A stretch of DNA of 47,977 nucleotides, from positions 1-47,977 of IMG/VR virus record IMGVR_UViG_3300032242_001291; one strand, given 5' to 3'. Under the pieces are notes generated by a model. It made no database searches, had not been told where the DNA came from, and saw only the letters and a program-made list of their open reading frames with translations. This DNA comes from a virus. This document shows, piece after piece, positions 1 through 47,977 of this stretch; within the stretch, counting starts at the first letter, position 1; every line of letters starts with the position of its first letter. A program made the translations under genes and the position numbers.

Positions 1-276
1 AGTAAACTTATCTTTGCCTAACGTGTTTACATCTTCGTTTAGTACATCATTTGAACCATAGTAGGTTTGCCAGTCTGATTCAACTTTACTTTTAATCTTC
101 TTCTTTTTCTTAACACCATTTTTCTGTTTTATAACTTTATATGATGTCTTTGAAAACTTTGCTAATTTCTTACCTATGTATTTCCTACCAGTGACCGTAT
201 TAGTAATAAGATACACGAATCCAATACAATCATCTGGTAGTACTTCTACAATAGCACCATTATACGTCCAGGACAA
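1..276 (-). CDS. GIY-YIG family nuclease, partial (C-terminus beyond left edge)
   Basis: The minus strand is open from position 276 to the window edge (92 codons). The N-terminal part reads GFVYLITN at about residues 18-25 and GRKYIGKK about 13 residues later. These are the GIY and YIG elements of the GIY-YIG nuclease fold, followed by a lysine-rich stretch and DWQTYYGS. Phage members of this family include Seg-type homing or free-standing endonucleases; related proteins occur in T4-like marine phages. The only workable start is a TTG (276-274) that directly abuts the TAA stop of the upstream small gene (279-277). This suggests translational coupling, with AAGAAG just upstream as ribosome binding site. 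The ATG at 260 is in another frame and soon meets a stop. The catalytic Arg/Glu region lies partly outside the window, so activity cannot be judged. Confidence 0.72.
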   Translation of the reverse strand, partial: MSWTYNGAIVEVLPDDCIGFVYLITNTVTGRKYIGKKLAKFSKTSYKVIKQKNGVKKKKKIKSKVESDWQTYYGSNDVLNEDVNTLGKDKFT

Positions 277-468
277 TTACTTCTTGGCAGCCTTACGTGC
301 ATTCTTTTCAGCAGTGATTTCATTGCGGCGGGCCTTGATAGCCTTGCCCATCTCACCTAGTGCCTTACGTGCGCGAGCACCGGCAGCAGCATTGCCTGCT
401 AGAAACTTTGCGTCCTCGACCTTCCATGCTGCAAACTGCTCTTCAATTGTTGTTACTGACTCACTCAT
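277..468 (-). CDS. Small Ala/Lys-rich histone-like phage protein
   Basis: A 63-aa basic protein. The start is set at the ATG at 468, which has GGGAAG about 6 bases upstream, rather than at the upstream in-frame codons. It overlaps the end of the 76-aa gene by 8 bases. The N-terminal half is mildly acidic (MSESVTTIEEQ). The middle reads GNAAAGARARKAL, and the C-terminus is rich in Lys, Arg and Ala (KNARKAAKK), like eukaryotic histone H1 tails. Small proteins with the GNAAAG.RARK pattern recur in T4-like marine phages, where they are usually called histone-like or hypothetical. DNA or RNA binding is inferred from charge only. Its place at the end of the gp55-gp47-gp46 operon fits a nucleic-acid role. 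Confidence 0.72.
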   Translation of the reverse strand: MSESVTTIEEQFAAWKVEDAKFLAGNAAAGARARKALGEMGKAIKARRNEITAEKNARKAAKK

Positions 469-691
469 TATTCTTCCCTTTCTTCTTACTACGTTCTTTA
501 CGTTCTCTTTGTATTTCCATACGTCTCTTACGAGCAACAATCCTTATCATGGCTAAAGCATTTCTAGCATCTACTCCTGGTCGATCAGCATCACCTGACT
601 CCCATCGTTCGTTGGCTTTAAAATACTTTATTACTTCGATCATTAGTTGATCGTGTAGATTGTCAGTATCGAAAATAATTTTATTACTCAT
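461..691 (-). CDS. Small basic protein of unknown function
   Basis: A 76-aa protein beginning 11 bases after the gp46 stop, with a weak TAGG ribosome binding site. It starts acidic (SNKIIFDTDNLHDQ), has a central helix-like stretch (LMIEVIKYFKANERWE), and ends in a strongly basic tail with clusters of K and R (RKRRMEIQRERKERSKKKGK). It has no recognised domain. It lies in the same leftward operon as gp46/gp47 and overlaps the histone-like gene by 8 bases, so the two are probably translated together. The basic tail suggests nucleic-acid contact, which is inference only. Confidence 0.65.
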   Translation of the reverse strand: MSNKIIFDTDNLHDQLMIEVIKYFKANERWESGDADRPGVDARNALAMIRIVARKRRMEIQRERKERSKKKGKNNE

Positions 692-702
692 ATATACCTA
701 TT

Positions 703-2481
703 TTAACCTACGATATCCACATCATTTGAGTAAGATGTAAATCCGTTTTCTTTAATAACTCGTAACACATTATTAACTCGTCCGATAAGTTCGTCCTTAT
801 GAGAAATTAAGTAAATGTTCTTATTGCTCTCACGAGCCATCTTCTTTAGGATAGCAAGAGAGTTTTCAACGCCAGCACTATCCATACCGCTGTCAATTAG
901 TTCGTCGATAAACAGCAAGTTGATGGGCTGATATAAATTCTCCCACATATCACGGAAACTCCAACTTAGTGAAAGAATAAGCCTATTCCGTTCACCACGA
1001 GAAAGATTATCAAAATCCAAATCTTGACCAAGTTGTGTAATCTCCACTTGTAGATCATTTTGGAAAGTAACCTGATGTGGCAATCCAGTTCGATCGAGAT
1101 AAAAAGTTAAACGCTGATTGAGGTAACTGAGATTCTGATCAATAATCTTTTTACGTATGAAAGAATCTTTATTTGTTAGCAACTTTAATAGGAACTCTTG
1201 ATGTTCCTTGACTCGTGTTAAATCATTAACTAAAGTCCAATCAATTTCTTGTATTGCTGTGTTTTCAAGTTCTTCAATCTGTTCCTGATAAGGATCAGTA
1301 TCGTTCATCTTAGATTGATATTGCGAAGTTAATTTATCGAGATTGTTCTTATGCTCATACGCATCCTCAATCTTGTTATAGAATGTTTCTGGCCTAGCAG
1401 ATAATTCTCCGATGTCATTTATTTTAACGATAACTTCGTTTAATTTCTCTTGGATAGAATCATAATAGTCCTGGCTTTCTTTTAGATCCTTGTTGAGTTT
1501 TTCAAGTATTATTCCTAAGTTAGCATCATGTAACATACTACCACAATCATAACAAGTATGATCTTCAGAATCCTTTATCTGACTTTCGAGTTTTTGTACT
1601 GCTTTAGCTGCTTGGCCGGAACTACTCTCGAGGGAAGATTTTTCCCTGACAAGACCCTTAACCATTTCTCGTGCCTCGCTCCACGCCTTGAGCGACGTCT
1701 GAGCTTCAATTTCTGAAACGATGTTAACTGCCTGAAGAGACCTAATAGCGGCTTCCGTATCTTTAATTTCTTCTTCGTGTTTAACGTACCAGGCTTTTTT
1801 CTTGAGTTTAAGTGAATCGATTGTAGACTTAATCCTGTCATTGCTAGCTTTCGTCGCTTCAATGTTTGCTGCCTCCTGTGTTATCTGATCCTTAGTTAAC
1901 TTAACTTGTTCCTTAAGCAGGTCAGCTTTTTCACTAAGCAAAGTAATGCCCAATAGCTGTTCGATAACTTCACGCTGGTCGTTTGCCTTTAGACTTAGGA
2001 ACGGTTCTGTATAGGTATTCAATGCCAGAATATGCTTAAACATAGTATGGCTCATACCCATTAGATCATTAATAGATTCTTGTGTCTTACGGCTGTCACC
2101 TTGGCTCTCGTCTAGATCCTCTAGGCTCTGTTCTTGGTTGTTGACATAAAACTTTAGGATGTTTGGCTTACGTCCACGTTCAATCTTATAATCAATTCCA
2201 TCTTTTTCAAAACTAACAGTAACAAGCATTCCTTTACCGTTGATGTTATTAATTAGATTATCACGCTTAATATTTGTAAGTGCCAACCCAAAGATGCCGT
2301 AACTTAGTCCGTTAATGATCGTAGTCTTGCCTGTACCATTACGTGAGCCACTGTCGTCGCCACCTTGATCAATATTCTCACCTAGCACAAGTGTTAACTG
2401 TTCCTTTTCAAAGTCAACAGCCTGCGTCTGATTACCAACACTCATAAAGTTTTTAATCGTTAGATTCTTTATCTTAATCAT
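703..2481 (-). CDS. 46: Recombination endonuclease subunit gp46 (Rad50/SbcC-like)
   Basis: This is the ATPase subunit of the T4-type gp46/gp47 nuclease, which resects DNA ends for recombination-dependent replication and host DNA degradation. The 592-aa protein has the SMC/Rad50 layout: Walker A (GSRNGTGKTT, about 45-54), a long coiled coil, a zinc hook CYDC (310-313), a second coiled coil, the ABC signature LSRGE (493-497), Walker B LLFIDE (522-527) and an H-loop ISH (559-561). All key residues are present. The length is close to T4 gp46 (560 aa). Its start codon overlaps the stop of gp47 by 4 bases (ATGA), so the two subunits are translationally coupled. Confidence 0.95.
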   Translation of the reverse strand: MIKIKNLTIKNFMSVGNQTQAVDFEKEQLTLVLGENIDQGGDDSGSRNGTGKTTIINGLSYGIFGLALTNIKRDNLINNINGKGMLVTVSFEKDGIDYKIERGRKPNILKFYVNNQEQSLEDLDESQGDSRKTQESINDLMGMSHTMFKHILALNTYTEPFLSLKANDQREVIEQLLGITLLSEKADLLKEQVKLTKDQITQEAANIEATKASNDRIKSTIDSLKLKKKAWYVKHEEEIKDTEAAIRSLQAVNIVSEIEAQTSLKAWSEAREMVKGLVREKSSLESSSGQAAKAVQKLESQIKDSEDHTCYDCGSMLHDANLGIILEKLNKDLKESQDYYDSIQEKLNEVIVKINDIGELSARPETFYNKIEDAYEHKNNLDKLTSQYQSKMNDTDPYQEQIEELENTAIQEIDWTLVNDLTRVKEHQEFLLKLLTNKDSFIRKKIIDQNLSYLNQRLTFYLDRTGLPHQVTFQNDLQVEITQLGQDLDFDNLSRGERNRLILSLSWSFRDMWENLYQPINLLFIDELIDSGMDSAGVENSLAILKKMARESNKNIYLISHKDELIGRVNNVLRVIKENGFTSYSNDVDIVG

Positions 2482-3491
2482 AGGTTGTTATAAATCTCCA
2501 ATAGGACTTTTGAATCAAATGTATCACTTTCAATATTGATAATCTGATTCATAACGATCTGATCAACACTCTCGAACTTGGTAATTTCAAGTGTGCTTGT
2601 TGCCTCGTCAAAAGATTTCTGTTGTGGAATTAGTGTACATTCGCGGATGTTATAATTCTGCATAACAATCTCTTTGATATGAGTTGATTCTTCAAAACTA
2701 ATATCGATATCTAGACTCACACGTAGATGCATCTTAGGCTTACAGAGTTTATCCATCTCATCAATCAGTTGGCTTAACTTAACTGTGCGATAACGTGGCA
2801 TATCTTGCCAATCAATATACTGTGGTTTTCCACCCCACTCTAAGATCATCATGCCGCGAGCATCATCCCAAGCATCTGCGAAGTTATGAGGAAAAGCATT
2901 GCCGATATAGTGAACGTTTCCTTTGTTCTGGCGTTTATGGAAGTGTCCAGTAAACACATATTCATTGCGAGCAAAGTCGTCTACTCTTAATTCGCCATGG
3001 TCTGGCATTTGGACCATTGCGTTCATATAGAACAGAGGTAATTCAAAATGTCCAAACATATAACGGCTTTTAATCTTTGATATCTTCTTCCACTCATCTC
3101 CAACGAGCCAAGGGATAAAAGCAACCTCATCCATAACGATTGGTTCGGTAATCATCTGGATACCTGGAACATGCTTTCCAAAAGAAACTGAATTCATATC
3201 ACGCCTATCTTTATAATATAGGTCATGATTTCCAGGAAAGAACATTGTTTTTTCAAAAGCAGCACCAATCTTTTCTAGACATTCGAGTCCAGCGTTCATT
3301 GTAGTAACATTGATGCTGTTTCTGTTTTCATGCCAATCTCCGCAGAAGATAGCAGTTTCGCAACCTTCTGCCTTAGCAGTTGCTATGAACCAATCTACGA
3401 ATTCTACACAATCATCATTATGTGTCTTTGAGTTTGATTTTTTTCCAAGATGCAGATCTGTAAACACAGCGGCTTTTTTAAAAAATGTCAT
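2478..3491 (-). CDS. 47: Recombination endonuclease subunit gp47 (Mre11/SbcD-like)
   Basis: This is the metallophosphoesterase nuclease partner of gp46. The 337-aa protein (T4 gp47 is 339 aa) shows the full set of Mre11 metal-binding motifs: DLH (12-14), GDWHENR (51-57), GNHD (87-90), GHFE (147-150) and GHFHKR (182-187). It is preceded by AGAGGA about 6 bases from the ATG. A strong host-type promoter (see 3509-3537) lies immediately upstream, inside the gap to gp55. Expression can therefore be early and independent of gp55 transcription. Confidence 0.95.
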   Translation of the reverse strand: MTFFKKAAVFTDLHLGKKSNSKTHNDDCVEFVDWFIATAKAEGCETAIFCGDWHENRNSINVTTMNAGLECLEKIGAAFEKTMFFPGNHDLYYKDRRDMNSVSFGKHVPGIQMITEPIVMDEVAFIPWLVGDEWKKISKIKSRYMFGHFELPLFYMNAMVQMPDHGELRVDDFARNEYVFTGHFHKRQNKGNVHYIGNAFPHNFADAWDDARGMMILEWGGKPQYIDWQDMPRYRTVKLSQLIDEMDKLCKPKMHLRVSLDIDISFEESTHIKEIVMQNYNIRECTLIPQQKSFDEATSTLEITKFESVDQIVMNQIINIESDTFDSKVLLEIYNNL

Positions 3492-3508
3492 AAGTGTCCT
3501 CTAACATT

Positions 3509-3537
3509 ATAATAACACCGCTATGTCTAAATGTCAA
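3509..3537 (-). promoter_or_regulatory. Sigma70-type promoter for the gp47-gp46 operon
   Basis: Read on the minus strand, a consensus -35 TTGACA (3537-3532) is followed by a 17-base spacer and a -10 TATTAT (3514-3509). The predicted start is near 3502, which leaves a very short leader before the gp47 ribosome binding site. The -35 box overlaps the TGA stop of gp55 (3536-3534). A second -10-like TATAAT at 3511-3506 would give a 20-base spacer and is less likely. Confidence 0.7.
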
Positions 3538-4361
3538 TCAGAACCGCCACCGTTACGATCTTTAGCAAGTTGCCATTCGTGATTTCCCTGTCGGGTATAA
3601 CTTGGATTAAAGTTATTCATTTCTAAGATATCATCACGTATGTTTTGATTGCGCTTCTCGATATTGATTACTCGCACGAAACTGTTTGTAACTGCGGCAG
3701 TATAATATGCGAATGGGTTATTTGACTTGCTCTCATCAAACTGTAAGCCAATCTGTGTGAGCTGTAAGATAGCCTGTCCTCGCATCTCATCGTTATATGT
3801 GTAACCTCTTACGTTACCTCTAGTAGCATAACGTTCACAGAGTTTCATAAACATTTTTGCTAACTTTGGAGTAAACTGTCCATGATCCTTAGTAAAATGA
3901 CCATTCTCCATACCACCTTGCCAGTGGCTTTTTCCCACACAGATCAAGTTACCCTGTTCGTCGTATTTCCAATGTTGGAACGGTGGAAAGTTAACTTTGT
4001 CATGCTTATCAGCAGTAGTTTTAGTCTTTTTCTTTCTTCCAGGAGCAAGTGGTATATGATCAAAGGTCATTATACGGAACACTAAATCACTTTTTTCAAT
4101 CTTACGATAATCAACTTCACAATCAGCCATCTTGCTCTTTTTATCCCCGGCTAATTTACGTTTTTCAAATTCTTTAGCAGTTAGTTTCTTGGCTTGTATT
4201 CGTTTAGCTTCTGCTATGGTCCTTATATTAAGTTTATCTAAGTCAGGTAATATTAGATCATATTCACTATATGCTGGATCAACAAAACTACAATATGATC
4301 CTTTACTTTTATGTATTTCTTCTAATAAATCTTTATTATTTAGGTAATTAACTTTTGCCAT
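3534..4361 (-). CDS. 55: Late-transcription sigma factor gp55-like
   Basis: This is the phage sigma factor that directs host RNA polymerase to late promoters of TATAAATA type. The 275-aa protein begins with NYLNNKDLLEEI, matching the start of T4 gp55 (NYVNNKELLQAI). Its C-terminal half holds the sigma region 2-like core: RGYTYNDEMRG (185-195), then LQFDESKSNNPFAYYT (206-221) and a helix ending NIEKR (233-237). It is about 90 residues longer than T4 gp55 (185 aa), mostly from an insertion between the N-terminal motif and the core (about residues 25-165). I recall similar long forms in other marine T4-like phages. The hydrophobic C-terminal clamp-binding tail of T4 gp55 is not evident; the protein ends in NGGGSD. 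It is transcribed from its own host-type promoter. Confidence 0.85.
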   Translation of the reverse strand: MAKVNYLNNKDLLEEIHKSKGSYCSFVDPAYSEYDLILPDLDKLNIRTIAEAKRIQAKKLTAKEFEKRKLAGDKKSKMADCEVDYRKIEKSDLVFRIMTFDHIPLAPGRKKKTKTTADKHDKVNFPPFQHWKYDEQGNLICVGKSHWQGGMENGHFTKDHGQFTPKLAKMFMKLCERYATRGNVRGYTYNDEMRGQAILQLTQIGLQFDESKSNNPFAYYTAAVTNSFVRVINIEKRNQNIRDDILEMNNFNPSYTRQGNHEWQLAKDRNGGGSD

Positions 4362-4381
4362 TTTTTGGAATCTCCAAACTT

Positions 4382-4410
4382 AGTATAATATCAGTGGATT
4401 TTTATTGCAA
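4382..4410 (-). promoter_or_regulatory. Sigma70-like promoter for gp55
   Basis: On the minus strand a -35-like TTGCAA (4410-4405) and a -10-like TATACT (4387-4382) are separated by exactly 17 bases. They sit just upstream of the gp55 ribosome binding site (GGAGA at 4375-4371) and ATG (4361). The -35 box shares two bases with the late-promoter octamer on the other strand. Confidence 0.5.
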
Positions 4411-4416
4411 TAAATA
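4409..4416 (+). promoter_or_regulatory. T4-type late promoter octamer before gp48
   Basis: AATAAATA matches 7 of 8 bases of the T4 late consensus TATAAATA. It lies 18 bases upstream of the ATG of the first baseplate gene, followed by a strong AAGGAG ribosome binding site (4422-4427). The expected start near 4422 would make a very short leader. The octamer is common by chance in DNA this AT-rich, so position is the main support. Confidence 0.5.
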
Positions 4417-4433
4417 TATTTAAGGAGATTTCA

Positions 4434-5267
4434 ATGGCAGATAGTAGTATTCTCGGTGATATAGGTGATGGTATCGCAAATATTGCAGGTTCAGTTGGAC
4501 AAGCTATATCAAATGTTGGAAATGGTATATCTAACATATTAGGAGGTGGTATTGGTACTAATCCTAATAGATTAATCAGTTCATATAGATCCCAAGGAAT
4601 TCCAAACGGAGCAGAATTATCTGATAATAGTAGATCAGTAGATGCACAATTTTCAGAATCTGTGTTGAGTAAAGATTGGCGTGTACGCATATCAAACGAT
4701 ATCATTTATGATGAAAATAACAAAGTTTTATCAAAGTTAGTAGGAACACAAGGATTAGTATGGCCCTACCTTCCGTCTATTACTATGAGCCATTCTGCAA
4801 CGTATGATACTATACAAACAGCACACACAAACTATCCATTTTATGCTTATAAGAGTAGCCAAGTTGATGATATCTCGATAGCAGGACAATTTACAGTACA
4901 AAGCCAAGATGAAGGATTATATTGGTTAGCAGCAGTACATTTTTTAAGGACAGTCACAAAAATGTATTTCGGTCAAGGACCAAATCTAGGTAATCCACCG
5001 CCTATCTGTAAACTAAATGGTTATGGTGACTTTGTTTATAATAATGTTCCGATAATTGTAAAATCATTTAATGTCACTTTAGAAAAAGATTGCGATTATA
5101 TAGCAGTACAGATTGGAAATTCTGATGTGAGTTATGTTCCAACTATTTCTAATATAACAGCAAATGTTTCTCCAGTTTATAGTAGAGAAAAAATCAAATC
5201 ATTTAATCTCACAGATTTCGCACAAGGAAAACTTATACTTGGTAATAATGGGAGTTCATTTATATAA
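4434..5267 (+). CDS. 48: Baseplate tail-tube cap/initiator protein, gp48-like
   Basis: A 277-aa structural protein that opens the baseplate operon. The core (about residues 80-245) contains LVWPYLPSI, HTNYPFYAYKSSQ, YWLAAVHFLRTVTKMYFG and NGYGDFVYNNVPIIVKSF, ending in VSPVYSR. I recognise this pattern from proteins annotated as gp48 tail-tube caps in T4-like cyanophages. In T4, gp48 with gp54 caps the hub and nucleates the tail tube. No separate gp54 was found in the window, so the gp48/gp54 assignment is not exclusive. The first 45 residues are a Gly/Ile/Asn-rich repeat-like stretch (GDGIANIAG, VGNGISNILGGG) that could pack against the tape measure. The last base of its stop is the first base of the next ATG. 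Confidence 0.75.
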   Translation: MADSSILGDIGDGIANIAGSVGQAISNVGNGISNILGGGIGTNPNRLISSYRSQGIPNGAELSDNSRSVDAQFSESVLSKDWRVRISNDIIYDENNKVLSKLVGTQGLVWPYLPSITMSHSATYDTIQTAHTNYPFYAYKSSQVDDISIAGQFTVQSQDEGLYWLAAVHFLRTVTKMYFGQGPNLGNPPPICKLNGYGDFVYNNVPIIVKSFNVTLEKDCDYIAVQIGNSDVSYVPTISNITANVSPVYSREKIKSFNLTDFAQGKLILGNNGSSFI

Positions 5268-5569
5268 TGGCAAAGTATTCAGCAACTAGTCCTTGGTATG
5301 ATACACCACAAAATACAACGTATCTTGACATGTGGCAACCTAGATCAGTTCCGGCGGCTTCGGATGATTTCCAATATACTATACAACCACAGTATAATTA
5401 TAGACCAGATCTACTAGCATATGACATCTATGGTAATTCTAAACTATGGTGGGTTTTTATGCAGAGGAATGCAGATATTATATTTGATCCTATATATGAT
5501 TTTCGTTCTGGAGTTACGATTGCATTACCTAAAAAATCTCAATTAATGTCTGTATTAGGGTTATCATAA
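5267..5569 (+). CDS. 53: Baseplate wedge protein, gp53-like
   Basis: A 100-aa protein with the gp53 core: YNYRPDLLAYDIYGN, LWWVFMQRN, then DPIYDFRSG and a short tail IALPKKSQL. T4 gp53 (196 aa) contains the same RPDLLAYxxYG...LWWVF block and joins wedges around the hub. This version is about half that length, as is usual in marine T4-like phages. It overlaps both neighbours by one base (TAATG), so the three genes form one translational unit. Confidence 0.8.
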   Translation: MAKYSATSPWYDTPQNTTYLDMWQPRSVPAASDDFQYTIQPQYNYRPDLLAYDIYGNSKLWWVFMQRNADIIFDPIYDFRSGVTIALPKKSQLMSVLGLS

Positions 5570-7536
5570 TGACATCTCTTACAACAAATACTGATAAACC
5601 TAAACAACCGACCGAATCTGAATTAATAAATGGTGCAGGAGCAATCGTACCTTCTTTAAACAATAATTTTAATATTGCTGCTTTTCCGGCTGTTGGATCA
5701 AATCCTCTTAACAAATATGCTTCGTATAATTGTCTTTTTACATTATCTTGTTTGAGTAAATCTGATCAGAATAAGGGAAAATTTGACAAATCGATGATCC
5801 GTAATGTGATAGCAAAATCTGCTGGTGATTGGGGAAATAATAATAGAGTTCAGACTGTATTTGGACAGTTTGATTATTTTCTTGATGATTTAATCATAGT
5901 ATCACAACCTGCATTATCTTCCAAGAAAGGTGAATCATTTGCTACTAAAATTACATTTAAAGTAACAGAACCATATAGTATGGGACTTTTTCTTATATCA
6001 ATGTTAGAAGGTGCTAAAGCAGGTGGTTATGACAATTTCCGTGAAGGATCCTATTTATTAACGATTGAATTTGCTGGATACACAGACGATTCTAAACCAC
6101 ATGCACCTGATTCTAATCTTACTAGATATATTCCTATTAAATTCTTAGATGTAAAACTTAAAGTTACCGGTAGTGGTAGCACTTATGATTGTGAAGTTAT
6201 TCCATATAATGAAATAGCATTTAGAGATCCTATCGGTAATACTAGAGATACAGTTGCTCTAGCAGGAAACAATGGAATAGTTGAAGAACTCTTATCTAAG
6301 GGAGATAAATCTTTAGTTAAATTTTTAGAAAGAGAATCGCAAACCTTAGTAAAAGATAAAGAATCCACAGAAATTGATACGTATGATATTCAATTTCCTA
6401 AAACCTATGCAGAAAGAGCAGCATCTACAAATCCAATAGCGAGTTCTAAAGTCTTTGATATGACTAGCACAGGAAACATGACATTTCCAAATCAAAATGA
6501 CATGTATGATCCTCTTAAAGGAATTTACATGGATAGAAATGCTGGTACGATTAAATCCGATCACACTTTTAATTTTTCTAAAGGAGAAAAAATATCAGAA
6601 ATTATAACTGAAGTTATTATGAAAAGTGATTATATTACTAAACAATTAACTAATTCTGCTGTTAAACTAAACACAAAAGGAATGCTTAATTGGTTTAGGA
6701 TTGAAACTCAAGTATACGATAAAGAACATAGTAAATTGCTCAATCGTCAAGTTAGACACACGATATATAGAGTAGTTCCATACGAAATCCATATTAGTAA
6801 ATTACTTCCTCCAAACGCCATTCCGGAAGGTTATGCTACATTAAAAAAGACTGTCAACAGGATTTATGATTATCTCTATACAGGAAAAAACACAGAAATT
6901 ATAAACATTGATATAGATTTTAATATGGGGTTCTTTACTAAACTTTCAAGTGATGCAGGTAAAAATACCGGAACTAACAGTGATAATACACGAGTAGATA
7001 CTAATAATAGAGATCCATCCGATGGTGTCGAATTATCTAAAAATCCAGTTAGGAATAACGAACAACAGACATCTATTTACTATGGTGTTACAGATTATAA
7101 ACGATCAAAATCAGGATCTGATACACCTGAATCTGCTCAAGTAAGAAATTTTAGAGAAATTTTTATGAATGAGGGTGATTTAGTAGAGATAAAGATGACT
7201 ATATTAGGAGATCCTTATTTCCTTCCCAGCAGCGGGTTTGGAAATCAGATAGGAACACCATCTGGAGATAATATTATGGATGACGGATCAATGAATTATC
7301 AAAGTGGAGAAGTTGACATCGTATTGAATTTCCGTACCCCAATAGATTTTGATCCAAATACAGGATTGTATAAATTTAATACATCGGTTGATCAGTTTAG
7401 TGGATTATACCAAATATTTGAAGTTGAATCTAAATTTAATCAAAATAAATTTACACAGACAATAACAGCACAGAGACGTAGAACACAGGTACGCGGATCT
7501 GGTGAGAAGTCAGTACTATTAGGAAATGTAAAATAA
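5569..7536 (+). CDS. Large baseplate structural protein in the hub (gp27) position
   Basis: A 655-aa protein coupled by one-base overlaps to the gp53-like gene before and the gp5-like spike after. I cannot place it in a T4 family by sequence. Visible features are NKYASYNCLFTLSCLS (about 48-63), TKITFKVTEPYSMGLFLISML, RYIPIKFLDVKLKV, a Lys/Asn/Asp-rich stretch near 460-490, and a C-terminus reading IVLNFRTPIDFD, GLYQIFEVESKF, then TQTITAQRRR. That ending resembles hub or gpD/gp27-type proteins, whose last beta domain finishes in a basic tail. The position directly upstream of gp5 suggests a hub-like role as the functional counterpart of T4 gp27; this rests on context only. Confidence 0.6.
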   Translation: MTSLTTNTDKPKQPTESELINGAGAIVPSLNNNFNIAAFPAVGSNPLNKYASYNCLFTLSCLSKSDQNKGKFDKSMIRNVIAKSAGDWGNNNRVQTVFGQFDYFLDDLIIVSQPALSSKKGESFATKITFKVTEPYSMGLFLISMLEGAKAGGYDNFREGSYLLTIEFAGYTDDSKPHAPDSNLTRYIPIKFLDVKLKVTGSGSTYDCEVIPYNEIAFRDPIGNTRDTVALAGNNGIVEELLSKGDKSLVKFLERESQTLVKDKESTEIDTYDIQFPKTYAERAASTNPIASSKVFDMTSTGNMTFPNQNDMYDPLKGIYMDRNAGTIKSDHTFNFSKGEKISEIITEVIMKSDYITKQLTNSAVKLNTKGMLNWFRIETQVYDKEHSKLLNRQVRHTIYRVVPYEIHISKLLPPNAIPEGYATLKKTVNRIYDYLYTGKNTEIINIDIDFNMGFFTKLSSDAGKNTGTNSDNTRVDTNNRDPSDGVELSKNPVRNNEQQTSIYYGVTDYKRSKSGSDTPESAQVRNFREIFMNEGDLVEIKMTILGDPYFLPSSGFGNQIGTPSGDNIMDDGSMNYQSGEVDIVLNFRTPIDFDPNTGLYKFNTSVDQFSGLYQIFEVESKFNQNKFTQTITAQRRRTQVRGSGEKSVLLGNVK

Positions 7537-10136
7537 TGTCAGAAAGCGTTCGAATTAGAAATGACAGTCCACTTATAAATCTAGATAATCCAGGTCCATA
7601 TCTAGCAAGGGTTATTAATAATATTGATCCTATGAGACAGGGAGGACTTGAAGTTGAATTACTACAACCTCAAGGTAACCAAGATTCTGCAAACAGACAA
7701 TTGTTTGTAGTAAAATATCTAAGCCCGTTTTATGGAGTTACTGATGTTAATGTAAATGGATCAGATCCTGCAGATTTTAATCAGACACAAAAAAGTTATG
7801 GATTTTGGTTTGTACCACCTGATACTGGCTCACTTGTTATGGTTATCTTTGTTAATGGTAGTCCAAGCCAAGGCTATTGGATGGGATGTGTACAAGACGT
7901 TTATATGAATTATATGATTCCGGGAAATGCTGCTAGTAAGTCGGCTGCTGATCAAACCAGAGAAAATAATGATGCTGAATGGAAAGAATCAACTAAATCC
8001 ACTAAAGAATTATATGGCACTGATTTTGTTCCAACGGGCGAATTTAATAGAAGATCATTAAGTGATGGTACTACTACACTTAATCCGGAAATTGACGCGA
8101 TGAAAAAACCAGTACATCCGTTTGCACAAGTTTTAGCCGATCAAGGAACAATAACCGATACTGTTAGAGGAACTCATACTAGTAGTGCTAGGAGAGAAAC
8201 TCCTAGTAATGTTTTTGGTATCAGCACTCCAGGTCCTGTTGATAAACGAACAAATGCACAAAAAGGTCGAATTGGTAGGATAGATAATCAAGTTAACAAG
8301 TTCGTTAGTCGATTAGGTGGTCATTCGATTATTATGGATGATGGTAACGATCGTAAATTAAGAAAATATAAACCAAGTGAAGGACCGCCTGAATATGCAG
8401 ATGTTGAAGCAGGAGATACTGGAGGATTAGTTGAATATCCGCACGATGAAAGTTTCCGCATAAGGACTAGGACTGGACATCAGATATTATTACATAATAC
8501 TGAAGATTTAATCTATATCACTAATGCTAGTGGATCTGCTTGGATTGAATTAACTAGCCAAGGTAAGATTGATATCTATGCTTCTGATAGTATTAGTATA
8601 AGGACCGAAACTGATTTTAACTTTGTTGCTGATAGAGATATTAACTTGTCAGCAGGCCGTAGTATTAATCTACATTCGTCTTCTAGGACAAATATCAATG
8701 CTAATGATACTGTGAATATACGCTCAGATTCTACAGTTTATCTCAACGCTGATAGTAATTTGCATTTAAAAGCAACTGGTAAATTAATGCTTAGTGGTGA
8801 TACCAATATAGAGATAAAGACACAGACATTTAAATTAGGTAGTACCACTACTGATATTCTAACTTCAGGAGCCATACATATCACCGCAAACGGAAATTTA
8901 GAATTTAAAGGTGCAAATACATTAATAAGTTCAAATAGCACTTTGGATATATTAAGCGGAGTTGCTACAAATATAACTTCGAGTGATTTAAATGTTAATT
9001 CTGCAGGAAATATTTTACTTACTAGCAATAGTACACAAATGAATAGTTCCGGCGGAATAGTAGCACAAGGTGCTAAGATCGATTTAAATGCAAGCGGAAA
9101 TATCACGGCAAAAGGTAGTCAGATACATTTAAATGGTCCTAGTCCTGCTACTGCTGCTGTTGCTGGGTTTGCTAACCAAGCAAGTGAAGCTACAGCAGCA
9201 GCCGGTGCTGAGTCTGCACCTAAATTGGTATTGTTTCCATTACCAGGATTAGGTCAATTGATTGTTAAGAGAGCACCTACACAGGAACCATGGGATCATC
9301 ATGAGAATACTAATCCAGCAGGATTTACTTATGATCTAACCGATAGAGAATCGTCTCAGATGCCCTATACTAAAGATGGTCCAAGAATTGAAATACGTAG
9401 TACTGAAGACAATGAGAAAGTTCCTTCAGAGCAGGGCGGAAATGCCGGGTATAATGGACAGTCAAATGAAGGTGTTGCAGGCGGCGGTGTTGGAAATAGT
9501 CGTAGACAGACTAAACTTCCACCAGACTCTTCTAATTCAACTACTGAAACTATTAATGAAGCACAACTTGCTAAAATGCCTAGTGAATGGACTAAAGATC
9601 AAGATTTCCTTAGTGCGGTCCAAGCCCTTGCTAAAAAGATGGGCAGTAAACCTATTGAATTATTGGCGCTTATGATGTTTGAATCTGCTAGTTCTATGAG
9701 TCCATCTATAACAAATAGTTTGGGATATACAGGTTTAATACAGTTTGGTAATTCAGCCTGTACAACATTATCTAAGTATTATAAAACAACTATCACCACG
9801 TCTATGTTAAGACAGATGAGTCGTGCTCAACAGATGGAATGGGTTGATAAGTATTTTAGTTATTGGATGAAAATTAAAAATGTAAAACCACCTATGACAT
9901 TAGCACAGATGTACATCTTAGTAGCACTACCTGGATATGTTAACAGTCCACCTGATGCTACACTTGCTGCACCTGATGGACCAAATGCTAATATATGGAG
10001 AGCCAATCCTGGTTGGAGGATAGGAGGTGGTAGATCTAATGGTGTTATTACAAGAGAATCGATTGGTAATGCTCCTAGGGCTATGATACCTCGTGTACAA
10101 GCACTATTAGATAGAAATGGTGTAAAGTTTGAATAG
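7536..10136 (+). CDS. 5: Baseplate hub spike gp5-like with C-terminal lytic transglycosylase-like domain
   Basis: An 866-aa cell-puncturing protein. Residues about 15-130 form the gp5/VgrG OB-fold region (LARVINNIDPMRQGGLEVEL, YGFWFVPPDTGSLVMVIF, GYWMGCVQD). Residues about 260-330 read IIMDDGND and GHQILLHNTED, as in VgrG/gp5. Residues about 335-532 are a beta-helix of short repeats (KIDIYASDSISI, DINLSAGRSINLHS, and so on). The C-terminus (about 685-860) looks like a soluble lytic transglycosylase or phage tail lysozyme: LLALMMFES with candidate catalytic Glu716, then GYTGLIQFGNSA. In T4 gp5 the lysozyme lies between the OB-fold and the beta-helix. Here nothing lysozyme-like is seen there, and the enzyme is at the tip end. 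The linker at 540-680 is Ala/Gly/Ser/Asn-rich. Confidence 0.85.
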   Translation: MSESVRIRNDSPLINLDNPGPYLARVINNIDPMRQGGLEVELLQPQGNQDSANRQLFVVKYLSPFYGVTDVNVNGSDPADFNQTQKSYGFWFVPPDTGSLVMVIFVNGSPSQGYWMGCVQDVYMNYMIPGNAASKSAADQTRENNDAEWKESTKSTKELYGTDFVPTGEFNRRSLSDGTTTLNPEIDAMKKPVHPFAQVLADQGTITDTVRGTHTSSARRETPSNVFGISTPGPVDKRTNAQKGRIGRIDNQVNKFVSRLGGHSIIMDDGNDRKLRKYKPSEGPPEYADVEAGDTGGLVEYPHDESFRIRTRTGHQILLHNTEDLIYITNASGSAWIELTSQGKIDIYASDSISIRTETDFNFVADRDINLSAGRSINLHSSSRTNINANDTVNIRSDSTVYLNADSNLHLKATGKLMLSGDTNIEIKTQTFKLGSTTTDILTSGAIHITANGNLEFKGANTLISSNSTLDILSGVATNITSSDLNVNSAGNILLTSNSTQMNSSGGIVAQGAKIDLNASGNITAKGSQIHLNGPSPATAAVAGFANQASEATAAAGAESAPKLVLFPLPGLGQLIVKRAPTQEPWDHHENTNPAGFTYDLTDRESSQMPYTKDGPRIEIRSTEDNEKVPSEQGGNAGYNGQSNEGVAGGGVGNSRRQTKLPPDSSNSTTETINEAQLAKMPSEWTKDQDFLSAVQALAKKMGSKPIELLALMMFESASSMSPSITNSLGYTGLIQFGNSACTTLSKYYKTTITTSMLRQMSRAQQMEWVDKYFSYWMKIKNVKPPMTLAQMYILVALPGYVNSPPDATLAAPDGPNANIWRANPGWRIGGGRSNGVITRESIGNAPRAMIPRVQALLDRNGVKFE

Positions 10137-10146
10137 GAGCAGTTAA

Positions 10147-10578
10147 ATGTCAGTACAAGGATATAATAACCCACAGATAGGAACAGGTAATACATTAAAA
10201 CCTTTCCTTCCGAGATCATATAAAGGATTTAGCACGGTTAATACTAATTCTGTCAATGGATCTCTTTATGATTTAGCCCTAATTAAACAAGATCTTATTA
10301 ATCAATTTTATATTAGGAAAGGTGAAAAATTAGAAAATCCAGAATTTGGTACTATCATATGGGATATGTTGTTTGAACCATTAACAGAACAGGTAAAATC
10401 TCTAATAGTTAATGATGTTACAGTGATAGTTAATAGCGATCCTCGTATAAAATCTATACAGACTATTGTTACACAATTAGAAATGGGTCTACAGATTGAA
10501 TTAACATTAATGTATCTTCCTTATAATATACAAGAAACTATGCAACTTAATTTTGATCAAGCAAACGGTATAGTCTAA
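10147..10578 (+). CDS. 25: Baseplate wedge protein gp25
   Basis: A 143-aa gp25/gpW-type wedge protein (T4 gp25 is 132 aa). In the baseplate it binds gp6 and gp53 and starts sheath assembly. Recognisable elements are SLYDLALIKQDLINQFYIRKGE, NPEFGTIIWDMLFEPLTEQ and the NSDPRIKSI segment, the family's most conserved part. A GGAGC ribosome binding site precedes the ATG by about 7 bases, and the gap to gp5 is only 10 bases. Confidence 0.9.
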   Translation: MSVQGYNNPQIGTGNTLKPFLPRSYKGFSTVNTNSVNGSLYDLALIKQDLINQFYIRKGEKLENPEFGTIIWDMLFEPLTEQVKSLIVNDVTVIVNSDPRIKSIQTIVTQLEMGLQIELTLMYLPYNIQETMQLNFDQANGIV

Positions 10579-10591
10579 TAAAATACCATAT

Positions 10592-10608
10592 TTTATTTAA
10601 AATAAATA
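10592..10608 (+). promoter_or_regulatory. Late promoter octamer within an AT palindrome before gp6
   Basis: AATAAATA (10601-10608) lies 22 bases before the gp6 ATG in the 52-base gap after gp25. It overlaps a perfect 7-bp inverted repeat, TTTATTT-A-AAATAAA (10592-10606). The GAGG ribosome binding site is at 10617-10620. The octamer matches the T4 late consensus at 7 of 8 positions. Confidence 0.5.
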
Positions 10609-10630
10609 AACTAAACGAGGTATTTGATAA

Positions 10631-13600
10631 ATGTCAGTTACAAGCCGCCAAAATAATATATTTCTAGCTGAAGATTGGAAGAAAATTTACCAATCTTTTA
10701 AGAATGCTGATTTCACTAGTTATGATTTTGAAAATCTACGCCGTGTGATGATTGCTTATCTTAGAGAAAATTATCCAGAAGATTTCAATGATTATATTGA
10801 ATCTAGCGAATATCTTGCTTTGATTGACCTTATCGCATTTCTCGGACAAAGCCTTGCCTTCCGTATTGACATGAATGCTAGGGAAAATTTCCTAGAACTA
10901 GCAGAACGCAGGGAAAGTATATTAAGACTTGCACAATTAATAAGTTATAATCCTAAGCGTAATATCTGTGCCAATGGTTTACTTAAAGTTGAATCTGTAT
11001 CTACGACAGAATCGATTATTGACTCTACTGGCAGGAATTTACAAAATATTGAAGTATTATGGAATGATATTACTAATAGTAATTGGTTTGATCAATTTGT
11101 TAAAATACTTAATGCTTCTATGATAACTGGAAATGAATTTGGATTACCAAGAGCAAGTGCATATGTAAACAATATATGGACTGAACAGTATCAGATTAAT
11201 AGTAGTATAACTAATTTACCTATCTTTCCTTTCAGTAAAACTATAGATGGAAAAACATATTCTTTTGAAGCTACTAGTACTGTAATAGATATAGATCCTA
11301 TTACAAAAGATAGTATAATACGTGAAGATATTCCATATCTTTACAATCAAGTTTCAGTTATTTACAGAGATGATGCTACAGGATATGGTAGTAACAATAC
11401 TGGATTTTTCTTCCATTTTCGACAGGGAAGTTTAAATCAACAAGATTTTACATTAACTAATCCTACCACTAATCAAATAGTCAATATAACTGATACAAAT
11501 ATTAACAATGATGATGTTTGGTTATACTTGTTAGATAATAATAACAATGAATCGGTATTATGGACTAAAGTTCCTGCTATTACAGGAAATAATATAATTT
11601 ATAATAGTATTGATAAAACTATTAAAAATATATATAGTGTCCAAACAGCAACAAATGATTCAGTAAATCTAATATTTGCCGACGGAGTTTTTGGTAATTT
11701 ACCCAAAGGATCTTTTCGCTGCTATTACAGAACATCAAATGGACTTTCATATATTATCAATCCAAGAGATATGAGAAGTATTGTTATTAGTATTCCTTAT
11801 ATTTCTGCTGCTGGATCTAGTGAATCTATTAGATTTGTTATATCATTAAAAGCATCAGTAACAACAGCAACGGCTAGTGAATCTAATGATGAAATTAGAT
11901 TAAATGCTCCATCAACATATTACACACAGAATAGAATGATTACTGGTGAAGATTATAATCTAGCACCTCTATCTGTTAGTCAAAGTATAGCTAAAATTAA
12001 ATCAATTAATCGCACTTCTAGCGGAATTAGTAGAAATTTTGACATTATTGATGCTACTGGAAATTATAGTACTACTTCATCTTTTTGTACTGACGGTATC
12101 ATTTATAGAGAAAATATAGAACAAAAATTTATTTTTAAATTTAATTCTAGGACTGATATTGATAATGTTATAGTGAATCAGATTCAGCCTATAACTAAAC
12201 TCCACTCTTTAAGAGATTTTTATTATGAATATTTTGATCCTATTAATTTAGCAGATCCTCGTCCAATTTTTAATCAAGTAACATCTTCCTACAATGAAGT
12301 TACTGGATATCTAACAAATAATACAGGAAATGTATTAAAATTAGGATCCTTCACTGGTGATACTACAAAATACATTGAACCCGGAGCCCTAATAAAATTT
12401 ATTCCTCCAAACACTCAATCTGGAAATCCTCAATATTTTACAACTAGTGGTAAGATAACATCGACTTCTTCTGCAACCACTACTGACATTATATGGGCTA
12501 AAGTTATTTCTGTAGTAGGCGATGGAACTGCAAATAATTTAGGAAAATTAACTACCGGAATTGGACCTCTAACACTCAATGTTAAGATTCCAACAGGTGC
12601 TCAGATATCACGAATCATTCCTAAGTTTCTAGGATATATTCCTACTGATATACAGTCATTGATGATGGATTTAATATTTAATTATAAAAATTTCGGATTA
12701 CGTTATGACATCATAACTAGAAACTGGAATATTATACAAGAAAAAGATTTAAATTTATATAATAATTGGAAATCTGTAAATGATACTTCTGGTAGTAAGT
12801 TAGATAGTAGTTGGTTAATTTCATTAGAAACCAATGGTGAAAAATATACAGTAACATATAGAGGATTGGAATATTATTTTGAATCAATAAAGGAAAATCG
12901 TTTCTTCTTTGACGGAACAAGGAAAATATATGATAGTACTACTGGTAAAATACAGAAAGATAAAGTTTCTGTATTGAAAATTAATAAATCCTTAACTAGT
13001 GCAACAGGATCAAGTTTAGGTATAGATTATCCATGGCAGATAATTGGAAATACTATTGATAATAATGGATATATTAGTAGTAAGTCTGTAAAAATTACTT
13101 TCTGGGATGAAAACGATGACGGTGTTGTTGATAATCCTGATGCATTTAATCTAATTGTTGATCCTAGGTCTACTAATATAGATACTGGTTATTATAATAA
13201 TTTTATCTTTTTTGAAAAATATATTACTGACAATTATATAGAAGATTATCGATATGTTTCAAACGATACAAATATGTTTGAAATATTTCCTCTAGAAAGT
13301 TTTATATCTAATATCATGTCATATCCTGATGGACAATTATTTTATTTTTATCAAAGTGATATGATAAAACAATTTAATAAATCAACAGGATTGTTAACAG
13401 TTACTTTAGATTATTATGCAGTATTAGGACGTTCAGACATATATTTCCATTACTTACATAATGCTGATTCTACTACTAGGATTGATCCAAGTTCAACTAA
13501 TATTATGGATTTATATATTTTAACTAAAGATTATGATACTGCTTATCGACTATATCTTAATGGTATAACATCAGTTATACCATTACCGCCTAGCAGCACT

Positions 13601-14116
13601 GCTTTAAGACTAACATTTGGTAAAAATCTTGATAATATAAAAAGTATTAGTGATGATCTAATTTATCATCCAGTAACTTATAAAGTATTATTTGGAAGTA
13701 CAGCAGATCCTTATCTACAAGCATCTTTTAAAGTAATAAAAAATAATGAACAAGTTATTACTGATAACGATGTAAAGGCACGTATCATTACAGCAATTAA
13801 TGAATTTTTTAGATTAGATAATTGGGATTTTGGAGATACATTTTATTTTACCGAACTTTCAACTTATGTAATGAATAAAGTTTCACCTTATATAACATCA
13901 TTTGTTATTGTTCCTACAAATAGTAATCAAGTTTATGGTAGTTTACAACAGATTATTTCAGCACCAGATCAGATATTCATCAGCGGCGCAACTGTTAATG
14001 ACATTGAAATAATCCCAGCAATAACTGCTACAAGATTAAACGCATCAGGTTACATAGTAACAACATCAGTTGTTGATATTAATAATACAAATATAAAGAG
14101 TTCTACAAGTTACTAA
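10631..14116 (+). CDS. 6: Baseplate wedge protein gp6 (extended)
   Basis: The N-terminal 160 residues match gp6/gpJ-like wedge proteins: FENLRRVMIAYLRENYPEDF, EYLALIDLIAFLGQSLAFRI, DMNARENFLELAERRESILR and LAQLISYNPKR. In T4, gp6 dimers tie the wedges into the baseplate ring. The middle part contains FADGVFGNLPKGSFRCYYR and the C-terminal part LYILTKDYDTAYR and VKARIITAINEFF, which is typical of gp6. At 1161 aa it is nearly twice T4 gp6 (660 aa). The extra length appears to be between about residues 540 and 960 and resembles the Asn/Ser/Thr-rich beta material of the gp7-like neighbour. GAGG at 10617-10620 serves as ribosome binding site. Confidence 0.85.
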   Translation: MSVTSRQNNIFLAEDWKKIYQSFKNADFTSYDFENLRRVMIAYLRENYPEDFNDYIESSEYLALIDLIAFLGQSLAFRIDMNARENFLELAERRESILRLAQLISYNPKRNICANGLLKVESVSTTESIIDSTGRNLQNIEVLWNDITNSNWFDQFVKILNASMITGNEFGLPRASAYVNNIWTEQYQINSSITNLPIFPFSKTIDGKTYSFEATSTVIDIDPITKDSIIREDIPYLYNQVSVIYRDDATGYGSNNTGFFFHFRQGSLNQQDFTLTNPTTNQIVNITDTNINNDDVWLYLLDNNNNESVLWTKVPAITGNNIIYNSIDKTIKNIYSVQTATNDSVNLIFADGVFGNLPKGSFRCYYRTSNGLSYIINPRDMRSIVISIPYISAAGSSESIRFVISLKASVTTATASESNDEIRLNAPSTYYTQNRMITGEDYNLAPLSVSQSIAKIKSINRTSSGISRNFDIIDATGNYSTTSSFCTDGIIYRENIEQKFIFKFNSRTDIDNVIVNQIQPITKLHSLRDFYYEYFDPINLADPRPIFNQVTSSYNEVTGYLTNNTGNVLKLGSFTGDTTKYIEPGALIKFIPPNTQSGNPQYFTTSGKITSTSSATTTDIIWAKVISVVGDGTANNLGKLTTGIGPLTLNVKIPTGAQISRIIPKFLGYIPTDIQSLMMDLIFNYKNFGLRYDIITRNWNIIQEKDLNLYNNWKSVNDTSGSKLDSSWLISLETNGEKYTVTYRGLEYYFESIKENRFFFDGTRKIYDSTTGKIQKDKVSVLKINKSLTSATGSSLGIDYPWQIIGNTIDNNGYISSKSVKITFWDENDDGVVDNPDAFNLIVDPRSTNIDTGYYNNFIFFEKYITDNYIEDYRYVSNDTNMFEIFPLESFISNIMSYPDGQLFYFYQSDMIKQFNKSTGLLTVTLDYYAVLGRSDIYFHYLHNADSTTRIDPSSTNIMDLYILTKDYDTAYRLYLNGITSVIPLPPSSTALRLTFGKNLDNIKSISDDLIYHPVTYKVLFGSTADPYLQASFKVIKNNEQVITDNDVKARIITAINEFFRLDNWDFGDTFYFTELSTYVMNKVSPYITSFVIVPTNSNQVYGSLQQIISAPDQIFISGATVNDIEIIPAITATRLNASGYIVTTSVVDINNTNIKSSTSY

Positions 14117-14135
14117 ATGGAGTTTTTATAGATAA

Positions 14136-17100
14136 ATGGCTCAGAATAATCAAGACGAATTCCCAATTAATGTAGGTCTAGAAAGTCAGACAATCAGGGA
14201 GACTGCTAGACATCTTCCAAGTTTCTTTCGTACAGATTCAAACAAAAAATTCTTAGGAGGAACGTTAGATCCTTTAACACAACCTGGAAAACTAACTAGG
14301 ATTAATTCCTATGTTGGTCGTCGAGATATTCCTAATTATCTTTTTAGTGATAATTATGTTGTCGAAACTACAAACGCTAGACAGAATTATCAATTAGAAC
14401 CATCTTATGTTTATGAAGATGCTGTTACAGGTAAAGTTAATTGGTATGCTGACTATAATGATTATATGAATAGTTTGCGATATTTTGGTGCTTTTACCGG
14501 AAATCATAGTAATCTAAACAAGAGTGAAGCATATTCTTGGGATCCTAATATTGATTGGGATAAATTTGTTAATTATAGAGAATATTATTGGCTTCCAAAT
14601 GGTCCAGATACTATAACTATCTATGGTGAAAATGAGTCAATCGTTTCAACATATCTAGTCACAGGACGTCTAGATAATGATAATTCTGTTTATATATTTT
14701 CTCCTACGGTTAATAATATAACTTCAACTGGTCTAGTTGCAAATCCGCGACTTACTCTTTACAGAGGACAAACTTATACTTTTAATATCAGTGCTACTGG
14801 TTATCCATTCTGCATTAAAACTCGCCCTGAAACAGGTACAGGTTATTTTTATAACAATGGAGTTAGTGCTCAATCAGTACAAAATGGTACAGTAACATTT
14901 ACTGTACCATATGAGGCACCTAGTGTACTTTATTATCTAAACAATAATGATGTAAATTCTGTTGGTACAATAGAAATTGCTGATATTAAAGATGCAACAT
15001 TTTTAGATATTGATTTAACTATATCCGGAAAGAAAACTTTTACTAGTGCTAATGGTATTGAATTTATTAATGGTCTTAAGATTAAATTTGAAGGAAATAT
15101 AGTTCCTGCAAAATATGCAGTAGATACTTGGTATGTTGAAGGAGTTGGTGAACGTATTAAATTAATTAATTCTAAAGATTTAGATACTCCAGTAACATAT
15201 GGAGAAATATTAGATACGCCATTTGATAATCAACCATTTGATTCCTTACCTTGGGAAACTGCTGAAAATTATTCTTCTACTAAAGATTATATCTTAATGA
15301 ATAGAGCATCAAGAGATCAAAATACTTGGTCAAGGAATAATCGTTGGTTCCACATTAACGTAATAAATGCGACAGCAAAGGCAAATGATCAGATATCTTT
15401 ATTTGATCAAACACAGAGAGCCATACGTCCTATTATTGAGTTTAAACCCAATTTAAAATTATTTAAAAACGGATGGATTGCAAAACAAGATGTTGATTTA
15501 GTAGATACAAAAACTACTGATATTTTTTCTACCATAGAAGGAACTATCAGTTATGTTATTGATGAAGAACCTATATTACCGGGATATCGTATACTCTTTA
15601 CCGCAGATACTGATCCAACAGTTAATGGAAGGATATATGTAGTAACTAAAATATTTAATGCCAATAAAAATAGGACACAACTTTCTCTACAGAGTGTAGA
15701 CGATACTCAACCTCTTAATGGACAAGTTGTTTATGTTACAAAAGGTACAGTTAATAAAGGTTGTTCTTATTATTATCAGAACAATAGTTGGTTATTATCC
15801 CAGAAAAAAATAATGGTAAATCAATCACCTTTATTTGATTTATTTGATGAAGAATATAATAGTTTTTCAGATACTACTGTGTATCCTTATAATAATTTTA
15901 CTGGCAACAAATTTTTTAGTTATCTACAAGGTACTGGTAAAACTGATAATGAATTAGGATTTCCATTAAGTTATCATTCTATAGATAATATTGGAGATAT
16001 ACAGTTTTCTTTTGATTTACAAAAGCAATCATGGACATATCAAAATAATAATTTATTAAAAAAAATAAATTCTTATACAGGATTTATTAGAAAATTAAAT
16101 GATGATGATACATTTTCATATACAAATGGATGGGTCACAACATATAAAAGTCTAGAACAACCTGTAGTTAGAGTTTTAAAAGTTACTACCGCAACAGATT
16201 TGATCCCTATTGACGTATATGACAATAGTGCTAACATATCTGGATTATCTGTAAGAGTTTATGTTAATGATAAAAAAGTAGATCCATCTACTATATCTTT
16301 CCAAAATATACAAGGATATTATTATATAAAATTTTCTTCACAGTTAGCAGTAGATGATAAAGTTGTTTATAAAGTTAAATCAACTATTAATAAAAACGCT
16401 AAAGGATATTATGAGATTCCACATAGTTGGCAGAATAATCCTTTAAATGAAACTATAGATACATTTACTTTTGGTGAAGTAATTGATCATGTTGGTACTA
16501 TAATTGATAATATATTAACATTTAATGGAGATTTTCCAGGAATTAGCAATCTATCTAATCTCGGACCTATATCTCATTATGGACAGCGTTTCCTACAACA
16601 TGCCGGATCAATGCCATTATCTTCATTTGTGATGACTGATAAATTTGCCAATATAGTAAAAGCACTAAGATATACAGCCCAAAAATATACTGCATTTAAG
16701 AAAGAATTTATACGTTTAGCAGGAATAACATCAGCAGATGGTACAGTTGCTGAAATAGTTGATTTTATCCTAGCAGATTATTCAGCAGCAAAGTATCTAG
16801 ACATATCTGCATTTTATTATTCAGATATGGCACCAGCTGGTGGTGCTGCATCTATTAGAAATTATAAAGTAGTTGATCCACGTATTCCTTCATTTGTTAT
16901 TGATAGTATCTTTACACCTATGACTAGTAGTAAAAGAGTGATATTAGTTTATGTAAATGACATACAATTAATTTACGGAATTGATTATGTATTTGAAACT
17001 ACAGATGCATTTCTTAAGATAATATCACCATTGAATGTTGGTGATAGAATTACGATCAAAGATTATTCTAACACAGATGGAAGATCATATATCCCATATA

Positions 17101-20100
17101 CTCCGTCTAAATTAGGATTATATCCTAGTTATGTTCCTAGGATTTACATTGATGATACTTATACTACTCCAACTAAAGTTATCCAAGGACACGACGGCAG
17201 TATTATCGTAGCTTATAATGATTACAGAGATGATTTAATCTTAGAATTAGAAAAAAGGATATTTAATTGTCGTAAAGTTGAATATGATCCGTCCATGTTT
17301 AATATTGATGATATTATTGGTGGATATTATCGTAAAAACGAATTTACTAAAGAAGAAATTAATAGTCTATTAGTGGGTGATTTTTTAAGATGGAATTCAA
17401 TAGCAGATTTAAATTTAAACAGTAATGATTATTATGTTGATGAGAATTCGTTTACATACAATTATAGAAATTGTCTAGATCCAAATAGTCTAGAAGGTCT
17501 TTATGGATATTGGAGAGGTATTTACAAATATTTTTATGATACAGATCGTCCTCATACATGTCCTTGGGAAATGCAGGGATTTACTATTAAACCATCTTGG
17601 TGGGATTCTGTGTATGGAGAAGCGCCCTATACAAGCGAAAATAAAATTATGTGGGATAATATTGAAAAAGGCATAATTCTTGATCCTATTAGACCTATCA
17701 TAAATCTTAGATATCGTAGGCCCGGATTAAGTTCTCATATACCTGTTGATTCTGATGGAAAACTTATTAGTCCGTTAGACAGTAATTTAGCAATTAATTT
17801 TTCATTAATTAATGCTAAAAATGAATATGTATTTGGAGACCAAAACCCTGTAGAAACAGCCTGGAGGAGATCAAGTGAATATCCTTATTCTGTAATTTCA
17901 GCATTATGTGTATTGAGAGGATCTGAATTTATTGGTAAAATGTGGGATAGATTTACGATTAAACGCAATATAGCTGGACAAGTATATTCTACAGTCTCTG
18001 GATTAAAAATACAGCCTTCAAAATTAACATATCCAAATATTCCTGTAGGAAATCCAAATGATTTAACTGTACCAGTAACAGTTACTTCTGGATTAGTTAA
18101 TTTTATTGAAGAATATCTATTTGATAAAAAGTATACTAATATTAATTCATATAAAGAAACATTAACTAATTTAAATACTAAATTATCATATCGCATAGGT
18201 GGATATACTAGCAAAGATCATATTAATGTTTTACTTGATAGTCGTAGTCCAAATGCATCAGGTACAGTATTCTTACCTGTTGAAAACTATAAAATATTCT
18301 ATAATAAGAGTTCTCCAATTGATACTATTTCTTATAGCGGAGTAGTTATAGAAAAAGTAGGAAGCTCTTATCCTCTATGGATTTCTAACTATCGATATCA
18401 TATCGGTGATAGAATATTATTCCAGGGAGAGGTTTATCATTGTATACTTACACATATCAGTAATAGTGATATTTCACTCACAGCAGCACAGAAATTTAAT
18501 CAAGATTCTAATAATTGGAATAGAGAAACAATATCTAAAATTGGTTACAAAATTAGAGGTTATGATTCTAAAAAAAATTATTTTGAAGTTTTAGGATATC
18601 GAGAAAGTCAGAATGACATAACAATAAATGTTGGTGGAATTTCAGAATCCTATATTACCTGGACAGGAAACAATAAAAATTTTATAGATTTAACAGAAGC
18701 CGAAAAAACAGCATTAGCCACGAAACAAATATATTATAATAAAGGTCAGATAGTAAAAGTCGATAATAACAAGTATTATCGTGCTATTGTTGGTCACACA
18801 GCATCTTCAACATTTGAAGATGATATTTCAAAATGGGCACCATTGGCTAAACTTCCAATTGTTGGTGGAGTTTCTGCTATACGCCGATCGAGATTTGGAA
18901 AGACACCTATCCGTGTTAATTATGGAACTGTATTTTCTACAATACAAGAAGTAGTTGATTTCTTATTATGTTATCAAAAAAGATTAGAATTGTGGGGATT
19001 TTCGTTTGATGATTATAATAAAGATCTAGATATACCATTAACATGGTTAACAAGTGCTAAAGAATTTATGTTCTGGACACTACAAAATTGGGCATCGGGT
19101 GCTGTAATAACTCTAAGTCCATCATCAAATAAAATAAATTTTACTCCTGTTATTAATGCTTCGGTTGATAATACAGATACTGATTTTTATGATTATAGCA
19201 TTTTCAAAGCAGACGGATCTCCTCTTAAGGCTGATTTAACAGATGTCTATCGTGAAAGATCTGGATTTGTAATTAAACCTACCTTACAATCAAATGATGG
19301 TATATTCCATATAAGGGCAAATTTAGTTTATAAAGAACATGTGATATTATTTGATAATGTCTCCATATTCAATGATGTATTATATGATAAGGTTCCAGGA
19401 TACAGACAGGGTCGATTAAAGATACTCGGTTATAAGACTATGTTTTGGGATGGTAGTTATACTAGTCCAGGATTTATGTATGATGATGCTGAAATATTAA
19501 ATTGGCAACCAAATACAGATTATATGATAGGTGATGTTGTTAGATATAAAAATTATTACTTTACAGCCCCTACTAAGATATTAAGTAAACATGATTTTAA
19601 TTATGCCGATTGGAAACAATTAAAATCAGCACCTACATCTGGATTAATCGCTAATTTTGATTATAAAGCAGAACAATTCCGTGATTTTTATAGTTTAGAT
19701 GCTAGCATGTTTGATTCAAAACAGGAAAATCTAGCAAGACATCTAATAGGATATCAACCTAGACAATATCTCGCTAATATCATCAATGACGATGTTGCTC
19801 AATATAAATTCTATCAAGGATTTATTAAGGAAAAAGGAACTCTCAATAGTATAACTAAACTTTTCGATGCACTTCGCGCTAGTGGGTTTAGTAATATTGA
19901 TATTAAAGAAGAATGGGCATTTAAGATAGGTGAATATGGAGCATCCGATGCCTATACAGAAATAGAGTTTCCGTTAGATGAAAAGAAATTCCGTCATAAC
20001 CCGCAAAATATAAATCTAACACAGAATAGTAAAGATTTTAATGATCTTTCTATATATAACGTGACTGCAAATGATATTTCAATTAAACCTAGCGATTATA

Positions 20101-23100
20101 ATAGTAATCCTTTTAAAACAGTTACAATTGACAACACGCAGGATAATTATGGGGTATTTAAGTATCAAGTAGCAGGATATGTTATGGATACCGATGTTGA
20201 TCATATAGTGATTAACGAAGCAGCATTATTAAATTATGACATATCTCTGTTTAAAGAAAAAGATAAGATATGGTTAGGATATACTTCAAATAATGATTGG
20301 AATGTTTATGAATATCTCAATACTAACATAATAATTACAGGTTGGACAGTATCTGACAATGTTATCGCATTAGAATGTAATGTTATTCCTGATCTTAGCG
20401 TTAATGATATTGTAGTAATATCAAATCTAGATTCGATTAACGGATCTTACAAAGTACAGCGTGTTTATAATAATATCGTTGAGATTTTTACATTTAATTC
20501 TACTATATTCACTATACAAGATAATGTAACATCTGGTGTAATACACGTCTTGAAATCTTCTCGATATGCATCATTAGACGCAGTATCGGATAAAAGATAT
20601 AATACTAAAGATATCCGTGGAGAGATTATTTGGGTGGATAATGATGCATCTGGAAGTTGGGTAGTATTCCAAAATCAAGATGCATTTACTAGCTCAGAAT
20701 TACCTGCGATTTATCAAGTAGATAATCAACAATACGGATATGAAGTTAAAGTGAATGCTAATGGAAATTGGATGTTTGTATCAACAATATCTAATGGATC
20801 TGGATTAGTAGTAGTCTTTAACCGCCCATCTAATTCTACTAGTTGGAATTTCATACAGACATTAATATTACCAAAAACATATCTTGTTTCAATATCAGGT
20901 ACAGAAAAATTTGGAATTAGTGTAGATGTTACTGATGACGGATCTATAGTAGCTATTGGTAGTATTGGTGTTAGCGATCTTAAAACAGCATATTCTAATA
21001 ATATCTACGTTGGTAGCGAAATCGGAATCAGTAGTGGATTAAACGCTCAAGGTGCTGTTATAACATTTGCTTATAATATCAATAGCACTAGATATGAATT
21101 AGATACAGTTATTACATCATATGCTCCAGTTTCTAATGAAAAATTTGGAAGTAAAGTAAAAATATCTAATGATGTAACTAATGTCTGGTTATTAGTTTCT
21201 AGTAATAATCCTAGCGTTGGTACTGGACAAGTACAGATATTTAGAAAGACAGATGGAATTTGGACTGCTAATTCACAGCAATACTTAGATTTTACTAATC
21301 ATTTAGGATCATCAGTTCCGTCATTAACAAGTGGCGGAATGTATGGTTATGCCTTAGATTGTACAGCAGGTGCTTTAAGGATCGCTGTATCTGCTCCATT
21401 TACAGGTGCTGGTGAAGTTTATGTATTCCAACGAAACAACTATACATTTACTTTAGTTGAAGTATTGAATTCTACTACTATGAATACAGATATAATTCCA
21501 AATACAGTTAGTGGTAATACTTACCTACATGATAAGGATATGTTTGGATACAGTCTTGCTATCACAGATAGATCACTCTTTGTATCATCTCCAAATGATG
21601 ACACTAAAGGATTTAATGTTGGATCTGTTTATGTATTTGCTAAAACTAATGGAATAACATTCAATAGTCTTTATAAGTTAGAACAACATATTTTACCTCC
21701 AATAGTTTCTACTAATGAAAGATTTGGTACTAAGGTATCGATTAATAAATCTAATAATGTTTTAGCTATCTCAGCAATTGGAGGTGATAGCCTAATTCCT
21801 GTAACTTTTGACAACTACTCAGATAGAATTTCTTCTACAGGATATGTATTAGATCCATTGAGTCATAAAATTACCGGAACTACGTTTGATAATAGTTCTA
21901 CAGTATTCTATGGTAAAAAAGCATATACTGGTGCTGTTTATGTTTATAATAGATTTGATGATAATTTCATCTATGGTGATAGACTACGTCCAGTAAATGA
22001 CCTTGAGAAGAATGACAACTTCGGTCAATCTATCTCAGTAACAGATGATACTATTGTTGTTGGAACTCCAAATAGATCTGTTAGTAACCATGTCTATGGT
22101 ACAGTGTTTACATTTGATTATACTGATTTAAGTTGGAATATTAAACAATCTCAAAATTCATTAATTGATATTAATAAATTTAAAAAAGCATTCATTTACG
22201 ATACCAAAAAAAATACTCTAATTGAAAATCTAGATTTTTATGATCCAGCAAAAGGACGTATTCCATCTATCGTAGATCAAGAAATTAAATACCAAACTTA
22301 TTATGATCCTGCTGTTTATCAGTATGGTGTGCCTAGCGAAGTATCTGTAGATCTAAGCATGCCTTGGACTGATCAACACGTTGGCGAAGTATGGTGGAAT
22401 CTTTCAACTGTTAAGTTCACATGGTATGAACAGGGTGATTCGACTTATAGGAACAATAACTGGGGTCGTATCTTTACAGGATGTACTATTGATATTTACG
22501 AATGGGTTGAAACAACATATCTTCCAAGTCAATGGGCAACTTTAGCAGATACTGAAAAAGGACTTGCTCTAGGTATAAGCGGTATACCTAAGGATATTGA
22601 CGATTTTACTTGGAGCAGCAAGTACAAATATGATCCAATCAGCGGAACTAAAACAACATTATATTATTATTGGGTTAAAAACAAGGCTACAGTTCCAAAT
22701 ATTACAACTAGAAATCTAAGTTGTGCTAATATATCTAATTTAATTTTAGATCCTAGATCACAAGGCTACCGATATATTTTTGTTACAAGTGAAAGTACTT
22801 TATCATTATCTAATATTAGCACTAAGTTAGTTGACACTAACATATCATTAAACCTTCAATTTTATGAAGTAGACAACACAGAATTATTGACACACAATGA
22901 ATATGTGTTAATAGCTAAAGATGATCCTATGGCGATTATTCCTTCTTCAATCGAAACTAAATGGTTTGATAGTTTAATAGGATCAAATCAATCAGGACAA
23001 TCCTTACCAGATTTAAAACTCAACAAGAGACAGCGATATGGTAATTTAAATAGTCCAAGACAGACCTGGTTTATCAATCGACTTGAGGCGTTAAAACAAT

Positions 23101-26100
23101 TATTTGAATATGTAAATAGTGTTTTAATAAATGTAAATTCACCAATAGTTGATGATATTAATTTTGCTAATTTAATGCAGAATGATCCAGAACCAACTTT
23201 AAATTCTAGTGATATTGATCAAATAGTTGATGTATTATATGAATTAAAGTTTATTGGAACTACAAAATTTAAGGCTGCAAAATTATCCTTACAGATTAAA
23301 GATGGTAAACTAAGCAGTGTTAATATAGATGCTCCGGGTTACGGTTATGGGCATAATAAAATTTATTCTACTGATGAATATGGTAATGCTAATAGATGGT
23401 ATGGACCTAATGTTACTATTGTCGGAACCGGAACAGGCGCAGTTGTACAGACAGTTGTTGATAATCAAGGACAGATTGTAAATGCCTTGATTATTAAACC
23501 AGGATCTAAATATGACAATACCAGCACAAAGATAATCATAAGAGACCATGCTGTACTAGTTAGAGTCGATGAAGAAGCAAATAATGCTTGGTGTATACAC
23601 TCTTGGGATATAACTAATCAAGAATGGGTGAGAATTAAAACACAGTCTTATGATGTAACAAGATACTGGTCTTATAAAGATTGGTATGCTACAGGATTTG
23701 GACTAGTTTCGGACGTTACTTTCCAAGTTGAAAGGCCTGTTGATCTCAATGGTTTACCTGCACTAATAGGAGATATTGTTAAGATTAACAGTGTCGGTTA
23801 TAGTGGTAACTGGCTATTACTATTAAGATATAATGATTCTTATAGTTCAGATTTCACTAATGATTATATAGTCGTTGGTAGAGAAAAAGGAACTATACAG
23901 TTTTCGGATAAACTTTATAATATTAATCAAGATCTAGGATTTGATACTAGTTCTAGTTTTGATCTAAGTTTATATGATCAGAGTTCGACTATTGAATTGA
24001 GGATAATATTAGAAACTTTACGAGACTACATCTTAATCAATGATTTGAAAATTGAATATATAAAAACATTCTTTAACAGTGTTTATTATGTATTGAATGA
24101 ACAATTATATACCGATTGGTGTTTTAAGACTAGTTTCTTAAAAGCCAATCATACAGTTGGAAAACTTAGGAAAAGAATTACTTTCCAAAGTGATGAAATC
24201 GCTAGTTACGAGTCATTTATTGAGGAAGCTAAACCTTATAAATCTAAAGTTAGAGAATGGGTAAGTTTATATCAATATACTGAAGAAACACCTTGTGCAG
24301 TAACTGATTTTGATTTGCCATCTTATTATAATAATAATCCTAAATCAGACAGGATTGAAAGAACTACTTTAGAGAGTGATAATATTAATACATATCCTTG
24401 GAAGAGTTGGTTAGATCATTACACTTATCAGATATCTGAGATAGTTATTAGTGATGGTGGAAGTAATTATACAACTACTCCTATCGTTATCATATCAGGC
24501 GGCGGAGGCACTGGTGCTAAAGCCTCGGCTTATGTTTCTAAAGGAAGTGTTTATAAGATTGTAGTTAATAATCCAGGATATGGATATACATCTGCTCCCA
24601 TAATTTTTATAAGTGGTGGTAACGGAAATGTAGATGCTACAAGGGCAAAAGCATATGCTATAATTGGAAATGGATTAGTTAGAACTAATCTAATAGGTAT
24701 GAAATTTGATAGATATACAAAATCTTATGTTGTAGATAATTTTAGATATACAGATATCTTTACAAGTACAAGTAATCAAACATCATTTAAATTAACATAT
24801 GCTCCAGAAATTGAAAAGAGCAAATTTACCATTATAGTTAATGGTCTTGCTTATTATGGATCTCAATATACAGTTTCTATTATTAAAAAAACACATGACA
24901 CTTATACAGCCTTAGAAGGATATGTTATATTTTCTACAGCACCAATTACCGGTTCTACTGTTGAAATAACTTATGATAAAAATATTAAGATATATTCAGC
25001 AGCCGATAGGACCAATTATGCTTATGATCCTACAGTAGGACAATATGGCAAAGATCTCGCACAATTAATGACGGGTATAGATTATGGTGGAGTTTCAATT
25101 ACTAGTATTGATTTTGAAATTGGCGGTGGTTGGGATATCCTACCATGGGATGTTTCATCGTGGGATAATGTTATTTCTAGTAATGACGATTATGTTGTAG
25201 GTTCGGATGGTATAGAAAGATCATTTACATTACCTTATGTTCCGGCTCTAGGCGAAACTATTAATGTCTATCTAAACAACATTAGAATAGATGATAATAG
25301 GATATTGAATTCATTTGTTGGAAATGGTGTTAATAAAGTTATAACTATTCCTGTAGGAATAACACTAACTGATGGGGATATTTTAACTTTCCGTAAAAGC
25401 ACAAGCGATGGATCAGTATTACCGTCTGATAGAAGTTTATTTGATACACTTATCACTGGAGGAGAATTTTCATATTCATCAGCAACCGGTGTAAACCCTG
25501 AGGATATAATAATCGACGGAGATGGACTAGTTACTTCTGATACTAGTTATGGACCTGAGGAATTAGTACAAGGTCAAGTATTTGATACTTTAGATATTAA
25601 AGTATATCATACTCCGTCAGCAGGCGGACCAAATGTTTACATTACCAATTATACTGGCAACGGTAGTACTAATAACTACCTATTTACTAAATTACCGGGT
25701 ACTTTAGATGGTATGATAGTATTAGTTGATAATCAACAAGTAGGATTTACCATTGATTATATTAATATGAATGTAATACTTGATACGATTCCAAATAATA
25801 ATTCTAAGATAGTCATCATAATAATTGATACAGCCGGATATGATATATTAGATAAAGAGACATTTATTGGTGATGGAGTAACTTCAGAATTCCTTACAGC
25901 AGCATATTATTCTAAAAATAATATTACTGTCTTTGTAACTGTTGATGGGATTGAAGTTGGTGCAGTAATCAAATCTAGTGATTCTAGATTTAGTACTATT
26001 GGTAATGTTTTGGTACAATTAGATACAGCACCAAATATAAATTCTGTTGTACAGATAATGGTATTTTCTGGTAATATACAGAAATTTAGCAAGGTAACTA

Positions 26101-27668
26101 ATGAAAACATTACATTAATACCGGGTCAGAAGATTTATACACTAACTACGATTCCATCTGTAAAACAACCTGCATCAGCAAATGTTTTTGTTGTAATAGA
26201 CGGAGAATATCTATCTGCACCTGATTATAAAAATTATGTCTATTATAAAAATAATCCAAATGATATAATCGTTTTAGAAATTAATGATCCTAGGTATCTC
26301 CCTTATACTCTAACTCAAAATGATATTAATGTATATCGTAATGGTATAAAATTAGTTTCAATTCTAGATTTCGTATTAGATTCAGCGCAAAACTCTGTTT
26401 CTTTAGAATATAATGTAGCGGAAAATGGAGATGAAATCATTGTAGAAATTCTCAAGAGAAATGATTATCAAATAATTAACAATCAGATAATTTTAACAAA
26501 TAATGTTAATTTAGTTAACAAATCTAATATGATAGTAACTACATTCACAAATCATGATATAGTTAAAAATAAGAGGACTAATAAAGGATTTACATTTACA
26601 ACGGGTTATGATGTTTTAGGATATGATTCTAATAGATTTGATTTATTAACCACATCATTTAATACTAGCGGTATATTTGATTTACCGAGATCAGTAACTG
26701 ATACTAGCGGAGTATTTGTAATACTAAGCCATAAAATATTAATGCCTAATGTTGACTATGTTGTACTTGATAATAGGAATCAGATACGAGTAATATTACC
26801 AGAAATATTAACTGGACATGATTATATTGAAATTATCACTACAAATGATCAAACTATACATCCTACTTTTGGATTTAAGATCTTTAAAGACATGTTGAAT
26901 AGAAATTCTTATAAAGCCTTAGATAAAACTAGATCAACTGTACTTGCCCAAGATTTAAATATGTTTGATACAAGTATAACTGTAATTGATGGTTCTGTTT
27001 TATCTTCAGTTGATAATACTCAAAATTCAGGAACTAGGATTCCGGGTGTTATTGAAATAAATGGAGAGAGAATTGAATATTTTGTTAAGAATGATAATGT
27101 TTTAAGCCAATTACGACGTGGTACACTCGGAACTAACATAAATGATCTAGTGCCTGCAGGAACTAAGATATTCGATATGGGAACAAAAGTAACTGTACCG
27201 TATAGTGATACTGAAATTAAGAGAACAGCGTATGGAAATGGCACAAAACAGATATTTGATCTTGATTTTGTTCCAAAAGCACGATGTAGTAAAACAGATC
27301 CTGCGAAAACTCCAGTCTCTTTTAACTATAAAAAAACTATACCTTCAAATTATTTTCCATGTGATGAAATTGAGGTATATGTTGCTGGTCGTCGTTTAAT
27401 TAAGGATAGTATATATGTTTATGATCAATCGTTAGGACAAGATAGTTATAACTCTGCCGGTGACAAGCAAATCGAAGCAGAATTTTCCGTTGACGGTATT
27501 AGTAAATCAGTAAGATTAACTAAAGCACCGGATGCGGGAGCGTTAGTAGTAATCATATCAAAACAAGGAAAAACTTGGCAAAAACCAAATGAAAATCTAC
27601 CATTAGTTTATAGCACAACTGATATTGCTAGATTCTTGAACACTAAGCAGGTTGATTTACCTAAATAA
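14136..27668 (+). CDS. 7: Giant baseplate wedge protein, gp7-like, multidomain
   Basis: A single uninterrupted reading frame of 4510 codons, over a quarter of the window. The N-terminus (LPSFFRTDSNKKFLGGTLDP, SYVGRRDIPNYL, WDKFVNYREYYWLPNGPD) and the position after gp6 identify it as the gp7-type wedge protein (T4 gp7 is 1032 aa). Residues about 200-285 resemble a cupredoxin-like sandwich (LYRGQTYTFNISATGYPF). Residues 2200-2671 contain seven FG-GAP-like repeats starting at 2200, 2259, 2337, 2403, 2470, 2530 and 2629, probably a beta-propeller. Residues about 3435-3495 carry glycine-rich ISGGGGTGAKA units. Near 3643 is MTGIDYGGVSITSIDFE, and about 3690-4060 hold repeats of VGNGV/TGNGS/IGDGV type. 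LRRGTLGT lies near 4328. GGAG at 14119-14122 is a somewhat distant ribosome binding site. It probably serves both as wedge and as outward-facing adhesin. Confidence 0.8.
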   Translation: MAQNNQDEFPINVGLESQTIRETARHLPSFFRTDSNKKFLGGTLDPLTQPGKLTRINSYVGRRDIPNYLFSDNYVVETTNARQNYQLEPSYVYEDAVTGKVNWYADYNDYMNSLRYFGAFTGNHSNLNKSEAYSWDPNIDWDKFVNYREYYWLPNGPDTITIYGENESIVSTYLVTGRLDNDNSVYIFSPTVNNITSTGLVANPRLTLYRGQTYTFNISATGYPFCIKTRPETGTGYFYNNGVSAQSVQNGTVTFTVPYEAPSVLYYLNNNDVNSVGTIEIADIKDATFLDIDLTISGKKTFTSANGIEFINGLKIKFEGNIVPAKYAVDTWYVEGVGERIKLINSKDLDTPVTYGEILDTPFDNQPFDSLPWETAENYSSTKDYILMNRASRDQNTWSRNNRWFHINVINATAKANDQISLFDQTQRAIRPIIEFKPNLKLFKNGWIAKQDVDLVDTKTTDIFSTIEGTISYVIDEEPILPGYRILFTADTDPTVNGRIYVVTKIFNANKNRTQLSLQSVDDTQPLNGQVVYVTKGTVNKGCSYYYQNNSWLLSQKKIMVNQSPLFDLFDEEYNSFSDTTVYPYNNFTGNKFFSYLQGTGKTDNELGFPLSYHSIDNIGDIQFSFDLQKQSWTYQNNNLLKKINSYTGFIRKLNDDDTFSYTNGWVTTYKSLEQPVVRVLKVTTATDLIPIDVYDNSANISGLSVRVYVNDKKVDPSTISFQNIQGYYYIKFSSQLAVDDKVVYKVKSTINKNAKGYYEIPHSWQNNPLNETIDTFTFGEVIDHVGTIIDNILTFNGDFPGISNLSNLGPISHYGQRFLQHAGSMPLSSFVMTDKFANIVKALRYTAQKYTAFKKEFIRLAGITSADGTVAEIVDFILADYSAAKYLDISAFYYSDMAPAGGAASIRNYKVVDPRIPSFVIDSIFTPMTSSKRVILVYVNDIQLIYGIDYVFETTDAFLKIISPLNVGDRITIKDYSNTDGRSYIPYTPSKLGLYPSYVPRIYIDDTYTTPTKVIQGHDGSIIVAYNDYRDDLILELEKRIFNCRKVEYDPSMFNIDDIIGGYYRKNEFTKEEINSLLVGDFLRWNSIADLNLNSNDYYVDENSFTYNYRNCLDPNSLEGLYGYWRGIYKYFYDTDRPHTCPWEMQGFTIKPSWWDSVYGEAPYTSENKIMWDNIEKGIILDPIRPIINLRYRRPGLSSHIPVDSDGKLISPLDSNLAINFSLINAKNEYVFGDQNPVETAWRRSSEYPYSVISALCVLRGSEFIGKMWDRFTIKRNIAGQVYSTVSGLKIQPSKLTYPNIPVGNPNDLTVPVTVTSGLVNFIEEYLFDKKYTNINSYKETLTNLNTKLSYRIGGYTSKDHINVLLDSRSPNASGTVFLPVENYKIFYNKSSPIDTISYSGVVIEKVGSSYPLWISNYRYHIGDRILFQGEVYHCILTHISNSDISLTAAQKFNQDSNNWNRETISKIGYKIRGYDSKKNYFEVLGYRESQNDITINVGGISESYITWTGNNKNFIDLTEAEKTALATKQIYYNKGQIVKVDNNKYYRAIVGHTASSTFEDDISKWAPLAKLPIVGGVSAIRRSRFGKTPIRVNYGTVFSTIQEVVDFLLCYQKRLELWGFSFDDYNKDLDIPLTWLTSAKEFMFWTLQNWASGAVITLSPSSNKINFTPVINASVDNTDTDFYDYSIFKADGSPLKADLTDVYRERSGFVIKPTLQSNDGIFHIRANLVYKEHVILFDNVSIFNDVLYDKVPGYRQGRLKILGYKTMFWDGSYTSPGFMYDDAEILNWQPNTDYMIGDVVRYKNYYFTAPTKILSKHDFNYADWKQLKSAPTSGLIANFDYKAEQFRDFYSLDASMFDSKQENLARHLIGYQPRQYLANIINDDVAQYKFYQGFIKEKGTLNSITKLFDALRASGFSNIDIKEEWAFKIGEYGASDAYTEIEFPLDEKKFRHNPQNINLTQNSKDFNDLSIYNVTANDISIKPSDYNSNPFKTVTIDNTQDNYGVFKYQVAGYVMDTDVDHIVINEAALLNYDISLFKEKDKIWLGYTSNNDWNVYEYLNTNIIITGWTVSDNVIALECNVIPDLSVNDIVVISNLDSINGSYKVQRVYNNIVEIFTFNSTIFTIQDNVTSGVIHVLKSSRYASLDAVSDKRYNTKDIRGEIIWVDNDASGSWVVFQNQDAFTSSELPAIYQVDNQQYGYEVKVNANGNWMFVSTISNGSGLVVVFNRPSNSTSWNFIQTLILPKTYLVSISGTEKFGISVDVTDDGSIVAIGSIGVSDLKTAYSNNIYVGSEIGISSGLNAQGAVITFAYNINSTRYELDTVITSYAPVSNEKFGSKVKISNDVTNVWLLVSSNNPSVGTGQVQIFRKTDGIWTANSQQYLDFTNHLGSSVPSLTSGGMYGYALDCTAGALRIAVSAPFTGAGEVYVFQRNNYTFTLVEVLNSTTMNTDIIPNTVSGNTYLHDKDMFGYSLAITDRSLFVSSPNDDTKGFNVGSVYVFAKTNGITFNSLYKLEQHILPPIVSTNERFGTKVSINKSNNVLAISAIGGDSLIPVTFDNYSDRISSTGYVLDPLSHKITGTTFDNSSTVFYGKKAYTGAVYVYNRFDDNFIYGDRLRPVNDLEKNDNFGQSISVTDDTIVVGTPNRSVSNHVYGTVFTFDYTDLSWNIKQSQNSLIDINKFKKAFIYDTKKNTLIENLDFYDPAKGRIPSIVDQEIKYQTYYDPAVYQYGVPSEVSVDLSMPWTDQHVGEVWWNLSTVKFTWYEQGDSTYRNNNWGRIFTGCTIDIYEWVETTYLPSQWATLADTEKGLALGISGIPKDIDDFTWSSKYKYDPISGTKTTLYYYWVKNKATVPNITTRNLSCANISNLILDPRSQGYRYIFVTSESTLSLSNISTKLVDTNISLNLQFYEVDNTELLTHNEYVLIAKDDPMAIIPSSIETKWFDSLIGSNQSGQSLPDLKLNKRQRYGNLNSPRQTWFINRLEALKQLFEYVNSVLINVNSPIVDDINFANLMQNDPEPTLNSSDIDQIVDVLYELKFIGTTKFKAAKLSLQIKDGKLSSVNIDAPGYGYGHNKIYSTDEYGNANRWYGPNVTIVGTGTGAVVQTVVDNQGQIVNALIIKPGSKYDNTSTKIIIRDHAVLVRVDEEANNAWCIHSWDITNQEWVRIKTQSYDVTRYWSYKDWYATGFGLVSDVTFQVERPVDLNGLPALIGDIVKINSVGYSGNWLLLLRYNDSYSSDFTNDYIVVGREKGTIQFSDKLYNINQDLGFDTSSSFDLSLYDQSSTIELRIILETLRDYILINDLKIEYIKTFFNSVYYVLNEQLYTDWCFKTSFLKANHTVGKLRKRITFQSDEIASYESFIEEAKPYKSKVREWVSLYQYTEETPCAVTDFDLPSYYNNNPKSDRIERTTLESDNINTYPWKSWLDHYTYQISEIVISDGGSNYTTTPIVIISGGGGTGAKASAYVSKGSVYKIVVNNPGYGYTSAPIIFISGGNGNVDATRAKAYAIIGNGLVRTNLIGMKFDRYTKSYVVDNFRYTDIFTSTSNQTSFKLTYAPEIEKSKFTIIVNGLAYYGSQYTVSIIKKTHDTYTALEGYVIFSTAPITGSTVEITYDKNIKIYSAADRTNYAYDPTVGQYGKDLAQLMTGIDYGGVSITSIDFEIGGGWDILPWDVSSWDNVISSNDDYVVGSDGIERSFTLPYVPALGETINVYLNNIRIDDNRILNSFVGNGVNKVITIPVGITLTDGDILTFRKSTSDGSVLPSDRSLFDTLITGGEFSYSSATGVNPEDIIIDGDGLVTSDTSYGPEELVQGQVFDTLDIKVYHTPSAGGPNVYITNYTGNGSTNNYLFTKLPGTLDGMIVLVDNQQVGFTIDYINMNVILDTIPNNNSKIVIIIIDTAGYDILDKETFIGDGVTSEFLTAAYYSKNNITVFVTVDGIEVGAVIKSSDSRFSTIGNVLVQLDTAPNINSVVQIMVFSGNIQKFSKVTNENITLIPGQKIYTLTTIPSVKQPASANVFVVIDGEYLSAPDYKNYVYYKNNPNDIIVLEINDPRYLPYTLTQNDINVYRNGIKLVSILDFVLDSAQNSVSLEYNVAENGDEIIVEILKRNDYQIINNQIILTNNVNLVNKSNMIVTTFTNHDIVKNKRTNKGFTFTTGYDVLGYDSNRFDLLTTSFNTSGIFDLPRSVTDTSGVFVILSHKILMPNVDYVVLDNRNQIRVILPEILTGHDYIEIITTNDQTIHPTFGFKIFKDMLNRNSYKALDKTRSTVLAQDLNMFDTSITVIDGSVLSSVDNTQNSGTRIPGVIEINGERIEYFVKNDNVLSQLRRGTLGTNINDLVPAGTKIFDMGTKVTVPYSDTEIKRTAYGNGTKQIFDLDFVPKARCSKTDPAKTPVSFNYKKTIPSNYFPCDEIEVYVAGRRLIKDSIYVYDQSLGQDSYNSAGDKQIEAEFSVDGISKSVRLTKAPDAGALVVIISKQGKTWQKPNENLPLVYSTTDIARFLNTKQVDLPK
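20733..22146 (+). repeat. Region encoding seven FG-GAP-like propeller repeats
   Basis: Within the giant gp7-like protein, seven units begin with FG/YG followed by an alternating beta strand, as in YGYEVKVN, FGISVDVT, FGSKVKIS, YGYALDCT, FGYSLAIT, FGTKVSIN and FGQSISVT. Each continues into a (V/L)(A/V)(I/V)(S/G) strand and then an A/VYVF-type strand (GAVITFAY, GQVQIFRK, GEVYVFQR, GSVYVFAK, GAVYVYNR, GTVFTFDY). Unit lengths are 59 to 99 residues. Seven units is the number of blades in integrin-alpha type propellers. The repetition is in protein, not in DNA sequence. Confidence 0.65.
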
Positions 27669-27671
27669 ATA
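27664..27671 (+). promoter_or_regulatory. Late promoter octamer overlapping the gp7 stop codon
   Basis: AATAAATA contains the TAA stop of the giant gene (27666-27668) and precedes the next gene by about 15 bases. It matches the T4 late consensus at 7 of 8 positions. A transcript starting near 27677 would leave almost no leader for the ATG at 27686, but would suit the alternative start at 27737. Confidence 0.4.
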
Positions 27672-27685
27672 AGAGAGTGAAGAGT

Positions 27686-28345
27686 ATGAAAACACCAGAC
27701 AAAGAACCTAAAAAAACCAAGGATCAGGACAAAGATATGAAAAAGCCTAACGAAACCGGACCTTTCCACATAGAAGGACACATAAAAATATTTGATCCCG
27801 AAACCGGAGATGTACTTGTTAATAAAAGGAATGCTATACATTATGAAAATATGAGCGTAGCATTGGCACATAGCCTTGCTAATTATGGACAAGGAACTAT
27901 CTATCAGATGGCATTCGGGAATGGTGGTACAATAGTTGACCCCACAGGTGTTATCACATATCTAACTCCAAATAGTGTTGGTACTAACAGTACACTTTAT
28001 AACGAGACCTATGCAAAGGTAGTTGATGATCGTAGTGTGGCCAATACTGATCCAACTCGCAACAAGATAGAAACTTCACATGTTACTGGTGCTACTTATA
28101 CTGATATTATTGTATCGTGTTTGCTTGATTATGGCGAACCTGTAGGACAGGAAGCGTTTGATAATGCTACTAATACTAGTCCTTACGTATTTGATGAACT
28201 AGGTCTTAGAGGATATGATCCAACAGCAACAAACAACGAAGGAAAGTTGTTAACTCATGTAATGTTCCATCCTGTACAGAAAAGTTTGAACAGATTAATA
28301 CAGATAGACTATACAGTTCGTATACAGAGCTTATCGGGAGTTTAA
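27686..28345 (+). CDS. Conserved phage structural protein (baseplate/fibre attachment region)
   Basis: About 219 aa. After a Lys/Asp-rich N-terminus the protein reads HIKIFDPETGDVLVNKRNAI, MSVALAHSLA, MAFGNGGT, ITYLTPNSVG, VTGATYTDIIVSC and THVMFHPVQKSLNRLIQIDY. I recognise this family from T4-like marine phages, where it follows the large wedge gene and is annotated as a structural or wedge protein. It does not resemble T4 gp8, gp9 or gp10. Start choice is uncertain: GTG at 27677, ATG at 27686 (weak AGAG site), or ATG at 27737, which has the best ribosome binding site (AGGA at 27726-27729) and begins right before the conserved part. The gap to the next gene is 6 bases. Confidence 0.72.
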   Translation: MKTPDKEPKKTKDQDKDMKKPNETGPFHIEGHIKIFDPETGDVLVNKRNAIHYENMSVALAHSLANYGQGTIYQMAFGNGGTIVDPTGVITYLTPNSVGTNSTLYNETYAKVVDDRSVANTDPTRNKIETSHVTGATYTDIIVSCLLDYGEPVGQEAFDNATNTSPYVFDELGLRGYDPTATNNEGKLLTHVMFHPVQKSLNRLIQIDYTVRIQSLSGV

Positions 28346-28351
28346 CATCTA

Positions 28352-30628
28352 ATGTCTTATAATATTAATTTTTCAGACCAAATTAACAATGGCGCACTTA
28401 TAGTTAATGATAACTCTATCAATACTTCTACAAGTTTAGGATTTCCCGGTAGAAATCAAAAAGGCTATGCTGTAACTATTTCTGAGAATTTCTTGCATCT
28501 ATTAGAAAATTTTGCAAATACTACTGCTCCTTTAAATCCAATTAAAGGACAACTTTGGTATGATAGTACAGAAGGTAGCCAAACACTAATGATTTATGAT
28601 GGTACTTCTTGGAAATCAGCAGGTGCTTTAAAAAAAGGCTCAACCCAACCAGATGTATCTACTAGTATACTTGGAGATCTTTGGGTCGATACTACTAATC
28701 AACAATTATATCTATATAATGGCGGTGGATGGGTATTAGTAGGACCAACATTTAGTAGTAGTAATGGTCGTAAAACAGGAGCCATTGCTGTGCCGATTAA
28801 TGATTCTACTAAGGATCGTATTGAACATATAGTTTTAATGAATTATGTAGATGATACTGTTGTATCTATAACTAGTACGACAGCATTTACTCCTCAGATA
28901 GGAATACCTGGATTTACTACTATTAATGTCGGTTTAAATCTTAGCAATTTATCAAATAAATTTTGGGGTACAAGTGAAAAGGCAGAAAACCTTGTTATAG
29001 GAAATACTGTTATTCCAGCATCTACATTCCTTAGATCTGATACTGCCAACATAGCCAATCAGGCTTTAACAATCAAGAATAATTCAGGATTGAGCCTAGG
29101 TGGTGAGTCACAGTTACAATTACGTATCACTGATTCAAAGGGAATAATTTATCATTCTACTCCGGCATCTAAATTAGACTTTAGAGTTAACGTGGGTTCC
29201 CCAACTTCCACTGAAACAACATTAATAAGTTTAGATGCCACGACTGGAAACGTAGGTATCGGGCGTAACAATTTTAATCCTACTGAATCTTTATCAGTTA
29301 TAGGTACAGGAAGTTTTACTGGATCATTAAAAATTACCAATGCAGATGATGTAGTTAGTCTATCATCATCTATAGGATCGTTTGTCGTAAGCGGTGGTGC
29401 TAAAATTTCTAAATCACTAATAGTTGGTAGCGGAATTATAGTCCAAGATAATCTATTACCTACAATTAACAATCATAGTAATATTGGATCATCTTCATTA
29501 CGTTTCGCTAATGTATATGCCACGTCACTTATTGGAAATTTAACTGGTAATGTTATCGGAAACGTTACTGGTAATGTTAACGGAAACGTTAACGGATCAT
29601 CATCTAGATTGATATCAAGTACCACATTCACAATTACTGGGGATGTGTCTGATCCTGTTGGATTTAGTTTTGATGGGTCATCGCAAATTTATTCTGCAGG
29701 ATCATTTACGATAGGTAATCGATATAAGATTGTAACGCCAGGTAATACTAATTTTATATCTATTGGTGCAGCTTCAAACACTGCTGGATTAATTTTTACA
29801 GCAACTGGAGTCGGATCAGGAAATGGTACTGCTACAGCAGTTAATATTCAGACATTTAATACAACAATATCACCTACATTTATTACTACAAAAACAGAAC
29901 TGAGTGATACACAAGATACTGATGAATTGCTAGTCTATAGACCATATACACCAGGCGGATTAATTCCAGGACTTTATAAAAGTTCTAAATCTACCTTTAT
30001 AAGCGATTTACCATTAGTGCCAATTGGCGCTATCTTTCCTTATGCTGGAGAAAATGCTCCTTCCGGATACTTACTATGTGACGGCAGCGAAAAACCAATA
30101 GGTCAGTATCAGAAACTTTTTAATATTATTAAGTACACCTATACTCCAAATACAAATACACTTGTTGGAGCAAGTACATTTAAACTTCCAGACCTAAGAG
30201 GTAGATTCCCATTAGGGCTATTAAACATGGATAATGGTGATCAGGTTAGGACTCCTAGCGGTACTACGGTTGACAGCGGCGGCGGAACTCCGAATCCATC
30301 TGAAACTACTAGAGTAAGAGATAGCACTGCTACAATACGAGGACAAGTTTCTGGTGCCGAACAGATAAAACTTGATATAACACAATTACCACAACATCAA
30401 CATACTCTTATTGGTGATACTGGCTCACAGTATTATGCTACTAATCCTCAGCAGAATTATCCCAATGATACTGGATCAATAAGGACAAATACTATTGGTA
30501 GCAATCCAGGACAAGCACTACCAAATACAGGTAATATTAACACATTAAATGATATTGGACAATCTATCGGTATAATGAACCCATATCTAACTATCAATTA
30601 TATAATTTATTCAGGGGTACATATCTAA
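28352..30628 (+). CDS. Tail fibre protein with C-terminal tail-collar domain
   Basis: A 758-aa fibre protein. The N-terminal module (about 1-125: FLHLLENFAN, NPIKGQLWYDS, GDLWVDTTNQQLYLYNGGGW) is shared with the next two genes and probably anchors the fibre. The middle is Ser/Thr/Asn-rich, with a VGIGRNNFNPTESLSVIGTG strand and a run of five GNxx units (about 395-414). The C-terminus (about 553-758) is a phage tail-collar domain, as in T4 gp12: IGAIFPYAGENAPSGYLLCD, FKLPDLRGRFPLG, THQHQH-like QLPQHQHT, and MNPYLTINYIIY. That domain ends receptor-binding short fibres. GGGAG precedes the ATG. The stop overlaps the next ATG by one base. Confidence 0.85.
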   Translation: MSYNINFSDQINNGALIVNDNSINTSTSLGFPGRNQKGYAVTISENFLHLLENFANTTAPLNPIKGQLWYDSTEGSQTLMIYDGTSWKSAGALKKGSTQPDVSTSILGDLWVDTTNQQLYLYNGGGWVLVGPTFSSSNGRKTGAIAVPINDSTKDRIEHIVLMNYVDDTVVSITSTTAFTPQIGIPGFTTINVGLNLSNLSNKFWGTSEKAENLVIGNTVIPASTFLRSDTANIANQALTIKNNSGLSLGGESQLQLRITDSKGIIYHSTPASKLDFRVNVGSPTSTETTLISLDATTGNVGIGRNNFNPTESLSVIGTGSFTGSLKITNADDVVSLSSSIGSFVVSGGAKISKSLIVGSGIIVQDNLLPTINNHSNIGSSSLRFANVYATSLIGNLTGNVIGNVTGNVNGNVNGSSSRLISSTTFTITGDVSDPVGFSFDGSSQIYSAGSFTIGNRYKIVTPGNTNFISIGAASNTAGLIFTATGVGSGNGTATAVNIQTFNTTISPTFITTKTELSDTQDTDELLVYRPYTPGGLIPGLYKSSKSTFISDLPLVPIGAIFPYAGENAPSGYLLCDGSEKPIGQYQKLFNIIKYTYTPNTNTLVGASTFKLPDLRGRFPLGLLNMDNGDQVRTPSGTTVDSGGGTPNPSETTRVRDSTATIRGQVSGAEQIKLDITQLPQHQHTLIGDTGSQYYATNPQQNYPNDTGSIRTNTIGSNPGQALPNTGNINTLNDIGQSIGIMNPYLTINYIIYSGVHI
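29534..29593 (+). repeat. Five tandem 12-bp units encoding GNxx in the fibre gene
   Basis: Units of the type GGTAATGTTAAC/GGAAACGTTACT repeat five times in frame, giving GNLT-GNVI-GNVT-GNVN-GNVN. Alternate units use GGT-AAT and GGA-AAC, so DNA identity between neighbours is partial. Such collagen-like or GN repeats are common in phage fibres and can change copy number by slippage or recombination. Confidence 0.85.
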
Positions 30629-31842
30629 TGACATATACTATTAAAAAATCCGATGGAACACCTCTAGTTGATATATTAGATGGAACTATTGATCAAACAA
30701 CTGATTTAAATTTAATCGGAAAAAATGCAACAACATTTGGTCAAGCACTTAATCAAGATCTAGTGTATCTCCTAGAAAACTTTTCTAACGCTATCTCCCC
30801 TCTTAAACCATTAACTGGACAATTATGGTATAATACAACTAATTCTAGTTTACAAGTCTATACTGGCAATACTACGGGATGGAGATCAACCGGTGCGCCT
30901 ATTGTACAACAAGATACACCTAGTAATCTAGTAAGCGGTGATATCTGGATAAACAGTAGAGATCAACAGCTTTATTTCTTTGATGGTAGTACATTAACAC
31001 TAGCAGGTCAGACATGGACGAAAAGCCAAGGAAAAACTGGATTTATAGCAGAGACCTTATATGATACTAATAATAATCCTAATCCGGTATTACAGCTTTG
31101 GGTTAATAATTCTTTATTCGGAATGTTTTCAGTAATTAATAATTTTACTCCTGTTCCGGCAATCATAGGCTTCACTACCTTAACTAAAGGATATACTGCT
31201 AGCACCGCCGTTTCGACAATTTTTAATACTACTGCTTCATATGCAAAGAGTTTACAAATCGGTGATAATCCTGGAACTATAGTTCCTGCTAGTAATTTCC
31301 TAAGAAATGATGTTAATGGATCTATGTCCGGCCAATTATCTATAACAAATAATGGCGGATTGACTATTGGAGACAGATCTAATGTTAATTTTAATCTTAA
31401 TGGATTTTCTTTACAGATCGATAACACTAAAGAGAATGGTAATATATCAATCAGGACTACAGACAGTTTTGGAATAAAGAGTAATATTTACATTAATGCT
31501 TCTTCCGGACATGTTGGAATATTAACTGAATCACCTCAACAAACTTTAGATGTTAACGGTGATGCTAGAATACGTGGGGATTTTGAAGTTGATGGTAAGA
31601 TATTAACAAAACCGATCGCTCTTTCAATAATTGGAACAGAAACAACTTCTGCTATAACTGAAAAGATAAGATTGATATTAGTTGATACAGCAAGTCCTTC
31701 TTACTACATGAACAGCCAAGAAGCAATCGTACATTATCAAAAGATAGATTTTAGTGGATCAACAATTACACGTTATCTCAAGAAATATGTTATAACAAGC
31801 GGGGTCTGGACCTTCTCTGCGGATTTAACTAGCAGTGTTTGA
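30628..31842 (+). CDS. Tail fibre-like protein, second of three paralogues
   Basis: A 404-aa protein whose first 120 residues align with the fibre proteins on both sides (VYLLENFSN, PLTGQLWYNTT, GDIWINSRDQQLYFFDG). The C-terminal part has HVGILTESPQQTLDVNGDAR, a strand-turn motif found before coiled or chaperone-type ends of phage fibres, and ends in a short beta-rich region (YLKKYVITSGVWTFSA). It lacks the collar domain of the first fibre and the C-terminal domain of the third. The start is coupled to the upstream stop (TAATG), with AGGGG as ribosome binding site. Its stop codon overlaps a late promoter. Confidence 0.75.
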   Translation: MTYTIKKSDGTPLVDILDGTIDQTTDLNLIGKNATTFGQALNQDLVYLLENFSNAISPLKPLTGQLWYNTTNSSLQVYTGNTTGWRSTGAPIVQQDTPSNLVSGDIWINSRDQQLYFFDGSTLTLAGQTWTKSQGKTGFIAETLYDTNNNPNPVLQLWVNNSLFGMFSVINNFTPVPAIIGFTTLTKGYTASTAVSTIFNTTASYAKSLQIGDNPGTIVPASNFLRNDVNGSMSGQLSITNNGGLTIGDRSNVNFNLNGFSLQIDNTKENGNISIRTTDSFGIKSNIYINASSGHVGILTESPQQTLDVNGDARIRGDFEVDGKILTKPIALSIIGTETTSAITEKIRLILVDTASPSYYMNSQEAIVHYQKIDFSGSTITRYLKKYVITSGVWTFSADLTSSV

Positions 31843-31848
31843 TAAATA
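31841..31848 (+). promoter_or_regulatory. Late promoter octamer before the third fibre gene
   Basis: GATAAATA matches TATAAATA at 7 of 8 positions, in a 36-base gap. It overlaps the TGA stop of the second fibre gene. The expected start near 31854 gives a leader of about 25 bases containing AGGAG (31866-31870) before the ATG at 31879. This is the best-placed of the octamers in the window. Confidence 0.6.
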
Positions 31849-31878
31849 TCTTATAGATATGATTTAGGAGCCATTAGT

Positions 31879-33411
31879 ATGCCATATCAATTGAGTCGAT
31901 ATAATCATGCACCATTAACTACTGTAGATGATGGTGCTACTGATAATTCTACATCCTTAACGTTTGTAGGTAAGAATTTTGCTGGATATGGCGGTATACA
32001 AAATGAAAACTTCCTATATCTTTTAGAAAACTTTGCTAATGGAAGTCCACCAAGTAATCCTATTTCTGGACAGATTTGGTATGACAGTATAAATCACTGT
32101 CTTAAATTCTATGACCCAACTATTTCAGATAATTATAAGTGGAGAACAACTGGCGGGTCTTATGTAAGCGCCACAGCCCCAACTACTTCTCTCAATACTG
32201 GTGATTTTTGGTTTGATACTACTGCAAAACAATTAAAAGCATGGAACGGAACAAGTTTTACACTTGTTGGACCACAGGCAGTTAGCGGTGCAGGTCAAAC
32301 TAATCTTGAGAGTATCTCAGTTAGAGATACTCTTGGAAATTCTCATGCTATAGTTAGAGCAGTTACTGATGGAACTACTGTTTTCATAATCAGTAAAGAT
32401 GAATTTAATTTAGCAACAACTGAATCATTATATACCAATGGACTCGGTAATGGATCCGAATATAATTATATTAATCAAGGTGTTACATTAATTAACAGTA
32501 GTGATGGACACACTAGCACTGATTATAGATTTTGGGGAACAGCAAGTAATTCTGATAAATTAGGTAATATTGCTGCTTCTAATTATATTACTAAATCAAG
32601 TGCTTCTTTTACTAGTGGAGCATCATTTCCTGATGCGGGTATTACAGTTGGTAACAGTAATGATATCAAGATATTTGTTGATAATGGTTTAGGAACTATT
32701 GAAAATACAGTTTCGAGTACGTTAGCATTTAAAATTAAAAATTCCGGAACTCTCATAGAACCACTACTAATTTCTGGAACAACTGTAATTCCTGGTGATA
32801 CTAATATTTTTGATTTAGGTACAGCATTAAAAAGATGGAATAATATATACACTAAGACAATAACTGCTGATTCTTTTGTCGGACCAATTGATGGAACCTC
32901 ATCAAGTGCAGATAGCCTAAAATATGGAACAGGAAATTATGTTTCAGCAACAGATGCTTCTACACCTAATACAATAGTTGCTAGAGATTCTAATTCTAAT
33001 TTTTCTGCTAATATTATTACTGCTGTAGCAACACAAGCAAGATATGCTGACTTAGCTGAAAAATATGAAACTGATGTTGTCTATGAGCCAGGTACAGTTG
33101 TAGTCTTTGGTGGTATTAAAGAAATCACAGTTACAGATATTGAAGAAGATACTAGAGTTGCAGGTGTTGTTTCAACTGAACCAGCATATCTAATGAATAT
33201 CGGATCAACAGGAATAGCAGTAGCATTGCGTGGTAAAGTTCCATGTAAGGTAGTGGGTTCAGTTAATAAAGGAGATATTTTAGTATCTTCAACTGTTGCT
33301 GGATATGCAAAAAGAGGAAATATTCTTTCTCCTGCTGCTTCCATTGTTGGAAAAAGTTTAGAAGATAAGTTTGATCTAGATACTGGAACCATAATGATGG
33401 TAGTAACATAA
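31879..33411 (+). CDS. Tail fibre protein with conserved YADLAEKY C-terminal domain
   Basis: A 510-aa third member of the fibre set. Its N-terminal module (FLYLLENFANGSPPSNPISG, QIWYDSINHCLKFYD, GDFWFDTTAKQLKAW) repeats that of the two genes before it. The last 125 residues begin ATQARYADLAEKYETDVVYE and continue GTVVVFGG, RVAGVVSTEPAYLMN, VALRGKVPCKVVG and GDILVSS, ending in a valine-rich strand. I recognise this domain from fibres of many T4-like marine phages. Its role is not settled; folding chaperone or receptor contact are possibilities. AGGAG lies 8 bases before the ATG. Confidence 0.8.
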   Translation: MPYQLSRYNHAPLTTVDDGATDNSTSLTFVGKNFAGYGGIQNENFLYLLENFANGSPPSNPISGQIWYDSINHCLKFYDPTISDNYKWRTTGGSYVSATAPTTSLNTGDFWFDTTAKQLKAWNGTSFTLVGPQAVSGAGQTNLESISVRDTLGNSHAIVRAVTDGTTVFIISKDEFNLATTESLYTNGLGNGSEYNYINQGVTLINSSDGHTSTDYRFWGTASNSDKLGNIAASNYITKSSASFTSGASFPDAGITVGNSNDIKIFVDNGLGTIENTVSSTLAFKIKNSGTLIEPLLISGTTVIPGDTNIFDLGTALKRWNNIYTKTITADSFVGPIDGTSSSADSLKYGTGNYVSATDASTPNTIVARDSNSNFSANIITAVATQARYADLAEKYETDVVYEPGTVVVFGGIKEITVTDIEEDTRVAGVVSTEPAYLMNIGSTGIAVALRGKVPCKVVGSVNKGDILVSSTVAGYAKRGNILSPAASIVGKSLEDKFDLDTGTIMMVVT

Positions 33412-33449
33412 GTAAAGAGATAAATTAAATTTGATAGGAAGAATATAAG

Positions 33450-34373
33450 ATGGTCGCACAAAATGCTATAATTTATGCTAGTGATTATAATACGATACAA
33501 TCAACAGTTGCTGGTGTATTAGGAACAGGTTCAAGCACATTAGGGTATGGCCAGACAGTAAATAGTCAACAGATAACTAGTGGATCATTAATATCAGATG
33601 AACCAACTCCTACTGCATATCAATGGGCTGCACTATATGCTGATATGGTACAGATTGCTAATCATCAAGGTACAAGTATTAGTTCTCTTACTACTACTGT
33701 TACAAATAATGTTGCTCCAGGAAAAGTTATCTATGCTGCTGATATTAATGTATTTTCTACTACAGCAACTACTTTACAGACTAACGCATTAACATATGCT
33801 GCCGGAGATATGATTACTACTACAGGTATAATTACTTCACAGAGAACGACTGCTTGGGGCAATAATACTACTAAACAGCAAGTACAACACTCCTTCACGG
33901 TAGCATTTGCTAGCTATAATGCTGCTCGTTATTTCTTTAATACTGGGGGTGCTGTACAGTTTACGGCCTCTAGGTCCGGTGGAACTACTTCAACACAAAA
34001 TAGTGATTGGACAAGTACATTAACAAATATTGGAACTGTTACTTTTAATTACAATAGTACAAGTGCTGCTTCGGGATCGGGGTCGGCTATAGGATTCTAT
34101 GGGCTAACTGCTTCTCCACAAACACTATATTCAAAGAGCGGCGGATCTGTTAGTTCTGTATATGTTCCAGATGTTTATACAATCACTGCCAGTTATAATA
34201 GCGTCAATTTTACTATAACTTTTAATGTAGTTTTTAATGATGCCCATGCTAATGCTTATAGCGATTCGGTTGATGGAACTCTCACTAGTTCAATTAATCT
34301 AAGGAAAGCAGGAGCTTCTTATCTCACTATTACTGCTCCAACATTTACTAATAGTACATTGTTATCTGCTTAA
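33450..34373 (+). CDS. Conserved virion structural protein (fibre-associated)
   Basis: A 307-aa Ser/Thr/Ala-rich protein with two related N-terminal segments (IIYASDYNTIQSTVAGVLGT and VIYAADINVFSTTATTL). Its C-terminal beta-rich half contains NAARYFFNTGGAVQFTASRS, GTVTFNYNSTSA, IGFYGLTAS and DSVDGTLTSSINL. Proteins with the NTGG...SRSGG pattern occur beside fibre genes in T4-like marine phages and are annotated as structural. The exact function is unknown; a fibre or decoration role is inferred from position. AGGAAG lies about 10 bases upstream of the ATG. GATAAATT at 33419-33426 is a weak late-promoter candidate before it. It is the last gene of the structural block. Confidence 0.7.
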   Translation: MVAQNAIIYASDYNTIQSTVAGVLGTGSSTLGYGQTVNSQQITSGSLISDEPTPTAYQWAALYADMVQIANHQGTSISSLTTTVTNNVAPGKVIYAADINVFSTTATTLQTNALTYAAGDMITTTGIITSQRTTAWGNNTTKQQVQHSFTVAFASYNAARYFFNTGGAVQFTASRSGGTTSTQNSDWTSTLTNIGTVTFNYNSTSAASGSGSAIGFYGLTASPQTLYSKSGGSVSSVYVPDVYTITASYNSVNFTITFNVVFNDAHANAYSDSVDGTLTSSINLRKAGASYLTITAPTFTNSTLLSA

Positions 34374-34380
34374 TCAAAAC

Positions 34381-34409
34381 TTGGATTTAATACAATAATA
34401 TTGTATAAT
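34381..34409 (+). promoter_or_regulatory. Sigma70-type promoter of the accessory operon
   Basis: A perfect -10 TATAAT (34404-34409) lies 17 bases after TTGGAT (34381-34386), a weak -35 that keeps the TTG. Transcription would start near 34416, close to the GGAG ribosome binding site (34422-34425). It stands in the 59-base gap between the last structural gene and the run of overlapping accessory genes. Confidence 0.6.
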
Positions 34410-34422
34410 TACTTTATTATTG
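34391..34422 (+). repeat. Nested inverted repeats over the accessory-operon promoter and ribosome binding site
   Basis: Two alternative hairpins share bases. TACAATA-A-TATTGTA (34391-34405) is a perfect 7-bp palindrome touching the -10 box. CAATAATA (34393-34400) pairs with TATTATTG (34415-34422), whose last base is the first G of the ribosome binding site. Both are AT-only or nearly so, and thus weak. Confidence 0.6.
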
Positions 34423-34432
34423 GAGATTTCTT

Positions 34433-34783
34433 ATGGATGACAGATTAAAATCTGCTCTCGATGTGGCTAATAGGATGGTTACATTTAATACACAAAAAGA
34501 ATTAATCAAACAAGAATATAAAGAAAGCTGTCTCTATCACGAGAATGGTCATCAGTTCACGATTGATAGAGAACTTATAAATTTCTTAACTGCTCTCATA
34601 CAGATGGGATATACTGAAGATGTAGTTGTTATTGATGATTTTGAAAATCCCTATATGATATCAAATATAGAAGAATTCCGCTCTAATATTTTTTCTATCT
34701 ATGCTGAGAAGAGCAATGAATATTATCACAAGTATATTGAATTGAAAAAGAATCGTTCAGTACTAACTATGATCGGAATGTAA
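34433..34783 (+). CDS. Conserved hypothetical protein, first gene of accessory operon
   Basis: A 116-aa protein with a helical N-terminus (LKSALDVANRMVTF), HQFTIDRELINFLTAL in the middle, VVVIDDFENPYMI, and a C-terminal helix ending HKYIELKKNRSV. I recall small proteins with the FxIDRELI and S(R)S(V) patterns next to fibre genes in marine T4-like phages, with no assigned function. It has no membrane segment or signal peptide. GGAG is 7 bases from the ATG and the stop directly abuts the next ATG. It could be an adaptor or assembly factor, but nothing in the sequence proves it. Confidence 0.65.
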   Translation: MDDRLKSALDVANRMVTFNTQKELIKQEYKESCLYHENGHQFTIDRELINFLTALIQMGYTEDVVVIDDFENPYMISNIEEFRSNIFSIYAEKSNEYYHKYIELKKNRSVLTMIGM

Positions 34784-35665
34784 ATGACGTCAGGTGTATT
34801 AATGTTTGCCCACAATAATCGAGAAATTGATTATGGAATGATGGCATATGTTTCAGCTAGATATGTAGAGAAAAATCTAAAAGTACCAGTTAGTTTAATA
34901 ACAGATTCTGGTACTATCAAATGGTTAGATAAGAAAGATACTAGTTTAAAAAATGTATTTGATAAAATTATATTGACGGACGAATTATCTCAACCTGAGA
35001 GGCAAGATAAAAGATTTTACGATGGATCTGTAGACTACAAGAAAACAGCATTTAATAATGGCTTCCGTGCTAGGGCATATGATCTTACCCCATACGATAA
35101 GACATTAGTTATAGATACTGATGTACTAATTAAGAATGATCAACTGAAAAACATATGGAATTCAAATACAGATTTTATGATCAATCATAAACACATAGAT
35201 GTAGAATATTCTAGAAATCGAAATGAATTTAATAAGATAAGCGAGTATACGGTTGATTTTTATTGGGCTACTATTTTTTATTTTGAAAAAACAGAATGGA
35301 CTAAAACTTTTTTCGATCTCTGTCAGCATATAGCAGAGAATTATGAATATTATAGATTTATATATCAGATAGCATATCCTCTACTACGTAATGATTATAT
35401 TTTTAGTATAGCTGTTCATATAATGAATGGATTTAATAATAAGACTAAGCCACAGACATTGCCTGCTGATTTATATTATACGCTCGATCGTGATGTATTA
35501 CATCAAGTTAATCTAAATGGAGATCTTGTATTCTTAATACAGAAAGAAAATTTATTAGGTGAATATACATTAGCTAAAACAGGTAATCAAAATATCCATA
35601 TCATGAACAAGTATAGTTTTAGTAGGAATATTCCAAATCTATTGGAGGCACTTAATGTTAACTAA
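34784..35665 (+). CDS. GT8-like glycosyltransferase
   Basis: A 293-aa protein with the layout of GT-A glycosyltransferases of the GT8/nucleotide-diphospho-sugar transferase type. The N-terminal strand GVLMFAHNN is followed by an AYVSARYVEK helix, VSLITDSG, and then YDKTLVIDTDVLI with the metal- and sugar-nucleotide-binding DTD at 111-113. A second acidic patch is ADLYYTLDRDVL. It would transfer a sugar from a nucleotide sugar to an unknown acceptor in the cytoplasm. It begins immediately after the previous stop and overlaps the next, related gene by 11 bases. Confidence 0.65.
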   Translation: MTSGVLMFAHNNREIDYGMMAYVSARYVEKNLKVPVSLITDSGTIKWLDKKDTSLKNVFDKIILTDELSQPERQDKRFYDGSVDYKKTAFNNGFRARAYDLTPYDKTLVIDTDVLIKNDQLKNIWNSNTDFMINHKHIDVEYSRNRNEFNKISEYTVDFYWATIFYFEKTEWTKTFFDLCQHIAENYEYYRFIYQIAYPLLRNDYIFSIAVHIMNGFNNKTKPQTLPADLYYTLDRDVLHQVNLNGDLVFLIQKENLLGEYTLAKTGNQNIHIMNKYSFSRNIPNLLEALNVN

Positions 35666-36524
35666 AGGCTATCTAATATTAGCACAAAATAACAGTTCAG
35701 ATGATTATGTAAGGATGGCATATGTATTAGCCCTCAGTATAAAAACATCTCAAAAATCTGTTACTTCAGTTAGTCTTGTAACCGATGTAGTTGATGCTGT
35801 ACCTGAACATTACAAGTCTGTATTTGATCATGTTATTGAAATACCTTGGTATGATGATGCGCTATCTACTGAATGGAAGGTAGAAAATCGTTGGAAAATA
35901 TATCATGTAACACCTTATGATGAAACTGTTTTGCTTGATGCCGATATGTTGTTTTTAACAGATATTAGCCATTGGTGGAACCATCTTAATAAAAATTATG
36001 ATCTTTTTATCACTTCATCAGTATTAACATATCGCAATGAGATAGTAACTAACAATTACTATAGGAAAGTATTCACGGAAAATAATTTACCAAATACATA
36101 TAGTGCGTTTACTTATTTTAAGAAATCACAATTAGCAGAAGAATTTTGGACATTAGTTGAAATTATCGCTAAAAATTGGCAAGAATTTTATGATAGATAT
36201 CTACCTAATTTCCGTCCTAAATTCCTTAGTATGGATGTAGTATTTGCCTTAGCAGCGAAGATATTAGATATTGAAGATCAGATAACAACAAAATTCGATT
36301 ATCCCACATTTGTACATATGAAGAGTAGAGTACAGAATTGGGTTACTGTAACTGAAGATTGGATGGATTATGGAGGTGTGTACCTAAATAGGCAAGGCGC
36401 ATTAAAGATAAGCAATTATCAACAGACAGGTATATTCCACTATACAGAAAAGAAATTCTTAAACAATCATATTGAATATGTATATGAAGACCTTTACAAG
36501 GAAATAATAAATGAGTCAAGATGA
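35655..36524 (+). CDS. GT8-like glycosyltransferase, paralogue of the preceding gene
   Basis: A 289-aa protein with the same order of elements as the preceding gene: GYLILAQNN, an AYVLALSIK helix, VSLVTDVVD, then YDETVLLDADMLFL with DAD at 95-97. The remainder diverges (HWWNHLNKNYDLF, FVHMKSRVQNW). This indicates an old duplication and probably a different acceptor or donor. A perfect GGAGG lies 6 bases before the ATG, inside the end of the upstream gene. The following gene starts 14 bases before its stop. Confidence 0.65.
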   Translation: MLTKGYLILAQNNSSDDYVRMAYVLALSIKTSQKSVTSVSLVTDVVDAVPEHYKSVFDHVIEIPWYDDALSTEWKVENRWKIYHVTPYDETVLLDADMLFLTDISHWWNHLNKNYDLFITSSVLTYRNEIVTNNYYRKVFTENNLPNTYSAFTYFKKSQLAEEFWTLVEIIAKNWQEFYDRYLPNFRPKFLSMDVVFALAAKILDIEDQITTKFDYPTFVHMKSRVQNWVTVTEDWMDYGGVYLNRQGALKISNYQQTGIFHYTEKKFLNNHIEYVYEDLYKEIINESR

Positions 36525-37140
36525 CGCAGCCGCTTTAGAATTATTGAAAAAATTATTAGCACCAAAACTACCTATAACTTTTTATTTCTACTATGATCCG
36601 TCTAATGGTGTTATTAAACATCTTAAACCATTTTATGAAGATGAGGGTCTTCCTTATATAACCGTTCCTGAAGATCAAGTTGATGCAGATATATGCCTTG
36701 ATGATTATCGTATATTAGAGAAGGATGGGAAATTCCAATTAATTAAAGAAGATCGTTCTATTGAAAAGATATCAAAGATCGATGACAATATACATCAGAT
36801 TCCAAAATATCTATCGGATCCTGATAAGAAAGTATCTCAAGCGAATTATCAATTTGATTTATTGATCGAACAGGACAATATTAAAAAGGAATTCCGTATA
36901 AGGATTTCCGGAATAATAAAGGATCAATATAAGCAGAGTTTAGGATCTAAACAAAAATTCTTGTTCTATGTTACTGAAGAAAATGATCCCAACATTCTTT
37001 ACAAAACACTTGACATATCTTTATCTAAACTGTTACAATATCATTATTATACTATACCTTATGAAGATTATGATGGTACATCTTGTAACATATATTCTAT
37101 GAGATATTTCTGTAATTATTTACATCTGGTGATTGAATGA
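36511..37140 (+). CDS. Unknown protein of the glycosyltransferase operon
   Basis: A 209-aa protein I do not recognise. It starts with a helical segment (DDAAALELLKKLLAPKL), then a strand ITFYFYYDP and acidic VPEDQVDADICLDDYRILE. This is followed by a charged middle and a C-terminus rich in Tyr (LLQYHYYTIPYEDYDG). No signal peptide, membrane segment, cysteine cluster or catalytic motif is visible. It overlaps both neighbours (14 bases upstream, 4 bases downstream), which suggests expression in fixed ratio with the glycosyltransferases on either side. An accessory subunit is possible but not shown. Confidence 0.6.
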   Translation: MSQDDAAALELLKKLLAPKLPITFYFYYDPSNGVIKHLKPFYEDEGLPYITVPEDQVDADICLDDYRILEKDGKFQLIKEDRSIEKISKIDDNIHQIPKYLSDPDKKVSQANYQFDLLIEQDNIKKEFRIRISGIIKDQYKQSLGSKQKFLFYVTEENDPNILYKTLDISLSKLLQYHYYTIPYEDYDGTSCNIYSMRYFCNYLHLVIE

Positions 37141-38012
37141 CTAAATTGCTATTACATGACATTGATACTATATTCATCAGTTATGATGAACCTAATGCCG
37201 ATAAGAACTATTCTGAATTGGTAAAAATATTACCATGGGCTAAACGAATACACGGTGTTAAGGGTAGCGATAGTGCCCATAAGGCTGCTGCTAATCTTAG
37301 TGAGACTGATAGATTTGTAACAGTTGATGCTGATAATATAATTGATTCTCGATTTTTCGCACAGAATATTGAATTAACAGATGAGAATCGAGATTTTGTA
37401 TTTTCGTGGTGCGGAAAGAATGCTATCAATGGTTTGATTTATGGTAATGGTGGATTAAAGTGTTGGACTAAAGATTTTGTCTTAAAAATGAAAACTCATG
37501 AAAATTCAGATCCTAATGATACTGAAAGTGTAGTTGAATTTTGTTTTGATCCTAGATATTATCAGATGAATGAATGCTATTCTACCAGTTATATCAACGG
37601 TAGTCCTTTCCAAGCATGGCGTGCTGGTTTCCGTGAGGGCGTTAAGATGAGTCTCGATCGCGGAGCAAAGGCACTAGATATTAAGCGTGTATGGTGGCAG
37701 AATTATCAAAGACTTTTAATTTGGTGCAACGTTGGTTCTGATGTAAAGAATGGTATATGGGCGATGTATGGTGCTAGATTAGGCTGTTATCTTACTGCTT
37801 GCACTGATTGGGATTATACACAAGTTAGAGATTTTGAATATCTAACAGATTACTGGAAAAAAAATGTTGAACATATATATGTTCAAGATGAACTAGAAGG
37901 TATCGGTAATAATTTACGTCAATCTTTAGATTTAGAAATAGCCGAAATGGATAGTAACTCATCTAGATTTTTCAAATCAGTATACCAGAATACCCCAAGG
38001 ATTTATCGATGA
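37137..38012 (+). CDS. DxD-containing glycosyltransferase-like protein
   Basis: A 291-aa protein. The N-terminal half has the GT2-like arrangement IDTIFISYDEPNAD (10-22), then KRIHGVKGSDSAHKAA (36-51) and FVTVDADNII (60-69), with the DAD motif at 64-66. The next part reads FVFSWCGKNAINGLIYGNGG. The order of SYDEPNA, GVKG...AHKAA and VDADN marks a family seen in marine phages and annotated as glycosyltransferase or hypothetical. The C-terminal half (RVWWQNYQRLLIWCNVG) is unassigned. It couples by ATGA overlaps to the genes on both sides. The truncated gene at the right edge looks like a distant relative. Confidence 0.6.
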   Translation: MTKLLLHDIDTIFISYDEPNADKNYSELVKILPWAKRIHGVKGSDSAHKAAANLSETDRFVTVDADNIIDSRFFAQNIELTDENRDFVFSWCGKNAINGLIYGNGGLKCWTKDFVLKMKTHENSDPNDTESVVEFCFDPRYYQMNECYSTSYINGSPFQAWRAGFREGVKMSLDRGAKALDIKRVWWQNYQRLLIWCNVGSDVKNGIWAMYGARLGCYLTACTDWDYTQVRDFEYLTDYWKKNVEHIYVQDELEGIGNNLRQSLDLEIAEMDSNSSRFFKSVYQNTPRIYR

Positions 38013-39373
38013 GCAATGAGGATAGGATAGAAATATTAAAGAATAAGAAAACACAGATTAACGATGTCTCTCCTAGTTTCTGTACAGCCAAATGGTTACA
38101 AACTACTTTATATCTACAAAATGGATTTAATCATAGTTGCCATCATCCTTCACCTCATAAAATTCCAATAGAAGAAGTTGAAATAGATCCTGCTGCACTA
38201 TCTAATAGTAACTATAAGAAAGCATTACGTAAACAGATGTTAGAAGGAATACGTCCTAGTGAATGTGATTATTGTTGGAAGATAGAAGATTTAGATAAAG
38301 AGTATTTTAGTGATCGCCATTATAAGACAAGTGATTATTGGGCATGGGATAGATTTAATGAGATAGCAAATAGTAATTCTTCTGAAAATATAAATCCCAG
38401 TTATTTAGAAGTTAGTTTTAGTAATGCTTGTAATTTTAAATGCGCTTATTGTAGTCCAGAAGTTAGTAGTAAATGGCTAGAAGAGATTAAAGAATTTGGA
38501 CCATATCCTACTACTCAAAGTAATCATAATCTAGATTGGCTTAAAAAAGTAGGAAAATATCCATATAAAAATAGCGATAATAATCCTTATGTTAATGCAT
38601 TTTGGAAATGGTTTCCAAATATACTCCCTACATTGAAAGTTTTTAGAATAACTGGCGGCGAACCTTTAATGAGTAAAGATATTTGGAAAGTATTTGAATA
38701 TCTAAGAAATAATCCTCAACCTAATTTAGAATTAGCTATTAACAGCAATCTCTGTGTAGAACAGAAACTATTTGATAGATTCCTAGAGGAGATTAATAAT
38801 TTAGGTAATTCTGTTAAAAAAATTGATATCTATACAAGTTTAGAAAGTGTAGGAGAAAGAGCAGAATATGTGAGATTTGGTTTAAATTATAACCAATGGT
38901 GTAGAAATGTTAGAACAATTCTTTCACAAACATCCCATGATGTTTTAATAATGACAACTGTAAATGCCCTTAGTGTTTCGACTATGGTAGATTTTTTAGA
39001 ACTTATTATGCAATTTAGAAGAGAATTCAATAATACTTTTGAGAAAAATAGAATCCCAATTAGTATCAATTATTTACGTTGGCCACCTTATTTAGATGCT
39101 CGTATACTACCAAATGATTTAAAGAAAGATTTAGCAAAAAAAATATTTGATAAATCGGAGAATTGTACAAAATATTTTTCACAAGACAAATATGCTAGGA
39201 TTTATTTAGAAGAATCAGATCAGATAAAAAGATTTTGTGAATATTTAATTCAAGATGGTGATTATACAGAACAAAAAATTGACTTTATCAATTTTATTAA
39301 CGAATATGATAAGCGTAAATCTACTAATTTTATTGAAGTGTTTACGGAATTATCGATGCTTTTAAAGGAATAA
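38009..39373 (+). CDS. Radical SAM protein with N-terminal cysteine motif, copy 1
   Basis: A 454-aa protein. The radical SAM cluster motif CxxxCxxC is at C141, C145, C148 (SNACNFKCAYCS), with the SAM-binding GGEP at 216-219 (RITGGEPLMS). An N-terminal set of cysteines (C25, C44, C86, C89: SCHHPSPHKIP, ECDYCWKIED) resembles half of a SPASM/twitch auxiliary Fe-S domain, here placed before the core. Such enzymes cleave S-adenosylmethionine to a 5'-deoxyadenosyl radical and modify peptides, sugars or other substrates. The substrate here is unknown. AAGGA precedes the ATG, which overlaps the upstream stop. Confidence 0.85.
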   Translation: MSNEDRIEILKNKKTQINDVSPSFCTAKWLQTTLYLQNGFNHSCHHPSPHKIPIEEVEIDPAALSNSNYKKALRKQMLEGIRPSECDYCWKIEDLDKEYFSDRHYKTSDYWAWDRFNEIANSNSSENINPSYLEVSFSNACNFKCAYCSPEVSSKWLEEIKEFGPYPTTQSNHNLDWLKKVGKYPYKNSDNNPYVNAFWKWFPNILPTLKVFRITGGEPLMSKDIWKVFEYLRNNPQPNLELAINSNLCVEQKLFDRFLEEINNLGNSVKKIDIYTSLESVGERAEYVRFGLNYNQWCRNVRTILSQTSHDVLIMTTVNALSVSTMVDFLELIMQFRREFNNTFEKNRIPISINYLRWPPYLDARILPNDLKKDLAKKIFDKSENCTKYFSQDKYARIYLEESDQIKRFCEYLIQDGDYTEQKIDFINFINEYDKRKSTNFIEVFTELSMLLKE

Positions 39374-39374
39374 T

Positions 39375-40841
39375 ATGCCTAGAAAAACAAATGAATCGCT
39401 AATTGAATATCGCAGTCGAGTAATAGACTCAAAAAGTAAAAGTTTTTGTGGAGCTAAATGGCTTAATGCTACTACTTGGCTTGGTAGTGGAACTACTGCT
39501 AGTTGTCATCATCCACCGGCACATAAGATTCCATTAGACGAAGTTAACGAAAATTTCACGGCTATACATAATACTAAACATAAAAAACTTATGCGTAAGA
39601 TGATGCTAGAAGGAGATCGTCCTGCTGAATGCGAATATTGCTGGAAGATTGAAGATATGGGTAAAGATAGTATTAGTGATCGTGTCTTTAAAACTGTAAT
39701 TTATAATGATGAAGAATTAGATTTTATAAATGCTTTACCTTGGGATTCTAATGTTAATTTAAAAACATTTGAGATTAGTTTTGATCGTGTTTGTAACCTA
39801 GCATGTAGTTATTGTAATGCTAGTTTTTCAACAACATGGGCTAAAGATATTAAAAATAATGGCCCTTATCAAAATTTAATAAGCGACGGTAGTGGTGCTT
39901 TTAAACAGGATGGTTCTTGGGTTGAACCTTTTAAGAGAGACGAAGAAAATCCATATGTTACAGCATTTTGGAAATGGTGGGACAGTGGATTAAATGAATC
40001 GTTAGAGGAAATAAGGATTACTGGAGGCGAACCACTAATGAGTGGTGAAACATGGAAATTGTTAGATTCTTTTGAAGAGAAACAATCAAAAATGAGATTT
40101 GCTTTAAATAGCAATCTTATGGCTAAATCTGATATTATTGACAAATTAATTTCTAAAACAAAAAAGATAAAAGATTTTCATCTATATACTAGTTGTGAAT
40201 CAGTAGGAAAACAAGCCGAATATATACGTGACGGATTAGATTACAATTTATGGAAATTTAATGTTATTAAAATTGGTCAAGAGGCTAATATTAAAGGGTT
40301 ACATATAATGATGACTATTAATAGTCTTTCATTGTTTAGCATTACAGAATTTTTAGATGAAATATATGAGATGAAAAAATTGTTTTCAAAAGGAAAACAT
40401 CCAGTTGTTAGTTTAAATCTTTTAAGATTTCCAAGTTTTCAAAGTCCATTGGCATTGCCTGATCATATTAAAAATTATTGTAGAATAAAATTAGAAACAT
40501 GGTATAATTCTGTAAAAGATAATGAATTATGGCTTGAATTTGAAAAAGCTAGTATTGAAAGACTTATTGATTATTTAATAACTGTTGATGCCCCTCATCG
40601 TCGTACAAGTGATAGAATATTATTATGGAGAGATTTTAAAACATTTTATCTTCAATATGATCAACGAAGAGGAAAGAGCATAAATGTATTTCCAACAATT
40701 TTAATTAATTGGATAGAACAATTACCTGATACAATTACTGAAAAAACTTCGTTAATTGACGGCGATAGTACTAAACTTTATGATAATGATGAGCAATTAA
40801 AAAAATTAGCAAAAAAACAAGGATGGATACTAGAATCATGA
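39375..40841 (+). CDS. Radical SAM protein with N-terminal cysteine motif, copy 2
   Basis: A 488-aa paralogue of the preceding gene. The N-terminal cysteines fall at exactly the same positions (C25, C44, C86, C89; SCHHPPAHKIP, ECEYCWKIED). The cluster motif is C140, C144, C147 (RVCNLACSYCN), and GGEP is at 217-220. Shared blocks such as NPYVTAFWKWW and the later TSCESVGKQAEYIRDGL (TSLESVGERAEYVRFGL in copy 1) show recent common origin. The retained cysteine spacing suggests both are active. It begins one base after the upstream stop with AAAGGA as ribosome binding site. Confidence 0.85.
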   Translation: MPRKTNESLIEYRSRVIDSKSKSFCGAKWLNATTWLGSGTTASCHHPPAHKIPLDEVNENFTAIHNTKHKKLMRKMMLEGDRPAECEYCWKIEDMGKDSISDRVFKTVIYNDEELDFINALPWDSNVNLKTFEISFDRVCNLACSYCNASFSTTWAKDIKNNGPYQNLISDGSGAFKQDGSWVEPFKRDEENPYVTAFWKWWDSGLNESLEEIRITGGEPLMSGETWKLLDSFEEKQSKMRFALNSNLMAKSDIIDKLISKTKKIKDFHLYTSCESVGKQAEYIRDGLDYNLWKFNVIKIGQEANIKGLHIMMTINSLSLFSITEFLDEIYEMKKLFSKGKHPVVSLNLLRFPSFQSPLALPDHIKNYCRIKLETWYNSVKDNELWLEFEKASIERLIDYLITVDAPHRRTSDRILLWRDFKTFYLQYDQRRGKSINVFPTILINWIEQLPDTITEKTSLIDGDSTKLYDNDEQLKKLAKKQGWILES

Positions 40842-42103
40842 TAGATAAGGAAAAAATATTAAAGTCAAAATTTTTTTGTATGTCTCCTTGGACTCATATG
40901 CATTTTATGCCTAATAAAGATGTCAATACTTGTTGTTTGTCCCCAATTGATCAAACGATTGGAAGTTTAACAGATAATAGCATTAGAGATATTTGGAATG
41001 GTGATAAAATTAAAACACTTAGATTAAACATGTTAAATGATAAGCCTAGTACTGATTTTTGTAATCGATGCTATGAAAAAGAAAATGATGGGTTCACTGG
41101 GTTGAGAACTCATATGAATAAAAGTTATTTAGAAAAACATTGGAATATTGTTAATCAAACTCAAATAGATGGGACAGTTGAATCTCTTAATTTAATTCAT
41201 TGGGACTTTAGGTTTAGCAATATATGTAATCAACGATGCCGAACTTGCGGAATTGAATTTTCTTCTCAATGGCACGATGATTGGATTAAACTTTACGATA
41301 TTTCAGATAAGACTCATTTACCTAAAATTAAAAAAATATGGAATAATCTAGAATCTTTTGAAAAAGAATTCGAAGAATTGTTTGATGTAGTTGAATATAT
41401 TCATTTCGCCGGCGGCGAACCTTTAATTACTGACGAACATTATCGAATATTAGAAAAATTAATAGAAAAGAAACAATTTGATGTTAAGATAAGATATAGT
41501 ACTAATTTTACTAATTTGAAATATAAAAATTATGATTTAGTAGACATGTGGAAGAATTTCAAAAATATTGAATTAATGGCTAGTTTAGATGATTATGGCA
41601 GTCGATATAATTATATGCGCAAAGGCGGCGATTGGAATAAAGTTGTGGAAAATTTTCAAAGGTTAAAAGATGCTAGACTTTTTGATAATAGCAACATACG
41701 TTGGGGTATACATCCTACTATTAGTTTTTGGAATATTTATTATCTCCCCGAATTTCATACAGAATGTATTAGATTAGGAATGGTCGATATACGAAAAAGG
41801 AAAGATCATTTTACTACAATTTTTCATTTAAATAATCTTATGTTTCCTGATTATTATTGTTGTCAAGTTTTACCAAGCAATTTAAAAGAAGAAGTATCAA
41901 AAAAATTAAATGATTATGCAGATTGGTGCGAATCAAAATATAAAATTAATTCTGATGGAATTAGGAATTTAGTCATATTTATGAATCAGGAAGACAAATC
42001 TAATTTATTAAATATTACAAAATCGATGATTAATAAATTAGATAATATTCGAAATGAAAACACATCTGATATATTTCCGTTTTTAAAAGAGATATTTAAA
42101 TGA
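40838..42103 (+). CDS. Radical SAM protein, twitch/SPASM-like, copy 3 (divergent)
   Basis: About 421 aa from the ATG at 40838, which forms the ATGA overlap usual in this operon; an in-frame ATG at 40823 is the alternative. The N-terminal motif (C14 in FFCMSPWTHMHF, C32-C33 in NTCCLSP, then SIRDIWNG, and C75/C78 in FCNRCYEKE) is like the C-terminal SPASM/twitch half of known radical SAM enzymes, here at the front. The core has C130, C134, C137 (SNICNQRCRTCG) and AGGEP at 191-195. It is clearly more distant from copies 1 and 2 than they are from each other, so a separate reaction is likely. Confidence 0.85.
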   Translation: MIDKEKILKSKFFCMSPWTHMHFMPNKDVNTCCLSPIDQTIGSLTDNSIRDIWNGDKIKTLRLNMLNDKPSTDFCNRCYEKENDGFTGLRTHMNKSYLEKHWNIVNQTQIDGTVESLNLIHWDFRFSNICNQRCRTCGIEFSSQWHDDWIKLYDISDKTHLPKIKKIWNNLESFEKEFEELFDVVEYIHFAGGEPLITDEHYRILEKLIEKKQFDVKIRYSTNFTNLKYKNYDLVDMWKNFKNIELMASLDDYGSRYNYMRKGGDWNKVVENFQRLKDARLFDNSNIRWGIHPTISFWNIYYLPEFHTECIRLGMVDIRKRKDHFTTIFHLNNLMFPDYYCCQVLPSNLKEEVSKKLNDYADWCESKYKINSDGIRNLVIFMNQEDKSNLLNITKSMINKLDNIRNENTSDIFPFLKEIFK

Positions 42104-43230
42104 AAATTAAAATACTTGCTGAATTTCAAAAAGTGCAGATTTATAATGATAATATATCTGTTAATTGGAAACTTGAAAAAGATAGTATAATTAATGATGA
42201 TAATAAATTCCATTATTTTAAATATTTTGATATTGATTTTTCTTGGGATTTTGATCAAAACACGCGATATATTTTTCCAATATTTTGGGAGTTTTCTAAT
42301 GAACTTATGCCTCAAGTTTATAAATTTGTAAAATCTAATAAAAATTTATTTGTAAATAAGCAATTAATTCCTGTATTTTTAGATCCTTTAGAAGGAAATA
42401 TTGGTATAGCTGAACATATAGATGTTTTTTCTAAAGATTTTAATGACATTGACGTTTATTTTATAAGCGGTGATTATAAATTAAAAACAAGAAATAATAT
42501 TTTTAAATTTTTTTATGTTAATCATTGGCAACAACATCTTGATCCTAAAGATTCTCTAATAGGATATACTCCGTACAAGGATTATATAAATCTCAATCGT
42601 ATGCCGCGGTTACATAGGTGTATATTAATGCAAAAAATAATAGATAATAATCTATTAAGCAACGGATATAATACCTGGGCTCTTCAAAATTGGAAAAATA
42701 ACATTTATTCTGAAAATTTCTTTAAAAAATTTAATGAAGATTACCCAAATAATACAATTAATTTACAATCCTATGATATATTGGATGTAAATGATATTGG
42801 TAATTCTAATCCTACATTTCGCATACCAATAGCCCATTGCGAAAAAACTTTTATATATCTAGTTACAGAAACACACATCGACAATAAATGTTTTTTTATA
42901 AGTGAAAAAACATATAAACCTATTTCTATAGGTATGCCATTTATCCTATTAGGAAATCCAGGAACATTGCAATCTCTTAGAGAAGATGGATATGCTACAT
43001 TTTCAAATTGGATTGATGAAAGATATGACATGGATCTTCCATTAGATGAAAGAATATCTATTATAATAAACAATTTAATAAAGATATCAAATTTGCATAA
43101 TATTGAAAAAATTAATATTAGAAGACAGATGAATGAAATTTGTAAGCATAATCTAACTTTATATAAATTACTTAATAATAAAAATAATTTTATTGAAATA
43201 TTAAAACTTATAGAAAAAGGTACAGTTTAA
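42100..43230 (+). CDS. GT-B-like putative glycosyltransferase, cassette A
   Basis: A 376-aa protein. The C-terminal motif from about residue 266 reads FISEKTYKPISIGMPFILLG, then NPGTLQSLREDGYATFSNW and IDERYD. The gene at 44010 has the same motif. An SEK...P...G.P pattern resembles the donor-site region of GT-B enzymes such as fucosyltransferase- or exostosin-like families, so a glycosyltransferase role is likely but unproven. The N-terminal 200 residues are AT-driven Asn/Lys/Ile-rich and unassigned. It overlaps the third radical SAM gene by 4 bases and is followed after one base by an SGNH-like gene. Confidence 0.55.
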   Translation: MKIKILAEFQKVQIYNDNISVNWKLEKDSIINDDNKFHYFKYFDIDFSWDFDQNTRYIFPIFWEFSNELMPQVYKFVKSNKNLFVNKQLIPVFLDPLEGNIGIAEHIDVFSKDFNDIDVYFISGDYKLKTRNNIFKFFYVNHWQQHLDPKDSLIGYTPYKDYINLNRMPRLHRCILMQKIIDNNLLSNGYNTWALQNWKNNIYSENFFKKFNEDYPNNTINLQSYDILDVNDIGNSNPTFRIPIAHCEKTFIYLVTETHIDNKCFFISEKTYKPISIGMPFILLGNPGTLQSLREDGYATFSNWIDERYDMDLPLDERISIIINNLIKISNLHNIEKINIRRQMNEICKHNLTLYKLLNNKNNFIEILKLIEKGTV

Positions 43231-43231
43231 A

Positions 43232-44008
43232 ATGTCTATTATTACATCTTTAAAAAGAATTCCTTTACAAGATGGATATGTAATCCCATGGACACCATTT
43301 ATTCCAAATCAAATAGCCGATGTTGAATGGGATAAAGAAATCATCAACGATGGATATGAGGGCAAACTTAGTTACTCATTGAATGAGTTTGGATTTAGGT
43401 CTCCAACTGTTAACAAAGATAAAAATTTAATTCTTTTTAATGGATGTAGTTTAACTTTTGGAAGTGGTCTTGCTTTAGAAAATACTTGGTCATATTTAAT
43501 TGCTTCAAATCTTAAAAAAGAATTAGAATATATGAATATTGGATTATCAGCGACTGGACCAGATATACAAATATTAAATTTACATTGGGCAATAGATAAT
43601 TTTAAAATTGATAAAATTTTTTGGTTTATGAGCGATCCTTATAGACAAGTAATACATTATAATTATGGACATTATAACTTTTATCTTCCTAATAATAATG
43701 TTCAACTTTTTAATAATAAAAAAATAAATGAAGATTTTGTAAATTTATCAATACATTTAGAAAAAAATAATTACATAAAATTATATTGGCAGTTATATGG
43801 TCTCTTTTCAAAAATATCTGATAAAAAAATAGAATCTTATATCACATGTTGGATAGAAGATTTTGATAATATTATCATGCCATTAAAAAATAAATTTAAT
43901 ATTAAAAATTTACCAAAGTTTAATAATATAGATATTGCTAGAGATAATTTACATCCCGGAAACAAGTCAAATTTAAAATTTTCTGAAGAAATATTAAGGA
44001 ATTTATAA
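43232..44008 (+). CDS. SGNH hydrolase-like protein, cassette A
   Basis: A 258-aa protein with block I NLILFNGCSLTFGSG (nucleophile candidate S73) and block V DNLHPGN (D238, H241), the ends of an SGNH/GDSL catalytic triad. A GLSATGPD segment near 105 may supply block II. Members are esterases, acetylesterases or sugar O-acyl transferases. Pairing with a glycosyltransferase-like gene suggests adding or removing acyl groups on a glycan. No signal peptide is seen, so a cytoplasmic site is likely. The N-terminal 60 residues (FIPNQIADVEWDKE, LNEFGFRSP) are as in SGNH-like proteins of phages and capsule loci. Confidence 0.7.
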   Translation: MSIITSLKRIPLQDGYVIPWTPFIPNQIADVEWDKEIINDGYEGKLSYSLNEFGFRSPTVNKDKNLILFNGCSLTFGSGLALENTWSYLIASNLKKELEYMNIGLSATGPDIQILNLHWAIDNFKIDKIFWFMSDPYRQVIHYNYGHYNFYLPNNNVQLFNNKKINEDFVNLSIHLEKNNYIKLYWQLYGLFSKISDKKIESYITCWIEDFDNIIMPLKNKFNIKNLPKFNNIDIARDNLHPGNKSNLKFSEEILRNL

Positions 44009-44009
44009 A

Positions 44010-45233
44010 ATGGAACATACATTTTTTCAGCATCTACGTATTCCGGTGTATTTTGAAAATCACATTAATCAACCACCATATATTAATGGATTTTCTTCGG
44101 AAGCATTAGCAACACATATGTCACCTGATCCAAATTGGACAAATAATACTAAAGTATTTTATGGTCACTGTACATTTGATACTCTTTTTATTACGATAGA
44201 TCAAATCCCTGAATCTACAAAATTTTATTATCCAATGGTGGCTGTTTTTGGTACTATTCTAAATATCATAGACACTGTTAATATAAGTGATCAGGTAATT
44301 GATACTATTAAAAGTGGGCAATGTCGTATACTTTGTTTTGGACCATATGAAGGATGGGATTATAATTGGTTTTGGAAAAAATATATAAATGCAATTCAAA
44401 GAAAATACAATTTAAATGATAGTCATTTTATTTTAGTTGATGGAGGATATTTAGATAATAATCCAGTTACTCGTATTCCTTATAATGTTTGGGAAGAAAC
44501 CTTTCATGCAGATTTTTATCGACGAGGTATTGAAAGAATTTGTGATATTAGACCAAATAAATTTATCTGCTTAAATCGTCGACCTTCATCTCATAGGTTT
44601 GCAATGGTTACAGGATTATTTCCGTATAAAGATATGGGAATATTAACAATGGCAAAGAATGCCGGATATAATGATGATTTTCGTAACTCTTCTGAAGATA
44701 CCTTTTTTAGAGAGTTTCCAACGTTAAAAGATTATTATTTAGATAATGTAAAATCAAATATTCCATTAATCTACAAACACGATATAATTGATCCAGAAAT
44801 AGATAATCCAAATTTTGATGATCAAGTTGATAAATTTCATCAAAGTTACTTACAAATAATTACGGAAACTCATTATAGAAATAATACTCTTTTCCTTAGC
44901 GAGAAGATTTTTAAGCCTATTTGTCATTGCCAACCATTTGTAGTTTTTGGAAATCCTAAAACATTAGAACTTCTGAGATCATTGGGATATGCAACATTTT
45001 CAAATTGGATTGATGAAAGTTATGATGAAGAACTAGATCCAGAAAAGAAATATTATAAAATAATGTCTTCTATAACGGAGTTTATAAATAGAAGTCCAGA
45101 TGAGTTAACTTCTATGATTGTACAAATGAAACATATTTTTGATCATAATTATGAAAATTTAGTTAGAAGACAAAAATCAGATATAATGTTAACTTTATTG
45201 TCAAGGTTAAGAAATGAGCTATATAAAAAATGA
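44010..45233 (+). CDS. GT-B-like putative glycosyltransferase, cassette B
   Basis: A 407-aa paralogue of the gene at 42100. The shared C-terminal block begins near residue 290 (LFLSEKIFKPICHCQPFVVF, NPKTLELLRSLGYATFSNW, IDESYDEEL). The middle contains FICLNRRPSSHRFAMVTGLF, where an N-R-R-P...H-R pattern precedes the donor region, consistent with a GT-B fold. Corresponding parts of the cassette A protein (INLNRMPRLHRCILMQKI) can be matched. The acceptor is unknown. AAGGAA is the ribosome binding site, with one base between genes; the stop overlaps the next start. Confidence 0.55.
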   Translation: MEHTFFQHLRIPVYFENHINQPPYINGFSSEALATHMSPDPNWTNNTKVFYGHCTFDTLFITIDQIPESTKFYYPMVAVFGTILNIIDTVNISDQVIDTIKSGQCRILCFGPYEGWDYNWFWKKYINAIQRKYNLNDSHFILVDGGYLDNNPVTRIPYNVWEETFHADFYRRGIERICDIRPNKFICLNRRPSSHRFAMVTGLFPYKDMGILTMAKNAGYNDDFRNSSEDTFFREFPTLKDYYLDNVKSNIPLIYKHDIIDPEIDNPNFDDQVDKFHQSYLQIITETHYRNNTLFLSEKIFKPICHCQPFVVFGNPKTLELLRSLGYATFSNWIDESYDEELDPEKKYYKIMSSITEFINRSPDELTSMIVQMKHIFDHNYENLVRRQKSDIMLTLLSRLRNELYKK

Positions 45234-46030
45234 TAAAGTATCTAATAACTTCTGGATGCAGTTTTACAGATAATCACCTTAACTCTAAAAGATGGCCTCA
45301 TTTTTTATCAGATATTACAGGACTATTTCTCTATAATAGAGGGCAAGGGAGTGCTGGAAATAATTGGATATCAAAATCAATTATATATCAAATACAAATT
45401 TTATTAAATTTAGGAGTATTTCCTAAAGAAATTTTAGTAATAACTATGTGGTCCGGGATTGATAGAAAAGATTTATTTATTTCATCGTGCGAAGACAATA
45501 TGTTTAATAAATTATTAAATGATGATCAATCAAACCCTATAAATTTTTTAGATGATACTCCAAATGTTTCTAGTAACACGAATAAAATCGATGGATATCT
45601 TTTAGGGGCAGCTACTTGTAAATTTAATAATATTAAAATAAATTCTTTTAAACAAGAACTTATTTTGAAATATTTTTCAAATGAAGCACTTGCTATAGAA
45701 TCATATGAACATTTTTTAAGATTGCAATGGTTCTGTGAAAGTAAAGGTATTATTTGTATTAATCAAACATATAAAGATATAATGCATTATCCTGACTATA
45801 CTGATCAAATTTTAACAAAGGATTGTTATAGAAATATAAAACATCTTTATGAACTGATAGATTTTGATAAGTGGATATTTTGGAAAGATAATAAAGGATT
45901 ATACGAATATACTAAAGATGTTTCAAACATGTTTGGTGATGATAAATTTCATCCTTCTGAAGAAGGCCATCGCCATTATGTTATAAATTATTTAATTCCA
46001 ACTCTTAAACAAAAAAATATTCATATTTGA
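45230..46030 (+). CDS. SGNH hydrolase-like protein, cassette B
   Basis: A 266-aa protein with block I LITSGCSFTDN (S11 nucleophile candidate), a GSAGNNWISKS segment that can act as block II/III, TMWSGIDRKD, and block V DDKFHPSEEGH (D238, H241). These are the SGNH esterase/acyltransferase signatures. It differs from the cassette A enzyme in having block I right at the N-terminus. Its partner gene upstream overlaps by 4 bases. It is the last gene of the uninterrupted operon; a 74-base gap follows. Confidence 0.7.
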   Translation: MIKYLITSGCSFTDNHLNSKRWPHFLSDITGLFLYNRGQGSAGNNWISKSIIYQIQILLNLGVFPKEILVITMWSGIDRKDLFISSCEDNMFNKLLNDDQSNPINFLDDTPNVSSNTNKIDGYLLGAATCKFNNIKINSFKQELILKYFSNEALAIESYEHFLRLQWFCESKGIICINQTYKDIMHYPDYTDQILTKDCYRNIKHLYELIDFDKWIFWKDNKGLYEYTKDVSNMFGDDKFHPSEEGHRHYVINYLIPTLKQKNIHI

Positions 46031-46104
46031 AATATTTAAGATGCATCGACAAAAAAATCATTTATAGAAATTATTAATAATACAAAACAATATAGGAGAT
46101 TTAC
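46031..46104 (+). other. Intergenic gap with AT palindrome before the dehydrogenase gene
   Basis: A 74-base AT-rich gap. It contains the perfect 12-base palindrome ATTATTAATAAT (46070-46081) and an AGGAG ribosome binding site (46093-46097). I find no convincing -35/-10 pair, late octamer or terminator hairpin. Confidence 0.4.
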
Positions 46105-47337
46105 ATGAATATCGGATTTATAGGGATTGGAAAATTAGGAATGCCATGCGCAGAAGTTATAGCATCTAAAGGACACTCCGTTAATGGATATGATATATCA
46201 AAAAAAACTAATGATCTAATCAATGTAGTTGATTCTATAGAAGAATGTGTTAAAGAAAGAGATATAGTTTTCATAGCAGTTCCGACTCCACACGATCCAG
46301 CATATGATGGTAGAAACCCAACAGCACATTTAGAGCCTAAAGATTTCAGATATGATATCGTTAAGGATTGCATAACTGAAGCGAATAAGTTTATGAACGA
46401 AGGTCAGTTATTAGTTTTGATTTCAACAGTTCTTCCCGGCACAACTAGGCGAGAATTTATTCCTTTAGTTACAAATACTAGATTTGTTTACAACCCATAT
46501 CTTATCGCTATGGGAAGTGTTGCTTGGGATATGATAAATCCTGAAATGGTTATGATTGGAACTAAAGATGGTAATATTACAGGTGACGCTGCTCAATTGG
46601 TAAATTTTTATAAAACTATTATGGAAAACGATCCGAGATATGAAATTGGAACATGGGACGAATGCGAATGTATAAAGGTTTTCTATAATACATTTATATC
46701 GGCTAAAATTGGACTAGTTAATATGATACAGGATGTAGCAGTAACGCAGGGAAATATTAATGTTGATGTGGTTACTAATGCCTTATCTAAGTCGACTATG
46801 CGTATTATGGGTCCACAATATATGAAAGCCGGAATGGGAGACGGCGGCGCATGTCATCCAAGAGATAATATAGCATTGAGATATATGGCTAAAAAATTAG
46901 ATCTAGGTTATGATTTATTTGATTCTATAATGAATGCTAGAGAAATTCAGGCTGCTAATCTAGCAAAATTACTTGTTTTAGAAGCCAAAAAAAATTCAAT
47001 GGATATCTATATACACGGTAAAGCATATAAACCTACAGTTGAATATCTAGACGGTAGTTATAGTTTGTTAATTGGACATTTTTGCGAAAAATTTGGTTTT
47101 ATTCCAAAATATATTGATCCATTAACTGGTGATAAATATGATGAAGTATATGGTGTTATTCTTTTAGCGCATAATTGTAGAGTTACATATGAGTATGCTG
47201 GTAAAAAAGAAGAACAAGGATTATATTGTAAGATAACGGATGGAAGTATAGTAGTTGATCCTTGGAGATCTTTTAAGACAGAAAATGAAAATATTAAGAT
47301 AATCCATTACGGAAATACTAGGATATCAATCAAATAG
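46105..47337 (+). CDS. UDP-glucose/GDP-mannose 6-dehydrogenase family protein
   Basis: A 410-aa nucleotide-sugar dehydrogenase, which oxidises the C6 hydroxyl of a UDP- or GDP-sugar (or a UDP-HexNAc) to the uronic acid with two NAD. The N-terminal Rossmann motif is GFIGIGKLGMP (4-14), followed by FIAVPTPHDP and LISTVLPGTTRREF. The catalytic cysteine is C250 in GDGGACHPRDN, where most family members have GGxCFPKD. The C-terminal UDP-binding part is present (GKAYKPTVEYLDGSYSLLIG). It would supply an acidic sugar donor to the glycosyltransferases upstream. AGGAG lies 7 bases before the ATG. The exact sugar cannot be told from sequence. Confidence 0.85.
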   Translation: MNIGFIGIGKLGMPCAEVIASKGHSVNGYDISKKTNDLINVVDSIEECVKERDIVFIAVPTPHDPAYDGRNPTAHLEPKDFRYDIVKDCITEANKFMNEGQLLVLISTVLPGTTRREFIPLVTNTRFVYNPYLIAMGSVAWDMINPEMVMIGTKDGNITGDAAQLVNFYKTIMENDPRYEIGTWDECECIKVFYNTFISAKIGLVNMIQDVAVTQGNINVDVVTNALSKSTMRIMGPQYMKAGMGDGGACHPRDNIALRYMAKKLDLGYDLFDSIMNAREIQAANLAKLLVLEAKKNSMDIYIHGKAYKPTVEYLDGSYSLLIGHFCEKFGFIPKYIDPLTGDKYDEVYGVILLAHNCRVTYEYAGKKEEQGLYCKITDGSIVVDPWRSFKTENENIKIIHYGNTRISIK

Positions 47338-47353
47338 TATGTTATAATAAATT

Positions 47354-47977
47354 ATGTATGATATTTTTTATCTTAAAAAAGACAACATAGAAGATATAAA
47401 TCTTTTAAAGTTACGTAAACGATTTCCTTTAATTAAAATTATTGAGTATAGTGGTAATAAATTTGAAGCTTTAACTAAGGCTAAGAATAGATCTTTAACT
47501 AAGATTTTTTGGATAATTGATCTTGATGATGATTATCAAATCACGGATAGTTTTAATTTTGATTACGTTATCCCAGATTGGGATAAAGTTTATATTCATA
47601 TATGGAAGAAAAAAAATAATGATGTAGAAGTTTCTTTTGGAAATGTTTATTTGATACCAAAAGATTATCTTTTTTCTAGCAAAGAAGCCAAATATTCATT
47701 TTTTATTAATAAAAAAGAAATCTTAATAGAAGCTTCTGAATTCTCGTACGATATTTTAAAATTAAAAAAAACAGATAATACTTACGAAGTAATTACATCT
47801 TTTCAACAAAAAATAAACACATCTATGTTCTGGGTATTAGCACCTGAATGTAAATTATTAACAGATTTAACATATCTAGTACCTGATTATGATAAAGAAT
47901 ATGTACATCAATGGATACCTATAAATCATACATATCCTAATCTTTTCTTAATACCAAAAAATTATCCAATATCAACG
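47354..47977 (+). CDS. Partial glycosyltransferase-like protein with internal repeats (runs off right edge)
   Basis: The frame is open from the ATG at 47354 to the window end (208 codons). The start MYDIFYLKKDNIEDINLL, then RFPLIKIIEYSGNKFEALTK and FWIIDLDDD, follows the same order as the gene at 37137 (SYDEPN, GVKG...AHKAA, VDADN), so it seems a diverged relative. Residues 53-105 and 160-204 form two repeats: FW at the start, (V)PD(W/Y)DK(V/E)Y(I/V)H.W in the middle, and LIPK.Y at the end. There is no clear ribosome binding site. TATAAT at 47343-47348 is followed by the ATG after 5 bases. Confidence 0.6.
   Translation, partial: MYDIFYLKKDNIEDINLLKLRKRFPLIKIIEYSGNKFEALTKAKNRSLTKIFWIIDLDDDYQITDSFNFDYVIPDWDKVYIHIWKKKNNDVEVSFGNVYLIPKDYLFSSKEAKYSFFINKKEILIEASEFSYDILKLKKTDNTYEVITSFQQKINTSMFWVLAPECKLLTDLTYLVPDYDKEYVHQWIPINHTYPNLFLIPKNYPIST

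Follow-up and report, generated by a model that had tools for sequence, protein, structure and literature searches.

The closest described counterparts of the domain reported here are the β-propellers of integrin α chains. These propellers (αM, αV and α5 heads) have the seven-bladed FG-GAP fold that we predict for the phage domain over its full length, and likewise bear long insertions on one face, formed by the 2-3 and 4-1 loops of the blades, which in integrins makes up the ligand-binding face. FG-GAP propellers had also been recorded in proteins of viruses, a phage virion protein among them. In a Foldseek search of viral structures, our matches were giant-virus FG-GAP proteins and a few stand-alone phage proteins (E-values 1e-14 to 1e-27), with matching predicted folds in the 'hemagglutinin' of Atu_ph07 (A0A2L0UZX4), in H6WG31 of cyanophage S-TIM5, which is annotated as a virion protein, and in A0A481Z0W4 of Mimivirus LCMiAC01. 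By annotation these three are separate proteins, whereas the propeller described here is nested in the neighbour of a gp6-like protein. Sinorhizobium phage Phosso gp108 has FG-GAP_2 repeats (PF14312) too, but it is a separate protein and not a wedge neighbour; this giant protein of a cultured jumbo phage (L006:6063–16903) has at least 24 FG-GAP_2 repeats as well as LamG stretches. The propeller, the repeat family and the host protein are thus each known separately. We found no literature joining FG-GAP repeats with a phage baseplate, in a search that lay mostly outside subscription journals and preprints.

The window, by which we mean the whole stretch of 47,977 nucleotides analyzed from the virus record IMGVR_UViG_3300032242_001291, shows the gene order typical of T4-like jumbo myophages: a hub/lysozyme protein (7536–10136) is followed by a gp6-like wedge protein, a giant protein and fibre-like products (28352–33411). 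The propeller resides in the giant protein:

10631–14116, forward strand: gp6-like baseplate wedge protein, immediately 5' of the giant protein and synteny anchor (PHROG_10646, E-value 5e-290)
14136–27668, forward strand: giant virion protein of 4510 residues, host of the propeller; homologue of PHROG_10938, PA5oct gp355, SCTP-2 gp140 and Atu_ph07 gp180

The second reading frame is open throughout. Its product matches PHROG_10938 with an E-value of 9.7e-303 and is assigned to this family by homology over its body together with synteny with the gp6-like wedge gene. Homologues in PA5oct, Atu_ph07, CBB, Phosso and PBECO4 occupy the equivalent place, following the gp6-like wedge gene in those records that annotate it; the SCTP-2 homologue, of similar size, lies directly 3' of another very large ORF. 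The PA5oct homologue is annotated as a virion component by ESI-MS/MS, and phage phAPEC6 has a 382-kDa virion protein, gp245, adjoining its wedge protein (PMC7247149). Since the giant protein sits directly downstream of the gene 6 equivalent, it shares the position of T4 gene 7, although T4 gp7 has only 1032 residues against 4510. Homology to gp7 received no support from hhalign, in which a comparison with a single T4 gp7 sequence gave a probability of 0.2%, with no detectable similarity. The name 'baseplate protein', used in the preliminary description, is therefore inferred from synteny with the gp6-like wedge gene and from the detection of cultured homologues in virions by mass spectrometry, not from homology to T4 gp7. 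Two further modules occur elsewhere in this protein. Residues 3430–3501 (24423–24638) form a GxGYxxxPxVxxxGGGGxGA module matching PHROG_460, 'head closure Hc2' (E-value 9e-14), and residues 1415–1444 (18378–18467), among the most divergent regions of the protein, form a CBM5/12 module (chitin-binding type 3).

The propeller and its repeat units are located as follows:

20679–22151, forward strand: seven-bladed FG-GAP_2-type β-propeller, residues 2182–2672 (Pfam, AlphaFold2 model, structure matches, motif test)
20733–20909, forward strand: blade unit 1, residues 2200–2258 (model, motif test)
20910–21143, forward strand: blade unit 2, residues 2259–2336; in relatives, insertions fall mainly into its 2-3 loop
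21144–21341, forward strand: blade unit 3, residues 2337–2402 (model, motif test)
21342–21542, forward strand: blade unit 4, residues 2403–2469 (model, motif test)
21543–21722, forward strand: blade unit 5, residues 2470–2529; best Pfam FG-GAP_2 stretch
21723–22019, forward strand: blade unit 6, residues 2530–2628 (model, motif test)
22020–22151, forward strand: blade unit 7, residues 2629–2672 (model, motif test)

Seven units had been proposed to start at residues 2200, 2259, 2337, 2403, 2470, 2530 and 2629, and these starts are exact, residue 2200 corresponding to nucleotide 20733. The domain was placed correctly but is slightly longer than described, because it includes a strand that precedes unit 1. 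The repeat patterns proposed for the units proved looser: five units open with FG, but those at 2200 and 2403 open with YG; FG-x-S/K-V holds approximately, and the closing YVF strand is exact in two blades only, the others having VVF, ITF, QIF, YVY and FTF. A correspondingly loose motif ([FY]G.[SEKA][VILA] followed by G.V.x) nevertheless found seven units in residues 2191–2680 and none in the rest of the giant protein, whereas 2000 shuffles of the region yielded 0.03 units on average and two at most. Pfam FG-GAP_2 matched with E-values of 1.1e-14 in the whole protein (54.7 bits, against a curated cut-off of 23) and 1.9e-19 for the domain alone. In sequence comparisons with PDB, neither the propeller (E ≤ 1) nor the conserved block downstream of it had a match.

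Only two to three of the seven units pass the Pfam threshold singly, as might be expected if the FG/YG motifs had arisen by chance or belonged to another repeat fold, which forms no closed propeller. We consider this hardly credible, given the excess over the shuffled controls and the predicted structure. An AlphaFold2 model of residues 2136–2680 (545 residues), computed with an alignment of 76 environmental relatives, has a mean pLDDT of 90.8 and a pTM of 0.90, with strands present for all seven blades. In VIA-align it superimposes onto integrin αM with a Z-score of 32.6 (rmsd 3.2 Å, 360 residues), covering model residues 47–535 of 545, and all 50 entries listed score above 30 (Z 30–33), with integrin α heads matching at about 15% identity. 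Foldseek searches against PDB agree: the top 35 matches are all integrin α chains (E-value 9e-14), and non-integrin propellers follow from rank 36 on. The proposal of an FG-GAP-like propeller, for which a structure prediction compared with propeller folds had been suggested as a check, is thus borne out by motif count and model alike, and the end-to-end match to integrin heads suggests that the ring is closed. Neither of the outcomes named beforehand as refuting the proposal, a lack of circular blade packing or a count below six blades, came up in the prediction.

The domain lacks the DxDxDGxxD calcium loop of integrin propellers, which is found in none of the 117 propellers compared, where, as in the window, the turns between strands 1 and 2 have 3–5 residues. 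The suspected loss of metal binding is therefore upheld in its outcome but not in its detail, as the acidic residues have not been substituted; the entire 9-residue loop is missing, which is the FG-GAP_2 type. Together with the end-to-end alignment of the model, this makes it nearly certain that the predicted fold is an FG-GAP propeller of seven blades that lacks the Ca2+ loops of integrins. A further difference is the context: the phage propeller is nested inside a phage structural protein, and the thigh, calf and transmembrane domains of integrins have no Pfam match in its 4510 residues.

The boundaries of the nested domain emerge from comparison with the homologues of six cultured phages (PA5oct, SCTP-2, Atu_ph07, Phosso, CBB and PBECO4), none of which has the propeller in its giant protein:

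18861–20330, forward strand: conserved block upstream of the slot, residues 1576–2065, aligned in cultured relatives with matches that end at residues 1962–2075
20619–20678, forward strand: left neck motif GEIIWVDNDASGSWVVFQNQ, residues 2162–2181, kept in relatives without the propeller
22131–22169, forward strand: right neck motif SWNIKQSQNSLID, residues 2666–2678, kept in relatives without the propeller
22179–23138, forward strand: conserved block downstream of the slot, residues 2682–3001, aligned in cultured relatives and used for the tree

PA5oct gp355, SCTP-2 gp140, Atu_ph07 gp180, CBB gp236 and PBECO4 gp538 share homology with most of the giant protein, both before and after the slot. 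In all six pairwise alignments, similarity is lost at residues ~1973–2075 and regained at ~2662–2682. The slot measures 99–106 residues in CBB and PBECO4, and ~220–1440 residues of other sequence, unrelated to the propeller, in PA5oct, SCTP-2, Atu_ph07 and Phosso; the PHROG_460-like module occurs in many copies in the slots of Atu_ph07 and Phosso. A LamG domain that we suspected by eye in the SCTP-2 slot received no support from Pfam. Five SCTP-2-like environmental loci (L218, L219 and L222–L224) have slots of 560–764 residues that are not propellers, their sole Pfam match being sub-threshold (Gp18_dom_I).

Short motifs remain on either side of the slot, the left one with the pattern W-x-D-x4-G-x-W-x-V and the right one with S-W-x5-Q-x3-V-D. 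In PA5oct the two are directly adjacent (KVWIDSINSDNDWAVAVVSGSTITNIRSRQNLVD); SCTP-2, Atu_ph07 and Phosso show looser versions of this arrangement. The propeller thus appears to have been inserted between two neighboring strands, and we read the motifs as a putative two-strand β-hairpin neck, which would hold the propeller out from the baseplate.

Single-sequence patterns of the propeller alone retrieved no close relatives from IMG/VR, and no PHROG family captures the domain. Environmental relatives were gathered through scans with the conserved downstream block, a sample biased toward relatives of the window and of PA5oct. These scans yielded 191 loci with 0.93–0.99 of the propeller profile, some of which share a contig, and 117 propellers distinct at <80% identity, as well as eight SCTP-2-like loci without the propeller. 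Among 50,697 phage records, 60 have a recognizable giant protein, and in none of these giant proteins did tblastn find a match to the propeller; its only match in the records was the separate FG-GAP protein gp108 of Phosso. In a maximum-likelihood tree computed quickly from the downstream block, 100 of 100 propeller rows fall on one side of a branch with an SH-aLRT of 99. We counted L064, L078 and L124 as carriers, as they have the propeller though they lie below the strict column cut-off. On this tree the propeller would have changed once, by one gain or one loss, in either direction.

This distribution bears on what the propeller does. That nearly all members of the clade retain the propeller would also suit a structural role, and β-propellers are common platforms for protein-protein interactions. 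The propeller might be an internal docking or assembly domain that binds baseplate or fibre proteins, or a spacer in a larger baseplate, without contacting the host. Its presence in every recovered member of the clade and the single change on the tree are as one would see for a structural part, and fibre-like genes lie directly downstream. We regard docking as the main rival and a serious one, possible though on the whole doubtful. The opposite face of the propeller is not conserved in sequence either, and an exposed surface would better explain why one face carries carbohydrate-binding-like modules and inserts tens to hundreds of residues long.

These insertions are markedly one-sided. Among the 117 propellers, 176 loops of more than 40 residues lie on the 2-3/4-1 face and none on the opposite face, loop positions being sequence facts mapped onto the model. 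The principal sites are the 2-3 loops of blades 2, 4 and 6, together with the 4-1 loop that follows blade 3; the blade 6 loop is long in the window as well:

21777–21929, forward strand: long 2-3 loop of blade 6, residues 2548–2598, with the family signature TFDx3TTFDx3TxF (consensus of 76 relatives)

CBM5/12-like modules occur in loops of this face in 51 of the 117 propellers; Pfam supports CBM5/12 modules in 12 of 76 relatives, plus single examples. The 2-3 loop of blade 2 has 29 residues in the window but ~540 in a subclade. The long insertions presumably lie near the position of the αI domain in integrins. Since β-propellers in general often have longer loops on the 2-3/4-1 side, the asymmetry by itself does not prove display.

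The large blade-2 insert is found in L121 (7217–8833) and 47 other loci (for example L022, L055 and L067), mostly with ~540 residues (range 390–832). A model of the L121 insert (pLDDT 86.4) had no match in PDB with a Z-score of 8 or more; partial matches at Z-scores of 6–8, which is background level, included a subdomain of T4 gp7 and CBM5/12. At its base the insert resembles CBM5/12, with the remainder inserted into that module. As a candidate vWA/αI-like domain or known lectin it was rejected, as the L022 insert had no match in Pfam or PHROG.

Variation by substitution shows a different pattern. Between the window and its near relative L095, the propeller is 58% identical against ~80% in both flanks, but residues 1401–1600, 3001–3200 and 3801–4200 of the giant protein are about as divergent as the propeller. 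Hypervariability of the top face by substitution did not hold up: the strands are the most conserved parts, and the bottom turns are as variable as the top loops or more so. The one-sided variation, as far as sequences tell, is limited to loop length and module insertion.

We favor host contact over docking because unrelated insertions, many of which are carbohydrate-binding-like, are tolerated on a single face whereas ring and neck stay constant, and because the homologues form part of the virion and their genes lie among those of the tail tip. For this reading we weighed the lower identity of the propeller relative to its flanks and the detection of homologues in virions; against it count the substitutions, which do not favor the top face, and the similar divergence of other regions of the protein. 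The propeller would then be a single domain nested in a giant baseplate-associated protein of an uncultured jumbo myophage and carried on its two-strand neck, with the 2-3/4-1 face pointing outward and bearing exchangeable loops and small carbohydrate-binding-like modules, so as to serve, metal-free, as a platform for contact with a glycan or receptor on the host surface during adsorption. Apart from the predicted fold, each of these steps is conditional, and we judge the reading as a whole somewhat probable; for the function as a contact platform, taken separately, the evidence appears about evenly balanced. More tentatively, and with less confidence than doubt, we propose that a large clade of uncultured jumbo phages may have built an integrin-like adhesion head into a baseplate protein, one face of which would swap loops, CBM-like modules and a ~540-residue domain, as a host-contact device distinct from the separately encoded tail fibres.

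Some phage tailspikes have propeller catalytic domains, and the propeller could by analogy be a glycan-degrading enzyme. This seems very improbable: the best structure matches (Z 30–33) are the non-enzymatic integrin heads, Pfam gives no confident enzyme-family match, and near-invariant columns are very few among the 76 relatives; those listed are Gly, Trp and Phe, and they include no conserved set of acidic or catalytic residues.

Should the propeller act as a receptor platform, host recognition in many uncultured jumbo phages would proceed via a domain built into the baseplate, and host prediction could draw on its variable loops as a testable handle; as a docking domain, it would still account for part of the size of a giant virion protein. 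Downstream of the tail genes, at 38009–40841 and 46105–47337, the window also encodes two radical SAM proteins, in neighboring ORFs, and a UDP-glucose/GDP-mannose dehydrogenase; these may form a cassette related to glycans or cofactors.

Follow-up and report, generated by a model that had tools for sequence, protein, structure and literature searches.

A putative host-glycan-modifying gene run behind the fibre genes of an uncultured T4-like phage, with a candidate early-type promoter and leader hairpin

Glycosyltransferase genes that lie beside phage fibre genes have so far been read either as decorators of the virion or as modifiers of the host surface, and mostly by guesswork. The same question is raised by the end of the window, that is, of the whole stretch of 47,977 nucleotides analysed here (IMG/VR record IMGVR_UViG_3300032242_001291). 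We read this end as an operon for glycan modification in an uncultured phage that is T4-like and probably large. From the ORF list of the window, 14 consecutive plus-strand ORFs (34433-47977) were found up to the contig end, which cuts the run; the preliminary description had at least thirteen genes in one direction, which agrees, and overlaps mostly of 0-14 bases, which is slightly too narrow, since overlaps reach 19 bases (gaps of 0, -11, -14, -4, -4, +1, -19, -4, +1, +1, -4, +74, and +16 bases). Genes g16-g27 form a single compact run, followed after 74 bp by g28 and then by g29, truncated at the contig end. The run was correctly placed directly after the fibre genes, as the fibre block ends at 34373 and g16 starts at 34433. 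The fibre block and the genes that we call the core, together with a second member of the g20 family, are as follows.

28352..34373, plus strand: fibre block g12, g13, g14, g15, also upstream of the core in relatives
34433..34783, plus strand: g16, 116 aa, function not assigned, first core gene
34784..35665, plus strand: g17, GT8-like glycosyltransferase, DTD motif
35655..36524, plus strand: g18, GT8 (glycogenin-like) glycosyltransferase, DAD motif
36511..37140, plus strand: g19, 209 aa, no function assigned
37137..38012, plus strand: g20, GT-A-fold glycosyltransferase-like protein, invariant D64/D66
47354..47977, plus strand: g29, second g20-family member, cut by the contig end

Two GT8-like enzymes had been described, and both similarity and a conserved DxD were found for g17 and g18. 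The g18-family profile matched glycogenin-1 (E 5e-6), while g17 matched glycogenin weakly (E 0.027) and is a paralogue of g18 (E 1e-14); D111/D113 are invariant in g17, and in g18 D97 is invariant and D95 is present in most members. Likewise, g20 and g29 belong to one family, as both match 21 common ORFs, which bears out the two members of a DxD glycosyltransferase-like family. A PDB sequence search with the g20 and g26 families gave no credible match, and the structures of both were therefore predicted. In the g20 model (pLDDT 89), residues 2-159 adopt a GT-A fold, and the model aligned with B4GALNT1 at Z 10.7 (140 residues, 3.0 A), with nucleotidyltransferases scoring nearly as high; on this model, g20 is a GT-A-fold family with a conserved DxD, for which sugar transfer is putative. 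At least 597 viral relatives of g20 were found, and g16, g18, g20, and g21 had no match in the cultured phage records searched. The remaining genes of the run, which we call cargo, are the following.

38009..39373, plus strand: g21, N-twitch radical SAM protein, CNFKCAYC
39375..40841, plus strand: g22, N-twitch radical SAM protein, g21 paralogue (37%), CNLACSYC
40823..42103, plus strand: g23, N-twitch/SPASM radical SAM protein, CNQRCRTC
42100..43230, plus strand: g24, GT-B-like protein, g26 paralogue
43232..44008, plus strand: g25, SGNH-like (GCS 71, DNLHP 238), at motif level only
44010..45233, plus strand: g26, GT-B-fold glycosyltransferase-like protein
45230..46030, plus strand: g27, SGNH-like (GCS 9, DKFHP 238), sub-threshold Pfam GDSL match
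46105..47337, plus strand: g28, UDP-glucose-type 6-dehydrogenase

The three radical SAM annotations are sound, as g21, g22, and g23 scored 335, 302, and 348 bits against N_Twi_rSAM (NF033640; curated cut-off 170 bits; all E <= 9e-90), each with a CxxxCxxC (at 141, 140, and 135, respectively). All three are full-length members, nothing found separates them from the family, and we know of no function for it; g21 has 86 viral relatives. The model of g26 (pLDDT 71) aligned with several GT-B families (Z 11.1 to EXTL3, ∼10.7 to T4 AGT and BGT, 10.0 to FUT9) with a Foldseek E of only ∼1e-3, which is consistent with the two GT-B-like proteins described, g24 being assigned by paralogy. DNA glucosylation, which the likeness to AGT and BGT might suggest, was rejected because several GT-B families score equally. 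The two SGNH proteins are the weakest annotation of the set: g25 and g27 likely belong here by their GCS and DxxHP motifs, but Pfam matches of SGNH type were below cut-off for g27 and absent for g25. The nucleotide-sugar dehydrogenase is well supported in g28 by phrog_9148 UDP-glucose dehydrogenase (E 1e-95), PF03721 and PF00984 above cut-off, and the GGxCxPxD motif (GGACHPRD in the translation), with NCBIfam NDP-sugDHase below cut-off. Overall, the gene annotations hold, and the catalytic motifs are intact. No protein of the run was clearly above the hydropathy threshold, and the run has no flippase, polymerase, or membrane-bound transferase; a surface glycan would therefore need host export machinery.

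Comparison among relatives splits the run into a core, g16-g17-g18-(g19)-g20, which appears directly behind the fibres in nearly every relative, and an optional cargo. At g20 loci with at least 6 kb of upstream sequence, g17 and g18 were present in 49/49 and g16 and g15 each in 48/49, with the order unchanged; the g16-g17 spacing is -4 at 64 of 81 loci, and the g19 slot often holds a g19- or f24-type protein. Cargo composition, on the other hand, varies strongly between relatives. Any radical SAM gene was found nearby at 15 of the 41 g20 loci with enough downstream sequence, the glycosyltransferase core is absent at 25 of 54 g21 loci, and on a 109-kb contig (L196) the core is present with no N_Twi_rSAM above cut-off. 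The proposed conservation of gene set and order thus applies to the core with its fibres, and does not extend to the radical SAM, GT-B, SGNH, and dehydrogenase genes; a single multi-step pathway, as had been envisaged, is not obligate. In a co-inheritance test with 25 usable loci, core distances track fibre distances with g11 controlled (partial r 0.53-0.74, p 0.002) and mostly do not track g11 once the fibres are controlled. Relatives of g20 also occur in bacterial contigs without fibres, and in Bdellovibrionota-like contigs N-twitch radical SAM genes lie beside them. Judging from these sequence comparisons, core and fibre genes are passed on together, but the core is under a control of its own. 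The candidate control elements of the fibre region and the core are as follows.

27664..27671, plus strand: AATAAATA at the g10/g11 boundary, a T4/cyanophage-type NATAAATA motif and candidate late promoter for the fibre region
34374..34432, plus strand: g15-g16 gap with candidate sigma70-type promoter and hairpin
34381-34386 and 34404-34409, plus strand: candidate -35 TTGGAT and -10 TATAAT, inside the hairpin
34393-34400 and 34415-34422, plus strand: hairpin arms, the 3' arm reaching the g16 Shine-Dalgarno GGAG (34422-34425)

The late promoter motif NATAAATA has been described before (PMC2984593). In the window, WATAAATA is depleted (7 found against 37 expected), with plus-strand copies immediately ahead of g04, g09, and g11; a mere 5 bp separate AATAAATA from the called start of g11, so the true start of this gene may be further downstream. 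Among relatives, NATAAATA precedes g11 in 60%, g14 in 78%, and g15 in 38%. Before g16, where the gap in relatives is roughly 60 bp, a sigma70 score of at least 10/12 was reached in 62% of 60 non-redundant loci against 1% of shuffles and 0-4% before the fibre genes, which have NATAAATA instead; five of the 60 loci have a late promoter only, three have both types, and 18 have neither. The separate promoter proposed earlier is thus strongly supported in relatives, whereas the match in the window is at chance level; TTGGAT-17-TATAAT was equalled by 40% of shuffles, so the window by itself was rejected as proof of a promoter, and the claim rests on the relatives. Across g21-g28, promoters before individual genes are almost absent. 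The sigma70 and NATAAATA motifs never occur together at one gene in the 169-kb L020 phage: 9 of the 10 NATAAATA genes tested encode tail, head, and connector proteins; among the sigma70 genes are those for the late sigma factor, QueE, and a heptose kinase/adenylyltransferase (an LPS-sugar enzyme), as well as g16, a second g20, and a radical SAM gene.

The hairpin is marginal in the window (z ∼ -1.9, p ∼0.04-0.06). Across relatives, however, the mean folding z at the start of g16 is -2.55, compared with ∼0 for the starts of eight other genes, and pairing of own arms exceeds that of swapped arms, the own-arm value being reached in 0 of 10,000 permutations; this comparison was used for covariation, the loops being too variable for an alignment-based count. 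A sigma70-type or late promoter match is predicted inside the hairpin region at 42 of 60 loci, and in transcripts from the internal promoter the predicted pairing of the ribosome site falls from 0.81 to 0.31. An intrinsic terminator of the fibre operon was rejected, as a terminator-like U-tract follows only 3 of 41 strong hairpins, and is kept for a few loci such as L041; a conserved protein operator was also rejected, because arm sequences change while pairing stays, which fits RNA better. No known RNA family was found in the leader in Rfam at gathering scores, and the promoter/hairpin element is absent from the nearest relative (L120). The layout resembles the leader hairpins of T4 e, soc, 49, and I-TevI, in which the ribosome site is buried in read-through transcripts; in gene e, an internal promoter yields a transcript without the 5' arm (PMC3014915), as predicted here. 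A buried ribosome site with covariation was found across relatives, and a promoter within the hairpin that frees the site is predicted, though this is not significant in the window alone. The polarity is reversed: T4 silences early read-through and a late promoter frees the gene, whereas the arrangement here would silence late read-through and rely on an early-type promoter to free the gene.

Our preferred reading, at about an even chance of being right, is an early operon, co-inherited with the fibres, whose enzymes remodel a glycan of the host surface; we prefer this to glycosylation of the fibres. According to folding predictions, late read-through transcripts from the fibre genes would carry the whole hairpin and stay untranslated at g16, while those from the internal promoter would lose the 5' arm and be translatable. 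The enzymes would then be produced early, by predicted timing, and act on the host: working in the cytoplasm, the glycosyltransferases may extend or cap a cell-surface glycan of LPS or capsule type, the g28 dehydrogenase may supply UDP-hexuronic acid, the SGNH proteins may add or remove acyl groups, and the radical SAM enzymes may alter the sugar or its carrier. A surface so altered would no longer be bound by the phage's own fibre type, which would stop superinfection and keep progeny from being lost on spent cells. This would account for the joint inheritance of receptor-binding and receptor-altering genes.

The fibres had been offered earlier as a possible substrate along with host polysaccharide. 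Glycosylation of the phage's own fibres by these enzymes, with the Ser/Thr-rich g15 (307 aa) or g12-g14 (with paralogous N-termini, and a collar domain in g12) as the most likely targets, would force the linkage of fibre and modifier; in our estimate it is rather unlikely. It would fit the strict synteny and co-inheritance with g14/g15, the soluble appearance of all core enzymes, and the late promoter before g16 in 8 of 60 loci; virion glycosylation is also known from mycobacteriophages (Freeman 2023, cited in PMC12619734). The early-type promoters of the core in most relatives, and the hairpin that should block translation from fibre transcripts, make the fibre the less likely substrate, as do the heptose enzyme in the promoter class of g16 in L020 and the g20 relatives in fibre-less bacterial contigs. 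Early-made enzymes could nevertheless persist to modify the fibres. Strict fibre linkage is also what fibre modification would predict.

The optional cargo, scarce radical SAM neighbours, and core-less g21 loci are what would be seen if no single system existed and a conserved core of one function were followed by unrelated recombined genes in a hypervariable island. We consider this unlikely, since the families meet again in the Bdellovibrionota-like contigs and g21-g28 are almost promoter-less and closely packed behind the core. Instead of a surface glycan or a protein of the virion, the operon might yield a modified small molecule, or modify DNA or nucleotides. The likeness of the g26 model to T4 AGT/BGT would agree, clusters of jumbo cyanophages have been read as secondary-metabolite pathways (PMC7824862), and pathways of this kind commonly contain radical SAM enzymes. 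We hold this to be very improbable, because AGT/BGT match g26 no better than EXTL3 or trehalose synthases, family searches of the run proteins found no base-modifying gene within the run, and the presence of UDP-glucose dehydrogenase and of heptose enzymes speaks for polysaccharide.

If remodelling of the host surface is right, these T4-like phages exchange receptor-binding and receptor-altering genes as a matched set, with bearing on host range, superinfection, and phage competition, and the switch of T4 lysozyme type would have a use in mirror image. More tentatively, and with a chance well short of even, a widespread cassette, met to date in uncultured viruses only, would join a fibre set to its matching receptor-altering enzymes, both inherited as one unit and separated in time by a reversed T4-type RNA switch, with radical SAM enzymes in a subset of the phages installing an undescribed modification of surface sugars. 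Promoter class and a covarying leader hairpin are sequence evidence that bears on the choice between decorator and modifier and could be applied to many uncultured genomes.

The statement that no phage pathway of such composition is known was too strong, as comparable clusters have been reported, with functions that, in the available text of the three sources, are predictions from sequence (PMC7029224, PMC5332604, PMC7824862). Glycosyltransferase/radical-SAM clusters adjoining T4-like fibres are already described in one of them: the pelagimyophage "host recognition cluster", a variable fibre-side island of T4-like phages with GT8, UDP-glucose 6-dehydrogenase, and radical SAM cassettes, for which modification of the host O-chain was proposed (Zaragoza-Solas 2020, PMC7029224). 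The window likewise combines glycosyltransferases and sugar-supply genes at the fibres of a T4-like phage, with a putative change of the host surface. Unlike in that cluster, the order g16-GT8-GT8-g20 is fixed here directly behind the fibres, with an early-type promoter and hairpin; this regulatory layout, a sigma70-type promoter and covarying hairpin before g16 in relatives, is the new point. For a T4-like phage from the sea, a genome with 12 genes of the radical SAM type has been reported (PMC5332604), and the LPS/capsule clusters of jumbo phages share paralogous glycosyltransferases and sugar-supply enzymes with the run, are thought to pre-empt attachment of other phages, and are described without the term "radical SAM" (PMC7824862). 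Assignment of the window to pelagimyophages proper was rejected, as the nearest matches of its baseplate protein, though distant (33-38%), are in jumbo T4-like phages, among them Atu_ph07 and SCTP-2.

The window is a virus record of 47,977 bases. Its genes are numbered g01-g29 in window order, and those that matter here are as follows.

g03: gp55-like late sigma factor
g04-g09: baseplate and other virion genes
g10 (14136-27668): giant protein of 4510 aa
g11: phrog_11259 protein
g12-g14: fibres, paralogous to one another
g15: Ser/Thr-rich protein of 307 aa
g16-g29 (34433-47977, + strand): the run analysed here

The run is real and compact, every gap within g16-g27 being at most 1 base; 74 bases separate g27 from g28, and g29 extends past the contig end. 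Most enzyme classes named in the preliminary description were recovered: all three radical SAM proteins (g21-g23) qualify as full NCBIfam NF033640 members and carry CxxxCxxC; of the two GT8-like enzymes, g18 groups with glycogenin-type GT8 and g17 is its paralogue; of the two GT-B-like proteins, g26 has the GT-B fold in a predicted model and g24 is its paralogue; and the proposed nucleotide-sugar dehydrogenase, g28, is of the UDP-glucose type. The two SGNH proteins (g25, g27) are assigned by motifs only. g20 was unrecognised by the sequence libraries searched; its residues 2-159 adopt a GT-A fold (predicted model, pLDDT 89; Z 10.7 vs B4GALNT1), which by itself is no proof of sugar transfer because MobA and IspD-type nucleotidyltransferases score almost as well as B4GALNT1. 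g29 belongs to the g20 family, as the proposed pair of DxD glycosyltransferase-like proteins implies. Upstream, the g09 baseplate protein is closest to those of the jumbo T4-like phages Atu_ph07, Phosso, SCTP-2, GAP32, and RaK2 (33-38% identity), and the single 4510-aa ORF between baseplate and fibre genes perhaps occupies the position that the VrlC-like protein has in marine T4-like phages.

The gene set and order expected in relatives held for the core, while the radical SAM part was frequently absent near g20. Among the g20 loci whose upstream sequence extends 6 kb or more, g17 and g18 occurred in 49/49, g16 and g15 each in 48/49, and the complete g14-g18 set, ordered as in the window, in 39/49; since the 80 loci kept were the best g20 matches among at least 597 viral relatives, this near-perfect linkage holds for orthologues and not for all family members. 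A radical SAM gene lay within 7 kb in only 15 of the 41 g20 loci with enough downstream sequence. Conversely, a g21 scan found 86 viral relatives (80 kept), and the core was wholly absent from 25 of 54 g21 loci, about half; there the radical SAM pair is preceded by other genes (e.g., GT7-like protein, Asp/Asn hydroxylase, GNAT acetyltransferase), and a carbamoyltransferase can be nearby. A second phage lineage (L039-L053, L071, L080, L082) carries the pair without the glycosyltransferase core and near a carbamoyltransferase, with neighbours resembling by eye a curlin-repeat protein, a CHASE2-like protein, and PhoH. The N_Twi_rSAM model gave 12 matches (5 above cut-off) on the contig of relative L020 and none above cut-off on the core-bearing 109-kb L196 contig.

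The core is co-inherited with the fibres. In a set of 25 non-redundant loci, the protein distances of g16, g17, g18, and g20 track those of g14 and g15 with g11 controlled (partial r 0.53-0.74, p 0.002), and are mostly independent of g11 once the fibres are controlled (exception, g17 vs g15); fibres and core thus act as a single exchange unit. A sharp breakpoint marks where the fibre block begins (27677-28352): g11 is ~90% identical to relatives L016, L020, and L042, whose next gene, g12, is only ~36-37% identical.

Most of 81 loci have a g15-g16 gap of 50-75 bases, and in 64 of the 81 g16 and g17 overlap by 4 bases. The separate promoter proposed for the run is well supported in relatives, but the match in the window itself is at chance level. 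Within 80 bases upstream of g16, 62% of 60 non-redundant loci carry a sigma70-type promoter scoring 10/12 or better (1% of shuffles), and 50% carry one scoring 11/12 or better (0.3% of shuffles). Upstream of g12-g15, sigma70-type matches of at least 10/12 fall to 0-4%, and NATAAATA, described in T4-like cyanophages as their late promoter (PMC2984593), occurs in 27-78%, the g12 and g13 figures depending on start choice because a second scan (2,512 gene starts, chosen by a different rule) found it there in only 2-3%. That scan was otherwise concordant (g16 sigma70 61%; g14 and g15 late motif 78% and 38%), with sigma70 matches of 0-9% at almost all other window families (g27, 3/12). No gene of the 169-kb L020 phage is preceded by both motifs; 9 of its 10 late-motif genes tested are head, tail, or connector genes, and its genes with a sigma70 match comprise, among others, the late sigma factor, QueE, 2OG oxygenase, heptose kinase/adenylyltransferase, g16, a second g20, and a radical SAM gene. 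These classes support a predicted timing, sigma70-type early and NATAAATA late. WATAAATA is strongly depleted on both strands of the window (7 found vs 37 expected), with plus-strand copies directly upstream of g04, g09, and g11 and another within g26, as would be expected of avoided late-promoter sites.

The predicted folding stability of the same gap far exceeds that of shuffles (mean z -2.55; z < -2 in 58% of loci; mean ~0 at eight other gene starts). The hairpin arms co-vary: own-arm pairing averages -10.6 kcal/mol vs -7.3 when swapped, unequalled in 10,000 permutations, with no comparable effect at five control starts (slight at g20). The ribosome site lies within the 3' arm; the -10 element (or NATAAATA) falls either in the loop or within the 5' arm. 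For transcripts from the internal sigma70 promoter, predicted ribosome-site pairing drops from 0.81 to 0.31 (30 loci); for those from an internal late promoter, the drop is from 0.89 to 0.33 (5 loci). The window element is weak (hairpin z about -1.9; promoter match no better than chance). The switch logic is that described for T4 gene e and comparable genes (PMC3014915), with early and late roles swapped. In a few lineages this leader carries a late promoter, alone or alongside the sigma70 type, so expression timing may have switched in evolution. In ~30 loci, a sigma70-type promoter and stable leader structure also precede an opposite-strand gene (minus strand, 391-404 aa; L121-L196, e.g., L157, L194) whose start resembles MSHTDPIIDKIIVARVGLLLRHPFFGNMATRL; a switch-like leader may thus serve more than one early gene. 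The L020 phage homologue (L207:15511-16791) matches phrog_1314, annotated as HNH endonuclease.

Read-through into the core would thereby be silenced and the core expressed early. The enzymes of the run may act on a host surface glycan, with g28 providing hexuronic acid, the SGNH proteins editing acyl groups, and the radical SAM enzymes modifying sugar or carrier; the benefit would be freedom from re-adsorption and superinfection. Glycosylation of the fibres is still the main rival, because enzymes made early could act later too. The preliminary description had no precedent for this composition among characterised phage pathways; however, the host recognition cluster of pelagimyophages (PMC7029224) likewise combines radical SAM cassettes with GT8 enzymes and UDP-glucose dehydrogenase, and has been interpreted as modifying the host O-chain. 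Surface-modification clusters of jumbo phages (PMC7824862), core glycosyltransferases of aquatic jumbo phages (PMC12619734), and a marine T4-like genome with 12 radical SAM genes (PMC5332604) are also on record. Relative to the open-licence literature, what is added is that the core is fixed, that it is inherited together with the fibres, and that its leader combines an early-type promoter with a hairpin.

At the limits used, tblastn of g16, g18, g20, and g21 gave no match in 50,697 cultured phage records, and g22 gave weak radical SAM matches only, in Vibrio phages; as far as this collection shows, the core is therefore known solely from uncultured viruses. A genome scan for bacterial g20 relatives returned 36 loci, some being phage contigs binned into MAGs with the fibre-core order complete (e.g., L084, L088, L099). 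Rhodobacterales relatives share a recurring neighbourhood (families b3, b4, b5), and on several Bdellovibrionota-like contigs g20 relatives adjoin N-twitch and other radical SAM genes; the g20/radical SAM association thus recurs outside fibre islands. We know of no described system matching the latter arrays, in which radical SAM genes of the N-twitch family and of two further families surround g20 relatives (L089, L091, L095, L100, L104, L112, L113, L115, L116, labelled mostly Bdellovibrionota) and protein b10 also recurs.
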